Origin: Tilletia caries
Taxonomy: Eukaryota > Basidiomycota > Exobasidiomycetes > Tilletiales > Tilletiaceae
Length of the DNA: 64,000 nucleotides
Reading direction: 5' to 3'
Assembly: GCA_032718865.1 (NCBI GenBank)
Contig: JALUTQ010000032.1
Location: forward strand, 1,228,049-1,292,048
Notes under the pieces: generated by a model
The model's database searches: none
Told to the model about the DNA's origin: nothing
The model's input: only the letters and a program-made list of their open reading frames with translations
Part shown: piece by piece, positions 1 to 64,000 of the stretch
Position numbering within the stretch: position 1 is the stretch's first letter
Layout of the letters: each line of letters begins with the position of its first letter
Translations under genes and position numbers: made by a program

Positions 1-349
1 TCCTTTCAGAGTAGTGCGCGTTGTTGGTTTTTTCGGTCGGATGGGTCTTCGGGCGAGCGTACGAGATTGCATGACCATTGTATCACCACGGAACGAGGAT
101 CGGTGTTGGGGAGTTGGGGTCGGGGTTTGTAGCAGTGATGGACGTCAAACGGGGGACGCTTTGGCGATGTAGAGCCTGTATGTGACAGGCATACAAAGGA
201 ATGCAGGAGGAGTTGGTGGTTCTTCTTGCTCGGCGGGACGGAGCGGAGAAGCTGAAAAGGGACCGGCGGCGTATATTTTCCCCGGGCGGCGAGAACGGCG
301 TTGGAGTGGCCGGCAATTGTCGACTGTCGGAGAATCGACTCTCTTCCTT

Positions 350-376
350 CATACACACACACATACACACACACAA
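350..376. repeat. (AC)n microsatellite
   Basis: Dinucleotide AC run interrupted by a single AT step. Seen directly; no gene assigned around it. Confidence 0.8.
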
Positions 377-1122
377 AATCTACCAGAGTCGCTCTCAAAC
401 TTGGCTGTTCGTCCGCGAAGTTCCCTTGATCTGTTTGCATGTTCTCAGAGTTGGTATCGGAAGAGTCGGACTTGAGCGAGCGAAACAATGCTTCGGCAAG
501 AGTACACACGCTTCCCATACTTCGCTCGAGCATTACCCTGCCAACCTGAACTCGATCCTCCTTTCACAGCCTGGTCCGAGTGCTTGAAGACCCTGTCTAT
601 TCGGATGACAGATGAAACTGAGAGCCACGAAGATAGAAGGAAGATAAAAGGGATGACATTTGCAAAGTCGACTGTCAAGCTACACTAATGTTACATGGAA
701 GACGGTACCCCCTCTCCTGACCCACTGGGGGGCTTGGCCGGGTTCGTATGACAGACCCATAACGAACCCGACCAGCTGTAGTGGGTTTAGGCGGAGAAGG
801 GGTGTGCGTGAGTAGAGCGCAGGAGAAGCCCCCCAGCCACTGCGCTCTGAGAACAGGAGAACCACACCAAAGGCCAAAGAGTCGCAAGAGGCCAGAAGGA
901 AGAAGGTCAAGTGTCCGAAGAAAGGGTTAGGGTAACTCACTCGCTGGCACCGGTCGCTCCAAGGCCTCCTCTCCATGGACCACGTCGAGGAGATTGGCAT
1001 CCTGAGTGTTGTCGAGGAGGCCTGGGACCTGGGCAGCGGTGGGACTTCCTTCCCCATTCGTGGACTGGTTCCGACCTCGGTGGCTTGCCGACTCCTCTGG
1101 TCTTGATGGGTTCCCTGGGTAA

Positions 1123-1164
<42 letters not shown>

Positions 1165-1275
1165 CGTAGTGTGTGCGTGGGCCGGTGAGTGTGGCCGGTG
1201 AGTGTGGCTGGTGAGTGTGGGCGGATGAGTATGGGCGGGTGAGTATGGGCGGGTGAGTGTGGGCGAGTGAGGATG
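1123..1275. repeat. (GT)n microsatellite followed by GTGAGTGTGGGCG-type minisatellite
   Basis: A GT run from about 1127 to 1160 is followed by imperfect 10-13-bp units built on GGTGAGTGTGGGC and GGTGAGTATGGGC until about 1270. Seen directly. Confidence 0.8.
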
Positions 1276-2017
1276 CCCTGGTGCGGATGTAGATGCCACG
1301 AGTGGTGTGTACGATCGAGAAGAGTCTTGGCCCCGTCGTGGAGAGCGAGCGGGCAAAGAATACGGAACCACCGATCTTTAAGTGTGAAAGAGAATAGGAG
1401 GAGCATGATCAAGGTCAGTCTCGATAGGCAGAAAGAGGCGAGAGGGAGAGGGCAGGAGCAGACTGAAGACTCACCTTGTAGGTAGTGGAAGGTACCGAGT
1501 CGAAGGAGGAGTGCAAGGACAAGTTGCTTGATGTTCCGACAAAGCCCAAAACAAGCTTGCACCAGGTCCGACGTCACGAACATGTATGGGTCCCCTTCAA
1601 CATGCAAGCAGCGGTCTTCAGTTGAGACGACGCAATCGCTCCATCGGACGTGGTGTCGAAGTCATGCCGGTGCCCAATCGAAGGAATCGTCCCGAGCCGC
1701 CCCGAAGCATGAACCGAACGAGCGCTAGAACAATGTTGCACGGCCACCAATGAAGGGATGCGTACGGTATGATTGACTAATACGGTCCGCCCGGTTCATG
1801 CTTTGAGACGTCTGAGAGTAGCCGACGATGGGTTGGGTCTTCGTCGTAGTGGTCGAAGCAACTTGTCCAAGTACTCCGGTGCATCGTGCCTCTTGAGGGT
1901 CGCCGAAGAGGGATCTGGGAGATGTCTTGCTGTATGGCGAGCCCTCAGCCCTATGTCTTGATCCTTGAGCGATGGCGACCGGTGGTGAGGAAGGTGCCAT
2001 GCTGGTGACCCCAGTGT

Positions 2018-2165
2018 GGTGTGGGTGTGAGTGTGAGTGTGAGTGTGAGTGTGAGTGTGGGTGTGGTGTGGGTGTGGGTGTGGTGTGGGTGTGGGTGTGG
2101 TGTGGGTGTGTGTGTGGGTGTGTGAAGGTGTGTGTGTGTGAAGGAGGGTGAAGACGATGTGTGGT
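2018..2165. repeat. GTGTGA / GGTGTG satellite
   Basis: Tandem GTGAGT hexamers pass into GTGTGGGTGTGG units. The track is low-complexity and strand-asymmetric (all G on the plus strand), which explains the long His/Thr-rich minus ORF seen there. Confidence 0.85.
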
Positions 2166-3744
2166 GTGGGTGTAGAAGAGCATAGCGAAGATGGTGTAGA
2201 TGTGTCGATGGCTGATGACAGATGAGGGAGAGCAAGGAGAGAGGAGTTCCTTGGATCGGAGAGGATGGGGAAAGAAGGGATGGGGAAAGAAGGACATCAG
2301 GCTTGTTATATAGCTTCGTCCTCCCAGAAATCCCACTCACCCACTTTTCGATTCTCCGTAGCACAGTCTGAAGCAGAACACCAGGAGACCACCTGAGGAA
2401 CACTGGCCTGCTGCTGGTGATCGGACATTGATACTGGCTGGACGGTGCGCTGGCGCCTGGCGGAACGAGGGGAGGCAGAAGACGAGTTCCCAGGACAGGA
2501 CGGGCGTGCGAGCCAGTGCGACGCCTTGGCACCGTGCCCTTAGCCCACGCGTTCCTGTGAGGGCCCCGTGTTACCGGCAGGCGCGAGGCAAGAGGACCAG
2601 AGGCAGGGGTGATGACAGACCCTTCGGAACGAGCGAATGGCGCAATGTTTGTGTATTGCTGTCAATTGAAGATTTGAGAGCTGTTACTGGAAGACTTGAA
2701 GAGAGAGCTGTTACTGGAAGGAGAAGGAGAATCAAGAAGGAGGAAGCGATAAGCAGTCAGCGCCATATGCAGACGCGAGGTGTGCATTCGAGACTCGGCG
2801 GTGCGGAATGGATGCAACCAGAAAGGAGCGCACAGGCTCGAAGCGTGCTGGGAGGAATGAATGGCGAGTGCCGTGATCATGAGGCAGAAGGGCAAAGCAG
2901 ACAGCGAGGCAGCGAGGCAGGGAAAAGGAAAGCAGGAGGGGATGATCGGTTGCCGATTGTCGTGCACGCCGTTTCCTTCCTGTCGCACCTGTCCCTGCCG
3001 CGCCTAAAGCCCCCCTGTGTTACCCCGACACACGCAGCTCGCACAAAGAAATGGCACCACGGACAGAGCGAAAATGCGTGCAAAGACCCGCTCCAGCGAG
3101 GATCATTGAGGGGAGCCGGGAGGATGACAGACATGCGCGTTTGTTCCCTGACCTTCTGTGTGTCGGAGCGGATGCCAAAGGATAAAGGATGCTGGACGAA
3201 AGGAAGAAAGAAAAGGTTGTGTTGTGAAATTTCGCAGATGTCCCATGTCCCACGCCCACCTCGCACCCCTTGCTGGCAGCTGGCAGACGCAACAACAGAA
3301 CGACTGCACATCAAACGGCCAGAGGTGTGATCAGCTATTTTCCCCCTCACTGCCCATTCCATCCTCGCCGTGCTCGAGTGTGTGTACGAGGGTGTGAACA
3401 AAGAGAGAGGCTCCGATGCAAATCTCACTTTTTTCTGACAGCCGCGTCTGACACGCGCCTGCCTGGCTGGCCCAAGTCCCCTTCGCACGAGCATCAACTC
3501 TCTCATTCTCTATGATGCTAGCTGCGAAAGGAGGTGCAGGTGGCTCGAGAATAATACCCTGAGCCAGTATCCGGGCTTCTGGGCGCGTGTACTGGGGTTT
3601 GTGTTGCGCTGTCGCGTTTACAGTCGGATCGGTCCTGTGCTGTCAACGCTGTCAACGGCCTTGGAATTTTTTGGGCGTCGAAGCATGCCAGCCAGCACAA
3701 CCACGCCTACCTCTTCAGGTGCTTCAAGACGGGAGCATTCTACT

Positions 3745-3965
3745 CACCCTGCAACGATCAGCCTACCATTACTGAAGCTGTCCGAAGCTTGCGTCGCGCT
3801 GTAGATCTTGATTCCTTGTAGAATGACACCCAGCAGCGTCGCTCGATGATCCGACGCGTCCAAAGAGAAGTCCCAAAGGTCCAAGAGACAGCTCTCACCC
3901 AGCAAAGGCGGAATCGTCGGTAGAGCAATTCGTGTATTGATCCTCAGCAGCCCCTTCTTGTTGCT
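3745..3965 (-). other. Possible orphan coding exon 3' of the EFM7-like gene
   Basis: An open minus frame reads through hydrophobic and mixed residues (for example LLDLWDFSLDASDHRATLLG) and ends at a good donor (GCAGG-GTGAGT near 3745). It overlaps the very end of the methyltransferase frame. It may be an exon of a separate gene or of an alternative 3' end. I do not recognise the protein and found no convincing following exon. Confidence 0.2.
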
Positions 3966-5056
3966 AACGCACCCTCCCCCCACTCCAACATCCAAAGCGT
4001 CATCCACCGATTCCTGACCCTCACCCCCCCCCTCTCCTTCCCCTCCTCCGGCCGATACTTCTCCTCAGCCACGAAGGTCCTTCGGCGACCGGTCAGACGG
4101 GGGCCTCGGGCGTGTATCGTTGTAGATGGGGAAGAGGAGTCGGGGGAATCGGGGGCGAGCTCGAATTCGAGGATGGAGGACATCCATTCGTCTGAGGCGA
4201 TTTCTTCGGGATGGCGGTTGGAGAGGAGCGCTTCTAATGACGGTTCGTCGATTCGTTCCAGCTCGTCCCACAGCCCTCGAAGCGAAACACCCTCCCTGTC
4301 ACTCTCCCTCGAAGAAGAGGAAGGGAGGATCTCCAACCCAACCCTCCGGACTTTCCTCACAAAATCCCCAATCCGCTCCCGACCCGTATGTAGACCGGCC
4401 ACAACGACAACCCGGGCCTCCCTCGTCTTCGAAAGGGTGAGCGAGAGCGACTTGGCGAGGTCCGCATGCGAGAGGGGGTCCCAGAGAGTATCCGCCAGTA
4501 CGATCGTGTCGAATTTGCCCCCTCCAGAGCGGGAGGGTGGGGTTGGTAGGAGGTCGAAAATGTCATCAGGATCCCGACCCCAGGTATACCCCGCCCCCTT
4601 CACCCTACCCTCCAAATCCGGATCCTCCCGAAGAGCCCTCCCGACGTTTTGTCGAAGGACACGGACGACCTGTTCCTCATCGTAATCCGTCGCCAGTACG
4701 AACGCAGCCCCGGCACGAGCAGCCACGAGCGCAGGTAAGGCCGTGCCGCATCCTAGCTCCAGTACAACTTTCCCCTCAATGAGTCCGCTTGATGTGGGAG
4801 ATATGAGGAGGTCGGCGAGGATCATACCGGCGCGCCATTGGCGGTGGGCGAAGATGTGCGGGAGGGAGGCGGGCGGGATGGACACTGTGAATGTTGTATC
4901 CTCTTCGTTTTCGTCTTCCTCGCTTGGTTTGAGAAGCGGGCTTGGGTGGTAGATTACCTCGCAGCCGGGTTGGCCGAGGGAGGGGTGGAAGGTCGATTCT
5001 TCTGAGGCCGGGAGCGCCGCCGGCGCGGATGAGGGCGAGGTCGGGGTTGCCATCAT
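3944..5056 (-). CDS. EFM7: EFM7/NNT1-like protein N-methyltransferase
   Basis: Single-exon gene of about 370 aa. It is a seven-beta-strand SAM-dependent methyltransferase of the METTL21/NNT1 group. Visible marks are the pre-domain block FAHRQWRAGMILADLL, motif I VVLELGCGTALPALVAARAG, the acidic post-I loop ATDYDEEQVV, and ADTLWDPLSHADL in place of the family's D-x-x-x-N/D motif. The C-terminus RNRWMTLWMLEWG matches the family's closing beta strand. In yeast, Efm7 methylates the N-terminus and Lys3 of elongation factor 1A; that role is inferred here. I chose the tandem ATG at 5056/5053, because the frame upstream has no ATG and reads a basic, low-complexity leader. An acidic/Pro spacer and a Ser-rich insertion make it longer than the yeast protein (about 260 aa). 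Confidence 0.8.
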   Translation of the reverse strand: MMATPTSPSSAPAALPASEESTFHPSLGQPGCEVIYHPSPLLKPSEEDENEEDTTFTVSIPPASLPHIFAHRQWRAGMILADLLISPTSSGLIEGKVVLELGCGTALPALVAARAGAAFVLATDYDEEQVVRVLRQNVGRALREDPDLEGRVKGAGYTWGRDPDDIFDLLPTPPSRSGGGKFDTIVLADTLWDPLSHADLAKSLSLTLSKTREARVVVVAGLHTGRERIGDFVRKVRRVGLEILPSSSSRESDREGVSLRGLWDELERIDEPSLEALLSNRHPEEIASDEWMSSILEFELAPDSPDSSSPSTTIHARGPRLTGRRRTFVAEEKYRPEEGKERGGVRVRNRWMTLWMLEWGEGALATRRGC

Positions 5057-5310
5057 GGGTTTGGGGGGTGTTTCCTTTCCTGAAGCCTTCCTTCCGCGAT
5101 GCAGTCTGGAAGAAATTACGCGGAAAAGGGAAGGTGGATGGTGAGAACGGGCTGCAAATGTTTTGGAGATGGACCCAGTACGGTACAGGCCAGCGCTAAA
5201 TTCATTTCCTCCCACCCCCCCCCCCCCTCCCCCATCTCCTCGCCACTGACCTCGCGCATCCCTCCCCTATCTCCTAGATACACCGCAAAGAAAAGAAGAA
5301 AGAAGAAGAA

Positions 5311-5853
5311 ATGTCCGCCGTCACCGTATTCCCGCCGCCCTACCTCGTCCCCGACACCAACGAGGTCGAGAAGAAGCAGCCTCAACAACCGCAACAAGAA
5401 GAAGAAGAAAAAGAAGGACCGAAGATCATGGGCGCCTTACCTGCCCCGTCCGACGTCGACGTTGATGGATCGGCACGGCAGACGGGAGATGCTGCTACGG
5501 CTACGCCTAGGTTGAACCTCGCCTCGGACTCCGACTCGTCTACGGTCAAATTTGATGCCCTAGGTCCGCTTGTCGTGAATTCTGACGGGGTACGTATACG
5601 CAACCTCTCCCCTTCCCACTTCGATCAAATCAGCAGGACTAACTACTAACTGCCGAACGCTGAACGCTGAACTTATTGATTTGATGGGTCGTTGTTGTTT
5701 TTCACATAGACCCTCTCCCGGATCCACAACTGGTCCAGCATGGCCGAGTCGGAGCGCGAGCGGACGCTGAGGGTGCTGGGGAAGAGGAATCAGAGCAGGA
5801 TAGCTGGGTTGAGAGCGAAGGAGGAGGAGGGTGAGAAGGAGGGGGAGCAGTGA
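5311..5853 (+). CDS. Small conserved fungal protein, function unknown (2 exons)
   Basis: CDS join(5311..5589,5710..5853), 140 aa. The intron has a GTACGT donor and a CACATAG acceptor in phase 0; without it the frame stops at 5647. The N-terminal half is low-complexity (Gln/Glu/Lys-rich, then Ser/Asp-rich). The conserved-looking part spans the splice: PLVVNSDG joined to TLSRIHNWSSMAESERERTL, then RVLGKRNQSRIAGLR. I recall similar short tails in unnamed fungal proteins but know no function. It starts about 255 bp from the EFM7-like start, so the two may share a promoter, and it is convergent with SEC1. Confidence 0.7.
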
Positions 5854-6685
5854 TCCAAGGTGGGTCGAACGTTCGGACCGGTGATTTCTGGAGCTCGTCC
5901 TCGCGGAGGGTCCGGCCAAAATTGCTGCGTACTTCCATGGACCACATGCGCTCGGACGCGGACGCCCCTCCCGCTGGCTCTGCTCTCACCACCCTCGCCC
6001 CCCGAATGGAACGGACGATCATATTCTCCCTCTCGTCTGGCGGGCAACCGTTTCCGAAAGCATCGAACTCTCCCCTGTACTAAACACGAGACGTTTCCAA
6101 AGGAGCCAGGAGCCAAGAGCCAAGAGCCAGGAAGAGAGAGAGAAAGATTCCTGAAAAAACATTGTATGATACGGGTGCCATGGGGGAGAATGACAGGAGG
6201 GAGAGGGGGCAGACGCAAGGTTGCGCCCGTGTGAATAGGGCGAGCATCGGGACGGGAAGGAAGGGGTGGGGGTAAAAGGCCACACTGCGACGTGGGGGGG
6301 GGGGGCAGGTCGGTAGGCCCACAAAAGACAGGGCAAGGGTGTCGGTGTCGGATCGCGCCAGCCAGGGTGCGTCGGTGACGGAGGTGACCTTCAGAAGAGA
6401 CGCGGAAAGCAGGATTTGCTCGATTTGCAAGGTGGGGAGAGGAGAGAGGAAAGAACGAGTGTCTTGCAAGGGGTGCGTGTAGGATTGCTGGGGGGGGAAC
6501 GGACCCCATCGGAACAGACACACCCTTCTCACTTCTTCCGTGAGAACGGATTCTGGGGGGGATGGGAGGGTAAAGAGAAAAGAGTCTGGGATCAGCCTTG
6601 TTTCATTCGAGAAAAGGAGGGAAGGAACCCCATCTCGGATCTCGACCCCCCCGCATGCCTCTCCCCAGATCAAAAGGAGAGAAAA
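5854..6685. other. Convergent 3' intergenic region
   Basis: About 830 bp between the end of the small plus gene and the end of SEC1. It contains G-rich and C-rich homopolymer runs. An acceptor-like site (C-tract then CAG, near 6552) could serve an alternative last exon of SEC1. Nothing else is supported. Confidence 0.5.
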
Positions 6686-9600
6686 TTAACTCACCCTGCT
6701 CTTCTTCTTATCTCCCTTCCCCTGATCGATCGAGCTCGGACTCGGACTGGTCGGCCGTCCGGACCCAGACCCAGCACCGCCTCCATACCCTCCCGATCCA
6801 TACTGGCCTCCTCCCCCTCCGCCGTTGCCGCTGCCATTGCGGTAGTCATGTGCGCCACCCTGATCTCCATACTGCGGCCGATGTGGCTCATAAGCGTGCT
6901 GCTGCTGATGCTGATGCTGTGGTTGATGATGACCCTGTCCCTGCCCCGGCGGCCCCGCCGACCACCTCGGATCCAACGCCGGCTCCGAATCCCTCACAGG
7001 CACAGGCGCAGCCACACCCCCACCAAAGCGCCGATCGTACGTGCTCTGGTTGACAGGCGGTGGCGCGGGCTGACGCGGCGGTGGGGGTGCCTGCTGTTGC
7101 TGATAACCGCCTCCACCATATCCGTCGCCGTACCCGCCATTATAGCCCGCGTAGCCCGCTTGGTGTGGAGGCGCGCCGTGGCCGTGGCTGTGGCCCTGGT
7201 ACTGCTGATGGGGAGGAGGGTGGCCGTTTCGCGGGTCGTAGCCTTGGGATGGGGGTGGGGCGCCGATGGCACCAGATCCGGGGACGGCATGTCCTCCCGC
7301 GCCGGACTTGCCGAATTTCCTCAGCGAGTCGACGAAGTCCTCTGGCGTGAAGGTATGGGATGAACCTAGAGATGCACGCAGGGTCAGTGAGATCGGCCCC
7401 ATAGGAACGGAGAAAAAAAGAAGCAAAGAAGGGGGAAGGAAGACACTCACCGATGTACATATCCATCCCGAGCTTATCAGTCAACTCATACGCGCTCCGG
7501 ATTTCACTATACGTCATCCCACCCGCAACGAAGACAAGCACCCTTTGCCTCTTACTATCCCTCGAATCGCCTCCTACGCCACCCCCACCCGCCCCACCCC
7601 TGCCCAACCCATTCCGATCCGAGCCAGACGCACTGCTCCCGCCTATACCACCAGCAGGAGGCCGCCCCTTCGTAGCCCACGCAGGTTTAGCGCTCCGCAG
7701 ACTGTTCGGCTGTGGTCGGCCCCCTGGGCCCGGTGAGGGTGAAGGGCTGATGGGCGGTGCAGGACTGGAGCCGCGGAAACTGGCCAGACTGAGGGAGGTA
7801 CTGCTCCCCACGCTAAGTCCGGTGTTCATCCCTACGCTTAGCAGACTGCTACTGCTACTACTGCTCCCCCCAACCGCGTCTGCCGAGGAGCCTGGTGGGC
7901 CGTCGCGTACGTAGGGATACTGAGACACATCGAGCCGGCCCGCAAAGTGATCCTCGACCATCAGTTTGACGAGAGGCTGATACCGACTGACGTCGTACTC
8001 CTCCCCCGTCGGCTGCTGTTTCCGCTTCCCTTTGCGGAACCAGGCGTCCCAGCCGCCGACGAGGGCATTCGTCTGTGGATCTTTGACGATGCACGCGCCG
8101 AGGTGGACAAGGTTGTCGACGGCGTCCATCTCGTGCAGGCCGAGTCGGGCGTGTTGGAAGAGTCTCTTCCGATCTTCGTCGGGTACGCCGTCGCAGTACA
8201 TGATGTAGAGCGCAATGATGCGGACCTTGTCCATGTTGGACACGTTCCGGTCGTCAATCAAAGGAACCATCTCTTCGACGAGCGTCTTCGGTTTCTGACC
8301 CTCGGGTGTTAGGCGGGTGGCGCAGTTCTGCTCGACCATGGCCTGTTGGGGCAGCTTGGTCTGTTCGAAGCGGGACATGCAGGCTTGTGCCATGGAGATG
8401 TGCAAGCTGAGTTTGGCCTTCATCTCCTGCATGTGCGGCAGGGCGACGAGCATGTCCTTCATGTCGTTCAGACTGGTCTGCGCCCCACCGGAGAAGACAC
8501 CAGCCTCGTCAGCGTGCTTCTTGAAGTCCTTCGTGAGCTTTGCGATCGCTTCTGCGATGTGCAGATGTCGCACGCCCGTCCAGATTGAGTCCTCCTCGCC
8601 CAGCACGGCATCATGCTCGTCCAACTGGCCATCGGCGTCATAGAAGGAGTACTTGTACCTCGTCCCGTTGTCCTCGATGGGCAAGAGGTCGTTGCACATG
8701 GCCTGGTAGGTGAACTCGTGCAGGAAGGGCGCGACGGGGTCCATGCTGCGGTCGGTAATGAAGAGCACGCCCCTTGGCCTTACGGTGTCAATCTTGGGCT
8801 CGTTGTCCCGGATGTAGTCGTCGATGGCCTTTTGGACGCGATGTGCGAGTTGGCGGGAGAAGTGCTCGGATTGGGAGGAGCCGGCGCCAGCGCCAGCGCC
8901 GACGGAAGCGGGTGGTATTTCGTTTGCGCCACCGCGCAGTCTTGCCATTCGTGCGCTGCTGGCATAGAGGGACGATGCTGCATTGGCTGCGATCTGTGTT
9001 GCGCTGCTGCTACTACTGCCATTGCCGGCTGCGTTTGGTGGAGGGGCGAGTGGACCGAGGGGCGGGTGGGATGGGTTGTAGTATCGGATTAGGGGGAACT
9101 CGTTCAGGGTGACGCATACGTTCAGGATGGCTGCTGTGCTGAATTGGAGCTCGTCTTCGATGGCCTCGAGGGCCTTCTTAGGGGCGCCTGGTCGTTGGAG
9201 TCCGGACAGGGGCTGGAAGATGGTGTGGAAGGTCTGTGGAGTTTTGAGGGAGAAGACCTGGCTTTCGAGTGCTGTGGAGGAGAGAGAGAGGGAGGGAGGG
9301 AGTCAGCAATAGGCAGGGGTGAGAGCTTGAGCAGGGACAAGGTGTGAGAGAGAGAGAGATACGTACGCCAGATGTTGACGAAGAGCTCGATGAGTTTCTT
9401 GAGTTTGCGTTCTGCTGGTGAGTTTGTGAGTCTCCTGAGGAGCGGTTCTGAGAGGGCGTCGATGAAGAAGATGTGTCCTGCGGCGTACTTGGGCTCGGCA
9501 TTGTCAGGAGCGAGGTCGTTGATGATGGCCTCTACGTTCTTGCTGGTAGGGCAGAGGATGTAGGCGGCCTCGAAGCTTGGCTGTGGTGCCCGCTTGTGCT

Positions 9601-9864
9601 CGATGTTCTCGATGGAGGTGACGTTCTCCTGGAGGATCTGGTCTGTCTTGAGGACGGAGAAGAGGAGGGTGTGGGAGAAGGAGTCGGTGACCAGGATCTT
9701 CCACCGCGACGCTGTCTCCACCGACCGGATCGAGCTCAGGTAGCCTGGAGCGCAGTGTATGGGATCAGCGATCAGGGATCAGCACAACCTCACTCCTACA
9801 CACACACACAGCGAGAGACACACTCACGATCCTGGACAGCATGAATGAGACTTCTTGGCGGCAT
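6686..9864 (-). CDS. SEC1: Sec1/Munc18-family SNARE regulator (exocytosis)
   Basis: CDS complement(join(6686..7365,7451..9271,9367..9744,9828..9864)), 971 aa; the three introns keep frame and have GTGAGT, GTACGT or GTGAGT donors. Exon 1 encodes only MPPRSLIHAVQD, followed by RYLSSIRSVETASRWKILV, the canonical Sec1 N-terminus. Further marks are ILQENVTSIENIEHKRAPQP, FVNIWPLESQVFSL across the second splice, PRGVLFITDRSMDPVAPFLH (domain 2/3a), and the late block SEIRSAYELTDKLGMDMYIG joined to SSHTFTPEDFVDSLRKFG. Known role: binds the plasma-membrane SNARE complex and promotes vesicle fusion. The C-terminus is extended by about 190 residues of Gly/Pro/Gln/Tyr-rich, probably disordered sequence. 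The last codons overlap a GTGAGT donor, so a further exon is possible. Divergent from uL23m with about 300 bp between starts. Confidence 0.93.
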
Positions 9865-10161
9865 GACTTCTGACTGCTGACTTCTTCCGACAGCGTTCCC
9901 TGTCAGCGCGAAGGTTGTTGTCCGAGGCGAGAGGCGAGAGGCGAGAGGCGATGTGTGTGTGTGCAGTGTGAGCGGCGAGTGGCCAAATGGATCTGGGGCA
10001 GTGAGTGAGTCACGTGATCAGTGGCATATATCCGATGATCATGCAGCATGCAGTCCCAGCGATCATCTCGTCCAGCCAGGAAGAAGCAACTACTATACTG
10101 TACCCGCTCCCTCAGCAGGACAGCACCAGCATCAGCATCAGCATCAGGACGAGGAGCGGAG
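9865..10161. promoter_or_regulatory. Shared divergent promoter region SEC1 / uL23m
   Basis: 297 bp separate the two start codons, which face away from each other. The interval contains a GAGGCGA repeat, a short GT run and a TCACGTGA palindrome (10009-10016), a CACGTG E-box core usable by bHLH factors. The regulatory role is inferred from position only. Confidence 0.45.
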
Positions 10162-11850
10162 ATGGCAGCCACAGCACGATCCACGCTCGCACTCATCGCA
10201 GCAGCACCATGCACTCCCCCGGCTGCCAGGCTCGCACGCGTAGGGGTAGGGGCATCAGCCATGCTTGCCGCTCTCGCACGCAGGAATCAGTCCACCTCCA
10301 CACCAGCACCGCCAGCCGACGATGACCAGCTCAGCGTACAGCCCCCCACTCCCACTCGGCAGGCTCCCACCGTCAGGATGCTCGCAGAAGCAGGCCTCGT
10401 CGTCAATCCCATCCGCACACAGACCAGAAGAAGGCGCAACGCAGGCAAGAAGCCAGTCACTCAGAAGCTGCTCGCTCAAATGGAGGCACAACACATCATT
10501 CCCACACAGCCAGCATCGCCCCTCGCAGACACTGTCTTCAACGCTCTCTACCGCCGCTGTCGCGCTCGTCTCTGGGTACCCACCCCATCCGACGCACGCC
10601 TTCCCCAGGACACCGACATGCAGGCCTGGCTCGACACCCAGCTCGACGCCTACGTCGACTCTCTGAGCTCCGAACCCGAAAAACTCGCGGCCTTCGAGGC
10701 ACTCTCTTCAGAAGAACAGCTCGACTTCGCCCTGCTCCCTACTTGGCAGGCTCTCGACGAATCCGAACAGCGAGAAGCACACATTCGCGTCCGGTTCGAA
10801 GCGGCCCGCAAGCTCGGTTGGCGGAGAGGGTTCTCCTCCGGCTTCCCTTACCTCACCCAGGACGCGCTGCCCGAGGGCGGGGAGGACGCCGAGATGTTGG
10901 CCCAACTCCAGTTGCCTGCCCTCAGTTCCGAAGCGGACAGCACAGTCCGTGCCCTCCTCAAACGCGTACACACCGCCAAGAACACGGCCGACGTCCTCGC
11001 AGCCCACCGAGAGCTGTTCAAGCTGGACGAGGCACGCGCCTGGGCTTCGTGGCAGGCCATGCCCGAGCCTGCCCGATTGGCAGAGCAGCAAGACGTCTGG
11101 ACGAACCGGGACCGCAGCCGGATCTACATCGACAACACCCCCGGTTCGAGCGTGTGTCTGAAGACGATGCCGCGCTGGTTCAACACGCCTCAACGGGCAG
11201 GTCCACTCAACTTCCTGCCCAACATCCTCGTAAGGCTCGTGCGGAACTACACGGCGTCGGGAGAGAAGTACGACGTGTGGAAGGCGACGTTCCGCGTGCC
11301 GCTCTCGATGCACAAACACGCACTGCGCTCCTACCTGCTCGCCATCTACGGCCTCCGAACAACCTGGGCACGCTCGATGATCTACCGCTCCAAGTTGACC
11401 CGGTCCGCCAGGGGTGGCGGAGTCAAGCGTCCCGGTAAGGACAGGACGTACAAGAAGGTCGAGGTCGGACTGCTCGAACCTTTCCTGTGGCCGGGCGTGA
11501 ACCCGTCGTTCCTGCCGAACCGGATGCTCGTACACGAGATGCGCTTCGAGGCCCAGCGTGCATACATGAAGATGACCCGTACGGCCCGCTGGCGCGCCCG
11601 CCGCACCGCCGACCCGTTGCTCGATGCGCTCACCGAGGGCGTGCAGCACGGGGTGCTCGATGGGGCCGCTGCGGTGGAGATGGGGAAGGTGAGGCCGAGG
11701 GTGATGGCGAAGGGGAATGGGATTCCTACGGCGAAGCATGGGCGGATCTTGGCGATGCTTTTGGAGAGGAAGAGGGAGAGGGAGGGGGAGATTCGGAAGA
11801 TTGTGGAGGAGCGGGCTGGTGCTTCCTCCCAGCAAGCTTCGACGTCTTAG
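10162..11850 (+). CDS. MRP20: Mitochondrial large-subunit ribosomal protein uL23m
   Basis: Intronless, 562 aa from the ATG at 10162. I chose this start because it gives a basic, Ala/Arg/Ser-rich leader without acidic residues, typical of a mitochondrial presequence; an in-frame ATG lies upstream at 10048. The L23 domain is in the second half: GPLNFLPNILVRLVRNYTA, FRVPLSMHKHALRSYLLAIY, GLRTTWARSMIYRSKLTR, then a basic loop and FLWPGVNPSFLPNRM. Known role: sits at the exit of the mitochondrial ribosome tunnel and binds large-subunit rRNA. The protein is about twice the length of yeast Mrp20, because of an N-terminal Ala/Gln/Glu-rich region without recognised domain. Confidence 0.82.
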   Translation: MAATARSTLALIAAAPCTPPAARLARVGVGASAMLAALARRNQSTSTPAPPADDDQLSVQPPTPTRQAPTVRMLAEAGLVVNPIRTQTRRRRNAGKKPVTQKLLAQMEAQHIIPTQPASPLADTVFNALYRRCRARLWVPTPSDARLPQDTDMQAWLDTQLDAYVDSLSSEPEKLAAFEALSSEEQLDFALLPTWQALDESEQREAHIRVRFEAARKLGWRRGFSSGFPYLTQDALPEGGEDAEMLAQLQLPALSSEADSTVRALLKRVHTAKNTADVLAAHRELFKLDEARAWASWQAMPEPARLAEQQDVWTNRDRSRIYIDNTPGSSVCLKTMPRWFNTPQRAGPLNFLPNILVRLVRNYTASGEKYDVWKATFRVPLSMHKHALRSYLLAIYGLRTTWARSMIYRSKLTRSARGGGVKRPGKDRTYKKVEVGLLEPFLWPGVNPSFLPNRMLVHEMRFEAQRAYMKMTRTARWRARRTADPLLDALTEGVQHGVLDGAAAVEMGKVRPRVMAKGNGIPTAKHGRILAMLLERKREREGEIRKIVEERAGASSQQASTS

Positions 11851-12353
11851 ATTTTTGTCCCATCCGTTTCAACTTTTTTGCCCTCGACTCTCGAGATCAA
11901 ACGACCAATGTCCCTGATGACTGGAGAGCGCAAATGCATACAATTCTCTTCTTCTCCCATCTGCTTTTCCTTGACCGCGGCCTGAGTCAGTTGATGAGTA
12001 GTGGGTGGAGAAGGTCGGGCCACGTGGTTCGATAAGATAAGATGGGACAGTTTTTCCGGCCCTGATTCAAATGCCGAAGCTCTCGGCCGAGTCGCGCGCT
12101 CTCCACCACCATCAGCCATCACCCTGCCTCCTCCTCAAATTGCAATGAATCAACACACCCCAGGGACCAGGCGACCAGGGTGCAGACGTTTGACCTTCGC
12201 ATCGGACGAGGCAATCACCGAGATTGGCGCTGAGTGCGAGATCTGCCTTGTGCGCGGTGAGTGGTGACTGGCGTGTGCGAGTGTGTGTGCGAAGCTGCGA
12301 AGTGCGAACCCACTTTGTCGATCTGAGGATTTGCGCTTGGACCCGGGTGCAGG
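11851..12353 (+). other. 3' flank of uL23m with a possible first exon cut off by the MULE
   Basis: An ATG at 12145 opens a 37-codon frame (contains RRLTFASDEAITEIGAECEI) that ends at a strong donor, GTGAGT at 12257, phase 1. Its intron would run into the MULE at 12363. Under the inversion model the ancestral downstream DNA is now the minus strand left of 25635. There an acceptor at 25425 opens a phase-compatible frame (VPEVSVLIEDDDDLPFEAP). The joined intron would be about 300 bp, long for this window, so the pairing is tentative. Confidence 0.3.
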
Positions 12354-12362
12354 CGCACTGCA
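12354..12362. repeat. 9-bp target-site duplication, set A (CGCACTGCA)
   Basis: CGCACTGCA directly precedes the MULE 5' end. Its partner is not at this copy's other end (which has AACCTGGAG) but at the 3' end of the second copy, as TGCAGTGCG at 25627-25635. Confidence 0.9.
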
Positions 12363-12392
12363 GGAGGGCCTTGTTTCCCCGAAGCGAAAAGA

Positions 12393-12423
12393 GCCCGACA
12401 AGCCGCAGTGCGGCTTGTCGGGC
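12393..12423. repeat. Subterminal palindrome of the MULE 5' end
   Basis: Two 15-bp arms (GCCCGACAAGCCGCA and its reverse complement) around a single G, starting 30 bp inside the element. Present at the matching place in copy 2 (about 31116-31146). Possibly a transposase-binding or transcription-termination hairpin; inference only. Confidence 0.85.
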
Positions 12424-12611
12424 GAGCCAATATGATAGCGTGTCACTTACGTAAGAGACTGGGCAGCAGACGCGTCGACGCGTCCGGTCTGCCCGTCTGC
12501 TGCCTTCCTTCCACCACATCCACCGCCTTTCCAATGCTCCCCTTCCTCGTCCTTTACGCCCTTTCATTCATCCACATTATTCTCACAGTATCTTTCATTT
12601 CCTCTTTGCCA

Positions 12612-15104
12612 ATGTCGCTTAATGCGGCGAGTCTGCGTCTCTTCCGCTCCCTCCGCGCCGTAGTGCCTTACTGTCCAGAGGGATCAAAGGTGGTCTGGGT
12701 GGTTCTGGAGGACCAAGCAGAGTACGAAGGGTGGATGGCTTCCCTTCCCGGGAAATGGAATCTGGATAGACGGGACAAAGTGGCGGGTGGCGCAGGTGAA
12801 GGATTTGTTGGAGGTCCTAGCCTGCTGGAGATCGAGGATGCAGCAGCTGCACGTCGTGCGGGCGAGCTAGACGAGCAGGAGGGAGACGCAGATGATGCAG
12901 ATCATAACGCCCAAAGGGGCTTAGTGAATGCTGCTGGGCGCGCAGCAGCTGCCGCTGTACTACTTACTGCTGACATGCTTCTCTGGCGTCACCGCTACGA
13001 GTGTGATCATGCAGGACAGCCGCGGAACAAACCAAAAGATCCCAATCTCAGCCCCAGAAAACGGCGTCGTCGTAACCCTTCCATTAAGGTCGGCTGCCCC
13101 GCTAAATTTGTCGCCTGTCAGCCGATTGGCGACAACCGAATCTATGTCAAGTGGACACACGGTCACACCGGGCACGATCCTTCCTCGCTGCAAAGTGTTG
13201 GCGAGTCCCGGCTGCCTAGAAGAGTCCGAGACTGGATTCGGGCCCGAGTGGAAGAAGGGCGTGACTGGAAAGCGATGCGAAACCTCCTGCGGCTGGAATC
13301 GGATCAACTTCACCAGCTAGAGAGGAGCAGCGGGGTTCTCGAGTCGGTCCCCGAGTCTTTCCGTATCAGACACATGGACATCTACAACGAAGTCCGTCAA
13401 CAGCTTCTCCGTGCGGCCAGAAAAAGCTCCTGACCGCCTGAGCAGCCTACAGAAGTGGGTGGACGAGGTGCAAGGAAACGGAGGCATCGCAGCCATTAAT
13501 CAGGACATCCCCTGCGCTGAGGACGAGCAGACATGGGCGGCATATTTTCTTTCCTCATGGCAAGTCGACATGCTGCTTGCTCACGGCCAGAACAGTGTGG
13601 TGTGTATGGACGCTACTCACAACACTTGCTTCGGTTTCGACAAGAAGGAAAAAGTGTGGCTGTACAGCCTCGTTGTTCGCAGCACCACCACAGGCCGCGG
13701 AATCCCAGTCGCCTTTATGCTCACAAATGCAGAGCACGCGCAGCCTATTGCGTTCTGGCTGGAAGCGCTCCGAAGACATCCCCGCCTACGATTCTCGCCT
13801 CGTCAATTCATGATCGACTGCTCCACAACAGAGCTCAGCGCGATTCGGCAGGCTTTTCCCCGGCCCCCCTCACTCCTGACGTCTTTTTTTCTGCGACTGG
13901 CACATGCTAAAAGCTGTCACGGCCAGCAGCAAGCTGAAGGTTAAGGGCGAAGGCAACTACCCGAAAGGCGCGCTTCGAATTCAAGACAACCAGAAGGCCC
14001 AGAAGGAGGCGCGTTCCGACTTCCTTCTACTCATGAACGCTCATGACCCGCAGTCATTCGACGAGGAGCTTCGTAAATTCATGGAGCGCTGGCGGCGATG
14101 TGAGGACTGGACGACCTACATACAGACCTTTTTGGGTCCCCTACAAGAAGATGTGGGCTCGAGCGTGGAGGCAGCAACCGCACAAGGGCGTCAACACGAA
14201 CAATTACATCGAAAACTGGCACAACCAGCTCAAGACACTATACCTCGGACTCATGCGCAAACAAGGTGTCGACGTCCTCCTTTGGTTCCTCCTTCGGCAA
14301 TGTTTACAGGACTACCACACCAGCGAGCTTTGAGTGGGTCTTGGTCTTCAGGCATGCTCGTTGACCAAAGCAGACCGTGCCGCAAGACAGAAGGCGCAAG
14401 ACGTCCCGTACACAGACGCCCTTGCTCTCGTAACCCACTTGCGCCAGGACGGTGGCGACATCGAGTCGGTGACGGTCGATTCTTTCAGCAATTCCGGCCA
14501 TCAGTACGCGCTGAAGCTGTCGTTGGACGCGCTTGGCGACGAGATGGAGCTGGTTTCTTGCCCATGTGAGGCATTTCGGATCAGTGAGTTTCCCTGCAAG
14601 CACATGTGGCTAGCTCACCGAGTACTTGCTCTGCCGCTGGCACAGTTCTCGCGGAAGGTCAAGCACCACACAATGAACCAACAGTCACGCATTCGAGACC
14701 CGATCGCATCAGAAGCAGCAGCAGCAGACGTCAACGACGCAGCCGCCTCAGCAGCAGCAGCAGCAGCAGCAGTAGTCGCCTCAGCAGCCGCACCAACAGC
14801 CGCCATACTTCCAGCTTCTGGGCTCACGGCTGCGCATGTGCGCGCCGCGCGCAACCAGGCGCTCGAGGTTGCCTTCGCCGGGATCGACAAGCTGACAACA
14901 CTTCGAGAACAGCTGCGGCGAAAGATGCGCGACGAGGACTTCGTATGCAGTCGCGACAGTATTGTGGACATCAACGCCCGGCTCGAGGTGATGAAGCACC
15001 TGTTGACGGATGTGGTCCACGGGCGTCGCGACTACGACAGGCAGCGTCGCGACTACGACAGGCAGGGGGTACGTATGCTGGTTAATGGTCACTGTAAACT
15101 GTGA
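12612..15104 (+). pseudogene. MULE transposase, copy 1 (frame-disrupted)
   Basis: Domains in order: an N-terminal zinc-binding module (YECDHAG, VGCPAKFVACQ, VKWTHGHTGHD), like the FAR1/WRKY-GCM type; the MULE catalytic core with DATHNTCFG (first Asp), MIDCSTTELSAI (second Asp), CDWHML (C-x-x-H of Mutator transposases) and NNYIENWHNQLKTL (Glu); then a SWIM zinc finger CPCEAFRISEFPCKHMW. Frame breaks relative to copy 2 lie at homopolymers: an extra A at about 13425, extra C and T near 13860-13890, an extra T at about 14131. An in-frame TGA at 14331 is shared by both copies. An Ala/poly-GCA stretch follows the SWIM finger. Copy 1 is intact where copy 2 is broken (about 13550 and 13910), so a near-complete ancestral frame can be inferred. 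Confidence 0.85.
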
Positions 15105-17846
15105 CCAGAGGCGTTGCTGACTCACACCTTGTCTTTTTCCGCTTATTCAGTGATCTTTGACCTCGACCGCAATCTGGCATGGCAGCTGCATCCCGGCGCC
15201 ACATGTGCACACTTGGCCCTTTCGATATCAGACCGACCGAGCACACACACGGCTTCATGTCCGGGGCAGCAACAGGTGAGCGTGATCGGCGCAGCTGCGC
15301 AACCTAATTCTTTGGTTCTTTTTCTTCCGGCTGCATGCTGACACCACACTTTTTCCCTCGCTCATCCAGTACCCTCGCTCATCCACACCCTTCCTCCCTC
15401 CGATAGTACCTTCGAGTCTTTCCCGTCGGCCACACAGCAGCAGTTGACCTCCGCCACAGTCGGCTCCAGACTCCGGCTCATTCTCCCTTGATGCCTCCGA
15501 CGGCCGATCCCAATCCGCTTCTTCCCTCGTCTCGAATCAACCAGCGGGTAGACGGCTATCCGCGGCGTCACCCCCAGCTCCACCCGCTCCCTCAGCTCCA
15601 CCCGCTCCCACAGTCACGCCGCATGCCTCTTTTCCCTCTTCCTGTTGCGGCTGGAGCCCTTCTCCCGGCCTTCCGCGGCTCTGCTGCTGCCTCCCGTCTC
15701 CTTCTCCTCGAAGGACCGCAAACCCTTCTCCGCCCTACCTGTACCTGACCACCGCCACACTCGCATCATTATTGGCTCATGGCTGCTGGCAGCGCGGAGC
15801 CGCGAGGTATCGAGGTATGTAGCTTCACACAATGCGAACAGCAAACCTTGCTTCGTTCTCACACACAGGACAGAGCTGATTATTCTTCTTGGTTCATTCT
15901 TTCGACAGCAACAGCCGAATAGCTCGCCCCCGGTCCAAAGGCGCAGCCCCTCTTCATCCGGATCTGGCACCTCCGCACACAGCCGCACGCCTCTTCTTCC
16001 TCGTGAAGACCCTGGGCTTGCCGCCGGACCTGAGGTAGTGAGGTTGCTGCTCACAAGGCATAGCATATCGGCAGCCGGAACAAGTAAGTCATCAGTGATG
16101 CGATACCACTGTTTGCGCGCGTCGGAAAGTGATGACCGTTAACTCACCTTCCCCATTCGCCTCCATGTCTACCTTCTGTGCAGGCAGAGATGTTGTCGGG
16201 GAGCTGCTCTGATTGGGCAGAGGTGTTTTCGGTGAGCTGCTCCGTATGAGATCTCCTTGGTGCTGAAAAAGAAGACAGGTATCAAGGACTGGATGGTAAG
16301 GTAGGCAGGGGTTCGAAGGAGGTTGTCTCTTGGGACGAAGAGGGGTAGCTGCACGAGTGATGTTTTTACACGAGCAGGTCACGGCATGATCTCCTCAATC
16401 TTCCCCGTTGTTTCATCCTGAACTGACTTCTTTACTTTGCCTCAATTGCCCAGGTCGATCGAAACGGGAGACCACCACCACACCACCATTCACGAATTAA
16501 ACAAAGAAATTGCCGCGAAAAGGTGCAAGAATAGTGAGTACCGTCGCTGGCAATCATCCCCACTCAGCTTGTGGCTGATGACTCCAAGTTCGAGATCCAC
16601 GCTTGTTGCCTCCGCGCTGACACAATGGTGCTATGCGCATTGCGCACCTCCAGGTTCTAAACAATTTACAGCATTGGTCATCTTTGATTTTTCATCAAAG
16701 AATCCTTTTTACTTCAGGTCAGTGCCCAGTGGTAGGACGAATGGCGCCTCACGCACGGAGGTCTGGCAAAGGATACTGACCATGCTCTTTGGTCTCGCAG
16801 GTATGCAATTTTGCGAGTGCGCTCGAGGCGGTGGTGCATTGCAAGACTTATGACTTTGTGAGCCGTTCCATATTTTTGTTAGGCGCTGCCATATCACTCG
16901 GTTCTGACCTCTCCCCTCCCTCTTCTTTTGCACATCCTGCAGCTGACCTGCGGAGCATCTCAATGGCGCGTAGCTACCGGGTCTCGCACAGGAGTGGTGA
17001 GGGCAGTGCAATCGAAGTGAGGCAGGTAGCCTGTAGGTCATGGATCGAGTGAGTGATGACTGATGGGCATAATGTCAGAGCGTAGCACGCTGCACGAGCT
17101 TGAACTGATCTGACTTCATCCTATTTGCGACGATTGAGTCAGTCATTCAATGCGATTATGCGAATCAGTTAAAGGTGATGCGTGGTAAATATCGCGTCTG
17201 TGAGTACAGAGTTTCAGACGTTTCTGTCTGTCGACTGTCATAGCCCTTGCTAACAGCATATGTTGTTTCCATGTGCAACACAGCACCAAATCAATCAATC
17301 GTCATTGCCTTCCGCCTCACGTCTGCGAGAATTGAGATGCACAGATGCGCGAGCGGCGGGGCATGTTGCAGACGGCAGAGAGCAGAACAAGTGATCAGAA
17401 TCTGTGAGCAACATTGTTTTGTGGTCAAGCGGACCATCATCGCCCATCGATCTAATCCACTGTCCCACTCCAATATTCTGCAGTAACCCATTACCCACGA
17501 GACGCAATCCACACGACGCGCACCCGCGGGCAGGTTCTAGGCGGACGACAAGGTGATGCGCAAGGGCTGATCATCTCTGACCTGCTTGTCCTGGACACAA
17601 TTGCGGGAACGATGCTTCACTCGTCCTGGCTCTCGCTGTACCAACTACCAACTACCAACCGGTTCTGCGATACCCAGTTATTTTTCAATCAATGAGCCTG
17701 GAATATCATCCTTTTTCAGTTCAGTTGCCCCAGCCGTAGTGATAATGAGTGAGCAGTTGAGTTAAGTCGCGCGCAGCAGTGAAGGGGCAGGTCTGAGGTC
17801 GGTGAGGGGAGGACTGAGGAGCGCGCGCGGCGCGCGCGCTGCCGCG
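15105..17846 (+). other. MULE 3' non-transposase region, copy 1
   Basis: Contains possible downstream exons. One frame after an acceptor at about 15151 reads VIFDLDRNLAWQLHPGATC and ends at a GTGAGC donor at about 15275. Pro/Ser/His-rich frames follow to about 15750, and acceptor/donor pairs continue to about 17050. No domain recognised. They could be the C-terminus of the transposase or an accessory ORF. 17050-17846 looks non-coding and ends in GC-rich alternating sequence. Confidence 0.4.
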
Positions 17847-17881
17847 CCGAATCTCCGAGATTCGGGGAAATAAGGCCGTGC

Positions 17882-17890
17882 AACCTGGAG
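17882..17890. repeat. 9-bp target-site duplication, set B (AACCTGGAG)
   Basis: AACCTGGAG abuts the 3' end of MULE copy 1. Its partner is CTCCAGGTT at 31177-31185, outside MULE copy 2. Confidence 0.9.
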
Positions 17891-18054
17891 CGCGGATGTC
17901 GTTGACCGAGGGACGGAGGGCAGAGAGAGAAGGGAAACGAGAGTGCCGCGAATGGTCGATGAGGCAATGAGGGCCGCCTGTGGAATAATCAAAAGTGGAG
18001 GAGAGTGAGGCGTCCCCGAAGGCCCGAGCGAGGGGGCTCGGTGCGGATCTGCTC

Positions 18055-19918
18055 TCATACGGAGGCACAAGGCGTGGCCAGCCAGACGGCGAAGCCAGGT
18101 CCCAAACCGACAGACGAGCCTTCCGGTGGTACAACATCGCTCTCGCCGTCGCCGTCGTCGTCTTCGCGCCTGTCTGCTTCCCAGCCATGGATCACCCAGC
18201 CGGGATGATGACCGCCGGCAGGTAAAGTCGGTCCACTCCGACCAGCACGTTGCTCTCCTCCCCCTCCTCCTCCTCCTCTCTCTGGCCCCAGGTACGTAGC
18301 GCTGCCACCGCACCAGGCCTCCAGGAATGCTCGCATCATGTCGACTTCGCGCAATTCGCATGCGATCAAGATCTGGGTCGGAGGGGAGCTTGACGTCGAT
18401 CTTGAGGATGATGGTCGCGAGCGTGGCGTAGAAAAGAGGGCGAGCGTGGCGAGTAGAGCGGGGAAGAGGGACGGATTGAAGATGCAGTCGATAGCAAGGA
18501 TCAGATCTGGATCGTTCACCTCTTCGTCATCGTCCTCTCCCGTGCTTTCACTGCTTGAGGCAAGAACGACACGCTTGAGGTCCTGAAGCCGTCGTTGAGC
18601 CCGTTCGTCGCCTCTCCTCACCAGATCGAGGACCTCGACCCAGTCCAAGTCACGCGCGACGAGCTGGACCTTGCCGTTGGCGGCACCAGGGCCAGTAGCG
18701 GAAGCCGGGTCGTCATATCGCGCCAATCGCCGATTCGTGTTCTCGACATTGCGACGGAGCAGCTCCAGTACTTCCCCCTGGTCGGTCGCGATCCAACGGA
18801 GTGTCGAAGCTGATGAATGCTGTTGTTGAAGCGAGCGTAAAGCCGGATGAGTGAGGACGAGTGAGCTCAGCACACCCGTGCCCGCGCCTACTTCGAGTAC
18901 CGTCCAGTTCCGTGGTTTGGCATCTTCATCTGAGAAAAGAGCGGGAGAGTTGAGCAAGCTCGCCTGAGATGCCCTCTTATTCGCGCCAAGCTTGAGGTCA
19001 TTGATGAGCAGCGCAGCAAGAGCCATACTGGATTTCACAGAAAACGAGATCAGTGGCAGGAACATCAATGGAAGGCAAATGAATGCAGCTGTGAGCGCAA
19101 ATCCAGAAAGTGAGGGAAGGATGCTCGCCCCAGAAGGAAACTCACCTCGCTCGCCAGGCCACACTGCCCGTGTTCCCCACCACCGAGCGAAAGGAGGTGA
19201 AATCTTGTCGAAGCACGACTTCATGCACCAGCCCCTCCGCCGACGCCGAACTTGATCCAGCAGTCCCACGCGTTGACTTGCCCGAGCGTGACACTGCCCC
19301 CACTTTCCCCTTCCCTCCCTTCTTTAGCGCGTTCGTCTTGCGTTTGGTGGTGGCGGCGGCGGCGGACGGCGAAGGGTCAACATCTGCCTCTCCTCCATCT
19401 TCGTCTCCGTCTTCGCCCTCCCCGCCGGCAGGGGAGATCGTGACCGTCCCACTCGGGAAATGAAAAACACTCTGTTCTCGCAGAGCTTGACTCCGGTGTC
19501 CCCTCGACGATGGGCCGTTCGCTACTGCTGGACGACGAGCATTCCCGTCCTGGTCGTGAGGATTGGCAACAAGCGTCGAGTCAAGTTGGACCAAGATGCG
19601 GTCCGAATGGACGGTCGCGTAGCCAAGTCCATGTCGACCCTGCTCTTTCAGATTGGTGAAGAGGTGGAAGATCTGGGCGGGCCGTTGAGGAAGGGGAGGA
19701 GTAAGGGTGGCAGGGGACCAGAAAAGGTGAGAGGCAGAAAAGATGGGGAAAGGGCAGAAAGAAAGAAGGGGGTCAGCCTTCACAACGTCCACAACAACGA
19801 AGGTCAGTGGGAGCAATGGGCCACCCTGCTGAACGCAAATCACCTCTTCTTCCGCATCATCAACCGGACGCAGCGAGCCCAGCCGAGGCTGGATCAACAT
19901 CGAGCTCCCACCCATCAT
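18055..19918 (-). CDS. RKM5: RKM5-like ribosomal lysine N-methyltransferase
   Basis: CDS complement(join(18055..19027,19146..19672,19844..19918)), 524 aa. Exon 1 is short and ends LGSLRPVDDAEEE; exon 2 resumes IFHLFTNLKEQGRHGLGYA, a join typical of RKM5 N-termini. The Rossmann-fold methyltransferase begins at VVGNTGSVAWRAS/MALAALLI across the last splice, then motif I WTVLEVGAGTGVLSSLVL, WIATDQGEVLELLRRNVE, and the family mark DLILAIDCIFNPSLFPALLA. Yeast Rkm5 methylates ribosomal protein uL1; the substrate here is inferred. Acidic and Ser-rich insertions enlarge it (yeast about 370 aa). The start at 19918 is the first of three nearby in-frame ATGs. The gene lies inside the segment inverted between the two MULEs. 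Confidence 0.82.
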
Positions 19919-20516
19919 CACCGGACTGTCCAGTGGGTCCGGGCAAGATGAACTTGTTCGATGATGGTGGTTAGGACACATGCATTCATCCAGACCTTCC
20001 AGCGACGAAGTCAACCAGAGCAGACAACAGAAAGAGTAGTAGAAAGGCTTCATTTTTCTTTCAATTCGGACTTCCTTGAGAACAAGAGCGGAACCAGAGA
20101 GAAGAGGGTGAATAGAGGACTTGACTAAGTAGAGAGAGAAGGTAGTGGGGAGAGGAGGAAGGAGGAAGTTTTGGGTGGTGGGGGTGACGGGGCATACGGA
20201 GCGTCGTGAAAGCGGTGGCGTGGAAAGTAAAAGTCTAGAGGTAAAGAAAGGGGAAAGAGGTGATAGAAGTGAAAGGGACGGGAAGGCCCTGCTAGAAGGG
20301 AGTCGAGGGGCGCGACACGTCTTGGTGCTTGATGGGGGGAACCCGCTGGAATCCTACTTGTGTTTCCGTGTGACAACTTGGGGTTGTTGCTCGTCGATGG
20401 CCAGGGGGGGGGGATGCAGTCCGGAGAATGATGCGCAAAAATTCCAGGATTTCCTTTCCTCGAGATTCGTTCCAGGATCCGTCCAGATGGGTGGGGGGAA
20501 AGGCGGGCTGTGCACC
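19919..20516. other. Intergenic, RKM5 5' flank and GH63 3' flank
   Basis: About 600 bp, G/A-rich on the plus strand (pyrimidine-rich when read in the direction of RKM5), as expected for a fungal promoter. No other feature seen. Confidence 0.5.
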
Positions 20517-23500
20517 TCAAAGCTCATCCGGCGAAGGCGGGCGTGACCAACTAGCCGAGTACGTCGAGAACACACTCCCACCAGCCTCCGACTTCCCATC
20601 CACATCAGTCATCGTGTCCGCCTGGCTCACAATCTCATCAAAGTAATGCGCCGCAGTCGACCGAGGCGTGCGCGGCGTTCGAGGTAGGCGGTACGTCATC
20701 CCCGCGCTCATAATCGAGTACGCGATCACGCCCGTCCAGCCGGTCTGGTGGGAAGCGCCCAAGCCTTTACCGTTGTCCCCATTGAAGAACTCGTGGAACT
20801 GCACCAGCTCACGGAAGTTCGGGTCAAAGTCGGCCATCGGGATACCGCCATTGCAAGGTCGCCGGCCTTGCTCGTCGCGCGAGAACAGGTTGATCAGCCG
20901 GTGCTGCAGCTCCTCCGCAACGTGGCCGAGGTGCATAAAGTCGCCGCTGCCCGTAGGACACTCGACCTTGAAGTCCTCGCCGTAAAACTGGTAGAAGCGC
21001 TGCAGGGACTCGACCAACAGGAAGTTGACAGCCAGCCATATAGGACCACGCCAGTTACCTACAAAAAAAGGACGCGTCAGAAACGATGGGACCCCATCAA
21101 AGGAACCGGCAGAACGAGGCTCGAACTCACTGTTACCACCGAACATGGGACTGTGCGAGTCTCCGGGCCAGTACCCGACGCTGAAGTCCTCGCCCTTGAC
21201 ATTGACGCTGAACGGGTTGTCCTTGTGGAACTTGCTGAGCGAGCGAATACCGTACTGGCTCAAGAACTCCTGTCAAGGCACAAATAGAAAGAAAAAGTCA
21301 GCGGACAGCTCAAGAAGCAAAGAAGGAAGGAGAAAGAAAGAAATACGCACCGTCTCATCAAGCATCCGCTTCAAGATCTTCTCCAACCGCTCCCTGCTAA
21401 CCATAGCCAACAAACTCCGGTCCCCTTTCCCCTTCACCTTCATATTCGCAATATTACGATCACTCATCTCCGACCGATGCTCCATAAACCAATGCATCCG
21501 CTTCGCGAACGACGGGAACCGCTTCAACACCGACGGCTCCAGCGTCAGCGTCGCGTACAGCGGGATCAGACCCACCAGCGATTTCACAGGGATCAGCTGG
21601 AGGTTGTTGGGCCCCCATTGGATCGCATCGTAGTAGAACCCGTCCTCCTCGCTCCAGAGGGACAAGCCCTCATCGTCCCCGCCGTCGCGGTAGGTCATCG
21701 CGTCCGAGATGAAGATGAAATGCTCAAAGAACTTCGAAGCGATGTCCTCGTACGTCGGGTTATGCTTGGCCAGCTCGAGCGCCATGTTCAGCATGTTCAG
21801 CGCGTAGAACGCCATCCACGCCGTGCCGTCCGCCTGCCGGAGCGTGCCTCCCGTCGGCAACGGCTCCGAACGGTTGAACGGTCCAATATTGTCCAGTCCG
21901 AGGAAACCACCTTCGAACACGTTCGAACCGCTCGAGTCCTTCCGGTTAACCCACCACGTGAAGTTGATGAGCAGCTTCTGGAACACACGCTCGAGGAAGT
22001 CGAGGTCCTCCCGGCCGAACAGCTTGCGCTCAATCTTGAACACCCGGAACGTCGCCCACGCATGCACCGGCGGGTTGACATCGCTGAAGTTCCACTCGTA
22101 CGCAGGCAACGCACCGTCCGGTTTCATGTACCATTCGCGCGTGAAGAGGTCGAGCTGCTTCTTCGCGAAGGCAGGGTCGACCATCGCGAGCGGGATGCAG
22201 TGGAACGCCGTGTCCCAAACCGCCGAGAAGGGGTACTCCCACTTGTCCGGCATCGAGAGCACGTCCTCCATGTGCAAGTGTCTCCATTCCCGATTACGCA
22301 CATACTTGCGCTCCGGCGGCGGCGGCGGCTGTCCCGGGTCGCCCTGGATCCACTCCGACTGAATGAAGGTGTAGTGCTGCTTGTTCCAGAGCATGCCGGC
22401 CAGAGCCTGGCGCATGATGCCACGCATGTCGTCGTCGATGGGACCAGCGGCCAGACGGCTGTAGAACTCGTCCGCCTCAGCCCGACGCGAGTCAACAATG
22501 TTGTCAAAGGCCTCATCGTCGTTGATCGCAGGGTCCTGCTCCGGCGTCTTGGGAGTCAACTTGATGCGGACGACCGCACAGCCGCCTCCACCGGGGACCT
22601 GCGAGAAGACGTACTGCGCAGCCGCCTTGGTACCGAGCTTTTCGGGGTTCGTGTAGGGTCGCGAGCCAGTCGACTCATCGGGAGCTTCCCAGTACTCCTC
22701 CTCGACTTCGATCTCCTCCTCGACCTCGTGCTCGGTCTCGTCGCCGTCTTCCTGTCCGTCCTTGGCCGAGCCATCGAGAGGAGACTCCTCGCCGTCGTCC
22801 TGAGAAGGGCTGTCAGAGGGTTGAGCCAACTGCTTGTGCTCATCCTGCTGACGCGCCTTGGGCGTGGAGGGGCCCTTGACGAACTTCTTGACCGTCTTGG
22901 TCACCATGCGCGTCTTCTTGACAGCCTGAGCGCGGTCCTTCTCCATACGGTGCTCGATAATAATCTCGTCGTGGAAGCCATCCTTGGCAAAGCCATTCAC
23001 GTTCTTGACGTTGTACAGACGCTCCAGGTTGGTCTCGTTCTCGGTGAACATGAGCACGGGGGCGACCTCCTCATCGCTCACGGGCTCTGGGGCGGCACCG
23101 CGTCGCTTGGGCGGGTACGAAGGAGCAGGACTCGTCGAGCAGTGCAGGAACGAGTTGTCCATCTTCTCGTGGGTGACCTGAATGGTGTATTCGGCAACCT
23201 GCTTGAGCTCCGGCTTGGGCGGGGTCTCCTTGGGCCACGACCACGTGTTCTTGAAGATGAGCTGGGGGATGATGTGCAGATCGGCCGGGTCGGGACCACG
23301 GTTGTAAGCGCTGATTCGGATCGAGATGGCGTTCTCCTCATCCTCGTCCTTGGCATACTCGACGAAGACGTCCCAGTAGCGGTCCTCGTCGAACAAGTCC
23401 GTGTCGGTGATCTCGAACTCGGCGACATCGCGGCTACGGTTCTGACTCTCGCGGACGAGTTGCTCGTACGGGTACGAAGCCTGGGGGTACTTGTAGAGGT

Positions 23501-24775
23501 ACTTCATGTAACTGTGGGTAGGGGTGTTGTCGAGGTAGTAGTACAGCTCCTTGACATCCTCTCCGTGGTTGCCCTGGTTATTGGCCAGACCGAAGAGACG
23601 CTCCTTCAACATGCGGTCCTTGCCGTTCCAAAGCGCCAAGCTGAAGCCGAGACGACCGTGGTTGTCGCTCAGACCGGCGAGACCGTCTTCGCCCCAGCGG
23701 AAGGCACGACTGCGAGCATGCTCGTGCGGGAAGTGGGACCAGGCATCACCGTCGGCGGAGTAGTCCTCCCGGACGGTGGCCCACTGACGTTCGGAGAGGT
23801 ACGGACCCCAACGCTTCCAGTAGCGCTCTTTGCGAGTATCCTCATCGAGACGAGCCTCTTCCTTTGTCTGACCGCCGCGATCGGAGGCGGCGCCGGCTGC
23901 GCGGTCGAAGAAGCTGGTCGGCCCACGACCGTGGTGGGCGACGTGCTCGGATTGGGAGGCGGAGCGGGACTGCGGGTGAGACTGGTGGGAGCGGCCGGTG
24001 TTACGGTGGTGCTCCGCACCGGCGGTAGAGGTGCTCTCTTCGTCGCCGATGGTGGTGTTGCTGCGGGTCGACATGCCTGAGACGGATTTGCGGTGGTAGG
24101 ACTGGGGTCGGGCTGAGTAATGAGTGGAGTTCTGAGTGTAATATGACAGCGATTTTTTGTGCGAGTCAGTTTGGGCGATTGAAACACCAGAGAAGAACAT
24201 TGCGGAGGAAGACATGTAAAACGTACGTGGTGGGAGCCCTGGTCGTCGTCGTCCAAGCGGAGATGGAAGTTTTCGCGGGAGTGGAAAGAAGGCTGAGGGT
24301 TGTGCTGGGGACGAACGTATTGCTTTGGCTCCCCCTTCACAGTCGAGGCTGCATGGGGATGAAGACAAAGGGTGTGAGAAAGTGTACGCGACAAAGGAAA
24401 GCTTGAAGAACGCGCATGTGTGTGTGACATACCGGACTGGGCGGTGCTCTTCCTGCGAGGGAAAGTACCTCTGCTGTTACCAGAGCCGGAGCCCTGGCCA
24501 GGGATGTTGATGTGGAGATCTCCAGCTGGGTCAGGCGAGCCAGGGTTCTGGGGCGAAGCGTCGCCGCCATTGTTATGGTCACCCATGTCCTGAGTGGGCT
24601 GTCGGTCTATGTTCGTGACGGCGTCAGAGTCGGTAGAGTAGGAGACGGTGCGGGAGAAGGTGATGTGTGCGAGGGAGGCACGAGGGGTGCCGGGTGGTGT
24701 TGATTCGTGAGGTTCGAAGGTGTGGGTGGGGTTTGGAGAGGGAGGGAAGTCAGGGGTGACGCAGCCGGGTGCCAT
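20517..24775 (-). CDS. GH63-type glycoside hydrolase, YMR196W-like
   Basis: CDS complement(join(20517..21058,21131..21269,21351..24131,24227..24348,24433..24775)), 1308 aa; all junctions keep frame. The N-terminal 200 residues are Ser/Pro/His-rich and probably disordered. The hydrolase starts at RYWKRWGPYLSERQWATVRE and continues with SHFPHEHARSRAFRWGEDGL, FKNTWSWPKETP, LAGMLWNKQHYTFIQSEW, AFHCIPLAMVDPAFAK, and MFGGNS/NWRGPIWLAVNFLL across the last splice. This order matches the yeast Ymr196w family, whose (alpha/alpha)6 domain is related to GH63 glucosidases; substrate unknown. No signal peptide is evident, so it is probably cytosolic. An acidic Glu/Asp insertion lies near residues 690-720. 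A start at the internal ATG 24585 is also possible. The gene lies in the inverted segment. Confidence 0.85.
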
Positions 24776-25626
24776 GGTTGGAGACGCGCGACAGGGAGGG
24801 TATCAGAGAGAAGAAGGAGTCAGAAGCAGTAGAGAGGGGGGGGGAATAGAAGGAGAGGTGAGACAATAAAAGGCGACTTACAAAGGGAGAGAAGTTGAAG
24901 TTGGCTGAGACAGACAGGATCAGCACAGCGAGGACGATGCCGTGGCTGGGTCTGTTGAGGGAGGAAGACGAAGAGAGACAGGCGTGTAAGGTTTGAGAAT
25001 GCGATAGACTGCTTTGCCTTATTGGGACGAGGATCTAAGGCGGTGCCCCCCAAGAGATGCAAGAGGGAAGTAAAGTAACGTACCTAGATAGAAGGGTGCC
25101 AAGGCCAAGGCGGCAGATAGGGAAGGAATCGCGAGGTGAGTATGGTGATGTCAGCTCAGGCCAGCTGTTGATAGGGATATGGACGAGTGGCTCACCTAAT
25201 TGGGTTGTCGAAGGTGATCGACGGTTGAGGGGGTTCGGGCGCAACGGCTCTGAACACGCGGGTGTGTGTGGTGGGAGATGGGGGCTATGTTAATCCCAAC
25301 GGACGCTGGACGGGGGGAAGTGAGGGGAGGGAGACAACGGAGGGGGGACAGGGACAGGGAGAGGGACAGGGAGCTTCGAATGGAAGATCGTCGTCGTCCT
25401 CAATCAATACGGAGACCTCTGGAACTGGATGAGCGATGAGCGGGTGAGTGAGTGCTCGATCGCACGGACTATCCACACAGAGCGCACTTCGCACTTCGCA
25501 CCCGCACTCGCACTCGCACTCGCACTTCCCGTTCCTGGGCCTGCCTTCCTTCCTTCTGAGCGTCTCCGTTCTCTCTCTGGGTGAGCACCTCCTTCTTTTT
25601 TGCTGGGAACATCACCCTCGTCATCA
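24776..25626 (-). other. GH63 upstream region with possible small-exon gene
   Basis: The minus strand between 24890 and 24700 has no AG dinucleotide and is CT-rich, like a fungal core promoter. Further out there are several exon-like pieces with good splice sites: 25424 leftward (VPEVSVLIEDDDDLPFEAP), about 25255-25190 (FRAVAPEPPQPSITFDNPIR, donor GTGAGC), and about 24960-24892 (HGIVLAVLILSVSANFNF, hydrophobic, donor GTAAGT). They may belong to one small membrane-protein gene whose first exon sits at 12145, now separated by the MULE inversion. I do not recognise the product. Confidence 0.25.
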
Positions 25627-25635
25627 TGCAGTGCG
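25627..25635. repeat. 9-bp target-site duplication, set A partner (TGCAGTGCG)
   Basis: Reverse complement of the CGCACTGCA at 12354-12362. Confidence 0.9.
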
Positions 25636-28600
25636 GCACGGCCTTATTTCCCCGAATCTCGGAGATTCGGCGCGGCAGCGCGCGCGCCGCGCGCGCTCCT
25701 CAGTCCTCCCCTCACCGACCTCAGACCTGCCCCTTCACTGCTGCGCGCGACTTAACTCAACTGCTCACTCATTATCACTACGGCTGGGGCAACTGAACTG
25801 AAAAGGATGATATTCCAGGCTCATTGATTGAAAATAACTGGGTATCGCAGAACCGGTTGGTAGTTGGTAGTTGGTACAGCGAGAGCCAGGACGAGTGAAG
25901 CATCGTTCCCGCAATTGTGTCCAGGACAAGCAGGTCAGAGATGATCAGCCCTTGCGCATCACCTTGTCGTCCGCCTAGAACCTGCCCGCGGGTGCGCGTC
26001 GTGTGGATTGCGTCTCGTGGGTAATGGGTTACTGCAGAATATTGGAGTGGGACAGTGGATTAGATCGATGGGCGATGATGGTCCGCTTGACCACAAAACA
26101 ATGTTGCTCACAGATTCTGATCACTTGTTCTGCTCTCTGCCGTCTGCAACATGCCCCGCCGCTCGCGCATCTGTGCATCTCAATTCTCGCAGACGTGAGG
26201 CGGAAGGCAATGACGATTGATTGATTTGGTGCTGTGTTGCACATGGAAACAACATATGCTGTTAGCAAGGGCTATGACAGTCGACAGACAGAAACGTCTG
26301 AAACTCTGTACTCACAGACGCGATATTTACCACGCATCACCTTTAACTGATTCGCATAATCGCATTGAATGACTGACTCAATCGTCGCAAATAGGATGAA
26401 GTCAGATCAGTTCAAGCTCGTGCAGCGTGCTACGCTCTGACATTATGCCCATCAGTCATCACTCACTCGATCCATGACCTACAGGCTACCTGCCTCACTT
26501 CGATTGCACTGCCCTCACCACTCCTGTGCGAGACCCGGTAGCTACGCGCCATTGAGATGCTCCGCAGGTCAGCTGCAGGATGTGCAAAAGAAGAGGGAGG
26601 GGAGAGGTCAGAACCGAGTGATATGGCAGCGCCTAACAAAAATATGGAACGGCTCACAAAGTCATAAGTCTTGCAATGCACCACCGCCTCGAGCGCACTC
26701 GCAAAATGCATACCTGCGAGACCAAAGAGCATGGTCAGTATCCTTTGCCAGACCTCCGTGCGTGAGGCGCCATTCGTCCTACCACTGGGCACTGACCTGA
26801 AGTAAAAAGAGGATTCTTTGATGAAAAATCAAAGATGACCAATGCTGTAAATTGTTTAGAACCTGGAGGTGCGCAATGCGCATAGCACCATTGTGTCAGC
26901 GCGGAGGCAACAAGCGTGGATCTCGAACTTGGAGTCATCAGCCACAAGCTGAGTGGGGATGATTGCCAGCGACGGTACTCACTATTCTTGCACCTTTTTC
27001 GCGGCAATTTCTTTGTTTAATTCGTGAATGGTGGTGTGGTGGTGGTCTCCCGTTTCGATCGACCTGGGCAATTGAGGCAAAGTAAAGAAGTCAGTTCAGG
27101 ATGAAACAACGGGGAAGATTGAGGAGATCATGCCGTGACCTGCTCGTGTAAAAAAAACATCACTCGTGCAGCTACCCCTCTTCGTCCCAAGAGACAACCT
27201 CCTTCGAACCCCCTGCCTACCTTACCATCCAGTCCTTGATACCTGTCTTCTTTTTCAGCACCAAGGAGATCTCATACGGAGCAGCTCACCGAAAACACCT
27301 CTGCCCAATCAGAGCAGCTCCCCGACAACATCTCTGCCTGCACAGAAGGTAGACATGGAGGCGAATGGGGAAGGTGAGTTAACGGTCATCACTTTCCGAC
27401 GCGCGCAAACAGTGGTATCGCATCACTGATGACTTACTTGTTCCGGCTGCCGATATGCTATGCCTTGTGAGCAGCAACCTCACTACCTCAGGTCCGGCGG
27501 CAAGCCCAGGGTCTTCACGAGGAAGAAGAGGCGTGCGGCTGTGTGCGGAGGTGCCAGATCCGGATGAAGAGGGGCTGCGCCTTTGGACCGGGGGCGAGCT
27601 ATTCGGCTGTTGCTGTCGAAAGAATGAACCAAGAAGAATAATCAGCTCTGTCCTGTGTGTGAGAACGAAGCAAGGTTTGCTGTTTGCATTGTGTGAAGCT
27701 ACATACCTCGATACCTCGCGGCTCCGCGCTGCCAGCAGCCATGAGCCAATAATGATGCGAGTGTGGCGGTGGTCAGGTACAGGTAGGGCGGAGAAGGGTT
27801 TGCGGTCCTTCGAGGAGAAGGAGACGGGAGGCAGCAGCAGAGCCGCGGAAGGCCGGGAGAAGGGCTCCAGCCGCAACAGGAAGAGGGAAAAGAGGCATGC
27901 GGCGTGACTGTGGGAGCGGGTGGAGCTGAGGGAGCGGGTGGAGCTGGGGGTGACGCCGCGGATAGCCGTCTACCCGCTGGTTGATTCGAGACGAGGGAAG
28001 AAGCGGATTGGGATCGGCCGTCGGAGGCATCAAGGGAGAATGAGCCGGAGTCTGGAGCCGACTGTGGCGGAGGTCAACTGCTGCTGTGTGGCCGACGGGA
28101 AAGACTCGAAGGTACTATCGGAGGGAGGAAGGGTGTGGATGAGCGAGGGTACTGGATGAGCGAGGGAAAAAGTGTGGTGTCAGCATGCAGCCGGAAGAAA
28201 AGAACCAAAGAATTAGGTTGCGCAGCTGCGCCGATCACGCTCACCTGTTGCTGCCCCGGACATGAAGCCGTGTGTGTGCTCGGTCGGTCTGATATCGAAA
28301 GGGCCAAGTGTGCACATGTGGCGCCGGGATGCAGCTGCCATGCCAGATTGCGGTCGAGGTCAAAGATCACTGAATAAGCGGAAAAGACAAGGTGTGAGTC
28401 AGCAACGCCTCTGGTCACAGTTTACAGTGACCATTAACCAGCATACGTACCCCCTGCCTGTCGTAGTCGCGACGCTGCCTGTCGTAGTCGCGACGCCCGT
28501 GGACCACATCCGTCAACAGGTGCTTCATCACCTCGAGCCGGGCGTTGATGTCCACAATACTGTCGCGACTGCATACGAAGTCCTCGTCGCGCATCTTTCG

Positions 28601-31176
28601 CCGCAGCTGTTCTCGAAGTGTTGTCAGCTTGTCGATCCTGGCGAAGGCAACCTCGAGCGCCTGGTTGCGCGCGGCGCGCACATGCGCAGCCGTGAGCCCA
28701 GAAGCTGGAAGTATGGCGGCTGTTGGTGCGGCTGCTGAGGCGACTACTGCTGCTGCTGCTGCTGGTGCGGCTGCGGCTGCTGCTGCTGCTGCTGAGGCGG
28801 CTGCGTCGTTGACGTCTGCTGCTGCTGCTTCTGATGCGATCGGGTCTCGAATGCGTGACTGTTGGTTCATTGTGTGGTGCTTGACCTTCCGCGAGAACTG
28901 TGCCAGCGGCAGAGCAAGTACTCGGTGAGCTAGCCACATGTGCTTGCAGGGAAACTCACTGATCCGAAATGCCTCACATGGGCAAGAAACCAGCTCCATC
29001 TCGTCGCCAAGCGCGTCCAACGACAGCTTCAGCGCGTACTGATGGCCGGAATTGCTGAAAGAATCGACCGTCACCGACTCGATGTCGCCACCGTCCTGGC
29101 GCAAGTGGGTTACGAGAGCAAGGGCGTCTGTGTACGGGACGTCTTGCGCCTTCTGTCTTGCGGCACGGTCTGCTTTGGTCAACGAGCATGCCTGAAGACC
29201 AAGACCCACTCAAAGCTCGCTGGTGTGGTAGTCCTGTAAACATTGCCGAAGGAGGAACCAAAGGAGGACGTCGACACCTTGTTTGCGCATGAGTCCGAGG
29301 TATAGTGTCTTGAGCTGGTTGTGCCAGTTTTCGATGTAATTGTTCGTGTTGACGCCCTTGTGCGGTTGCTGCCTCCACGCTCGAGCCCACATCTTCTTGT
29401 AGGGGACCCAAAAGGTCTGTATGTAGGTCGTCCAGTCCTCACATCGCCGCCAGCGCTCCATGAATTTACGAAGCTCCTCGTCGAATGACTGCGGGTCATG
29501 AGCGTTCATGAGTAGAAGGAAGTCGGAACGCGCCTCCTTCTGGGCCTTCTGGTTGTCTTGAATTCGAAGCGCGCCTTTCGGGTAGTTGCCTTCGCCCTTA
29601 ACCTTCAGCTTGCTGCTGGCCGTGACAGCTTTTTAGCATGTGCCAGTCGCAGAAAAAGACGTCAGGAGTGAGGGGGCCGGGAAAAGCCTGCCGAATCGCG
29701 CTGAGCTCTGTTGTGGAGCAGTCGATCATGAATTGACGAGGCGAGAATCGTAGGCGGGGATGTCTTCGGAGCGCTTCCAGCCAGAACGCAATAAGCTGCG
29801 CGTGCTCTGCATTTGTGAGCATAAAGGCGACTGGGATTCCGCGGCCTGTGGTGGTGCTGCGAACAACGAGGCTGTACAGCCACACTTTTTCCTTCTTGTC
29901 GAAACCGAAGCAAGTGTTGTGAGTAGCGTCCATACACACCACACTGTTCTGGCCGTGAGCAAGCAGCATGTCGACTTGCCATGAGGAAAGAAAAATATGC
30001 CGCCCATGTCTGCTCGTCCTCAGCGCAGGGGATGTCCTGATTAATGGCTGCGATGCCTCCGTTTCCTTGCACCTCGTCCACCCACTTCTGTAGGCTGCTC
30101 AGGCGGTCAGGAGCTTTTCTGGCCGCACGGAGAAGCTGTTGACGGACTTCGTTGTAGATGTCCATGTGTCTGATACGGAAAGACTCGGGGACCGACTCGA
30201 GAACCCCGCTGCTCCTCTCTAGCTGGTGAAGTTGATCCGATTCCAGCCGCAGGAGGTTTCGCATCGCTTTCCAGTCGCGCCCTTCTTCCACTCGGGCCCG
30301 AATCCAGTCTCGGACTCTTCTAGGCAGCCGGGACTCGCCAACACTTTGCAGCGAGGAAGGATCGTGCCCGGTGTGACCGTGTGTCCACTTGACATAGATT
30401 CGGTTGTCGCCAATCGGCTGACAGGCGACAAATTTAGCGGGGCAGCCGACCTTAATGGAAGGGTCACGACGACGCCGTTTTCTGGGGCTGAGATTGGGAT
30501 CTTTTGGTTTGTTCCGCGGCTGTCCTGCATGATCACACTCGTAGCGGTGACGCCAGAGAAGCATGTCAGCAGTAAGTAGTACAGCGGCAGCTGCTGCGCG
30601 CCCAGCAGCATTCACTAAGCCCCTTTGGGCGTTATGATCTGCATCATCTGCGTCTCCCTCCTGCTCGTCTAGCTCGCCCGCACGACGTGCAGCTGCTGCA
30701 TCCTCGATCTCCAGCAGGCTAGGACCTCCAACAAATCCTTCACCTGCGCCACCCGCCACTTTGTCCCGTCTATCCAGATTCCATTTCCCGGGAAGGGAAG
30801 CCATCCACCCTTCGTACTCTGCTTGGTCCTCCAGAACCACCCAGACCACCTTTGATCCCTCTGGACAGTAAGGCACTACGGCGCGGAGGGAGCGGAAGAG
30901 ACGCAGACTCGCCGCATTAAGCGACATTGGCAAAGAGGAAATGAAAGATACTGTGAGAATAATGTGGATGAATAAAAGGGCGTAAAGGACGAGGAAGGGG
31001 AGCATTGGAAAGGCGGTGGATGTGGTGGAAGGAAGGCAGCAGACGGGCAGACCGGACGCGTCGACGCGTCTGCTGCCCAGTCTCTTACGTAAGTGACACG
31101 CTATCATATTGGCTCGCCCGACAAGCCGCACTGCGGCTTGTCGGGCTCTTTTCGCTTCGGGGAAACAAGGCCCTCC
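25636..31176 (-). mobile_element. Mutator-like DNA transposon (MULE), copy 2, inverted
   Basis: Nearly identical reverse-oriented copy of the element at 12363-17881, with the same terminal repeats and subterminal palindromes (about 25652-25670 and 31116-31146). Differences are mostly one- or two-base homopolymer changes, a few substitutions (one is Asn/Asp before PSIKVGCP) and a longer GCT/GCA repeat near 28745-28800. High similarity suggests recent amplification or gene conversion. Confidence 0.92.
28415..30927 (-). pseudogene. MULE transposase, copy 2 (frame-disrupted)
   Basis: Same domain order as copy 1: zinc module, Asp-Asp-Glu core with C-x-x-H, then SWIM finger. Here the frame is intact across AARKAPDRLSSLQKWV, AFPGPLTPDVFFCDWHM and IQTFWVPYKKMWARAW, where copy 1 is broken. 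It is broken by an extra T near 29990 (after WAAYF) and an extra A near 29632 (after CDWHML). It shares with copy 1 the in-frame TGA after DYHTSEL, so neither copy encodes an uninterrupted transposase as written. Confidence 0.85.
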
Positions 31177-31185
31177 CTCCAGGTT
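31177..31185. repeat. 9-bp target-site duplication, set B partner (CTCCAGGTT)
   Basis: Reverse complement of AACCTGGAG at 17882-17890. Confidence 0.9.
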
Positions 31186-31187
31186 GC

Positions 31188-31520
31188 ACCATGACCAGTG
31201 TTGTGAGTACGGGCCCCGCCCGAACGGGTGACCGTTCGGATAATGGCTTCGGGCGGGTAAAATTGCCACACGGAGTCGCGCGGGCGGGTAGCATTCTCAC
31301 GGAAAAAATTCGGGCATTTCGGGGGGCAACCCGACGACGATTTTGCAGCGCTCGAAGCTGTCGGGCCCTAGTCGTGCCTGCCCCAGCAGCGGGCCGGGCG
31401 GGTGGTGACTGTGAGGATTTTCAAATCGGGCGGGTACAAAAACAGTGAAAACGCCACGTTACCCGGCACTACCCGGTCCGAACCCGCCCGTTACCCGAAA
31501 CTAACAACACTGACCATGAC
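31188..31520. mobile_element. hAT-type MITE (317 bp) with 8-bp target duplication
   Basis: The element body is 31196-31512. Ends are CAGTGTTGTGAGTAC and, reversed, CAGTGTTGTTAGTTTC; the CAGTGTTG terminus is typical of hAT elements. ACCATGAC is duplicated on both sides (31188-31195 and 31513-31520), the 8-bp size of hAT insertions. The interior is GC-rich with repeated CGGGCGGGT / ACCCGCCCG motifs and no ORF, so it is non-autonomous. It sits 2 bp from the MULE set-B target duplication. Confidence 0.9.
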
Positions 31521-31625
31521 CGCCGATTTGAGTACGTCATCCCATCGGGACAGGTCTTCCTCGCGCACAGGCACAACAGTCAACAAGCTTCCTACGACAA
31601 GTACTTAAAGGTCGAGGTTCGCTGT
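31521..31625 (+). other. Short open frame ending before the SDR gene, possible gene relic
   Basis: From the MITE edge the frame reads FEYVIPSGQVFLAHRHNSQQ and on to EVRC, then TAA at about 31625. Read through the reconstructed empty sites of both transposons it stays open for only a short distance upstream. It may be the 3' exon of a gene split by the two insertions, or chance. Confidence 0.2.
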
Positions 31626-31700
31626 TAATCGACAAACGTTCAGCTTTCCATCTTCCTCCTCACACGCGCATCCTGATCATCCCTCTTCGCACCATCCACA

Positions 31701-32800
31701 ATGTCGAACTCGCTCCGCATCTTCGTCTTTGGCGGCCACGGCCGCGTCGCACTCCGCTTCATCGAATCCGCCATCCAAGCTGGACACCACATCCGCACCA
31801 CGATCCGGGACGCCTCCCAGAAGCCGGACTTCCCCGCGCAGTGCGAGACTGTCGTCGAGAGTATCGAGGACCACGACGAGTCTCATTTCGCCTCCGTCTT
31901 GCGCGAGTACAAGCCCAATGTCGTCCTCTTTGCTGCGGGCGCGGGCGGGAAGGGTGGACCGGAGCGGACGCGCAAGGTCGATGAGGAGGGCGCGATCAAG
32001 GTCTTTGATGCTCTTGAGAAGAGCGGGCTGGGTGGGCTGGATAGCTTCAGGCGGCTGTTGCTTATTAGCGCCGTTGACTCGCGTGATGTTGGCAACGACG
32101 CGACGATCCCGCCGTGGTACAAGGAGAAGGACATCGATCACTCCAAGAAGATGCGAGATGCGCTGGGGGCTTACATGGTCGTGAGTGCATCTCTGCGCGT
32201 GCTCTTGTGTGGCGACGGACGTGCCAGTCAGGACTGACTCGCGTTCTCTCACGGACGCAAACTCCTCGCCCTCTCCCCTCCTTTCCCACTTGCGCTGCTT
32301 GCCAGGCCAAATGTAAGCATAGACGCATCTCTTGATCCCCCATCCATCATGTCAAGCACTGACACTGTCACGCTTTCACGGCATCTCTGATCTCAAACAG
32401 ACAACGCCGACAAGAACTTGAGCCAGCGCACTTCCTTCCCCTGGCTGGTCCTCCGACCTTCGGCGCTCAAAGACGACGCGGGTACAGGCATCGTCAAGCT
32501 CGGCTTGCAGGAGACCATTTCCATCGGCGTGAGTGAAAACTAAAATGAGGAGACTCTCCTCGCTACGCGCAAAAAGTTTCGTCTTCTGACCAGAATCTCC
32601 GCCCCCCGCTTCCTACTGATGTCCAGGTTCCGCGAGACGACGTTGCGTCGACTCTGCTTGCGCTGGCAGAGCTGCCCAAGGGCCAGGGCGATGGGCTGAT
32701 GCTCGATCTGACGGGCGCTGGGGGCGAAGGAGAAGGTGCACCAATCAAGGAGGCCGTCCAAGCCGCGGCTCAGCGCGGACGAACCGACTGGACGGGTTGA
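31701..32800 (+). CDS. NAD(P)-binding atypical SDR protein (YMR090W-like)
   Basis: CDS join(31701..32180,32306..32312,32401..32528,32627..32800), 262 aa. The Rossmann N-terminus is RIFVFGGHGRVALRFIES (G-x-x-G-x-x-A pattern), then FAAGAGGKGGPERTRKVD and RRLLLISAVDSRD. The Y-x-x-x-K-like segment is rebuilt by splicing: GAYMV + AK + YNADKNLSQ, in which a 7-nt micro-exon (GCCAAAT) supplies Ala-Lys and the first base of Tyr. The later block FPWLVLRPSALKDDAGTG and GVPRDDVASTLLALAEL match the NAD(P)H-binding atypical SDRs (yeast YMR090W, HSCARG-like). Substrate unknown; redox-sensing or reductase role is inferred. It starts about 180 bp from the MITE edge, so its promoter may be affected by the insertion. 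Confidence 0.82.
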
Positions 32801-32987
32801 AGGGGGGCCGGATATCTCTGTAATCCTGCTCTTTGTTGGCGGTGACGCTGTATTCTTACTGGTCGCGATTGGCAAATCATCAGTGGTTGGGCATTCGCCT
32901 TTGAGAGCTGTTCTTTCAAACTGCGCGACACGATGCAAATCGAGGTATAGAGCGGGAAAAGTAGGCATGTCATTCGCTGTATGCTCT

Positions 32988-34553
32988 TTAACCCCGGTTC
33001 ATCGTGTTGCCCTCCCCTCTCCGATGTTCATCCGACCAAGCGTCCCACTTAATCTTCTCCCTCCTCTCCTCCTCCTCAGCCTCCTCCCCCTCCTGCGTCC
33101 CGTCCAGCTGCGCCCGGATGGCTCTCTCCTCCTTAGGCGTAGCTTTCGCCGCGCCCTCCGGCCCGCCACCCCGCAGCACATTCCCGCGTCGCTCCTCTTC
33201 GGCGAGGTAGTCGTCGATGGACATGGAAGGCAGGCGGTGAGAGGGCTGGAAGACCTGCTTGCGCAGTTGTTCCCGATGCGCGGTAGGGTCTTGTGGGAGG
33301 AGACCGCTGCCGCCGTCCCCGCCCGCGCCGCCGGTGCTCCCTGTGATGGTGAAGGGTCGAAGTGGCCGCCCTTTTGGATCGAGGAGTGCGCCTGAGGTGG
33401 ACCCGCCTCCGAGCGGGGTATCCAACTTCCATGTGGAATCGCCGTCATCTCTTCTCTGCTGCTGCTGTTGCCGCTGTTGAAGTTCTTGAGGCGGGGGCAT
33501 GTTGGCGAGCAGGACGAGTTCCTGGGTGGCAGACTCGAGGAGGGCGTAGGTCTTGACTGCGTGCAAGTTGAGGAGAAGGAGGAGGTAGGACCGGAGGGAG
33601 GTGGGGATATCTGCTGCGGACGTGGAGGAGCCACCTCTTCCGTTCGCGCCGCCTGCTTTACCACCCTTCGGACTGTCATCGTCATCGTCATCTTCCTCCT
33701 CGTCGCCATCTCCCTCCGCTTCCCGACTGAGAACAAGCAGATCGTAGAAGGCCTCCTCGGGCGCCTCAAGCTCTATCCCCGCCGCGCCTGAAGAATTGAC
33801 GCCGAGTGCAGGTGCGCGTACGCCCGTCCGTAGTTTCTCTGCATTTGCGCGAGCCTGTTGCCGAAATGCGTCGAGAGAGGCTGCAAGACTGCGCTCAAGC
33901 TTGAACAAGGCGATCTTGAGCTGGCGCGACTGGGCTGCTGGAGCCGAGATGGCATTGGGAGCGAGGAAAGTCGCGTCCTCATCTCTCGCCGCTGCTGTTG
34001 AGACTGTTGAAGAGGAGGAAGAGGAAGAGGACGCGGTGAGGAGCTCGTTGCGTGCGCCGAGCAAGGAGACGGTGGAGGCGGGGAGGATGTCGAGCTTGGT
34101 GACGGACGTCAAGAAGCGGCGCGCCTGGACGAGAGCAGCTTGCAAGGCCGTCTTGCGAGCACCGTACTGGTTGTCCCCCGCCGCAGCTCCAGCAGCAGCA
34201 GGCGGTGTTCGTTGCCGGGTCAGGACATCGGCAGTAAGCGAAGGAACGAAGAGTGCGCGGAGCGAAGGGGTGGAAATGTCCCGGAGCGCTTCGTTGGGCG
34301 AGATCAAGCCGAGGGAGTCTGCTAGAGAGGCGATGCGCTCGAGCTGGGAGAGGACTGCTGCAGCTGGATCTTGTGGCGGCCGCTGCTGCTGCTGCTGCTG
34401 CTCCTTCGAGCCTGGAGGTGGAGGCGGCGGAGATGAGGCGAGGTTGGAAGCTGCGCGGGAGGCGCGATTGATGAGCGCGGTGAATGAGCCGCTGCTGCTG
34501 CCGTCGCCGTCGCCGTCGCCGTCGCTACCGTTCGAAGCTGATGCTGCGCTCAT
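32988..34553 (-). CDS. TAP42: TAP42/alpha-4 family regulator of PP2A-type phosphatases
   Basis: Intronless, 521 aa from ATG 34553; the frame upstream has no ATG. The helical N-terminal domain includes QLERIASLADSLGLISPNEA, LDILPASTVSLLGARNELLT and a Leu-rich stretch LRSYLLLLLNLHAVKTYALL. The C-terminal marks are PSMSIDDYLAEEERRGNVL and the closing WDAWSDEHRRGEGNTMNRG, both diagnostic of TAP42. Known role: binds catalytic subunits of PP2A, PP4 and PP6 downstream of TORC1. Low-complexity insertions (poly-Gln, poly-Ser, Asp/Glu runs, Gly-rich) enlarge it compared with the yeast protein (366 aa). It is convergent with the SDR gene; the stops are about 190 bp apart. Confidence 0.92.
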   Translation of the reverse strand: MSAASASNGSDGDGDGDGSSSGSFTALINRASRAASNLASSPPPPPPGSKEQQQQQQRPPQDPAAAVLSQLERIASLADSLGLISPNEALRDISTPSLRALFVPSLTADVLTRQRTPPAAAGAAAGDNQYGARKTALQAALVQARRFLTSVTKLDILPASTVSLLGARNELLTASSSSSSSSTVSTAAARDEDATFLAPNAISAPAAQSRQLKIALFKLERSLAASLDAFRQQARANAEKLRTGVRAPALGVNSSGAAGIELEAPEEAFYDLLVLSREAEGDGDEEEDDDDDDSPKGGKAGGANGRGGSSTSAADIPTSLRSYLLLLLNLHAVKTYALLESATQELVLLANMPPPQELQQRQQQQQRRDDGDSTWKLDTPLGGGSTSGALLDPKGRPLRPFTITGSTGGAGGDGGSGLLPQDPTAHREQLRKQVFQPSHRLPSMSIDDYLAEEERRGNVLRGGGPEGAAKATPKEERAIRAQLDGTQEGEEAEEEERREKIKWDAWSDEHRRGEGNTMNRG

Positions 34554-34874
34554 ACTTAGCTCGTTCGAGGAGGGAGTGTTGGTGGTCGCTGCCAGGAAGG
34601 AAGGCAAGCAGCCAAGTGAATGCTATGTATGATCGAGTGGAAGCCTGAGCGTGGGAAACATGTGGAGGCTGCTCATCCACGTGGCGTTCACTATGACGTA
34701 CTCGACGTGCTCGAGCTCATCCTCGCCACCGAGCTCGCTGTTGTCGACGTCGAGCTCAACAACCGCCTGATTATTGACTGAGTGACTACGCGTGCATAGT
34801 CGCCCAACCTGACGCGCTTCACCAACATCGTCCCCTCGCTCTCCATCCTCTTCCTGCTCGTACTGCTCGCAGAC

Positions 34875-35179
34875 ATGGCAGCTCCCATCAAGCGCAACGC
34901 AGACGGGACCGTCGACCTCGGCAGCCTCAACGCGCACGTCTCCCATCTCAAAGGGTCAGTCAATCTCTCGCTCCCCTCACTCTACGTTGTCAGATCATTC
35001 CTTGCTGACATCCCTTTTCGGACCACACCAGGAAGTACGCTCAGAACGCAGCCAACTACGAGAAAAACACGGGCCACAAGATGGAGTTCTCAGCTCCTCA
35101 GCAGCATGACGACGCTCACAAGCACGACGGTCCGAAGCAAACCAACGACGGCAAGGAGGAGGAGAAGAACAAGCAGTAG
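34875..35179 (+). CDS. Small hydrophilic protein, unknown (2 exons)
   Basis: CDS join(34875..34954,35032..35179), 75 aa. The intron (GTCAGT...ACCAG, 77 bp, phase 2) restores one frame: DLGSLNAHVSHLKG joined to KYAQNAANYEKNTGHKMEFS, then a His/Asp/Lys-rich tail ending EEEKNKQ. No domain recognised. Divergent from TAP42 (about 320 bp between starts), so the two may share a promoter. I rate it real because splicing gives a consistent frame with a sensible start and stop, but I have no homology to cite. Confidence 0.6.
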
Positions 35180-35399
35180 AAAGCTTTGATGCGCGCATTG
35201 TAGCATACCATGTACCTGTACCTTTTCCTCACTTGTAGTACCACTCTCACAACCCGTATACAATCTGGGTCTTGCGCTCTCAGTCCACCGCTCCGTGTTC
35301 AGATCAGCATCAGATCATCCTGATCGCGCTTGAGAAGCATGAGCAACGACTGCTCCGATTGGACCAGGGGAGGACGGTGAAAAAAAGGTCCATGCCCGT

Positions 35400-36370
35400 C
35401 AAGTTCCAAGTTTGGTCGTCTTGATCAGGCCAGACTCAAGAGTCGTCGGGCCTATCCAAGAGGAAGTCTGTTCGCGACGCCGTTCTTGCCGGTGTACGAA
35501 GGGGGTGAAGAAGCACCCGATGTCGCCGCCGAAGGATGATCAAGGACATCTCGAAGGCACCGGTGAGAGTACTCGGCGTACTGCTGTTCATGAGAGTAAT
35601 GCCGGATCAGTACAGGACTCTAGTTTTGGCGTCCGACGAAAGGGAAAGGGGGAAATACTCACCTGGTCGGTCTTGCCTGCAGCCTCGATGATAGCGATTA
35701 GCGGAGCGTACACCAGATCGAAAGCTCATCGACAGGATTGCAGAACCAGCGCCTGTCCAATCCTTCGATTGTCTCGTCACCACCGAAATGAATCTGGTCT
35801 GCTCGCTTTTCAATCTTGTCGCCCTTGATTGATTGCTCAAAGAAACAGCGGGGGAAGAAAGATAGACGCGTCAGACAATAGAAGCTCGCGGAGAAAGGAA
35901 GGAAGGCGGGCGCGGACTTACGAACGAGGAAGTGCTCTGGCTGGAGAGACACCACGATCATACCGGAGTGACCACCGACAACAGGAAGGCGGAAGCTTGT
36001 GACTCGATGGGCTTGTCGGCGACATCCAAGCCAAGGAGGTCGCGTAGATATCATCGAGTGTAGCGGCACTCACTGAGGAGAATCGGTCACCAGGATGAGG
36101 GCCTTGAGCGAGGTGAACGCGATGCCGATCGAAATGTAGCGAATGAAGCCGTTGTTGATGTTGACGAGCCGGGGGGCCATACCGCACTTGAGGGAAAGCC
36201 CGGCGGGAACGTCAGCAATGTTCGCGTCCCCCAGGGCCTTGGCGCGACCGTCGCTCTTGGGATCGTAGCTGTTGGCAGCTGTGGACGGACGACCGGATCA
36301 CAGACAGCTGATTGGATGTGAGGTAAGGCCACAGCGACACGGGGAGCAATGGCACTGTTAAGAATGACAG
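35400..36370 (-). pseudogene. Malate dehydrogenase relic
   Basis: Minus-strand fragments follow the order of NAD-malate dehydrogenase. APRVAVALPHI resembles the AP-G-VA-DLSHI motif. SDGRAKALGDANIADVPAGL then CGMAPRLVNINNGFIR correspond to the segment DIVVIPAGVPRKPGM...NA-IV. ALILVTDSP stands for the catalytic-loop region (VTNPV). TLDDIYATSLA fits TLD-VRA. LPVVGGHSGMIVV is the substrate-site block with its catalytic His. ADQIHFGGDETIE and WTGAGSAILSMSF match the late helices, and TGKNGVANRLPLG the C-terminus. The NAD-binding N-terminus is missing and frames shift several times. Donor-like GTGAGT/GTAAGT sites remain between blocks, so this is a decayed intron-containing copy, not a retrocopy. 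It lies just 3' of the GH55 gene. Confidence 0.8.
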
Positions 36371-36631
36371 GAGGAAGAGAAGGTGGGATGAAAAAGTGAG
36401 CTGTCAGTGTCTGATCGACGCGCTTTGAAGACCTCTTGGTATTTAGACATCGCAGAGAGCGAGCTCAGTGATGAGGCGATGAGGGGGGCTCTGTCTGAGC
36501 AGCAAGGACGGGGGTTGGCCCACTGACCGATTCTCGGGTCAAAAAGCCGAGTCACCATTTTGGCTGGGGAGGCTTGAAAAAGGAAACCTAGAGCAACTAG
36601 ATGGTGAATGGAATCCTGCAAAGGCCCCCTT

Positions 36632-39600
36632 TCAATCCTGCCCGACCGTCCACCGCGCGATGGTAGCCACGAACCCGTTCCGCCAGAACGAAGACGGAAT
36701 AGCCCGCAGATGATTCCAATCCAACACCGAATCCGTCCCGGCCGTGTTGAGATTGTAGAGCACGACATTGGCATCTGGGCGAATGCGTTCCATGGAGGTC
36801 ATCGAGCGCTGACATGCGCCGTTCTTCTGGCTGCATGCCTCTGAGCTGTAAGTTTTGAGAGAGGGCTCTTAAGTTTGTCTGAGCTTGCAGTGGCGTGGGA
36901 CAGAGAAGTATAGGCCATGCACTCACTATGTGTCGAAGAAGCTCCAAAGTCCCGCTCCGTATACAATCACGTCCCGGCTTTGCCGTACTCGCAATCCCAG
37001 CCCGCGGTTATAGAAGGGATCAAGCAGACTGTTGTTCAACGTGGGTGCGCTGGGTGTGTCGAAGAGAGGGTCGTGAAACTCGCGCGAAGTCGGTTGCGTC
37101 TCGGTTGCACTGGGCCACGATGTCCCTTGAAAATATGCCGTTTCGGTCTGAGGTACCGATAGCAGCACATCTACCAATTTGCAGGGAGATGGAAACAAAA
37201 GATGGGTCAGGGATTCACACTTGAGCATCAGCGACAATCACGGAAGAGCGAATCTCCCCAAACTCACTCCTTGCACGGTACAGATTGAACCGAACCAGAA
37301 GATGATGTTCCGATCCAACCCCATACATCCAAACCGGCCCACCCTTCGTATTCTCCACCAGCACACCCCGGCCGCTGTATATCGCGATCTGGTTCTTGTT
37401 CTTGATGTGCCGATCCAGATCGTGGTCCGCCAGCCAGACCCAGGTGCCGGAGAGGTACGCGGAGGCGTGTCGAGTGATGTGCAGGCCTAGGAAGGCGGCA
37501 CGGCAATGCGCCATGTCCGCACCAACTTTCGTTCCGTTGCCTTCCTTAGGGCAGACATCGCCTTCGAGATTCGAGCCGCGGCTGATGGACATCTCATGGT
37601 GGGTCAGCAGTCACCAGCAAGAAGAACCCAGGGCAACAGACGTAAACACTCACAAGCCGCCCAGAATAACATGTGTATCCCACATCGCCGCGATCCCTTG
37701 TGTCTCTGGATCGGTCGGGTCCCTCGATCCACGCAGGTTCCACTCGATCACGATTGCGCCAGCCGCAGGACCGCGGGTGGAAAACACGATATCGCTCACT
37801 TCCACCAGGCCACATTCCTCCTCATTGCCCCCGCTCTCGTCATCTGCGGTGTCCTCATCGTCGGAATCTTCCTTCTCGTCTTGTGAATTTCTGGCACATG
37901 TTTTGCACCTGCGTCCGAAACGGAAGACGACTCGGGGATTGTCTATATTGTTGAATGCTTCACCGGCTCCCATCAGCACTGAATACGCTTCACCGACGAT
38001 TCGGATGCCGGGATGGATGTGCTGAGAGGGAGAGGGGGCGGATTTTGGTGGTCAGCACGTCGTGACGTCGATGTTCATGGTGTCAGCACTTACCAAGGTC
38101 GAGGTGACGATATAGGTGCCATGCGGGATGAAAATTAGATGGTTTTCACGTTTCTTCGCCCGGTCCAGTGAGCGTTGCAACGCTTTCGTGTCATCCGTTA
38201 CTCCGTCACCCTTCGCACCGTGGCACTTCACATCAATGATATCTTCAAGTTCGACATCCTGGTCTGCAGAAATTGAGGTCCGATACTTTTAGTGGCCGCT
38301 CAACAGGATCCAACTTCCATAGAGTTTGTGGGAATACTCACATTCAGGCCGTGGACGCGTGAACCAGCGGCCGTCAGAGTGTGATAAGTCCCGCATGACC
38401 TCCGGCCGTCTGGCAGGCTCCACCTCCTTCTGGACCCATCGGCCCGCCCGGTCGCCTTCGACCGCCCCGCCCTGGATCCAGGCGGGTACATGGGCCCACC
38501 CCTCCGGATCGCCACTGAGAACAGTCGTATTGGCCTCCGTGGTGGAGGTCATCACGATGTCCGTCGATCTCAGCGCGCGCATGTTCTCGATCGTGAAGAC
38601 GCCGGAGCCGGGTGACGAGATCGACAGCCCCCAATCGACATCCTGCATCCTCCAATCGACCATCGTCAGACTGGACACCTTTTGATTCGTCCCCACCGCA
38701 TCCACCGTCGAGTTTGGATTCGTCGGCGCGAACAACCCGATCGGGCTGCCTCTCACTTCCACGTTCTGGAAGTTCATCGTCCAGGACCAGAAGACGTTGA
38801 TCGCTGCTGTGGTGTGGTTCTCGAATCGGAGATCAGTCAAGGTGAATTGCATGTTGCCGATGGAGATGCCGTATTGGCCGCCGCGGAAGGTGAGGTTGCC
38901 CATGTTGCCGCCGCAGCCGCCTTCCATGAGTATGCCCAGTTGGACCGTGTTAGGGTTCGTCCGGTTGGCTTCGAAGTGGCAATTAGAGAGAGCCGTCGCT
39001 TGGGAGGTTGGATGGTGGATGCCTGTACCTTCAAGGCCGTCCTTCTGGTCCCGGATGTCGAAGACAATGTTCCGAGTCTGTCGGAAGAAGTTGACCTGGG
39101 ACAGACGAGGAACAGGATTAGCATACGAAACTGAGATCAAAATTGTGAAGCTTCTACAACGATGTCACATACATACCTGGTTGACATACCAAGTATTTCC
39201 GTGATCATCGTATGGATTTTCGTCGACCAATGCACTGCGGACCGCCCGTTTAGCTCAGCTTCCACGCTTCTTGCAATATCAAGAAGAGAGACACTCACAT
39301 GCCAGTAAAGTTCCGCGACGCCTTCAGGACCGGCCTCCATGATGGGTCGCCCACAATGGATGTGCCGTAGTAGCTCTGAATCGGCCTCGAGAGCAGATAC
39401 GTTCCTGGTGGGAAGTAGACGACCGCCTGTTGAGTGGTCGACGAACCGCATCCGTGACCACATCTTCCACCGTCGGTCATCGCTTTCTCAATGGCATCGT
39501 CATCGAGTGTGACGCCATCGCCTGTAGCGCCGAAGTCGCGTACGTTGCGGTAGATCTGGTAGGTCGATGCATTCGGGTGATAGGGAGACTGTGTAATTTT

Positions 39601-40098
39601 TGAAATGATGAGTCAGCAGGAGGTCCTTCAGCGAAGATTGCGAGAACTTCTTTACGCACAGTTCCGTGATGGGCGATCCGTTTGTACCAGAAGGGGACAT
39701 ATCCTGAATCCGGGCGTTGCCATCCATCTGGATCGTCGATTTCCTTGATGTACATCGGCGCTGGATACGAGGTTTAATATCAGGAAGCGTGCTTTTGACT
39801 GCGCCCAATCCAAAGAATGCCAAGTCAACTTACGTATGGACTCCTCTTCGTCACCTGGGACATCGTTTCCGGAGACAGGTATCTGCATGGGATGTTGAGC
39901 CGACATGATCCAGGTGCTTTGGGCATCAGGGGATCTTTTGCTTTTCATACTGGCCGCGAGGACATTGTTGCTGGCAAAAAGAAGGAGGAGAATGAGAGGA
40001 GAGAAGGGAGGAAGACGATGGAACGAAAACAAGAGTGATGTCAGTCGCTGTGAACGGTGGTCAGCATGACTGCCCGTCGAGGCCGAGAAGGGCATCAT
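36632..40098 (-). CDS. Secreted GH55 exo-beta-1,3-glucanase
   Basis: Ten exons: complement(join(36632..36845,36927..37170,37268..37581,37654..38021,38094..38263,38342..39095,39177..39234,39299..39588,39660..39760,39834..40098)), 925 aa, all phases consistent. A basic N-terminus and a hydrophobic core (FSPLILLLLFASNNVLA) indicate a signal peptide or anchor. The family's two pectate-lyase-3 beta-helices are present: VRDFGATGDGVTLDDDAIEK with FPPGTYLLSRPI, then VNQ/VNFFRQTRNIVFDIRD; second helix DVKCHGAKGDGVTDDTKALQ with FIPHGTYIVTSTL. Later marks are IVFSTRGPAAGAIVIEWNL, SVPQTETAYFQGTSW, and the end RNGFVATIARWTV. Such enzymes release glucose or gentiobiose from cell-wall beta-1,3-glucan. An unusual acidic insert (about residues 600-640, with a C-x-x-C) lies before the second helix's EVSDIVF strand. 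Confidence 0.92.
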
Positions 40099-40808
40099 GA
40101 CTGGAGAGAGGAAATGGAGAGGACAGGTGCCCGCCGTTCAGCCATTGACCAGCCAGACACCCGTCCATCTTTTATAAGCCAGAAGTCGGGACCCCTTTCT
40201 GCAGCACGGGCCTGGTCCGAGGTCCTGATTTTTCTTTCGTGCATCACACTGCATTCGAGTCGGTATGGCGGCGGCGTGCTTCCTTTTGGTGGCCAAGCAG
40301 CTTCTGCATGCATGGCATTCGAAGAAAGCGGTGATGAGATGTCGACGCGCCAGAAGGAGACCTCTCCTGCACAGGCCGCATGTCGGTGAGTGCGCCCTTC
40401 CACTCGGACAGGAGGCCGATATGATGAGGCAGAGAGCAGCCGGATCCTCGCTGCCGCCCATAATGTATGAGCGATCTGCGCAAAGAGACAGTCAAAAGAG
40501 GAGTGGTGAGATGTGAGATGTCTGAACACCATGAATGATGAATGTTGCTCACTGCTTCTCTATGGCCTATATGCGCTGGGGTCATCGTTGGCGCCTCCCG
40601 GTAAGGGCGTGGTTGAAACCTTGTAAAATAACCGGGCAGGAGATGGTGTGAAGGGGGCCACGAGATGGCTGAGCAGAGACCAAGAGATGGCGAAGAGCCG
40701 GGCACTTTGTGGCATCTGTGATCTGTCACAAAAAAAATCACAACAAAGCCACTCACCGAACAGCCATTTCGCGCAGCACACACGCCGTCCATACGCCAGA
40801 AAGACAAG
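40099..40808. other. Intergenic between GH55 and the KDZ region
   Basis: About 700 bp. No ORF with motifs. It probably holds the GH55 promoter and the unseen left end of the KDZ element. I could not identify terminal repeats. Confidence 0.4.
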
Positions 40809-42466
40809 ATGAGTAGTACAGGCAAGAAGAAGGGTTAGTCACCAGTATCCCCTCCCTTCGATGCGCACAACTTACCGATCTTTTTGCCTTACAGCAGTGC
40901 GGGTCTGCAGACGCGGTTGCCTCGACCCCAACGATCCGAAGATGTTGTGCCCACTGCCCTGCTTGCACAACAAGACCAAACAATGTGAGTACAGGCTGCG
41001 CACGCGCTCTGGACATTGTGCAATCTACTCACTCTGTGCGCGTCCTCCTGCAGCATCTTCCAGCAAAACGAATCACAGCAGCGCCGAGCAGGAGCAGCCG
41101 TCTCCTGCGCCTGCCGATGGTAGCCATCCTGCTGCAGCCAGCGTGCCCAGTCCAGTCGCCACGGCCATTCTCGGCGCTGCCGGTGCTGCCGGCGCCACTC
41201 CTGTCGTTGCTCCTGCTGCCGGTGCAGCTCCTGGTGGTGCTCCTGCTGCCGGTGCAGCTCCTGGTGGTGCTCTTGCTGCCGGCGCTGCTCCTGCTGGTGC
41301 TCTTGCTGCCGGCGCTGCTCCTACTGGTGCTCCTGCTGCCGCTGCCAGTGCTGGCGCTGTTGACGCTGGCGTAGAGCCTGCTCTCGGCCCTGTCGAATCC
41401 CCCGGGCCCGCTCTCGCTGCCGCTATGATGGCCGCCGAAGCAGCAGCAGCAGCCCACATATCGACCGACCGCTCGGAAACTGATATCCGACCCCCTTCAC
41501 CGTTCATTCTTCCGGACACGCAGCGCAGCCAGGGTTCAAGCTCTGGAGGGGATGAGAATCAGGGAGGGAGCAACATACAGGCTGATTTGGACGCAATCTC
41601 TGGTGAGTAGACTGTGAACATCCACGCACTGCTCGTCAACATTAAATGTTACCATATTTCTGGCTCCTTTGTCATCGTCCTTTCAGCTGCATCATCGAAC
41701 GAGCACGATGCTGCCCCCAAATCCCAGAGCAAGAAAAGGGCACGCGTCAACCCACGCGCGGAGCCGAAACTCACAGAGCTTGAGCAACGTCTGATTTGGC
41801 GTGAGTGTGTGCAGTCATGAATTCGTTGCTGGCCTGCCTCAAGAAGACTTCTTTTTGCTCAATTCATGTCCGCCCCGTTTCCACAGTGGACCTGGCTCAG
41901 TCGCATGTATATGCGCTCAAGCATTTTAAGTACGAGAGCAATGCGGACGAAAGGATCAGGGTTATGAAGAGAGGGGCATGGAGGCTGATTGAACAGGTCA
42001 GTATAGCTTCCAGAATTTGTTCTCGAATCCCATGCTGAGCAGGAGCACTGTTGAACCCTCTTCTATCTCTTTTCAGGGCGCGAAGCTGTCCAGACGTACG
42101 GACATGGCCGTGGTCATTGCTCTTGCGCCGTTGGATAATGGCAAAGCCAGCGTTGATGATGTGGTCTATGTAAGCCCGAATCTATGCGACGCTGCGCGGC
42201 CAGCATTGCGCGGAATGGCACAAACGTTTCGGAACGAGTTCACAAAGACGATGCACGGCTACAGAGAGGCAGGGAGAGCGGACGCGGCGCGACAAATGGA
42301 GGCAAACAAGAGGTTGATGGCGGAGAAGGCAGAACTACTGGCACAAAACGCGGAGCTTCAAGCACAAATCCAACGACTTTCTGCTTCGACATCCGGCTCC
42401 AACACCCAATCGCGCAGCGATATCCCTTCCTCTTCCTCCGCGTCCCGCTCCAGTTCCGTCGCCTAG
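40809..42466 (+). CDS. KDZ-associated accessory protein, unknown
   Basis: Six exons: join(40809..40833,40895..40984,41054..41602,41687..41800,41887..41996,42077..42466), 425 aa; every junction keeps frame. Exon 2 has a compact Cys motif (VCRRGCLDPNDPKMLCPLPC). Exon 3 carries tandem Ala/Pro/Gly repeats (units like APAAGAAPGG, with decay). A basic stretch follows (SQSKKRARVNPRAEP), then LDLAQSHVYALKHFKYESNA, and a C-terminal coiled coil (ANKRLMAEKAELLAQNAELQ) before a Ser-rich tail. No catalytic domain seen. It faces the KDZ transposase tail to tail and its stop codon overlaps the transposase stop, so it probably belongs to the same element. It could instead be a host gene with an Myb-like or DNA-binding role; I cannot decide. 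Confidence 0.6.
41200..41350 (+). repeat. 30-bp tandem repeat coding Ala/Gly/Pro
   Basis: Five or so imperfect 30-bp units (GCTCCTGCTGCCGGTGCAGC followed by TCCTGGTGGT and variants) lie inside exon 3 of the accessory gene. Copy number is likely to vary. Confidence 0.85.
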
Positions 42467-44382
42467 ACTCGCTTCCGCCGCCGGTTCCAAATCGACAGAA
42501 AGACCCGAACCAGCGCGACCGCATGCTCTTGCTTGCAATAGGAAACCGTCTTCTTGATTCTCGACAGTCCGGAGTTCCCGCACTCGGCTGCCGAAGAGTA
42601 TAGGTGCTGTAGCTGAGGATCATTTCGCATGTATGTAGACAGCCTGCTGGCTGCCGAGCAATTCGTATGCCCCTTCTCATGCATTTGGTCGACGACAAAG
42701 AGTGTGTTCTTGAAGAACCCAGGTTCCCGCCGCAACGAGTAAGGTCCCAGCTGGCAGGCGAAGTCGTAAACGATGACAGATGGAGGAGACGGCCAGTGGG
42801 CAAAGATTGCGGAGAACACATCGTTCCGACCTTCTGCCTGCGGAATGACATGAAAGCCAACACAGATGCAGTGAGTGCACCAGAGAGCCATCAACCCTCC
42901 CGTACGCTGCCGCTTGACATACTCATCGTAAAACTTCCTGCATTGCACCTCTCCCTCCTGCTTTCCCTCGATCGCCGCCTGCTTCTCTCCTTTCTTCCCA
43001 TCCTTCCCCTCGTCCAGTCTCGGGTAGTTGGGTCGGGTTCGACACTGAGGCGCGCCGTACAGCGTCCCGGTGTGCGTGTAGCTGGTCTGCTGTGGGATGG
43101 TTGATGAGGGCGGCGTGGGTTGGGGATCGAGAAGGGCAAGCTGGTAGTCGATTGCATCACTGGTACTGGCCATCAGGAGTTGGAAGCTTTGGACCCACGC
43201 CGTGTCGATGAGGGTCGTTCTGTTGTGCGCAAGTAAAACAAACACATTGCCAAGGAAGGGACAATGACGAGCCAGCGTTGTAGATAGTCGAGCGAAGTGA
43301 TCATCGGGGGGGAAGTGGTGATTGTGAGTGTGCTGATATCGGAGAGTGTTGATTGGCAGACAGGGCGACAAAGCTGCAGAATTCCATCGCTTGCCGCAAA
43401 CTGAAGCACCGCCTGCTGGAGCGCCATCTTGAAGATCGAGGGAAGGCTGGTGGTAAGGTAAATATCGAGGAGCAGTTGCTTGAAACGGCCAGCCCAGAGA
43501 CGCAAAGCGGAGGGGGTGGAGCTCGATGCGTCGATGGCGGAAGTGAACTGTTGAAGGGCTTCAACTTGCTCACTGCTGGAGGCGTCGAATGAAGTCGCTA
43601 CCAATCGAGCTGCTGTCCGAGCAGCAGCAGAAGGAAGAAACGGAACAATCGTTCTCTTCCGAGCCTTATCATTGATTGCCGACCCGGGCGTTGTGGGGGG
43701 GGGCAGAGATCGGCGTGCTTGAGAGCGGCACTGTACGCCAGCACCACTCCATCCGCAATGACGATGGCCGGGGAAGGACCACAGAGGGAGCAGGAAAAGG
43801 AAACGTCGAGATGCTGAAGGGAGACAAACGCAAAGTAAAGTTTGACGAATGTTGTCCTTGCGAGGAACTTTGAGGCCTTGCCGGGTGCGTGTTGCTCGTA
43901 CGAATGCTGTATGGTAGAGCAGAAGGCTGTGAAAGGGGTTGGAGACGCAGAAAGTTGAGAGGTGTAAGAGTTGAACACTTCGTGCGCGACAACCACGGAG
44001 TTGTTCCAATTGAAAAGCCCATACTCCGAGAGGTCAGGTCCAATGCTTCTCTCTTCTGGACCACTTCTACAGCTACACTCCTGGGTCTCAATGCTTCTAG
44101 CCACTGTTCCGGTGCTGTAGTAGACCTTACAAGGTCTCATGCGCACCGCAACACCGCTTGCACTGGCTTGACCGCAGTCGCAACGCGCGTGTTTACCGAG
44201 CGGAAGAATGGTCGGGAGAAGATGCCCCTGTACCACTGGAGGAGCAAGCGGCTCGGAGGGGAGACGGCAGAACGGTGGGGGTGGGATAGGCCGATAGGAG
44301 CACGGGCGAGCCTGGACGTGCGCTTGTAGGCTCTCGATGTCTCGAACGATGTGTTCCAAATCATCTAGAGATCGACACAAAA
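42463..44382 (-). pseudogene. KDZ-family transposase (frame-disrupted or multi-exon)
   Basis: The marks are those of Kyakuja-Dileera-Zisupton transposases. They include an N-terminal Cys cluster (ARCDCGQA, then RPCKVYYSTGTVARSIETQE and CSC), TTFVKLYFAFVSLQHLDVSF, CGPSPAIVIADGVVLAYSA, WCTHCICVGFHVIPQAEGRN, DVFSAIFAHWPSPP, and the core VIVYDFACQLGPYSLRREP with VVDQMHEKGHTNC and ECGNSGLSRIKKTVSY. Frames change near 43685 (a C7 run) and near 43180, which may be introns, sequencing errors or decay. No ATG opens the first frame; the most upstream readable residue is near 44382. These elements are known from basidiomycetes, often with accessory genes. Confidence 0.82.
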
Positions 44383-46059
44383 CATGATTGAACCTGTCAG
44401 CCTGTCATTCGCGTGCGGCTGTGCGCATACCGCACAGCGCACTTCCAATGCATCGTCCTGTTCTCGTCTACTGAGCACTGACCGATATCATTCTCTACCA
44501 CTATGCTCACACCCTTAATTGAGATCGAAGGCCCTCGAACACAGGGATTGGGCTGCAAGTGTGTATTTAATTATGTTTCAAGATCGTGTACAAACTCTAA
44601 ATTCGTTACAATTATTTGTTTTTCGATCTCTGCGCTAGCCAGTTTAAATTGATTTCGATCCCAAATCTTTCAATTTAAAAGCAACTATGCCCCCACACTT
44701 TTTGTAACCAAATCAGCCGGGCCCAATCCCTCTCAGATCTCTGCTGGGCCTTCCCACCCCGCATTTCGATCCCAAAACCCAGGCCCAATCCCAGTGTAAT
44801 GCTCACACAGTCCCAGTGCCCCTTTCCACCCCATGCCCAATCCCTCTCAGATCTTTCAATGTATTTTAATATACTCACCAGCCATTTAATAAAACGTCAT
44901 CATGCCTTCGGCTCCGCTCGCTCCTCATACCATTCTGCGCCCGTAGCCCCTCTGGCCCCACCCACGTCTCCTCTACTCTGCCCGCTGCCCACGTTCGTCT
45001 TGTCCTCCCGTGCTCCCTCGCCATCGTCCAGCTACTTTCCCCCCTCGCGTCCCTACGCCCTCGCGCCTCCTCTTCCCGCACGCTAACCCTCGCCGACCCC
45101 TCTCTACACCTGCGCCCGTCTTCCCTTCTCGCCGCCTCATGTACTACCGCGCTTCTTAACAAGTAATCTTACATCGCGCACTCTGTCCGCGTCACCATTA
45201 CACCTGTCCCAGTATGCCCGTTCCAATACCTTAACAGCTATTGTGTGCGACTAAGGAAGGTGTTGTTGAAGCGGCGAAGCGCCGAGTGTATTGCGCGCAG
45301 TAAGATAATAGGAGGAGAGCAGAGACGAGTCCAAAGAGAGCGAAATATTTGAAGAAGGCAACTGTGTGATAAGGGTAGGCCGATAAGCACAGCTGTGAAG
45401 CAAGAGGGAGTCGAAGTCTGAAAGAGGGGCCGTCGGAGCCGAGATGGCGCGCGGTCTGGAGTCCCCACGTCTGGTCGAATCAGGTTGAGTCGGAAGAGAA
45501 CGAAGAGGGCGCGAACGAGTCAGATGGAGAGGTACGGTTGGCAAGCTATAGCTGTTGAGGCCGGAGTGGAGAACGGTTCGGTGGCAGAGAAGCTGTTGGA
45601 GCTGAGGGTCGGGGAAGGCCAGAAGGCACGAAGGCGAGTAGCAGCAGAAGGGATTCGAGATCGAAGACGAGACGGTTAAACGGAACGGGTTAAGCAGTAG
45701 AGGCGGGCCGGTGAAGCAGTTGAGGCTGAGTCGTAGAAAACATCGTCGTGGGAGAAGCTGTTGGAGCTGAGAGTAAGGACGGCTGAAGATAAAATCCACA
45801 AGGGAGGAACTGCAGTACCCCGGCTGAAGATGGGTAAGTACGCAGCGTCCAGCAGTTGTTGTAGTCAACGGCGTCGTCCCGAGATCTGCGTAGACCTTAT
45901 GATGGGTGGCAGAGAAGCGAGGAGAGTGCAGGTCAGGAGTCCAGGAGCTTGAGTCTGTTGTCGTTGTGAGAGGCAGAGTCGGAGAAAGGTCATCCCTGTT
46001 GAAGGATGCGTGTGCCCGGCGAGAAGTCGGGGTCTAGTGGGTTGTGGAGTTGGGAAGAT
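44383..46059. other. Non-coding stretch with degenerate GTTGTTGGAGCTGAG-type repeats
   Basis: 44400-44900 is AT-richer than its surroundings and contains a repeated phrase around 44725-44860 (CCCAATCCC, CTCTCAGATCT). From about 45245 to 45880 variants of GCTGTTGGAGCTGAG and CAGTTGAGGCTGAG recur every 100-170 bp, giving Gln/Leu-rich minus ORFs. No gene is supported. The right end of the KDZ element should lie in here. Confidence 0.4.
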
Positions 46060-47024
46060 CTAGAGGCGTCCATCGAAGAGGAAGAGCAACGCTGCGACGG
46101 CCTGGAAAGCGCGGTACATGGGCATGCCCTGGTAGTACTGCGGGACGCGCCACTGCTCGGTCATCTTCAGGGGTGCCGCCGGAGGAGGTAGCTCGTAAAT
46201 AGTGTTGAAGAGGGCAGCCGTTTCCTGGCCTAATGCGTGCATCTCGGGATATGAGGTGAGGAGCATCAACATGCCGCGCACGAGGTCCTTGTAGGAGGAG
46301 TAGTCGCACCCCTTCGCGTCGTTGCGACGAAGACAGATTGCTTGGGGCAGGTGGCAGTAGTAGCAAGCCTGTCCGTATCCCCACTGGTTTGCCGAGTCCC
46401 GTCGGAAGCTCATTTGCGCCGACATGTCGAGGTGCTTGGTGGTGCACCCCGACGGAGGGTGATCTGCGGGCTTCCCGAGTAGGTGGCACATAGGGCATTT
46501 GCTTTTGGTCTTGGGTAAGATCTCCCGCACCGCCAGGGACCACTCTCCTCCACACTGCATCGCCCCAACGGTAGCTAGTGTGTCAGCGCGGGACCTGAGA
46601 GCGAGGTCGTGCATGTCCGCGCCGTCTTGTGCTGCTGGGCCAGGGGCGGTCGTTGCTTGGGTGTTCTCCCTAGTGGTGAGCTGAGCAGGGCTGATTCCTT
46701 GGCCGGGCCCAAACCTATTAGCATCGGCAAACCACTGTGCTGCCCCGAGTCCCCTTGGTGCGCGGTAGGAGCGCTGCGAACATGTACAAGGGTGTGAAAT
46801 CGTGTCAGCCTGGTCAAGTCTTTGTGCAGAGCTGCACAAGTTCATATTGTACTCACGCCAGAACCGGACTCGTGCGTGTTGACTGGTGGGAGATCCATGG
46901 TCCTGCCTCTGGCACCATATAGTTCTATAGCCCATTGTCGTGTCGCAGTGTCCTCAGCAGTGGTAATGGTGGACGGCTTCGGTGGCACGGCCGCGGCCGC
47001 GGGCTGAATCTTGCTCTTGCCCAT
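46060..47024 (-). CDS. Free-standing Cys-rich module of telomere-linked helicases
   Basis: Two exons: complement(join(46060..46773,46857..47024)), 293 aa; the intron has GTGAGT and TTCGCAG in phase 0. Exon 1 (MGKSKIQPAAAAVPPKPSTI...) is low-complexity. Exon 2 holds the module SKCPMCHLLGKPADHPPSGC, then ACYYCHLPQAICL and CDYSSYKDLVRGMLMLLTSY, and ends MYRAFQAVAALLFLF. The same arrangement (CPMC...H...C, CWPC...C, RGILLLLTH, YRAFPAVAAVL) forms the tail of the TLH at 48719. There is no helicase domain. The ATG lies only about 35 bp from a TTAGGG array at 47059, so the promoter is missing or unusual. Either a split-off relic or a functional small gene. Confidence 0.6.
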
Positions 47025-47058
47025 AGCTCTGCTGGGACGCCCTGAAGGTGGCGGTGGC

Positions 47059-47078
47059 TTAGGGTTAGGGTTAGGGTT
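47059..47078 (+). repeat. Interstitial telomeric repeat array 1 (TTAGGG)
   Basis: Three TTAGGG units plus TT, G-rich strand on plus, joined directly to AAAGTAAGAAGTG, the 3' terminus of the Penelope-like element. Confidence 0.95.
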
Positions 47079-47333
47079 AAAGTAAGAAGTGAAGTGACAA
47101 CTTGAGGGAGACTTGAAGAGGAGTCGAGGATGGCGAGTAAGACGTGGCTACAGGTGCGCTTACTGTTTCGTCCTCAAACTGGACTCTTCAGGCGTCGTCT
47201 TTATACCTTTTGGATCCCCTACGGGGACTTCTCTGATTTCTGTTGGGCATCCCTGTCAAGGTGCGCTTTCTACGGGGTTCTACGATGTTCCGAAGACGCA
47301 TCGCGCCCCAGAAAACTAAGTGAACTTGTCCCT
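47079..47333 (-). mobile_element. Penelope-like element, 3'-terminal stub
   Basis: About 255 bp match the 3' end of the PLE copies at 51361, 55585 and 59261. Similarity ends within AACTTGTCCC at 47333, where the sequence continues CTAACC, so CCCTAACC, an inverted telomeric octamer, spans the break. Severely 5'-truncated copy. Confidence 0.9.
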
Positions 47334-47339
47334 AACCAT

Positions 47340-47760
47340 ATGTACAGACAGTCCAACCTGTTGGACACGTCGGGACACTGCTCCAGTGCCCGAAACTTAA
47401 AAAGAGTCTAAATGTCCAACCGCATGAAATTAAGGTTTTATTACAACCGGTTGTAAGTCCAACCGGATTCAGGCCTGTCCAACCGCATGTCCAACCACAA
47501 TTTTCTAATACCCTTAAATTGTGGCTTGGTCCAACCGCCATTTCGGCCGTCCAACCCACATTTAACGTTGTCCAACCAATATTTTTGGCTGTCCAACCCA
47601 CATTTAACGTTGTCCAACCAATATTTTTGGCTGTCCAACCATCATTTAAGGTTGTCCAACCACTATTGTCAGTCGTCCAACCACCATGTAGTGCCGTCCA
47701 ACCTACTATGTCCCCCGTCCAACTGCACGTCCTCCCTCTTAAGCCGTCCTTTTCCCATGT
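47340..47760. repeat. GTCCAACC minisatellite
   Basis: GTCCAACC recurs about 15 times at 18-36-bp spacing, with AT-rich interior (ATTTAACGTT, ATATTTTTGGCT). The best-ordered part is 47545-47700. Reads open in two frames, producing apparent repeat proteins on both strands, which I reject as genes. Confidence 0.9.
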
Positions 47761-48718
47761 CCGTCTGGGCGGCATCGGTCCCTTGGGCGCTCCGGCTCTT
47801 CCTCACATAACAACAACACGCATATCGTCCTCATTCATTTATTGATGAAGCCAGTTTCCTCTCCCTTATTTTTATTCTCTTCTATCATTTACCGCCAAAC
47901 CCATAACCCTCCCCCGCCTCACCCAATTTTTCCTGTCGCCCTATTGTGTGTTACTTGATTTTTATTCCGCTCCCACTTGCGCAAGAAAATCACCTCTCTC
48001 GTTCGTCGGCCCCTCTGTGGGTGCCCTCTCCTCAGAAAAATTAATATTTCTCCGTTCGGCAGCTCCCGCGGTATATTCCAATCCCATTTATTTCTTTCCA
48101 GTTTTTCCCGTCCCCTTTCACTATTTTCCTATTAAAATGTGCGATGCTCACGACCTCCACCAGCCCGTAATTCTCGTCTTTCTTCTTACTTTTTCTTCTC
48201 GCCCGTCACCCGTGGCAGGTGCTTGCTAAAAAAATATAAGTTGTCGGTGTCCGGGAAAATTTTGAAATTGCGCCCAGCGAGCCATCCCACGCTCACAGTC
48301 TATCTTTAAAAAAATTGCGCCCTTCGACGCACTCCCACCCGCACACCTTATATGTTATCCACTTCTTTTTTCAACCCTGAATTGATGTCCAACATAATAT
48401 ATTGATATGCACAATGGCCGTGCATGGGAAAGGGCCGTCCAGCAAAAACAATTTAAACTGCGCCCGGCCAGACAACCCACGCATACACTCTTATCCACAA
48501 ATTTGTTGGACCCTTTTGACGCTCTCCCATTGACCACTTATATTTAATCCACATCTTTTTCCAATCCTGAATTATTGCCACAAAAATTTCTTTATGTGCA
48601 CACTGGACGTGCGCGGGAAAAAGGAAATAGAAGGCATTGGGTCCGAGCTAGTAAACTACGTTGCCATATGGGCTGTTACAATTTATCCCAATGTCGCCTA
48701 TTGCCATCCTCCGCGCAT
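47761..48718. other. AT-rich subtelomeric spacer
   Basis: No ORF with motifs. Two related segments (about 48270-48370 and 48450-48560) repeat the theme of TTGCGCCC / CTGCGCCC, then CCCACGC, CACTC, TTATCCAC and CCTGAATT. This suggests a degenerate tandem duplication of about 180 bp. Confidence 0.45.
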
Positions 48719-51321
48719 TCACTCCTCCCATTCTACCGTGGTGCCGTTGACGGCGATGTCATTCATCATGATGAGGACGGCGGCGACGGCGGGGAAGGCC
48801 CTGTATACCTTGATGTCGTTCATGAAGACGATGGTCTCCTGCCACTCGGGGGCCAAAAGTCCTGGTCCTCGCGGTGGGCCCAAGGTGTACTCCGGGTTGT
48901 ACATGCCCTGTGCGTAGGAGACGGCCTCGTCGCGCACGTCCTCGTTGTGGGTGAGGAGGAGGAGAATGCCTCTGACGGCATCCCGCGTCCTTTGGGAGGG
49001 TTCCGTGCCTCCCTTCTTCTCGCAGTTGCAGTAGGCGTCCGGCAGGCCGCAGGGCCAGCAGGAGAAGGGGGCGGTCCAGTCGTTGTCCTCTCGGTATTTG
49101 ATCTGGGCGCCTAAGTTGACATCCTTCATTGGACACTTTGCGGGCTTGTGCATCTCGTCCCGCTGCACGGCGCAGCACATTGGGCAGTTTGTGTCGGTCA
49201 TCCTCAAGTTGGCCTTGAGCATCGCGCGAAAGATCTTGCGGGCATGATTTGTGATGCCGTTATGGAAGTAGGTGATCGCCACCCTTGCTGGACTGTGTGT
49301 TGAGGGGCTCCATCTGTTTACCTTTCGTGGATACGGGGAGGATGTGCCGGGGGCACCCGCGTGTGGGGACTTGAACACCGGCACGCGCTCGGAGAGAGGG
49401 CGCATGACGACCGGGAACTGTGGGGCTTTGTAGGCGGATGGGGAATCGACTTGGCCGCCGGAGGAGGACGATTCGGCACTTGAAGACGGCTGGCTTCCTC
49501 CGTCCTGCATCGGCCAAGCGCGTGGCGTGGGAGGGCGGTCTGCCAAGGCCAGCTTCCTCTGTCCTGGGGGCCCATAATCGGGCGAGGAGGCGGGGCGGAT
49601 TTGCTTCCTCGCGAAAGGGCGGGGAGTTGTCGTGCCTGTGGGCTCTTCAATCCTTGCCTTCTTTACCTTGCTCTGCGAAAAGGTTATGTACGTGTCAGTA
49701 ACACGTCTTACGCCCGCCTTCCGTGCGTTTCCTTGTCTACTCACACTTGCTGGTAAGAACGGAGACTGGAAGGAATTGAAGAGAGGCCAGTGCCTTTTTG
49801 TTTGAAGGAGCCGGTGGTGTTTCGACCATATTCCGCTTAGCCGGCGGTTGCTCCTCGGCCGGCTCGATGAGTCGTCTCTTACCGTCCCTCACGGTCTTCG
49901 TTGGCTCGGGAGCGCCGTCGTATGTGGCCATGCAGACGGAGCACCACTCGGCGGCGAGGTCGATACAGCTTACGATGCGTCCGTCGAGCCACTGGGAGAT
50001 GGGCTGGCGCAAGCATCGCTTTCCGGCGAAGAGCATGCCGACGGCGTCGTCGTCGGAGCGAGGGTGGATTCCGTCCGGTTCGGGTGTTTGGGAGCCGTTG
50101 ATGTAGTTGTAGAAGTGGGCCTCGGCCCGCTGTCCACGCCGACCAGCTCGTCCTGTTGCCTGTAAGGCGGCCGCCATGGAGTACAGGTGGCCGAGGATGG
50201 CCACGAAGTCGAGGGCCTCGTAGTCGATGCCTGTGCCTGCGCCGTATGTGGCCACCATGGTGCATGCGATCCGAGCCTTGAAGTTGCTCATGTTCTCCTC
50301 CATCTCCAGGCGCTCCTTGGGGTCCTCGGTGGAGTAGTAGCCCGGGCAACCGAGGGCTTTCGCGACCCTTCTGACGGTTGGCTTGTCCCGGCAGATGATG
50401 AGGGCTTGCCGGCCTTGATTGGGCCCGGTGGTGAGGCGTTCGATTGCGTCCCGAATGTGGAGCATGGCCCCAGCCTCGTTGGTGACGTCGATGAGGGAGT
50501 ATGCGATGTTTTTCGCGGTTGGTGCCCTCCCTCAGGAAGCGGATGGGCATGCACGTTGCCCTCTCGAGGCTCTCCTCGCAGGCGGGCGGGATGGTCGCGG
50601 AGAGGTAGACGAACTGCTTGTTCGGCAGTCGCTCTGGGATCTTGGCAAAGTATTCGATGTCCTGTACGATGGAGAAGAAGAAAGAAAGAGATGTTGTCAG
50701 TATCATTGTTTGTTTGAACCCACATCGATAGCTGTTGTCACGTACCTTACGGAAGAGTTCATCAAAGAGGACGTGGGCCTCGTCGACGAAGACCCTTCGG
50801 AGGGCGGCCTGGATCTCTGGATCGGCGACCCACTGGAGGAAGGGTGTCATGTAGGTCCTGCTGAGGGAGACGATGACGATCTGTGGGCCGTTGGGGCCGA
50901 TGGTGAAGGGCTCGTTCCAGAGTGCGTACTTGATGCCCTTCTCCGTGCAGACGCGCTTGATGTCGTCGATGAGGGAGAGGTAGGGGACGACGAGGAGGGA
51001 GAAGGAGGGGATGTCCTTGCGTCCGAGGGTGGCGTCCACCTGCCAGAGGAGGGACTTGCCTCCGTTGGTCTTGACGATGCAGGCGACGTTGGTCATGCCT
51101 TGCCCCATGATTGCCAAGGTGTCGCTGATTGGCAGCGGGAGCGGCCGTCTTGGTGCACTCCCTTTGGTGAGAGAGAGGACGGCCTTGAGGGTGTTGGGGG
51201 AGAGGGGCCTTCGTCCTTGGAATCCGTCGAAGGGAGGGGCGAACCAGTTGCGGCCGGTTGAGAGTGTGCCTGTGTGAGCGCGGATGTTGAAGTTGCTGAC
51301 GGGGGTGGGCGTCTGAGGCAA
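48719..51321 (-). pseudogene. Telomere-linked RecQ-like helicase (TLH), 5'-truncated
   Basis: SF2 helicase with RecQ-like motifs: CIVKTNGGKSLLWQV (Walker A), VFVDEAHVLFDEL (DEAH), FVYLSATIPPACEESLE, FLREGTN, QALIICRDKPTVRRVAKAL, then TMVATYGAGTGIDYEALDFV and QATGRAGRRGQ. After the helicase comes CLRQPISQWLDG and a Cys segment, and from 49680 leftward the TLH tail with CPMCCAVQRDEMHKPAKC and CWPCGLPDAYCNC. One intron is clear (50662-50745). A frame break at 50509-50513 sits in a T5 run; one base fewer restores NREN. The junction of the last exon near 49680-49745 is not settled. The frame has no ATG upstream of Walker A and runs into the TTAGGG array at 51323, so the 5' end is lost. Family known from fungal subtelomeres (Ustilago UTASa, S. 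pombe tlh1). Confidence 0.85.
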
Positions 51322-51322
51322 C

Positions 51323-51360
51323 TTAGGGTTAGGGTTAGGGTTAGGGTTAGGGTTAGGGTT
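51323..51360 (+). repeat. Interstitial telomeric repeat array 2 (TTAGGG)
   Basis: Six TTAGGG units plus TT. It joins the truncated 5' end of the TLH (left) to the 3' end of PLE copy A (right). Confidence 0.97.
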
Positions 51361-52404
51361 AAAGTAAGAAGTGAAGTGACAACTTGAGGGAGACTTGAAG
51401 AGGAGTCGAGGATGGCGAGTAAGACGTGGCTACAGGTGCGCTTACTGTTTCGTCCTCAAACTGGACTCTTCAGGCGTCGTCTTTATACCTTTTTGGATCC
51501 CCTACGGGGACTTCTCTGATTTCTGTTGGGCATCCCTGTCAAGGTGCGCTTTCTACGGGGTTCTACGATGTTCCGAAGACGCATCGCGCCCCAGAAAACT
51601 AAGTGAACTTGTCCCAACAGAAGAAAGAAGGGTAACTAATTTGGGGGAGTCCCTCAAATTTCGATGTGGCGTTGTGGCTTTGGGGTGGTGCCCCAAATTA
51701 AGTGCCCTCGGCCTTTGGATCGAAGTACCCTTTTTCTCAGAATGATCCGTATGACCTTTCATCTCGGTGTCAGCCGATGGGTCCTAGCTCCCTTTTTCAG
51801 GGGGGGTTCTCATTCGAGTACTGACGTGGCAGTGCTGGGTCTTAATCAGGAGACCGACGGATAGCCGATTACCACAGCCAAATTTGGGGGGGGGTGTGGG
51901 GACCTCAACCAAATTGGGGGGGTCTTTCGGGGCTAAGTCGGTGATCTGTCATAAGTCTCAGGTAGCCGAGATGTGGGGATATAGGTCTCAGAGAGGTTTG
52001 TTTCTTCTTTTTTTGTCTTTCTGTCTATGTCGATGGTCCCATATAGGATGGCGTCATCGTTCATTCTCCATTTGTAACTCTAAGTCATAAATGGATTCAC
52101 AGAAAGTACAAATCAGATTGTGTATGGCTTTCTAGTTACTAACCGGTGATCGCTCTTAGAACTGTCTTTGTACTAGACTAGTTAATCGAGACGATACTTC
52201 TCTATGTATAAGGTGCTGGAACCTTATACTAGCCATCGGTGTTCTACTTTTTGAAAATGTCAATTTTTTTTGGCATTACTAGGCCTAAGCCGTTCCCTAA
52301 ATAGGATATACCCGTCTGACCGACCCACTAAGGGGACTGCGGGAAAAATAATGCCAAAAAAATCGTCGAAAAAAATCGGCGAAAAAAAATTGACGACCAT
52401 ACGC

Positions 52405-52462
52405 GGATTCGAACAAGGGACTTGGAGTGATACAGGAATCAAACTTCCTACCACTGGTCCAT
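52405..52462 (-). other. tRNA-like A-box/B-box module in PLE 3' region
   Basis: Read on minus, TGGACCAGTGGTAGG (52447-52461) resembles a tRNA A box and GTTCGAATCC (52405-52414) a B box, with about 32 bases between. Stems do not fold into a full cloverleaf by eye. The module recurs in copies B (about 56618-56676) and C (about 60292-60350). Confidence 0.4.
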
Positions 52463-52555
52463 AGTCCCCGCCGAATTTGTTAAACTACTTACCCTCAAGC
52501 ACTCATATACTACATTCCTACTAAGTTTATAGTATCCATATGGTACTTTCTTAAG

Positions 52556-54111
52556 TTAAGAGTTAACAATGTTATCCTTAAACCTTTCTATGGTCTCTTT
52601 GTTCTTACGGTTGAATAAGTCTCCTAGAGCGGGAGGTTTACTTTGGCTATGTATGACTCTAGTGTTAGTTGGAAGAAATTCTAGACTTTCCCAAGTCGTT
52701 AGAATAGCATCCCATACTGTCTTCATGTTAGTACCTTCCCATAAGGGATTATATGTACTCTTAAAGATGAGAGTTTCAACCTTGTCTTTCTCAGTTGGAG
52801 TACACTCTGTCTTCCCTGTTAAGGTGAATGCACGAGTGTTCTGATAATCGACCGTTAGGAAGACTTTGTTGAGGAACCCGTGAGGGTAACCTCGTGCACG
52901 CAGTCTAAGATAGAACTTTTTTTCCGTATCTCTAAGAAGCTGTTCAATTCTGAGCAGTTCCTTACATGTCGTAGCAGTTCAGCTTTTTATCCATGCTTTC
53001 TTAACATGTAGTGGATGATACGAGGACCATGGTATATACTGGTATGCATTCGTGGGCTTTTGATATGTCTTTGTTAGGAGTTGAATGTTGTCTTTAACTT
53101 TAGCAGTTACGACTTCAACATCTAAGAAGGTCATTGAGCTTTTTTTGAAACATTCCAGGTGAACTTAAAGTTACTATGCTCGCTTTCAAAGTTATCGATG
53201 AAGTTTTTGTGGAGAGTCTTTGTTGCCTCTGACTACCACAAAGATGTCATCAAGATACCTGCCATAGTACTTTATGTTCTGTCCCTGTCCCGAGTTAGTC
53301 TGAGATGTCCCAGTATACTCGGCTTCTGCCATAACCAAGTTGGCATACATGGGAGCACACGAGGTGCCCATGGCTGTGCCTTTAACTTGTAGGTAGTACT
53401 TTCCCATAAAGGTAAAGTAGTTATTACGAAGAATCTTTTCTAGTAATTTTAGTACTAGAGTTATGGTCTCTATAGGCAGAGAGGAGCGTTTAAGTATATT
53501 TGCCATGCATTCTAGACCCCAGTCTGTAGGGATGCTAGGGTACATTGCTTCAACGTCTCCTGAAATCAGCCAGATGTCCTCTTCAGGGTCTGGAGATCCA
53601 ATGGAAGTATATCTCATTGGCAGGGTTTGTAAGAAGGTAGTCGTGTCCTTAAGGATCCAAGGGTAGTCCTTGACTATGACCTTAAGTTTTTTTCTGCAAC
53701 CCAGATTGATGCATTCGTATAGAATGTATTAAAGCTAGGCACTATAGGTCTTCCTAGGACAGGACTCTTATGTACTTTAGGAAGTAACTTAAAGTAAGGA
53801 AGGGATGATTCTACATCGGATCTCACAAGTAGCCACTTACGTTCCTGAAGGGTCAAGGACCCTCCAAGTTTGTAAATGGTTTCCTTGATCCATCTTCTGT
53901 CATCTAACCAATCTGGTTCTTCCACTTCCTTGTAAACTGCCTTGTCGGTCAGTTGTCTTAAGGCTTCTTTATAGTACCACTCGACCGGTACGATTGCCAT
54001 ACCCATATTCTTATCTGTAGGTAGAATTAGTAAGGACTCTTCTCTTAAGAAGATGTCCAGGGTCTTTATGGCATGGATCGGTGGGTTAGGCCGAGTGAGT
54101 TTCTTACTCAT
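52556..54111 (-). CDS. PLE reverse transcriptase, copy A
   Basis: About 518 codons, starting at ATG 54111. Motifs in order: LLILPTDKNMGMAIVPVEWY (RT0 of PLEs), FKLLPKVHKSPVLGRPIVPS, SGDVEAMYPSIP (motif A with the first catalytic Asp), VKGTAMGTSCAPMYANLVMA (motif B), YYGRYLDDIFVVVRG (motif C, catalytic DD), and the thumb-like NAYQYIPWSSYHPLHVKK with AELLRHVRNC. The K-V-H-K and A-Y-Q-Y-I features are those of Penelope-like enzymes, which are close to telomerase RT. A frame change in the T7 run near 53688-53694 is the same in all three copies; a smaller one near 53440 differs. The start lies 8 nt after the stop of the upstream ORF. Confidence 0.85.
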
Positions 54112-54119
54112 TAAAGATT

Positions 54120-54653
54120 CTAAGATGGCATAGCCTTTGCTAATTCCTTTTTTTCAAATTTAGCATTGCCCTTAGGTGCTTCCGTGTTAGATACAATATG
54201 GAATTTAGGGTTAAATTCTTTCTTGTATTGATTCTTACGGTAAGCCCATTTCCATCTTAGTCTTCGAACGAAGTCCCCATATGAATTCTTCCAAAGTTCT
54301 TCCTTTGGGTTAGGAGTGGGAATGAATTTCATATTGTAAGAGATAATTCTCTGTACAGGGTGTGGGACCGGTGTCTTCGAAAGGTTATGGACTTGATCGT
54401 TGAAGGATCTTGAGTCGATATATTCCAGTGAGGAATGTCTTGCGAGGAACAGCGTTCGTTCTGAAAGGGAGGCAGTAAAGAATTCCACTGGGTAAGTACT
54501 TATCTTTGCTATATCAAAGTTAGAAGGTACTGACCAGTTGCCCTTAGGGACTTTGGACTTGTTCTTTTTTTGCCGGGGGGGCCTTAGACTTAGCCTTGGT
54601 CTTTTTGAACCTTTAGCTTTTTTTGTTGTCTGGCTTCTTCCCTTTGTGGACAC
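54120..54653 (-). CDS. PLE basic ORF upstream of RT, copy A
   Basis: 178 codons open from 54653, without ATG near its start (first codon readable GTG). Lys/Arg-rich N-terminus (KKAKGSKRPRLSLRPPRQKK), then VEFFTASLSERTLFLARHSS and RIISYNMKFIPTPNPKEELW. It ends AKAMPS-TAG, 8 nt before the RT ATG, in all three copies. It may be the C-terminal part of ORF1 joined by splicing or frameshift, or the N-terminus of the RT protein. Confidence 0.55.
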   Translation of the reverse strand: MSTKGRSQTTKKAKGSKRPRLSLRPPRQKKNKSKVPKGNWSVPSNFDIAKISTYPVEFFTASLSERTLFLARHSSLEYIDSRSFNDQVHNLSKTPVPHPVQRIISYNMKFIPTPNPKEELWKNSYGDFVRRLRWKWAYRKNQYKKEFNPKFHIVSNTEAPKGNAKFEKKELAKAMPS

Positions 54654-54665
54654 TTGATTTTTGCT

Positions 54666-55444
54666 TTACCTTTTTCCCTTGCCTTTGAATGGCTGGGCCG
54701 GTGCTTTGCTTTTTCGAAGTGCCTTTAGCGAGCGACTCCTTGACCAGTTCACCAACTGCTTGTTGCAGCGATTTACCTTTTTTTCTTGGAGTGCAAGCTG
54801 AGCTTCATAGGCTTTCTGTTGCTTAGATTCTTTAAATTCTTTTTTTCCTTAAGTGACTTGTTAGCCGCTTGAAGGTAAAGTTTATCGAGATCTTTAGCAA
54901 AGGTTGTCATGAGGACCTCCACTTTACCTCTGACGAGGGGAATGTCTGATCCAACATGATCCTTCAGAGCCTCAGCTTTGGCTTCCAGTGCACTACGAAG
55001 GTTTAGGAGGAGGGCCTGAGTATTGCCCTCAATGACCAGCTGGTCGACTTCCGTCTTCCTAGCATCGATCAGAATGTTGAGGTAGAACCTCAAGCATTCT
55101 TCCTTCTTCTCAGCCATCCTTTCCTGAAGAGCTCGGAAAGCATCTGGGTTTGACTCCAAAGCTTCCTTACTAATCTGGAGAGGAGGAGAGTGCACTGTGC
55201 CTTTAATGGCAGGAGGGAAGTGGTCTGGGCCTAGGCCCTTTGCACGTTCCAACGCAGCCAAGTTTTCCCTGGCCTTGAAGTATTTTGAATACACGGAGGA
55301 CGCTCTTGCGAGGTGCTCTCTCGTGATATTCTCAAGGTCGGGCAGGCTCAGCTTAGCTGAAGCAGGTCCCGAGGGATACTGCTTGTCAGATACCTTGATG
55401 GTAGTCTGACCGCCTGAGCCACCATGGAGTCCTTCGACGTCCAT
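54666..55444 (-). CDS. PLE ORF1, coiled-coil protein, copy A
   Basis: About 259 codons from ATG 55444. Highly charged and helical: NITREHLARASSVYSKYFKA, LQERMAEKKEECLRFYLNIL, RSALEAKAEALKDHVGSD, then a Lys-rich tail SKAPAQPFKGKGKR. No known domain; a nucleic-acid-binding or assembly role like a gag is plausible. The frame is broken in the T7 run near 54841. Copy B has T5 there and is open to the tail, so this break is probably a homopolymer error. Confidence 0.6.
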
Positions 55445-55578
55445 GGCCGTGCCAGATTGGTCACGTAGAGCTTGCGCTCCAGGCGTGGGGGAGGGATGTG
55501 GGGGGGAAGGGAGAGGAGAGAGGAGTAGGAGAAGGGGGAACTACAGTACTCATCGTGAAAGGTGTTGTCGAGGTGGAG

Positions 55579-55584
55579 TAGGGT
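55579..55584 (+). repeat. Single telomeric unit at the PLE A/B junction
   Basis: TAGGGT followed by GAAAGTAAGAAG. Only one unit separates the 5' end of copy A from the 3' end of copy B. Confidence 0.75.
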
Positions 55585-58500
55585 GAAAGTAAGAAGTGAA
55601 GTGACAACTTGAGGGAGACTTGAAGAGGAGTCGAGGATGGCGAGTAAGACGTGGCTACAGGTGCGCTTACTGTTTCGTCCTCAAACTGGACTCTTCAGGC
55701 GTCGTCTTTATACCTTTTTGGATCCCCTACGGGGACTTCTCTGATTTCTGTTGGGCATCCCTGTCAAGGTGCGCTTTCTACGGGGTTCTACGATGTTCCG
55801 AAGACGCATCGCGCCCCAGAAAACTAAGTGAACTTGTCCCAACAGAAGAAAGAAGGGTAACTAATTTGGGGGAGTCCCTCAAATTTCGATGTGGCGTTGT
55901 GGCTTTGGGGTGGTGCCCCAAATTAAGTGCCCTCGGCCTTTGGATCGAAGTACCCTTTTTCTCAGAATGATCCGTATGACCTTTCATCTCGGTGTCAGCC
56001 GATGGGTCCTAGCTCCCTTTTCAGGGGGGGGGTTCTCATTCGAGTACTGACGTGGCAGTGCTGGGTCTTAATCAGGAGACCGACGGATAGCCGATTACCA
56101 CAGCCAAATTTGGGGGTGTGGGGACCTCAACCAAATTGGGGGTCTTTCGGGGCTAAGTCGGTGATCTGTCATAAGTCTCAGGTAGCCGAGATGTGGGGAT
56201 ATAGGTCTCAGAGAGGTTTGTTTCTTCTTTTTTGTCTTTCTGTCTATGTCGATGGTCCCATATAGGATGGCGTCATCGTTCATTCTCCATTTGTAACTCT
56301 AAGTCATAAATGGATTCACAGAAAGTACAAATCAGATTGTGTATGGCTTTCTAGTTACTAACCGGTGATCGCTCTTAGAACTGTCTTTGTACTAGACTAG
56401 TTAATCGAGACGATACTTCTCTATGTATAAGGTGCTGGAACCTTATACTAGCCATCGGTGTTCTACTTTTTGAAAATGTCAATTTTTTTGGCATTACTAG
56501 GCCTAAGCCGTTCCCTAAATAGGATATACCCGTCAGACCGACCCACTAAGGGGACTGCGGGAAAATAATGCCAAAAAATCGTCGAAAAAATCGGCGAAAA
56601 AAAATTGACGACCATACGCGGATTCGAACAAGGGACTTGGAGTGATACAGGAATCAAACTTCCTACCACTGGTCCATAGTCCCCGCCGAATTTGTTAAAC
56701 TACTTACCCTCAAGCACTCATATACTACATTCCTACTAAGTTTATAGTATCCATATGGTACTTTCTTAAGTTAAGAGTTAACAATGTTATCCTTAAACCT
56801 TTCTATGGTCTCTTTGTTCTTACGGTTGAATAAGTCTCCTAGAGCGGGAGGTTTACTTTGGCTATGTATGACTCTAGTGTTAGTTGGAAGAAATTCTAGA
56901 CTTTCCCAAGTCGTTAGAATAGCATCCCATACTGTCTTCATGTTAGTACCTTCCCATAAGGGATTATATGTACTCTTAAAGATGAGAGTTTCAACCTTGT
57001 CTTTCTCAGTTGGAGTACACTCTGTCTTCCCTGTTAAGGTGAATGCACGAGTGTTCTGATAATCGACCGTTAGGAAGACTTTGTTGAGGAACCCGTGAGG
57101 GTAACCTCGTGCACGCAGTCTAAGATAGAACTTTTTTTCCGTATCTCTAAGAAGCTGTTCAATTCTGAGCAGTTCCTTACATGTCGTAGCAGTTCAGCTT
57201 TTTATCCATGCTTTCTTAACATGTAGTGGATGATACGAGGACCATGGTATATACTGGTATGCATTCGTGGGCTTTTTGATATGTCTTTGTTAGGAGTTGA
57301 ATGTTGTCTTTAACTTTAGCAGTTACGACTTCAACATCTAAGAAGGTCATTGAGCTTTTTTTGAAACATTCCAGGTGAACTTAAAGTTACTATGCTCGCT
57401 TTCAAAGTTATCGATGAAGTTTTTGTGGAGAGTCTTTGTTGCCTCTGACTACCACAAAGATGTCATCAAGATACCTGCCATAGTACTTTATGTTCTGTCC
57501 CTGTCCCGAGTTAGTCTGAGATGTCCCAGTATACTCGGCTTCTGCCATAACCAAGTTGGCATACATGGGAGCACACGAGGTGCCCATGGCTGTGCCTTTA
57601 ACTTGTAGGTAGTACTTTCCCATAAAGGTAAAGTAGTTATTACGAAGAATCTTTTTCTAGTAATTTTTAGTACTAGAGTTATGGTCTCTATAGGCAGAGA
57701 GGAGCGTTTAAGTATATTTGCCATGCATTCTAGACCCCAGTCTGTAGGGATGCTAGGGTACATTGCTTCAACGTCTCCTGAAATCAGCCAGATGTCCTCT
57801 TCAGGGTCTGGAGATCCAATGGAAGTATATCTCATTGGCAGGGTTTGTAAGAAGGTAGTCGTGTCCTTAAGGATCCAAGGGTAGTCCTTGACTATGACCT
57901 TAAGTTTTTTTCTGCAACCCAGATTGATGCATTCGTATAGAATGTATTAAAGCTAGGCACTATAGGTCTTCCTAGGACAGGACTCTTATGTACTTTAGGA
58001 AGTAACTTAAAGTAAGGAAGGGATGATTCTACATCGGATCTCACAAGTAGCCACTTACGTTCCTGAAGGGTCAAGGACCCTCCAAGTTTGTAAATGGTTT
58101 CCTTGATCCATCTTCTGTCATCTAACCAATCTGGTTCTTCCACTTCCTTGTAAACTGCCTTGTCGGTCAGTTGTCTTAAGGCTTCTTTATAGTACCACTC
58201 GACCGGTACGATTGCCATACCCATATTCTTATCTGTAGGTAGAATTAGTAAGGACTCTTCTCTTAAGAAGATGTCCAGGGTCTTTATGGCATGTATCGGT
58301 GGGTTAGGCCGAGTGAGTTTCTTACTCATTAAAGATTCTAAGATGGCATAGCCTTTGCTAATTCCTTTTTTTCAAATTTAGCATTGCCCTTAGGTGCTTC
58401 CGTGTTAGATACAATATGGAATTTAGGGTTAAATTCTTTCTTGTATTGATTCTTACGGTAAGCCCATTTCCATCTTAGTCTTCGAACGAAGTCCCCATAT

Positions 58501-59189
58501 GAATTCTTCCAAAGTTCTTCCTTTGGGTTAGGAGTGGGAATGAATTTCATATTGTAAGAGATAATTCTCTGTACAGGGTGTGGGACCGGTGTCTTCGAAA
58601 GGTTATGGACTTGATCGTTGAAGGATCTTGAGTCGATATATTCCAGTGAGGAATGTCTTGCGAGGAACAGCGTTCGTTCTGAAAGGGAGGCAGTAAAGAA
58701 TTCCACTGGGTAAGTACTTATCTTTGCTATATCAAAGTTAGAAGGTACTGACCAGTTGCCCTTAGGGACTTTGGACTTGTTCTTTTTTTGCCGGGGGGCC
58801 TTAGACTTAGCCTTGGTCTTTTGAACCTTTAGCTTTTTTTGTTGTCTGGCTTCTTCCCTTTGTGGACACTTGATTTTGCTTTACCTTTTTCCCTTGCCTT
58901 TGAATGGCTGGGCCGGTGCTTTGCTTTTTCGAAGTGCCTTTAGCGAGCGACTCCTTGACCAGTTCACCAACTGCTTGTTGCAGCGATTTACCTTTTTTTC
59001 TTGGAGTGCAAGCTGAGCTTCATAGGCTTTCTGTTGCTTAGATTCTTTAAATTCTTTTTCCTTAAGTGACTTGTTAGCCGCTTGAAGGTAAAGTTTATCG
59101 AGATCTTTAGCAAAGGTTGTCATGAGGACCTCCACTTTACCTCTGACGAGGGGAATGTCTGATCCAACATGATCCTTCAGAGCCTCAGC
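55585..59189 (-). mobile_element. Penelope-like element, copy B (5'-truncated)
   Basis: 3.6 kb, nearly identical to copy A over its length. RT region complement(56771..58329), basic ORF complement(58338..about 58870), ORF1 tail complement(58881..59189). It ends inside ORF1 at AGCCTCAGCTT, equal to about 54980 in copy A, where TTAGGG repeats begin. Homopolymers differ from copy A at many places. Confidence 0.92.
56771..58329 (-). CDS. PLE reverse transcriptase, copy B
   Basis: Same motifs and start context as copy A (RT0, motif A DVEAMYPSIP, motif B GTAMGTSCAPMY, motif C YLDD). Compared with copy A it has an extra T and extra A in runs near 57655 and 57665, which shift the frame between motifs A and B. 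It also shares the T7 run at about 57904. Confidence 0.8.
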
Positions 59190-59260
59190 TTAGGGTTAGG
59201 GTTAGGGTTAGGGTTAGGGTTAGGGTTAGGGTTAGGGGGTTAGGGTTAGGGTTAGGGTTA
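59190..59260 (+). repeat. Interstitial telomeric repeat array 3 (TTAGGG)
   Basis: About eleven units with one variant (TTAGGGGG). Joins the truncated end of PLE copy B to the 3' end of copy C. Confidence 0.97.
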
Positions 59261-62200
59261 GTAAGAAGTGAAGTGACAACTTGAGGGAGACTTGAAGAGG
59301 AGTCGAGGATGGCGAGTAAGACGTGGCTACAGGTGCGCTTACTGTTTCGTCCTCAAACTGGACTCTTCAGGCGTCGTCTTTATACCTTTTGGATCCCCTA
59401 CGGGGACTTCTCTGATTTCTGTTGGGCATCCCTGTCAAGGTGCGCTTTCTACGGGGTTCTACGATGTTCCGAAGACGCATCGCGCCCCAGAAAACTAAGT
59501 GAACTTGTCCCAACAGAAGAAAGAAGGGTAACTAATTTGGGGGGGAGTCCCTCAAATTTCGATGTGGCGTTGTGGCTTTGGGGTGGTGCCCCAAATTAAG
59601 TGCCCTCGGCCTTTGGATCGAAGTACCCTTTTTTTCTCAGAATGATCCGTATGACCTTTCATCTCAGTGTCAGCCGATGGGTCCTAGCTCCCTTTTTCAG
59701 GGGGTTCTCATTCGAGTACTGACGTGGCAGTGCTGGGTCTTAATCAGGAGACCGACGGATAGCCGATTACCACAGCCAAATTTGGGGGTGTGGGGACCTC
59801 AACCAAATTGGGGGTCCTTCGGAGCTAAGTCGGTGATCTGTCATAAGTCTCAGGTAGCCGAGATGTGGGGATATAGGTCTCAGAGAGGTTTGTTTCTTCT
59901 TTTTGTCTTTCTGTCTATGTCGATGGTCCCATATAGGATGGCGTCATCGTTCATTCTCCATTTGTAACTCTAAGTCATAAATGGATTCACAGAAAGTACA
60001 AATCAGATTGTGTATGGCTTTCTAGTTACTAACCGGTGATCGCTCTTAGAACTGTCTTTGTACTAGACTAGTTAATCGAGACGATACTTCTCTATGTATA
60101 AGGTGCTGGAACCTTATACTAGCCATCGGTGTTCTACTTTTTGAAAATGTCAATTTTTTTGGCATTACTAGGCCTAAGCCGTTCCCTAAATAGGATATAC
60201 CCGTCTGACCGACCCACTAAGGGGACTGCGGGAAAAATAATGCCAAAAATCGTCGAAAAAAATCGGCGAAAAAAAATTGACGACCATACGCGGATTCGAA
60301 CAAGGGACTTGGAGTGATACAGGAATCAAACTTCCTACCACTGGTCCATAGTCCCCGCCGAATTTGTTAAACTACTTACCCTCAAGCACTCATATACTAC
60401 ATTCCTACTAAGTTTATAGTATCCATATGGTACTTTCTTAAGTTAAGAGTTAACAATGTTATCCTTAAACCTTTCTATGGTCTCTTTGTTCTTACGGTTG
60501 AATAAGTCTCCTAGAGCGGGAGGTTTACTTTGGCTATGTATGACTCTAGTGTTAGTTGGAAGAAATTCTAGACTTTCCCAAGTCGTTAGAATAGCATCCC
60601 ATACTGTCTTCATGTTAGTACCTTCCCATAAGGGATTATATGTACTCTTAAAGATGAGAGTTTCAACCTTGTCTTTCTCAGTTGGAGTACACTCTGTCTT
60701 CCCTGTTAAGGTGAATGCACGAGTGTTCTGATAATCGACCGTTAGGAAGACTTTGTTGAGGAACCCGTGAGGGTAACCTCGTGCACGCAGTCTAAGATAG
60801 AACTTTTTTTCCGTATCTCTAAGAAGCTGTTCAATTCTGAGCAGTTCCTTACATGTCGTAGCAGTTCAGCTTTTATCCATGCTTTCTTAACATGTAGTGG
60901 ATGATACGAGGACCATGGTATATACTGGTATGCATTCATGGGCTTTTTGATATGTCTTTGTTAGGAGTTGAATGTTGTCTTTAACTTTAGCAGTTACGAC
61001 TTCAACATCTAAGAAGGTCATTGAGCTTTTTTTGAAACATTCCAGGTGAACTTAAAGTTACTATGCTCGCTTTCAAAGTTATCGATGAAGTTTTTGTGGA
61101 GAGTCTTTGTTGCCTCTGACTACCACAAAGATGTCATCAAGATACCTGCCATAGTACTTTATGTTCTGTCCCTGTCCCGAGTTAGTCTGAGATGTCCCAG
61201 TATACTCGGCTTCTGCCATAACCAAGTTGGCATACATGGGAGCACACGAGGTGCCCATGGCTGTGCCTTTAACTTGTAGGTAGTACTTTCCCATAAAGGT
61301 AAAGTAGTTATTACGAAGAATCTTTTTCTAGTAATTTTTAGTACTAGAGTTATGGTCTCTATAGGCAGAGAGGAGCGTTTAAGTATATTTGCCATGCATT
61401 CTAGACCCCAGTCTGTAGGGATGCTAGGGTACATTGCTTCAACGTCTCCTGAAATCAGCCAGATGTCCTCTTCAGGGTCTGGAGATCCAATGGAAGTATA
61501 TCTCATTGGCAGGGTTTGTAAGAAGGTAGTCGTGTCCTTAAGGATCCAAGGGTAGTCCTTGACTATGACCTTAAGTTTTTTTCTGCAACCCAGATTGATG
61601 CATTCGTATAGAATGTATTAAAGCTAGGCACTATAGGTCTTCCTAGGACAGGACTCTTATGTACTTTAGGAAGTAACTTAAAGTAAGGAAGGGATGATTC
61701 TACATCGGATCTCACAAGTAGCCACTTACGTTCCTGAAGGGTCAAGGACCCTCCAAGTTTGTAAATGGTTTCCTTGATCCATCTTCTGTCATCTAACCAA
61801 TCTGGTTCTTCCACTTCCTTGTAAACTGCCTTGTCGGTCAGTTGTCTTAAGGCTTCTTTATAGTACCACTCGACCGGTACGATTGCCATACCCATATTCT
61901 TATCTGTAGGTAGAATTAGTAAGGACTCTTCTCTTAAGAAGATGTCCAGGGTCTTTATGGCATGGATCGGTGGGTTAGGCCGAGTGAGTTTCTTACTCAT
62001 TAAAGATTCTAAGATGGCATAGCCTTTGCTAATTCCTTTTTTTCAAATTTAGCATTGCCCTTAGGTGCTTCCGTGTTAGATACAATATGGAATTTAGGGT
62101 TAAATTCTTTCTTGTATTGATTCTTACGGTAAGCCCATTTCCATCTTAGTCTTCGAACGAAGTCCCCATATGAATTCTTCCAAAGTTCTTCCTTTGGGTT

Positions 62201-62910
62201 AGGAGTGGGAATGAATTTCATATTGTAAGAGATAATTCTCTGTACAGGGTGTGGGACCGGTGTCTTCGAAAGGTTATGGACTTGATCGTTGAAGGATCTT
62301 GAGTCGATATATTCCAGTGAGGAATGTCTTGCGAGGAACAGCGTTCGTTCTGAAAGGGAGGCAGTAAAGAATTCTACTGGGTAAGTACTTATCTTTGCTA
62401 TATCAAAGTTAGAAGGTACTGACCAGTTGCCCTTAGGGACTTTGGACTTGTTCTTTTTTTGCCGGGGGGCCTTAGACTTAGCCTTGGTCTTTTGAACCTT
62501 TAGCTTTTTTTGTTGTCTGGCTTCTTCCCTTTGTGGACACTCGATTTTTGCTTTACCTTTTTCCCTTGCCTTTGAATGGCTGGGCCGGTGCTTTGCTTTT
62601 TCGAAGTGCCTTTAGCGAGCGACTCCTTGACCAGTTCACCAACTGCTTGTTGCAGCGATTTACCTTTTTTTCTTGGAGTGCAAGCTGAGCTTCATAGGCT
62701 TTCTGTTGCTTAGATTCTTTAAATTCTTTTTTTCCTTAAGTGACTTGTTAGCCGCTTGAAGGTAAAGTTTATCGAGATCTTTAGCAAAGGTTGTCATGAG
62801 GACCTCCACTTTACCTCTGACGAGGGGAATGTCTGATCCAACATGATCCTTCAGAGCCTCAGCTTTGGCTTCCAGTGCACTACGAAGGTTTAGGAGGAGG
62901 GCCTGAGTAT
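59261..62910 (-). mobile_element. Penelope-like element, copy C (5'-truncated)
   Basis: 3.65 kb. RT region complement(60443..62000), basic ORF from about 62540 to 62009, ORF1 tail to 62910. It ends at GGGCCTGAGTATT, about 45 bp further into ORF1 than copy B (equal to about 55024 in copy A). The different truncation point shows that it is an independent insertion, not a tandem duplication of copy B. Confidence 0.92.
60443..62000 (-). CDS. PLE reverse transcriptase, copy C
   Basis: Same motif series as copies A and B. The thumb region here is open for 65 codons (60742-60939, AYQYIPWSSYHPLHVKKAWI). It shares the frame change at the T7 run (about 61575) and the run lengths of copy B near 61325. 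Confidence 0.8.
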
Positions 62911-63015
62911 TTGGGGTTAGGGGTTAGGGTTAGGGTTAGGGGTTAGGGTTAGGGTTAGGGTTAGGGGTTAGGGTTAGGGGTTAGGGTTAGGGGTTAGGGT
63001 TAGGGTTAGGGTTAG
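62911..63015 (+). repeat. Interstitial telomeric repeat array 4 (TTAGGG/TTAGGGG)
   Basis: About 16 units, mixing TTAGGG with TTAGGGG, unlike the purer arrays to the left. Joins PLE copy C to the distal unassigned segment. Confidence 0.97.
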
Positions 63016-64000
63016 CTGGACGAATATAGAGGACGACAGTGAGCTGAGACCATGCCAAGGATGCAGCCAAGCGAGAAGCTGGAACCGTTGAATGAGTCGG
63101 AAAGGATCGGCTCGGGAAAAGGAGCATTTCAGGGTCGGAGACCGGTAGGACATCGAGGTGTGGGTCGGGCAAGCAGCAGCACGCCTTCGTCCATGCAGAA
63201 GAGGACTGCCGCAATGGCGCAGATGAAGGCGGCAAGGGATGCGAAAAAGCGGGTGTGCGTGCACGGCCATGGACCGGGGGTAACGCGTTCTGAGATGGTA
63301 TCGATGCTTGAATATCCGAACGAATAGCGAGTAGCTGCGCCTGAACGTGCTCGATCGAAGCAATCCGAGAGCTGACCATTATGGTTGGCGTGACCGCAGG
63401 AGGGTACGACGGCCACGGGGAAGCAGACGCCTGTCCTGAGGCGAGAAGGATCCGTCTCGCAGTAATCCATCCCTGCCGAAACCTGTCAAGCGCAAGTGCA
63501 AAACCATCGAACCGGATGGATGAGTCCCGTGACGATGTTAGGCGAGCATGATCAGTGAACGAGTCACCGGGAGAGACGGCGACGCCGAGGCAGCCGAACC
63601 AACGTTTGAAGCGGTCGACAATGAAGGGGGAACTGCTTTGGCGGACGGGACCAGTTCTTGGAAAGGAGTTAGACGCGGAGCCAATACCGAGATTGATGTG
63701 GATGTTGAAGTTGGGGACGGAAAAGTCGAGGGTGAAGGAGCGGGAGCCGACAGTACCGAGGTTAGTACCGATGTAGACGGGGGCTGTACGGAAAGGTCAT
63801 CTGACGAAGGAGCTGGAGACCGCAGTGCCGAAGTGGATACCGATGTGGGGGAGCGGAGCTCGTGGGTCTGGATGCAGGGCGGCTGGAATGTAAGGGTCGG
63901 GGCTGGTTTAGAAGAAGGATCCGCGCCGATCAGCTGTGCATACGTGCGGGGTGCGGGGGGATGCAACGGATTGAGAGCGTTTAAGAGGGGCTGCAGGTAG
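63016..64000 (-). other. Distal subtelomeric segment, unassigned minus-strand ORFs
   Basis: Two minus-strand open regions: 63966-63538 (Ser/Thr/Pro-rich, contains YAQLIGADPSSKPAPTLTFQ) and 63379-63016 (begins SSRIASIEHVQAQLLAIRSD, a possible coiled coil, then Pro-rich). The second runs straight into the telomeric array. Together they look like the start of a low-complexity or gag-like protein cut by the array. I cannot name it. The window ends before the chromosome terminus. Confidence 0.35.

What the first reader, a model, noticed from the sequence alone, without database searches (positions are those of the whole stretch)
51323..63015. Three Coprina-like, endonuclease-free Penelope elements stacked head-to-tail with TTAGGG joints
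Seen: copies at 51361, 55585 and 59261 all have their 3' end fused to TTAGGG on the same strand. Two are 5'-truncated at different points, each followed by new TTAGGG. Known: PLEs lacking the GIY-YIG endonuclease (Athena, Coprina) attach to telomeric 3' overhangs in several eukaryotes including basidiomycetes. Inferred: each copy was primed by the G-rich overhang of the then chromosome end, and the end was later re-capped, so left-to-right order is old-to-young. The window preserves at least four rounds.
Basis: partly seen in the sequence, partly recalled or inferred. Interest (0 to 1): 0.9.

Follow-up and report, generated by a model that had tools for sequence, protein, structure and literature searches.

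The report
Telomere-stacking Penelope retroelement in bunt fungus
A 4.2-kb retroelement in a Tilletia (bunt fungus) genome attaches copy after copy to chromosome ends, and the short telomere repeats buried between copies record how it happened; this is a well-preserved new example of a known kind of element.

Summary
The stack is real, with one correction. Copies A (51362-55583) and C (~59260-62911) are fused at their 3' ends to TTAGGG. Copy B (55586-59189) is not: it is joined to A's intact 5' end by GGAG-TAGGGTG-AAAG. A fourth, 254-bp copy lies at 47080-47332.

In the host assembly (38.1 Mb, 40 contigs, a Tilletia species) the exact 3' end occurs 79 times. All 79 have the polarity expected at contig ends; the 77 that could be measured lie within 27.2 kb of one. 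Joints come in three spellings: TTAGGGTT-AAAG (41), TTAGGGTG-AAAG (12) and tandem GTAGGGTG-AAAG (26). The reverse transcriptase is predicted to fold like telomerase, no GIY-YIG domain was found, and a hammerhead-like motif lies 70 nt from the 3' end. It is an endonuclease-free telomeric Penelope-like element; the "Coprina" label was not tested.

Best reading: element RNA carries a CCCTA tail that pairs with the G-rich overhang and is reverse-transcribed; truncated ends are later capped by telomere repeats. Left-to-right order is not simply old-to-young: B was not telomere-primed, C looks shared with another chromosome end and later shortened, and copies differ by only 2-4 substitutions in about 2.5 kb.

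The parts
47059..47079 (+). TTAGGG array 1 (buried telomere)
47080..47332 (-). copy D: only the 3'-terminal ~254 bp of the element, 5'-truncated
47336..51322 (-). segment with a helicase gene (DEAD below its cut-off, Helicase_C above); also at C9, C23 and, internally, C39; here it ends directly at TTAGGG
51323..51361 (+). TTAGGG array 2 (6 repeats)
51362..55583 (-). copy A: full unit, 4222 bp, 3' end at the left
51420..51484 (-). hammerhead-ribozyme-like motif of copy A; predicted cut between 51430 and 51431, 70 nt from the element 3' end (other copies at 47138-47202, 55645-55709, 59317-59381)
52556..55540 (-). coding region of copy A in five open stretches, some overlapping (RT core 53192-53728); frame breaks attributed to homopolymer runs whose length depends on the assembly strand
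55579..55585 (+). TAGGGTG: telomere-like heptamer at the A/B tandem joint
55586..59189 (-). copy B: 5'-truncated (unit position ~3620), 3' end joined to A
59190..59261 (+). TTAGGG array 3 (11 repeats, fourth from the joint is TTAGGGGG)
59260..62911 (-). copy C: 5'-truncated at unit position ~3663
62913..63015 (+). TTAGGG array 4 with TTAGGGG variants
63016..64000 (.). non-element sequence at the contig end; 98% match to internal C1:1407557-1408535 (real junction or assembly chimera, undecided)

Best explanation
This is one family of endonuclease-free, telomere-specific Penelope-like retroelement, 4.2 kb per unit, in a Tilletia species that has its own telomerase gene. Element RNA runs past the unit's 3' end into telomere-complementary sequence. 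That is either CTTT-AACCCTAA, where the source copy borders a telomere array, or CTTT-CACCCTAC, where the source copy sits inside a tandem array whose joint has one telomere-like repeat hard-wired. The CCCTA tail pairs with the G-rich 3' overhang of a chromosome end, and the telomerase-like RT copies the RNA from there. This gives the joints TTAGGGTT-AAAG and TTAGGGTG-AAAG. Ends that stop short or later erode are capped by telomere repeats, and the next round starts there. Shown: location, polarity, joint spellings, absence of a GIY-YIG match, TERT-like predicted fold, scattered 5' ends with microhomology. Inferred: the RNA tail, overhang priming, capping by telomerase. Not shown: transcription, RT activity, ribozyme activity.
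Confidence: 0.85

Rival explanations
1. The stacks are mainly products of DNA recombination between chromosome ends (break-induced replication, unequal exchange, circles), with retrotransposition rare or long past.
For: Copies are nearly identical (A-B 2 substitutions in 2470, A-C 4 in 2501). The truncation, array and copy C are shared with C36, and the truncation plus a similar array with C7. The helicase segment is present at several places. Tandem neighbours share haplotype class in 12 of 21 pairs (shuffled mean 5.6, p 0.001).
Against: Dozens of copies start at the same 3' nucleotides after different flanks, and 5' ends lie at many different positions, which is the pattern of primed copying from RNA. 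Two telomere-joint spellings, and copies only 58-85 bp long, fit RNA templates better. Left-end copies keep open RT frames up to 531 aa.
Confidence: 0.2
2. Copies inserted into pre-existing telomere arrays, as TRAS and SART elements do (recalled), not onto bare ends.
For: Elements lie between telomere arrays on both sides in many places.
Against: No endonuclease found. Arrays keep proximal-variant to distal-perfect polarity at the element joint, and truncated copies abut arrays with microhomology. Buried arrays number 1 to 15 repeats, no larger than the roughly 100-155-bp terminal tracts at C1, C4 and C28.
Confidence: 0.05
3. Interstitial TTAGGG and the tandem order are long-read assembly artefacts at contig ends.
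For: Homopolymer lengths depend on assembly strand; the C21 end is noisy; the C27 contig tail may be chimeric.
Against: Consistent joints at 26 of 80 contig ends (C40 counted, though its length was not retrieved), and terminal telomeres in place at C1, C4 and C28.
Confidence: 0.04

Closest known systems
[quoted passage not shown] paper not held, known here from passages of PMC3846280, PMC6431247 and PMC12477314)
   Same: PLE-type RT without GIY-YIG, attachment to chromosome ends, 5' truncation followed by telomere repeats, also reported from fungi
   Different: Here one family with three counted joint spellings across a whole assembly; clade (Coprina, Athena) not tested
Athena / Terminons of bdelloid rotifers (passages of PMC6431247 and PMC12477314)
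   Same: Hammerhead motif near the 3' end next to reverse-complement telomere repeats; head-to-tail arrays; 5'-truncated copies
   Different: 4.2-kb compact unit, not up to 40 kb; no accessory domains recognised; 70 nt between predicted cut and element end
Telomere-localised PLE plus RecQ helicase genes in Mycosphaerella graminicola (passages of PMC4522978)
   Same: Fungal telomeric PLE with fixed orientation and telomere repeats at its 3' end; a subtelomeric helicase gene family in the same genome
   Different: Different fungus; tandem joint and two telomere-joint spellings were not in the passages read
PLEs at Agaricus bisporus chromosome ends (passages of PMC7473861)
   Same: Basidiomycete PLEs at chromosome ends
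   Different: No joint-level description in the passages read
Canonical Penelope/Poseidon (passages of PMC11167929)
   Same: Tandem or partial-tandem arrangement, hammerhead motif, telomerase-like RT
   Different: Those carry a GIY-YIG endonuclease; none found here
HeT-A/TART/TAHRE of Drosophila (only the start of the abstract of PMC5537684, in search listings)
   Same: Retroelement additions at chromosome ends
   Different: Non-LTR elements in an organism without telomerase; here a telomerase RNA-binding domain is present

Membership tests
Endonuclease-deficient telomeric PLE | RT of the PLE/telomerase type | tested here: met
   RVT_1 match; predicted model (pLDDT 90.1) has TERTs as its best fold matches, other RTs close behind. 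PLE motifs themselves are recalled, not matched to a named PLE.
Endonuclease-deficient telomeric PLE | no GIY-YIG endonuclease | tested here: met
   Three frames upstream and three downstream of the RT frame, and the RT frame itself, gave no GIY-YIG match at E up to 5; none among the precomputed domains of the 120 homologues listed of 883
Endonuclease-deficient telomeric PLE | 3' end joined to telomere repeats, one polarity, at chromosome ends | tested here: met
   79 of 79 polarity; 53 telomere joints and 26 tandem joints
Endonuclease-deficient telomeric PLE | 5' truncations capped by telomere repeats | tested here: met
   27 measured joints with excess microhomology; copy D in the window is an exception, followed by other sequence
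Endonuclease-deficient telomeric PLE | hammerhead motif near the 3' end | tested here: inconclusive
   For: descriptor match in all four window copies and nowhere else in 64 kb, 0.05 expected; motif fold -12.4 against optimum -13.6 kcal/mol. Against: Rfam did not report it; folding energy no better than shuffles (z 0.51 and -0.09). Activity not tested.
Endonuclease-deficient telomeric PLE | two ORFs | tested here: inconclusive
   L085 has a 283-aa and a 516-aa frame, but frames carry homopolymer artefacts; relative P0002 has one 816-aa protein
Coprina clade | RT groups with Coprina references | not tested
   No named clade references at hand. The tree of 55 rows groups it with hits named from Puccinia, Microbotryum and Rhodotorula (97/92)
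Terminon | giant unit with accessory genes | tested here: not met
   4222-bp unit; only RVT_1 above a curated cut-off
Canonical Penelope | GIY-YIG domain | tested here: not met

The most novel reading that the evidence does not exclude
The tandem unit has hard-wired one telomere repeat at its joint, so every unit's RNA carries its own telomere-pairing site, and the template is multimeric or circular (hammerhead-processed) RNA. One priming event would then lay down several head-to-tail units. This would explain why 24 of 24 intact 5' ends run straight into another unit, why none is capped by TTAGGG, and why tandem neighbours share haplotypes more often than shuffled pairs. It would be an RNA-templated counterpart of rolling-circle telomere lengthening, working beside telomerase.
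Probability: 0.2. Interest if true: 0.75.

Novelty: new member of a known kind. Interest (0 to 1): 0.47.

Why it matters
Here one assembly holds 79 countable joints of a telomere-attached retroelement, and their spelling appears to report which kind of source copy supplied the RNA. That makes open questions about Penelope-like elements testable from sequence: what the RNA tail is, whether tandem units come from one template, and how truncated ends are capped. It also shows that a stack of buried telomeres cannot be read as a simple age ladder.

Tried and rejected
Rfam search for a hammerhead or other RNA: only two matches, both below gathering score. The hammerhead-like region folds no better than shuffled sequence (z 0.51 and -0.09); the fuller descriptor was written after a simpler pattern had found the motif. 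ARAGORN found no tRNA, although a tRNA-like stretch with recalled box A and box B resemblance lies at 52395-52475; its predicted fold is a hairpin, not a cloverleaf. A second, divergent PLE family at C21 was suspected and rejected: these are noisy copies of the same element. A fixed transcription start giving a recurrent 5' end was looked for and not seen: truncation points are scattered. One 69-71-bp copy (C5) ends at the predicted hammerhead cut, but five short copies end between 58 and 85 bp, so this is weak. Pfam on whole frames with stops as X returned nothing even where the RT lies, so shorter pieces were used with the RT frame as positive control. PDB sequence search gave group II intron, DRT, retron, diversity-generating and other reverse transcriptases and no chain named telomerase at E up to 1. 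The haplotype contrast of tandem pairs (12 of 21) against telomere-separated pairs (3 of 11) is not significant on its own (Fisher p 0.15). For the microhomology count 29 truncation joints seen were typed, two could not be placed, and at least two seen there (C34:869 and a 31-bp copy on C1) were not typed. The shared C27/C36/C7 truncation was counted once. Two noisy copies were dropped from the variant list, and a short copy in that table takes the alignment of its longer neighbour. Allele 3125T, which looked rare (3 of 14), is carried by 7 of 26 copies and was dropped as evidence; the nine-site haplotype is used instead. Preceding copies B and C36:1789705 differ at three scored sites, so the shared block starts inside B. 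Class labels for one search were set by hand. No paper was read whole: of seven papers passages were seen, the rest only as search listings. Recalled labels: Coprina, box A/B, the hammerhead core, TRAS/SART, PLE sequence motifs.
Full report
What is in the window. The window is C27:1228049-1292048 of a 38.1-Mb, 40-contig assembly and ends at the contig end. A glucosidase gene in the window is 92% identical to Tilletia walkeri and 85-87% to T. horrida over 91% of its length, so the host is a Tilletia species; the species was not determined. Four TTAGGG arrays lie in the last 17 kb. Array 1 carries a 254-bp 3' fragment of the element. Array 2 carries full copy A. Array 3 carries copy C. Array 4 is followed by 985 bp that match an internal site on C1 at 98%.

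Genome-wide pattern. An exact 29-mer from the element's 3' end occurs 79 times. All 47 copies on the minus strand lie within 22.8 kb of a contig start. All 32 on the plus strand lie at high coordinates, 30 of them within 27.2 kb of a known contig end; the length of C40, with two copies, was not retrieved. They occupy 26 of 80 contig ends. The search counts exact matches only, so damaged copies are missed.

Joints. Combining, the 79 3' ends are preceded by TTAGGGTT (41), TTAGGGTG (12) or a tandem joint (26). Upstream sequence was read for 75; the other four are placed by the pattern. Two of the 41 are imperfect (window copy C and C30:11677), and three of the 26 differ from the common tandem joint GGAG-TAGGGTG-AAAG (C5:1097, C34:4452, C35:1549320). 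All 24 exact intact 5' ends run straight into another copy, and none into TTAGGG. Buried arrays hold 1 to 15 repeats. In arrays of four or more, non-canonical repeats are rarer next to the element joint (6 of 120) than farther away (34 of 215), as expected if the element joined the young outer part of a telomere. Truncated ends share 2 or more bases with the telomere phase at 17 of 27 measured joints, against 19% in simulation. Copy D in the window is an exception: its truncated end is followed by other sequence, not TTAGGG.

Copy relationships. Outside homopolymers, A and B differ at 2 of 2470 sites and A and C at 4 of 2501. Fifteen variants are shared by two or more copies. Tandem neighbours share haplotype class in 12 of 21 pairs (shuffled mean 5.6, p 0.001), telomere-separated neighbours in 3 of 11 (mean 2.9); the two ratios do not differ significantly from each other (p 0.15). 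Window copy C shares with C36:1793393 an 11-repeat array whose fourth repeat has a longer G-run, the truncation point of the preceding copy, and a nine-site haplotype that fits no other of 26 copies compared; C7 shares the truncation and a similar array but not the haplotype. The preceding copies differ at three scored sites, so the shared block begins inside B. At C36 the copy is full length and continues in tandem, so C's truncation in the window is probably a later terminal loss. The stack is therefore part retrotransposition, part exchange.

A hammerhead-like motif. On the coding strand, 65 nt near the 3' end contain the hammerhead core (CUGANGA, stem II, GAAA, stem III, UH) in all four window copies. 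The descriptor finds nothing else in the 64-kb window; 20 first-order resampled sequences gave 0.05 hits each on average. The motif fold has -12.4 kcal/mol against an optimum of -13.6. The predicted cut lies 70 nt from the element end. Against it: Rfam does not report it, the region folds no better than shuffles, and activity is untested.

Mechanism. Best reading: RNA that continues past the unit end carries CCCTA, either from a neighbouring telomere array (giving TTAGGGTT joints) or from the hard-wired repeat of the tandem joint (giving TTAGGGTG joints). It pairs with a G-rich overhang and is copied by a telomerase-like RT. Telomere repeats later cap whatever end is left. Location, polarity, spelling and microhomology are shown; RNA tail, priming and capping enzyme are inferred. 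A few alleles support inheritance of the spelling (363G and 1043T with the G spelling; 1297C with the T spelling), one does not discriminate (956A).

Relation to what is known. Passages of PMC3846280, PMC6431247, PMC12477314, PMC4522978 and PMC7473861 describe endonuclease-free PLEs at telomeres, their hammerhead plus telomere-complement 3' ends, head-to-tail arrays, and fungal cases, one in a genome with telomere-linked RecQ helicase genes. The element is thus a new member of a known kind. A literature search joining Tilletia, telomere and retrotransposon listed six papers; one was opened, and the word Penelope does not occur in its main text. No claim of priority is made beyond these searches.

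Noticed in passing
window 51362-62911 and copies at other contig ends: Homopolymer lengths of the element depend on which assembly strand carries them (for example T7 at right ends, T8 at left ends, at three of seven T runs), pointing to a strand-dependent assembly error.
   Followed up: yes
window 52395-52475, minus strand: tRNA-like stretch with box A and box B resemblance (recalled) in the element; not called by ARAGORN; the 40 scored genome matches (of 61 candidates) lie at contig ends.
   Followed up: partly
window 63016-64000: Contig tail after the last telomere array matches internal C1:1407557-1408535 at 98%; translocation or chimeric read.
   Followed up: partly
window 47336-51322: Helicase-bearing segment also at C9 (one full and one partial copy in tandem), C23 and C39 (internal); its left edge abuts the truncated copy D at GTCCCTAACC.
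   Followed up: partly
window 12408-13433 (+) and 29662-31269 (-): Two ORFs with nearly the same protein in opposite orientation, with matching tandem repeats at 15023 and 28454: an inverted duplication or transposon pair.
   Followed up: no
window 47529-47723: Imperfect 21/42-bp tandem repeat (GTCCAACC...) just beyond copy D.
   Followed up: no
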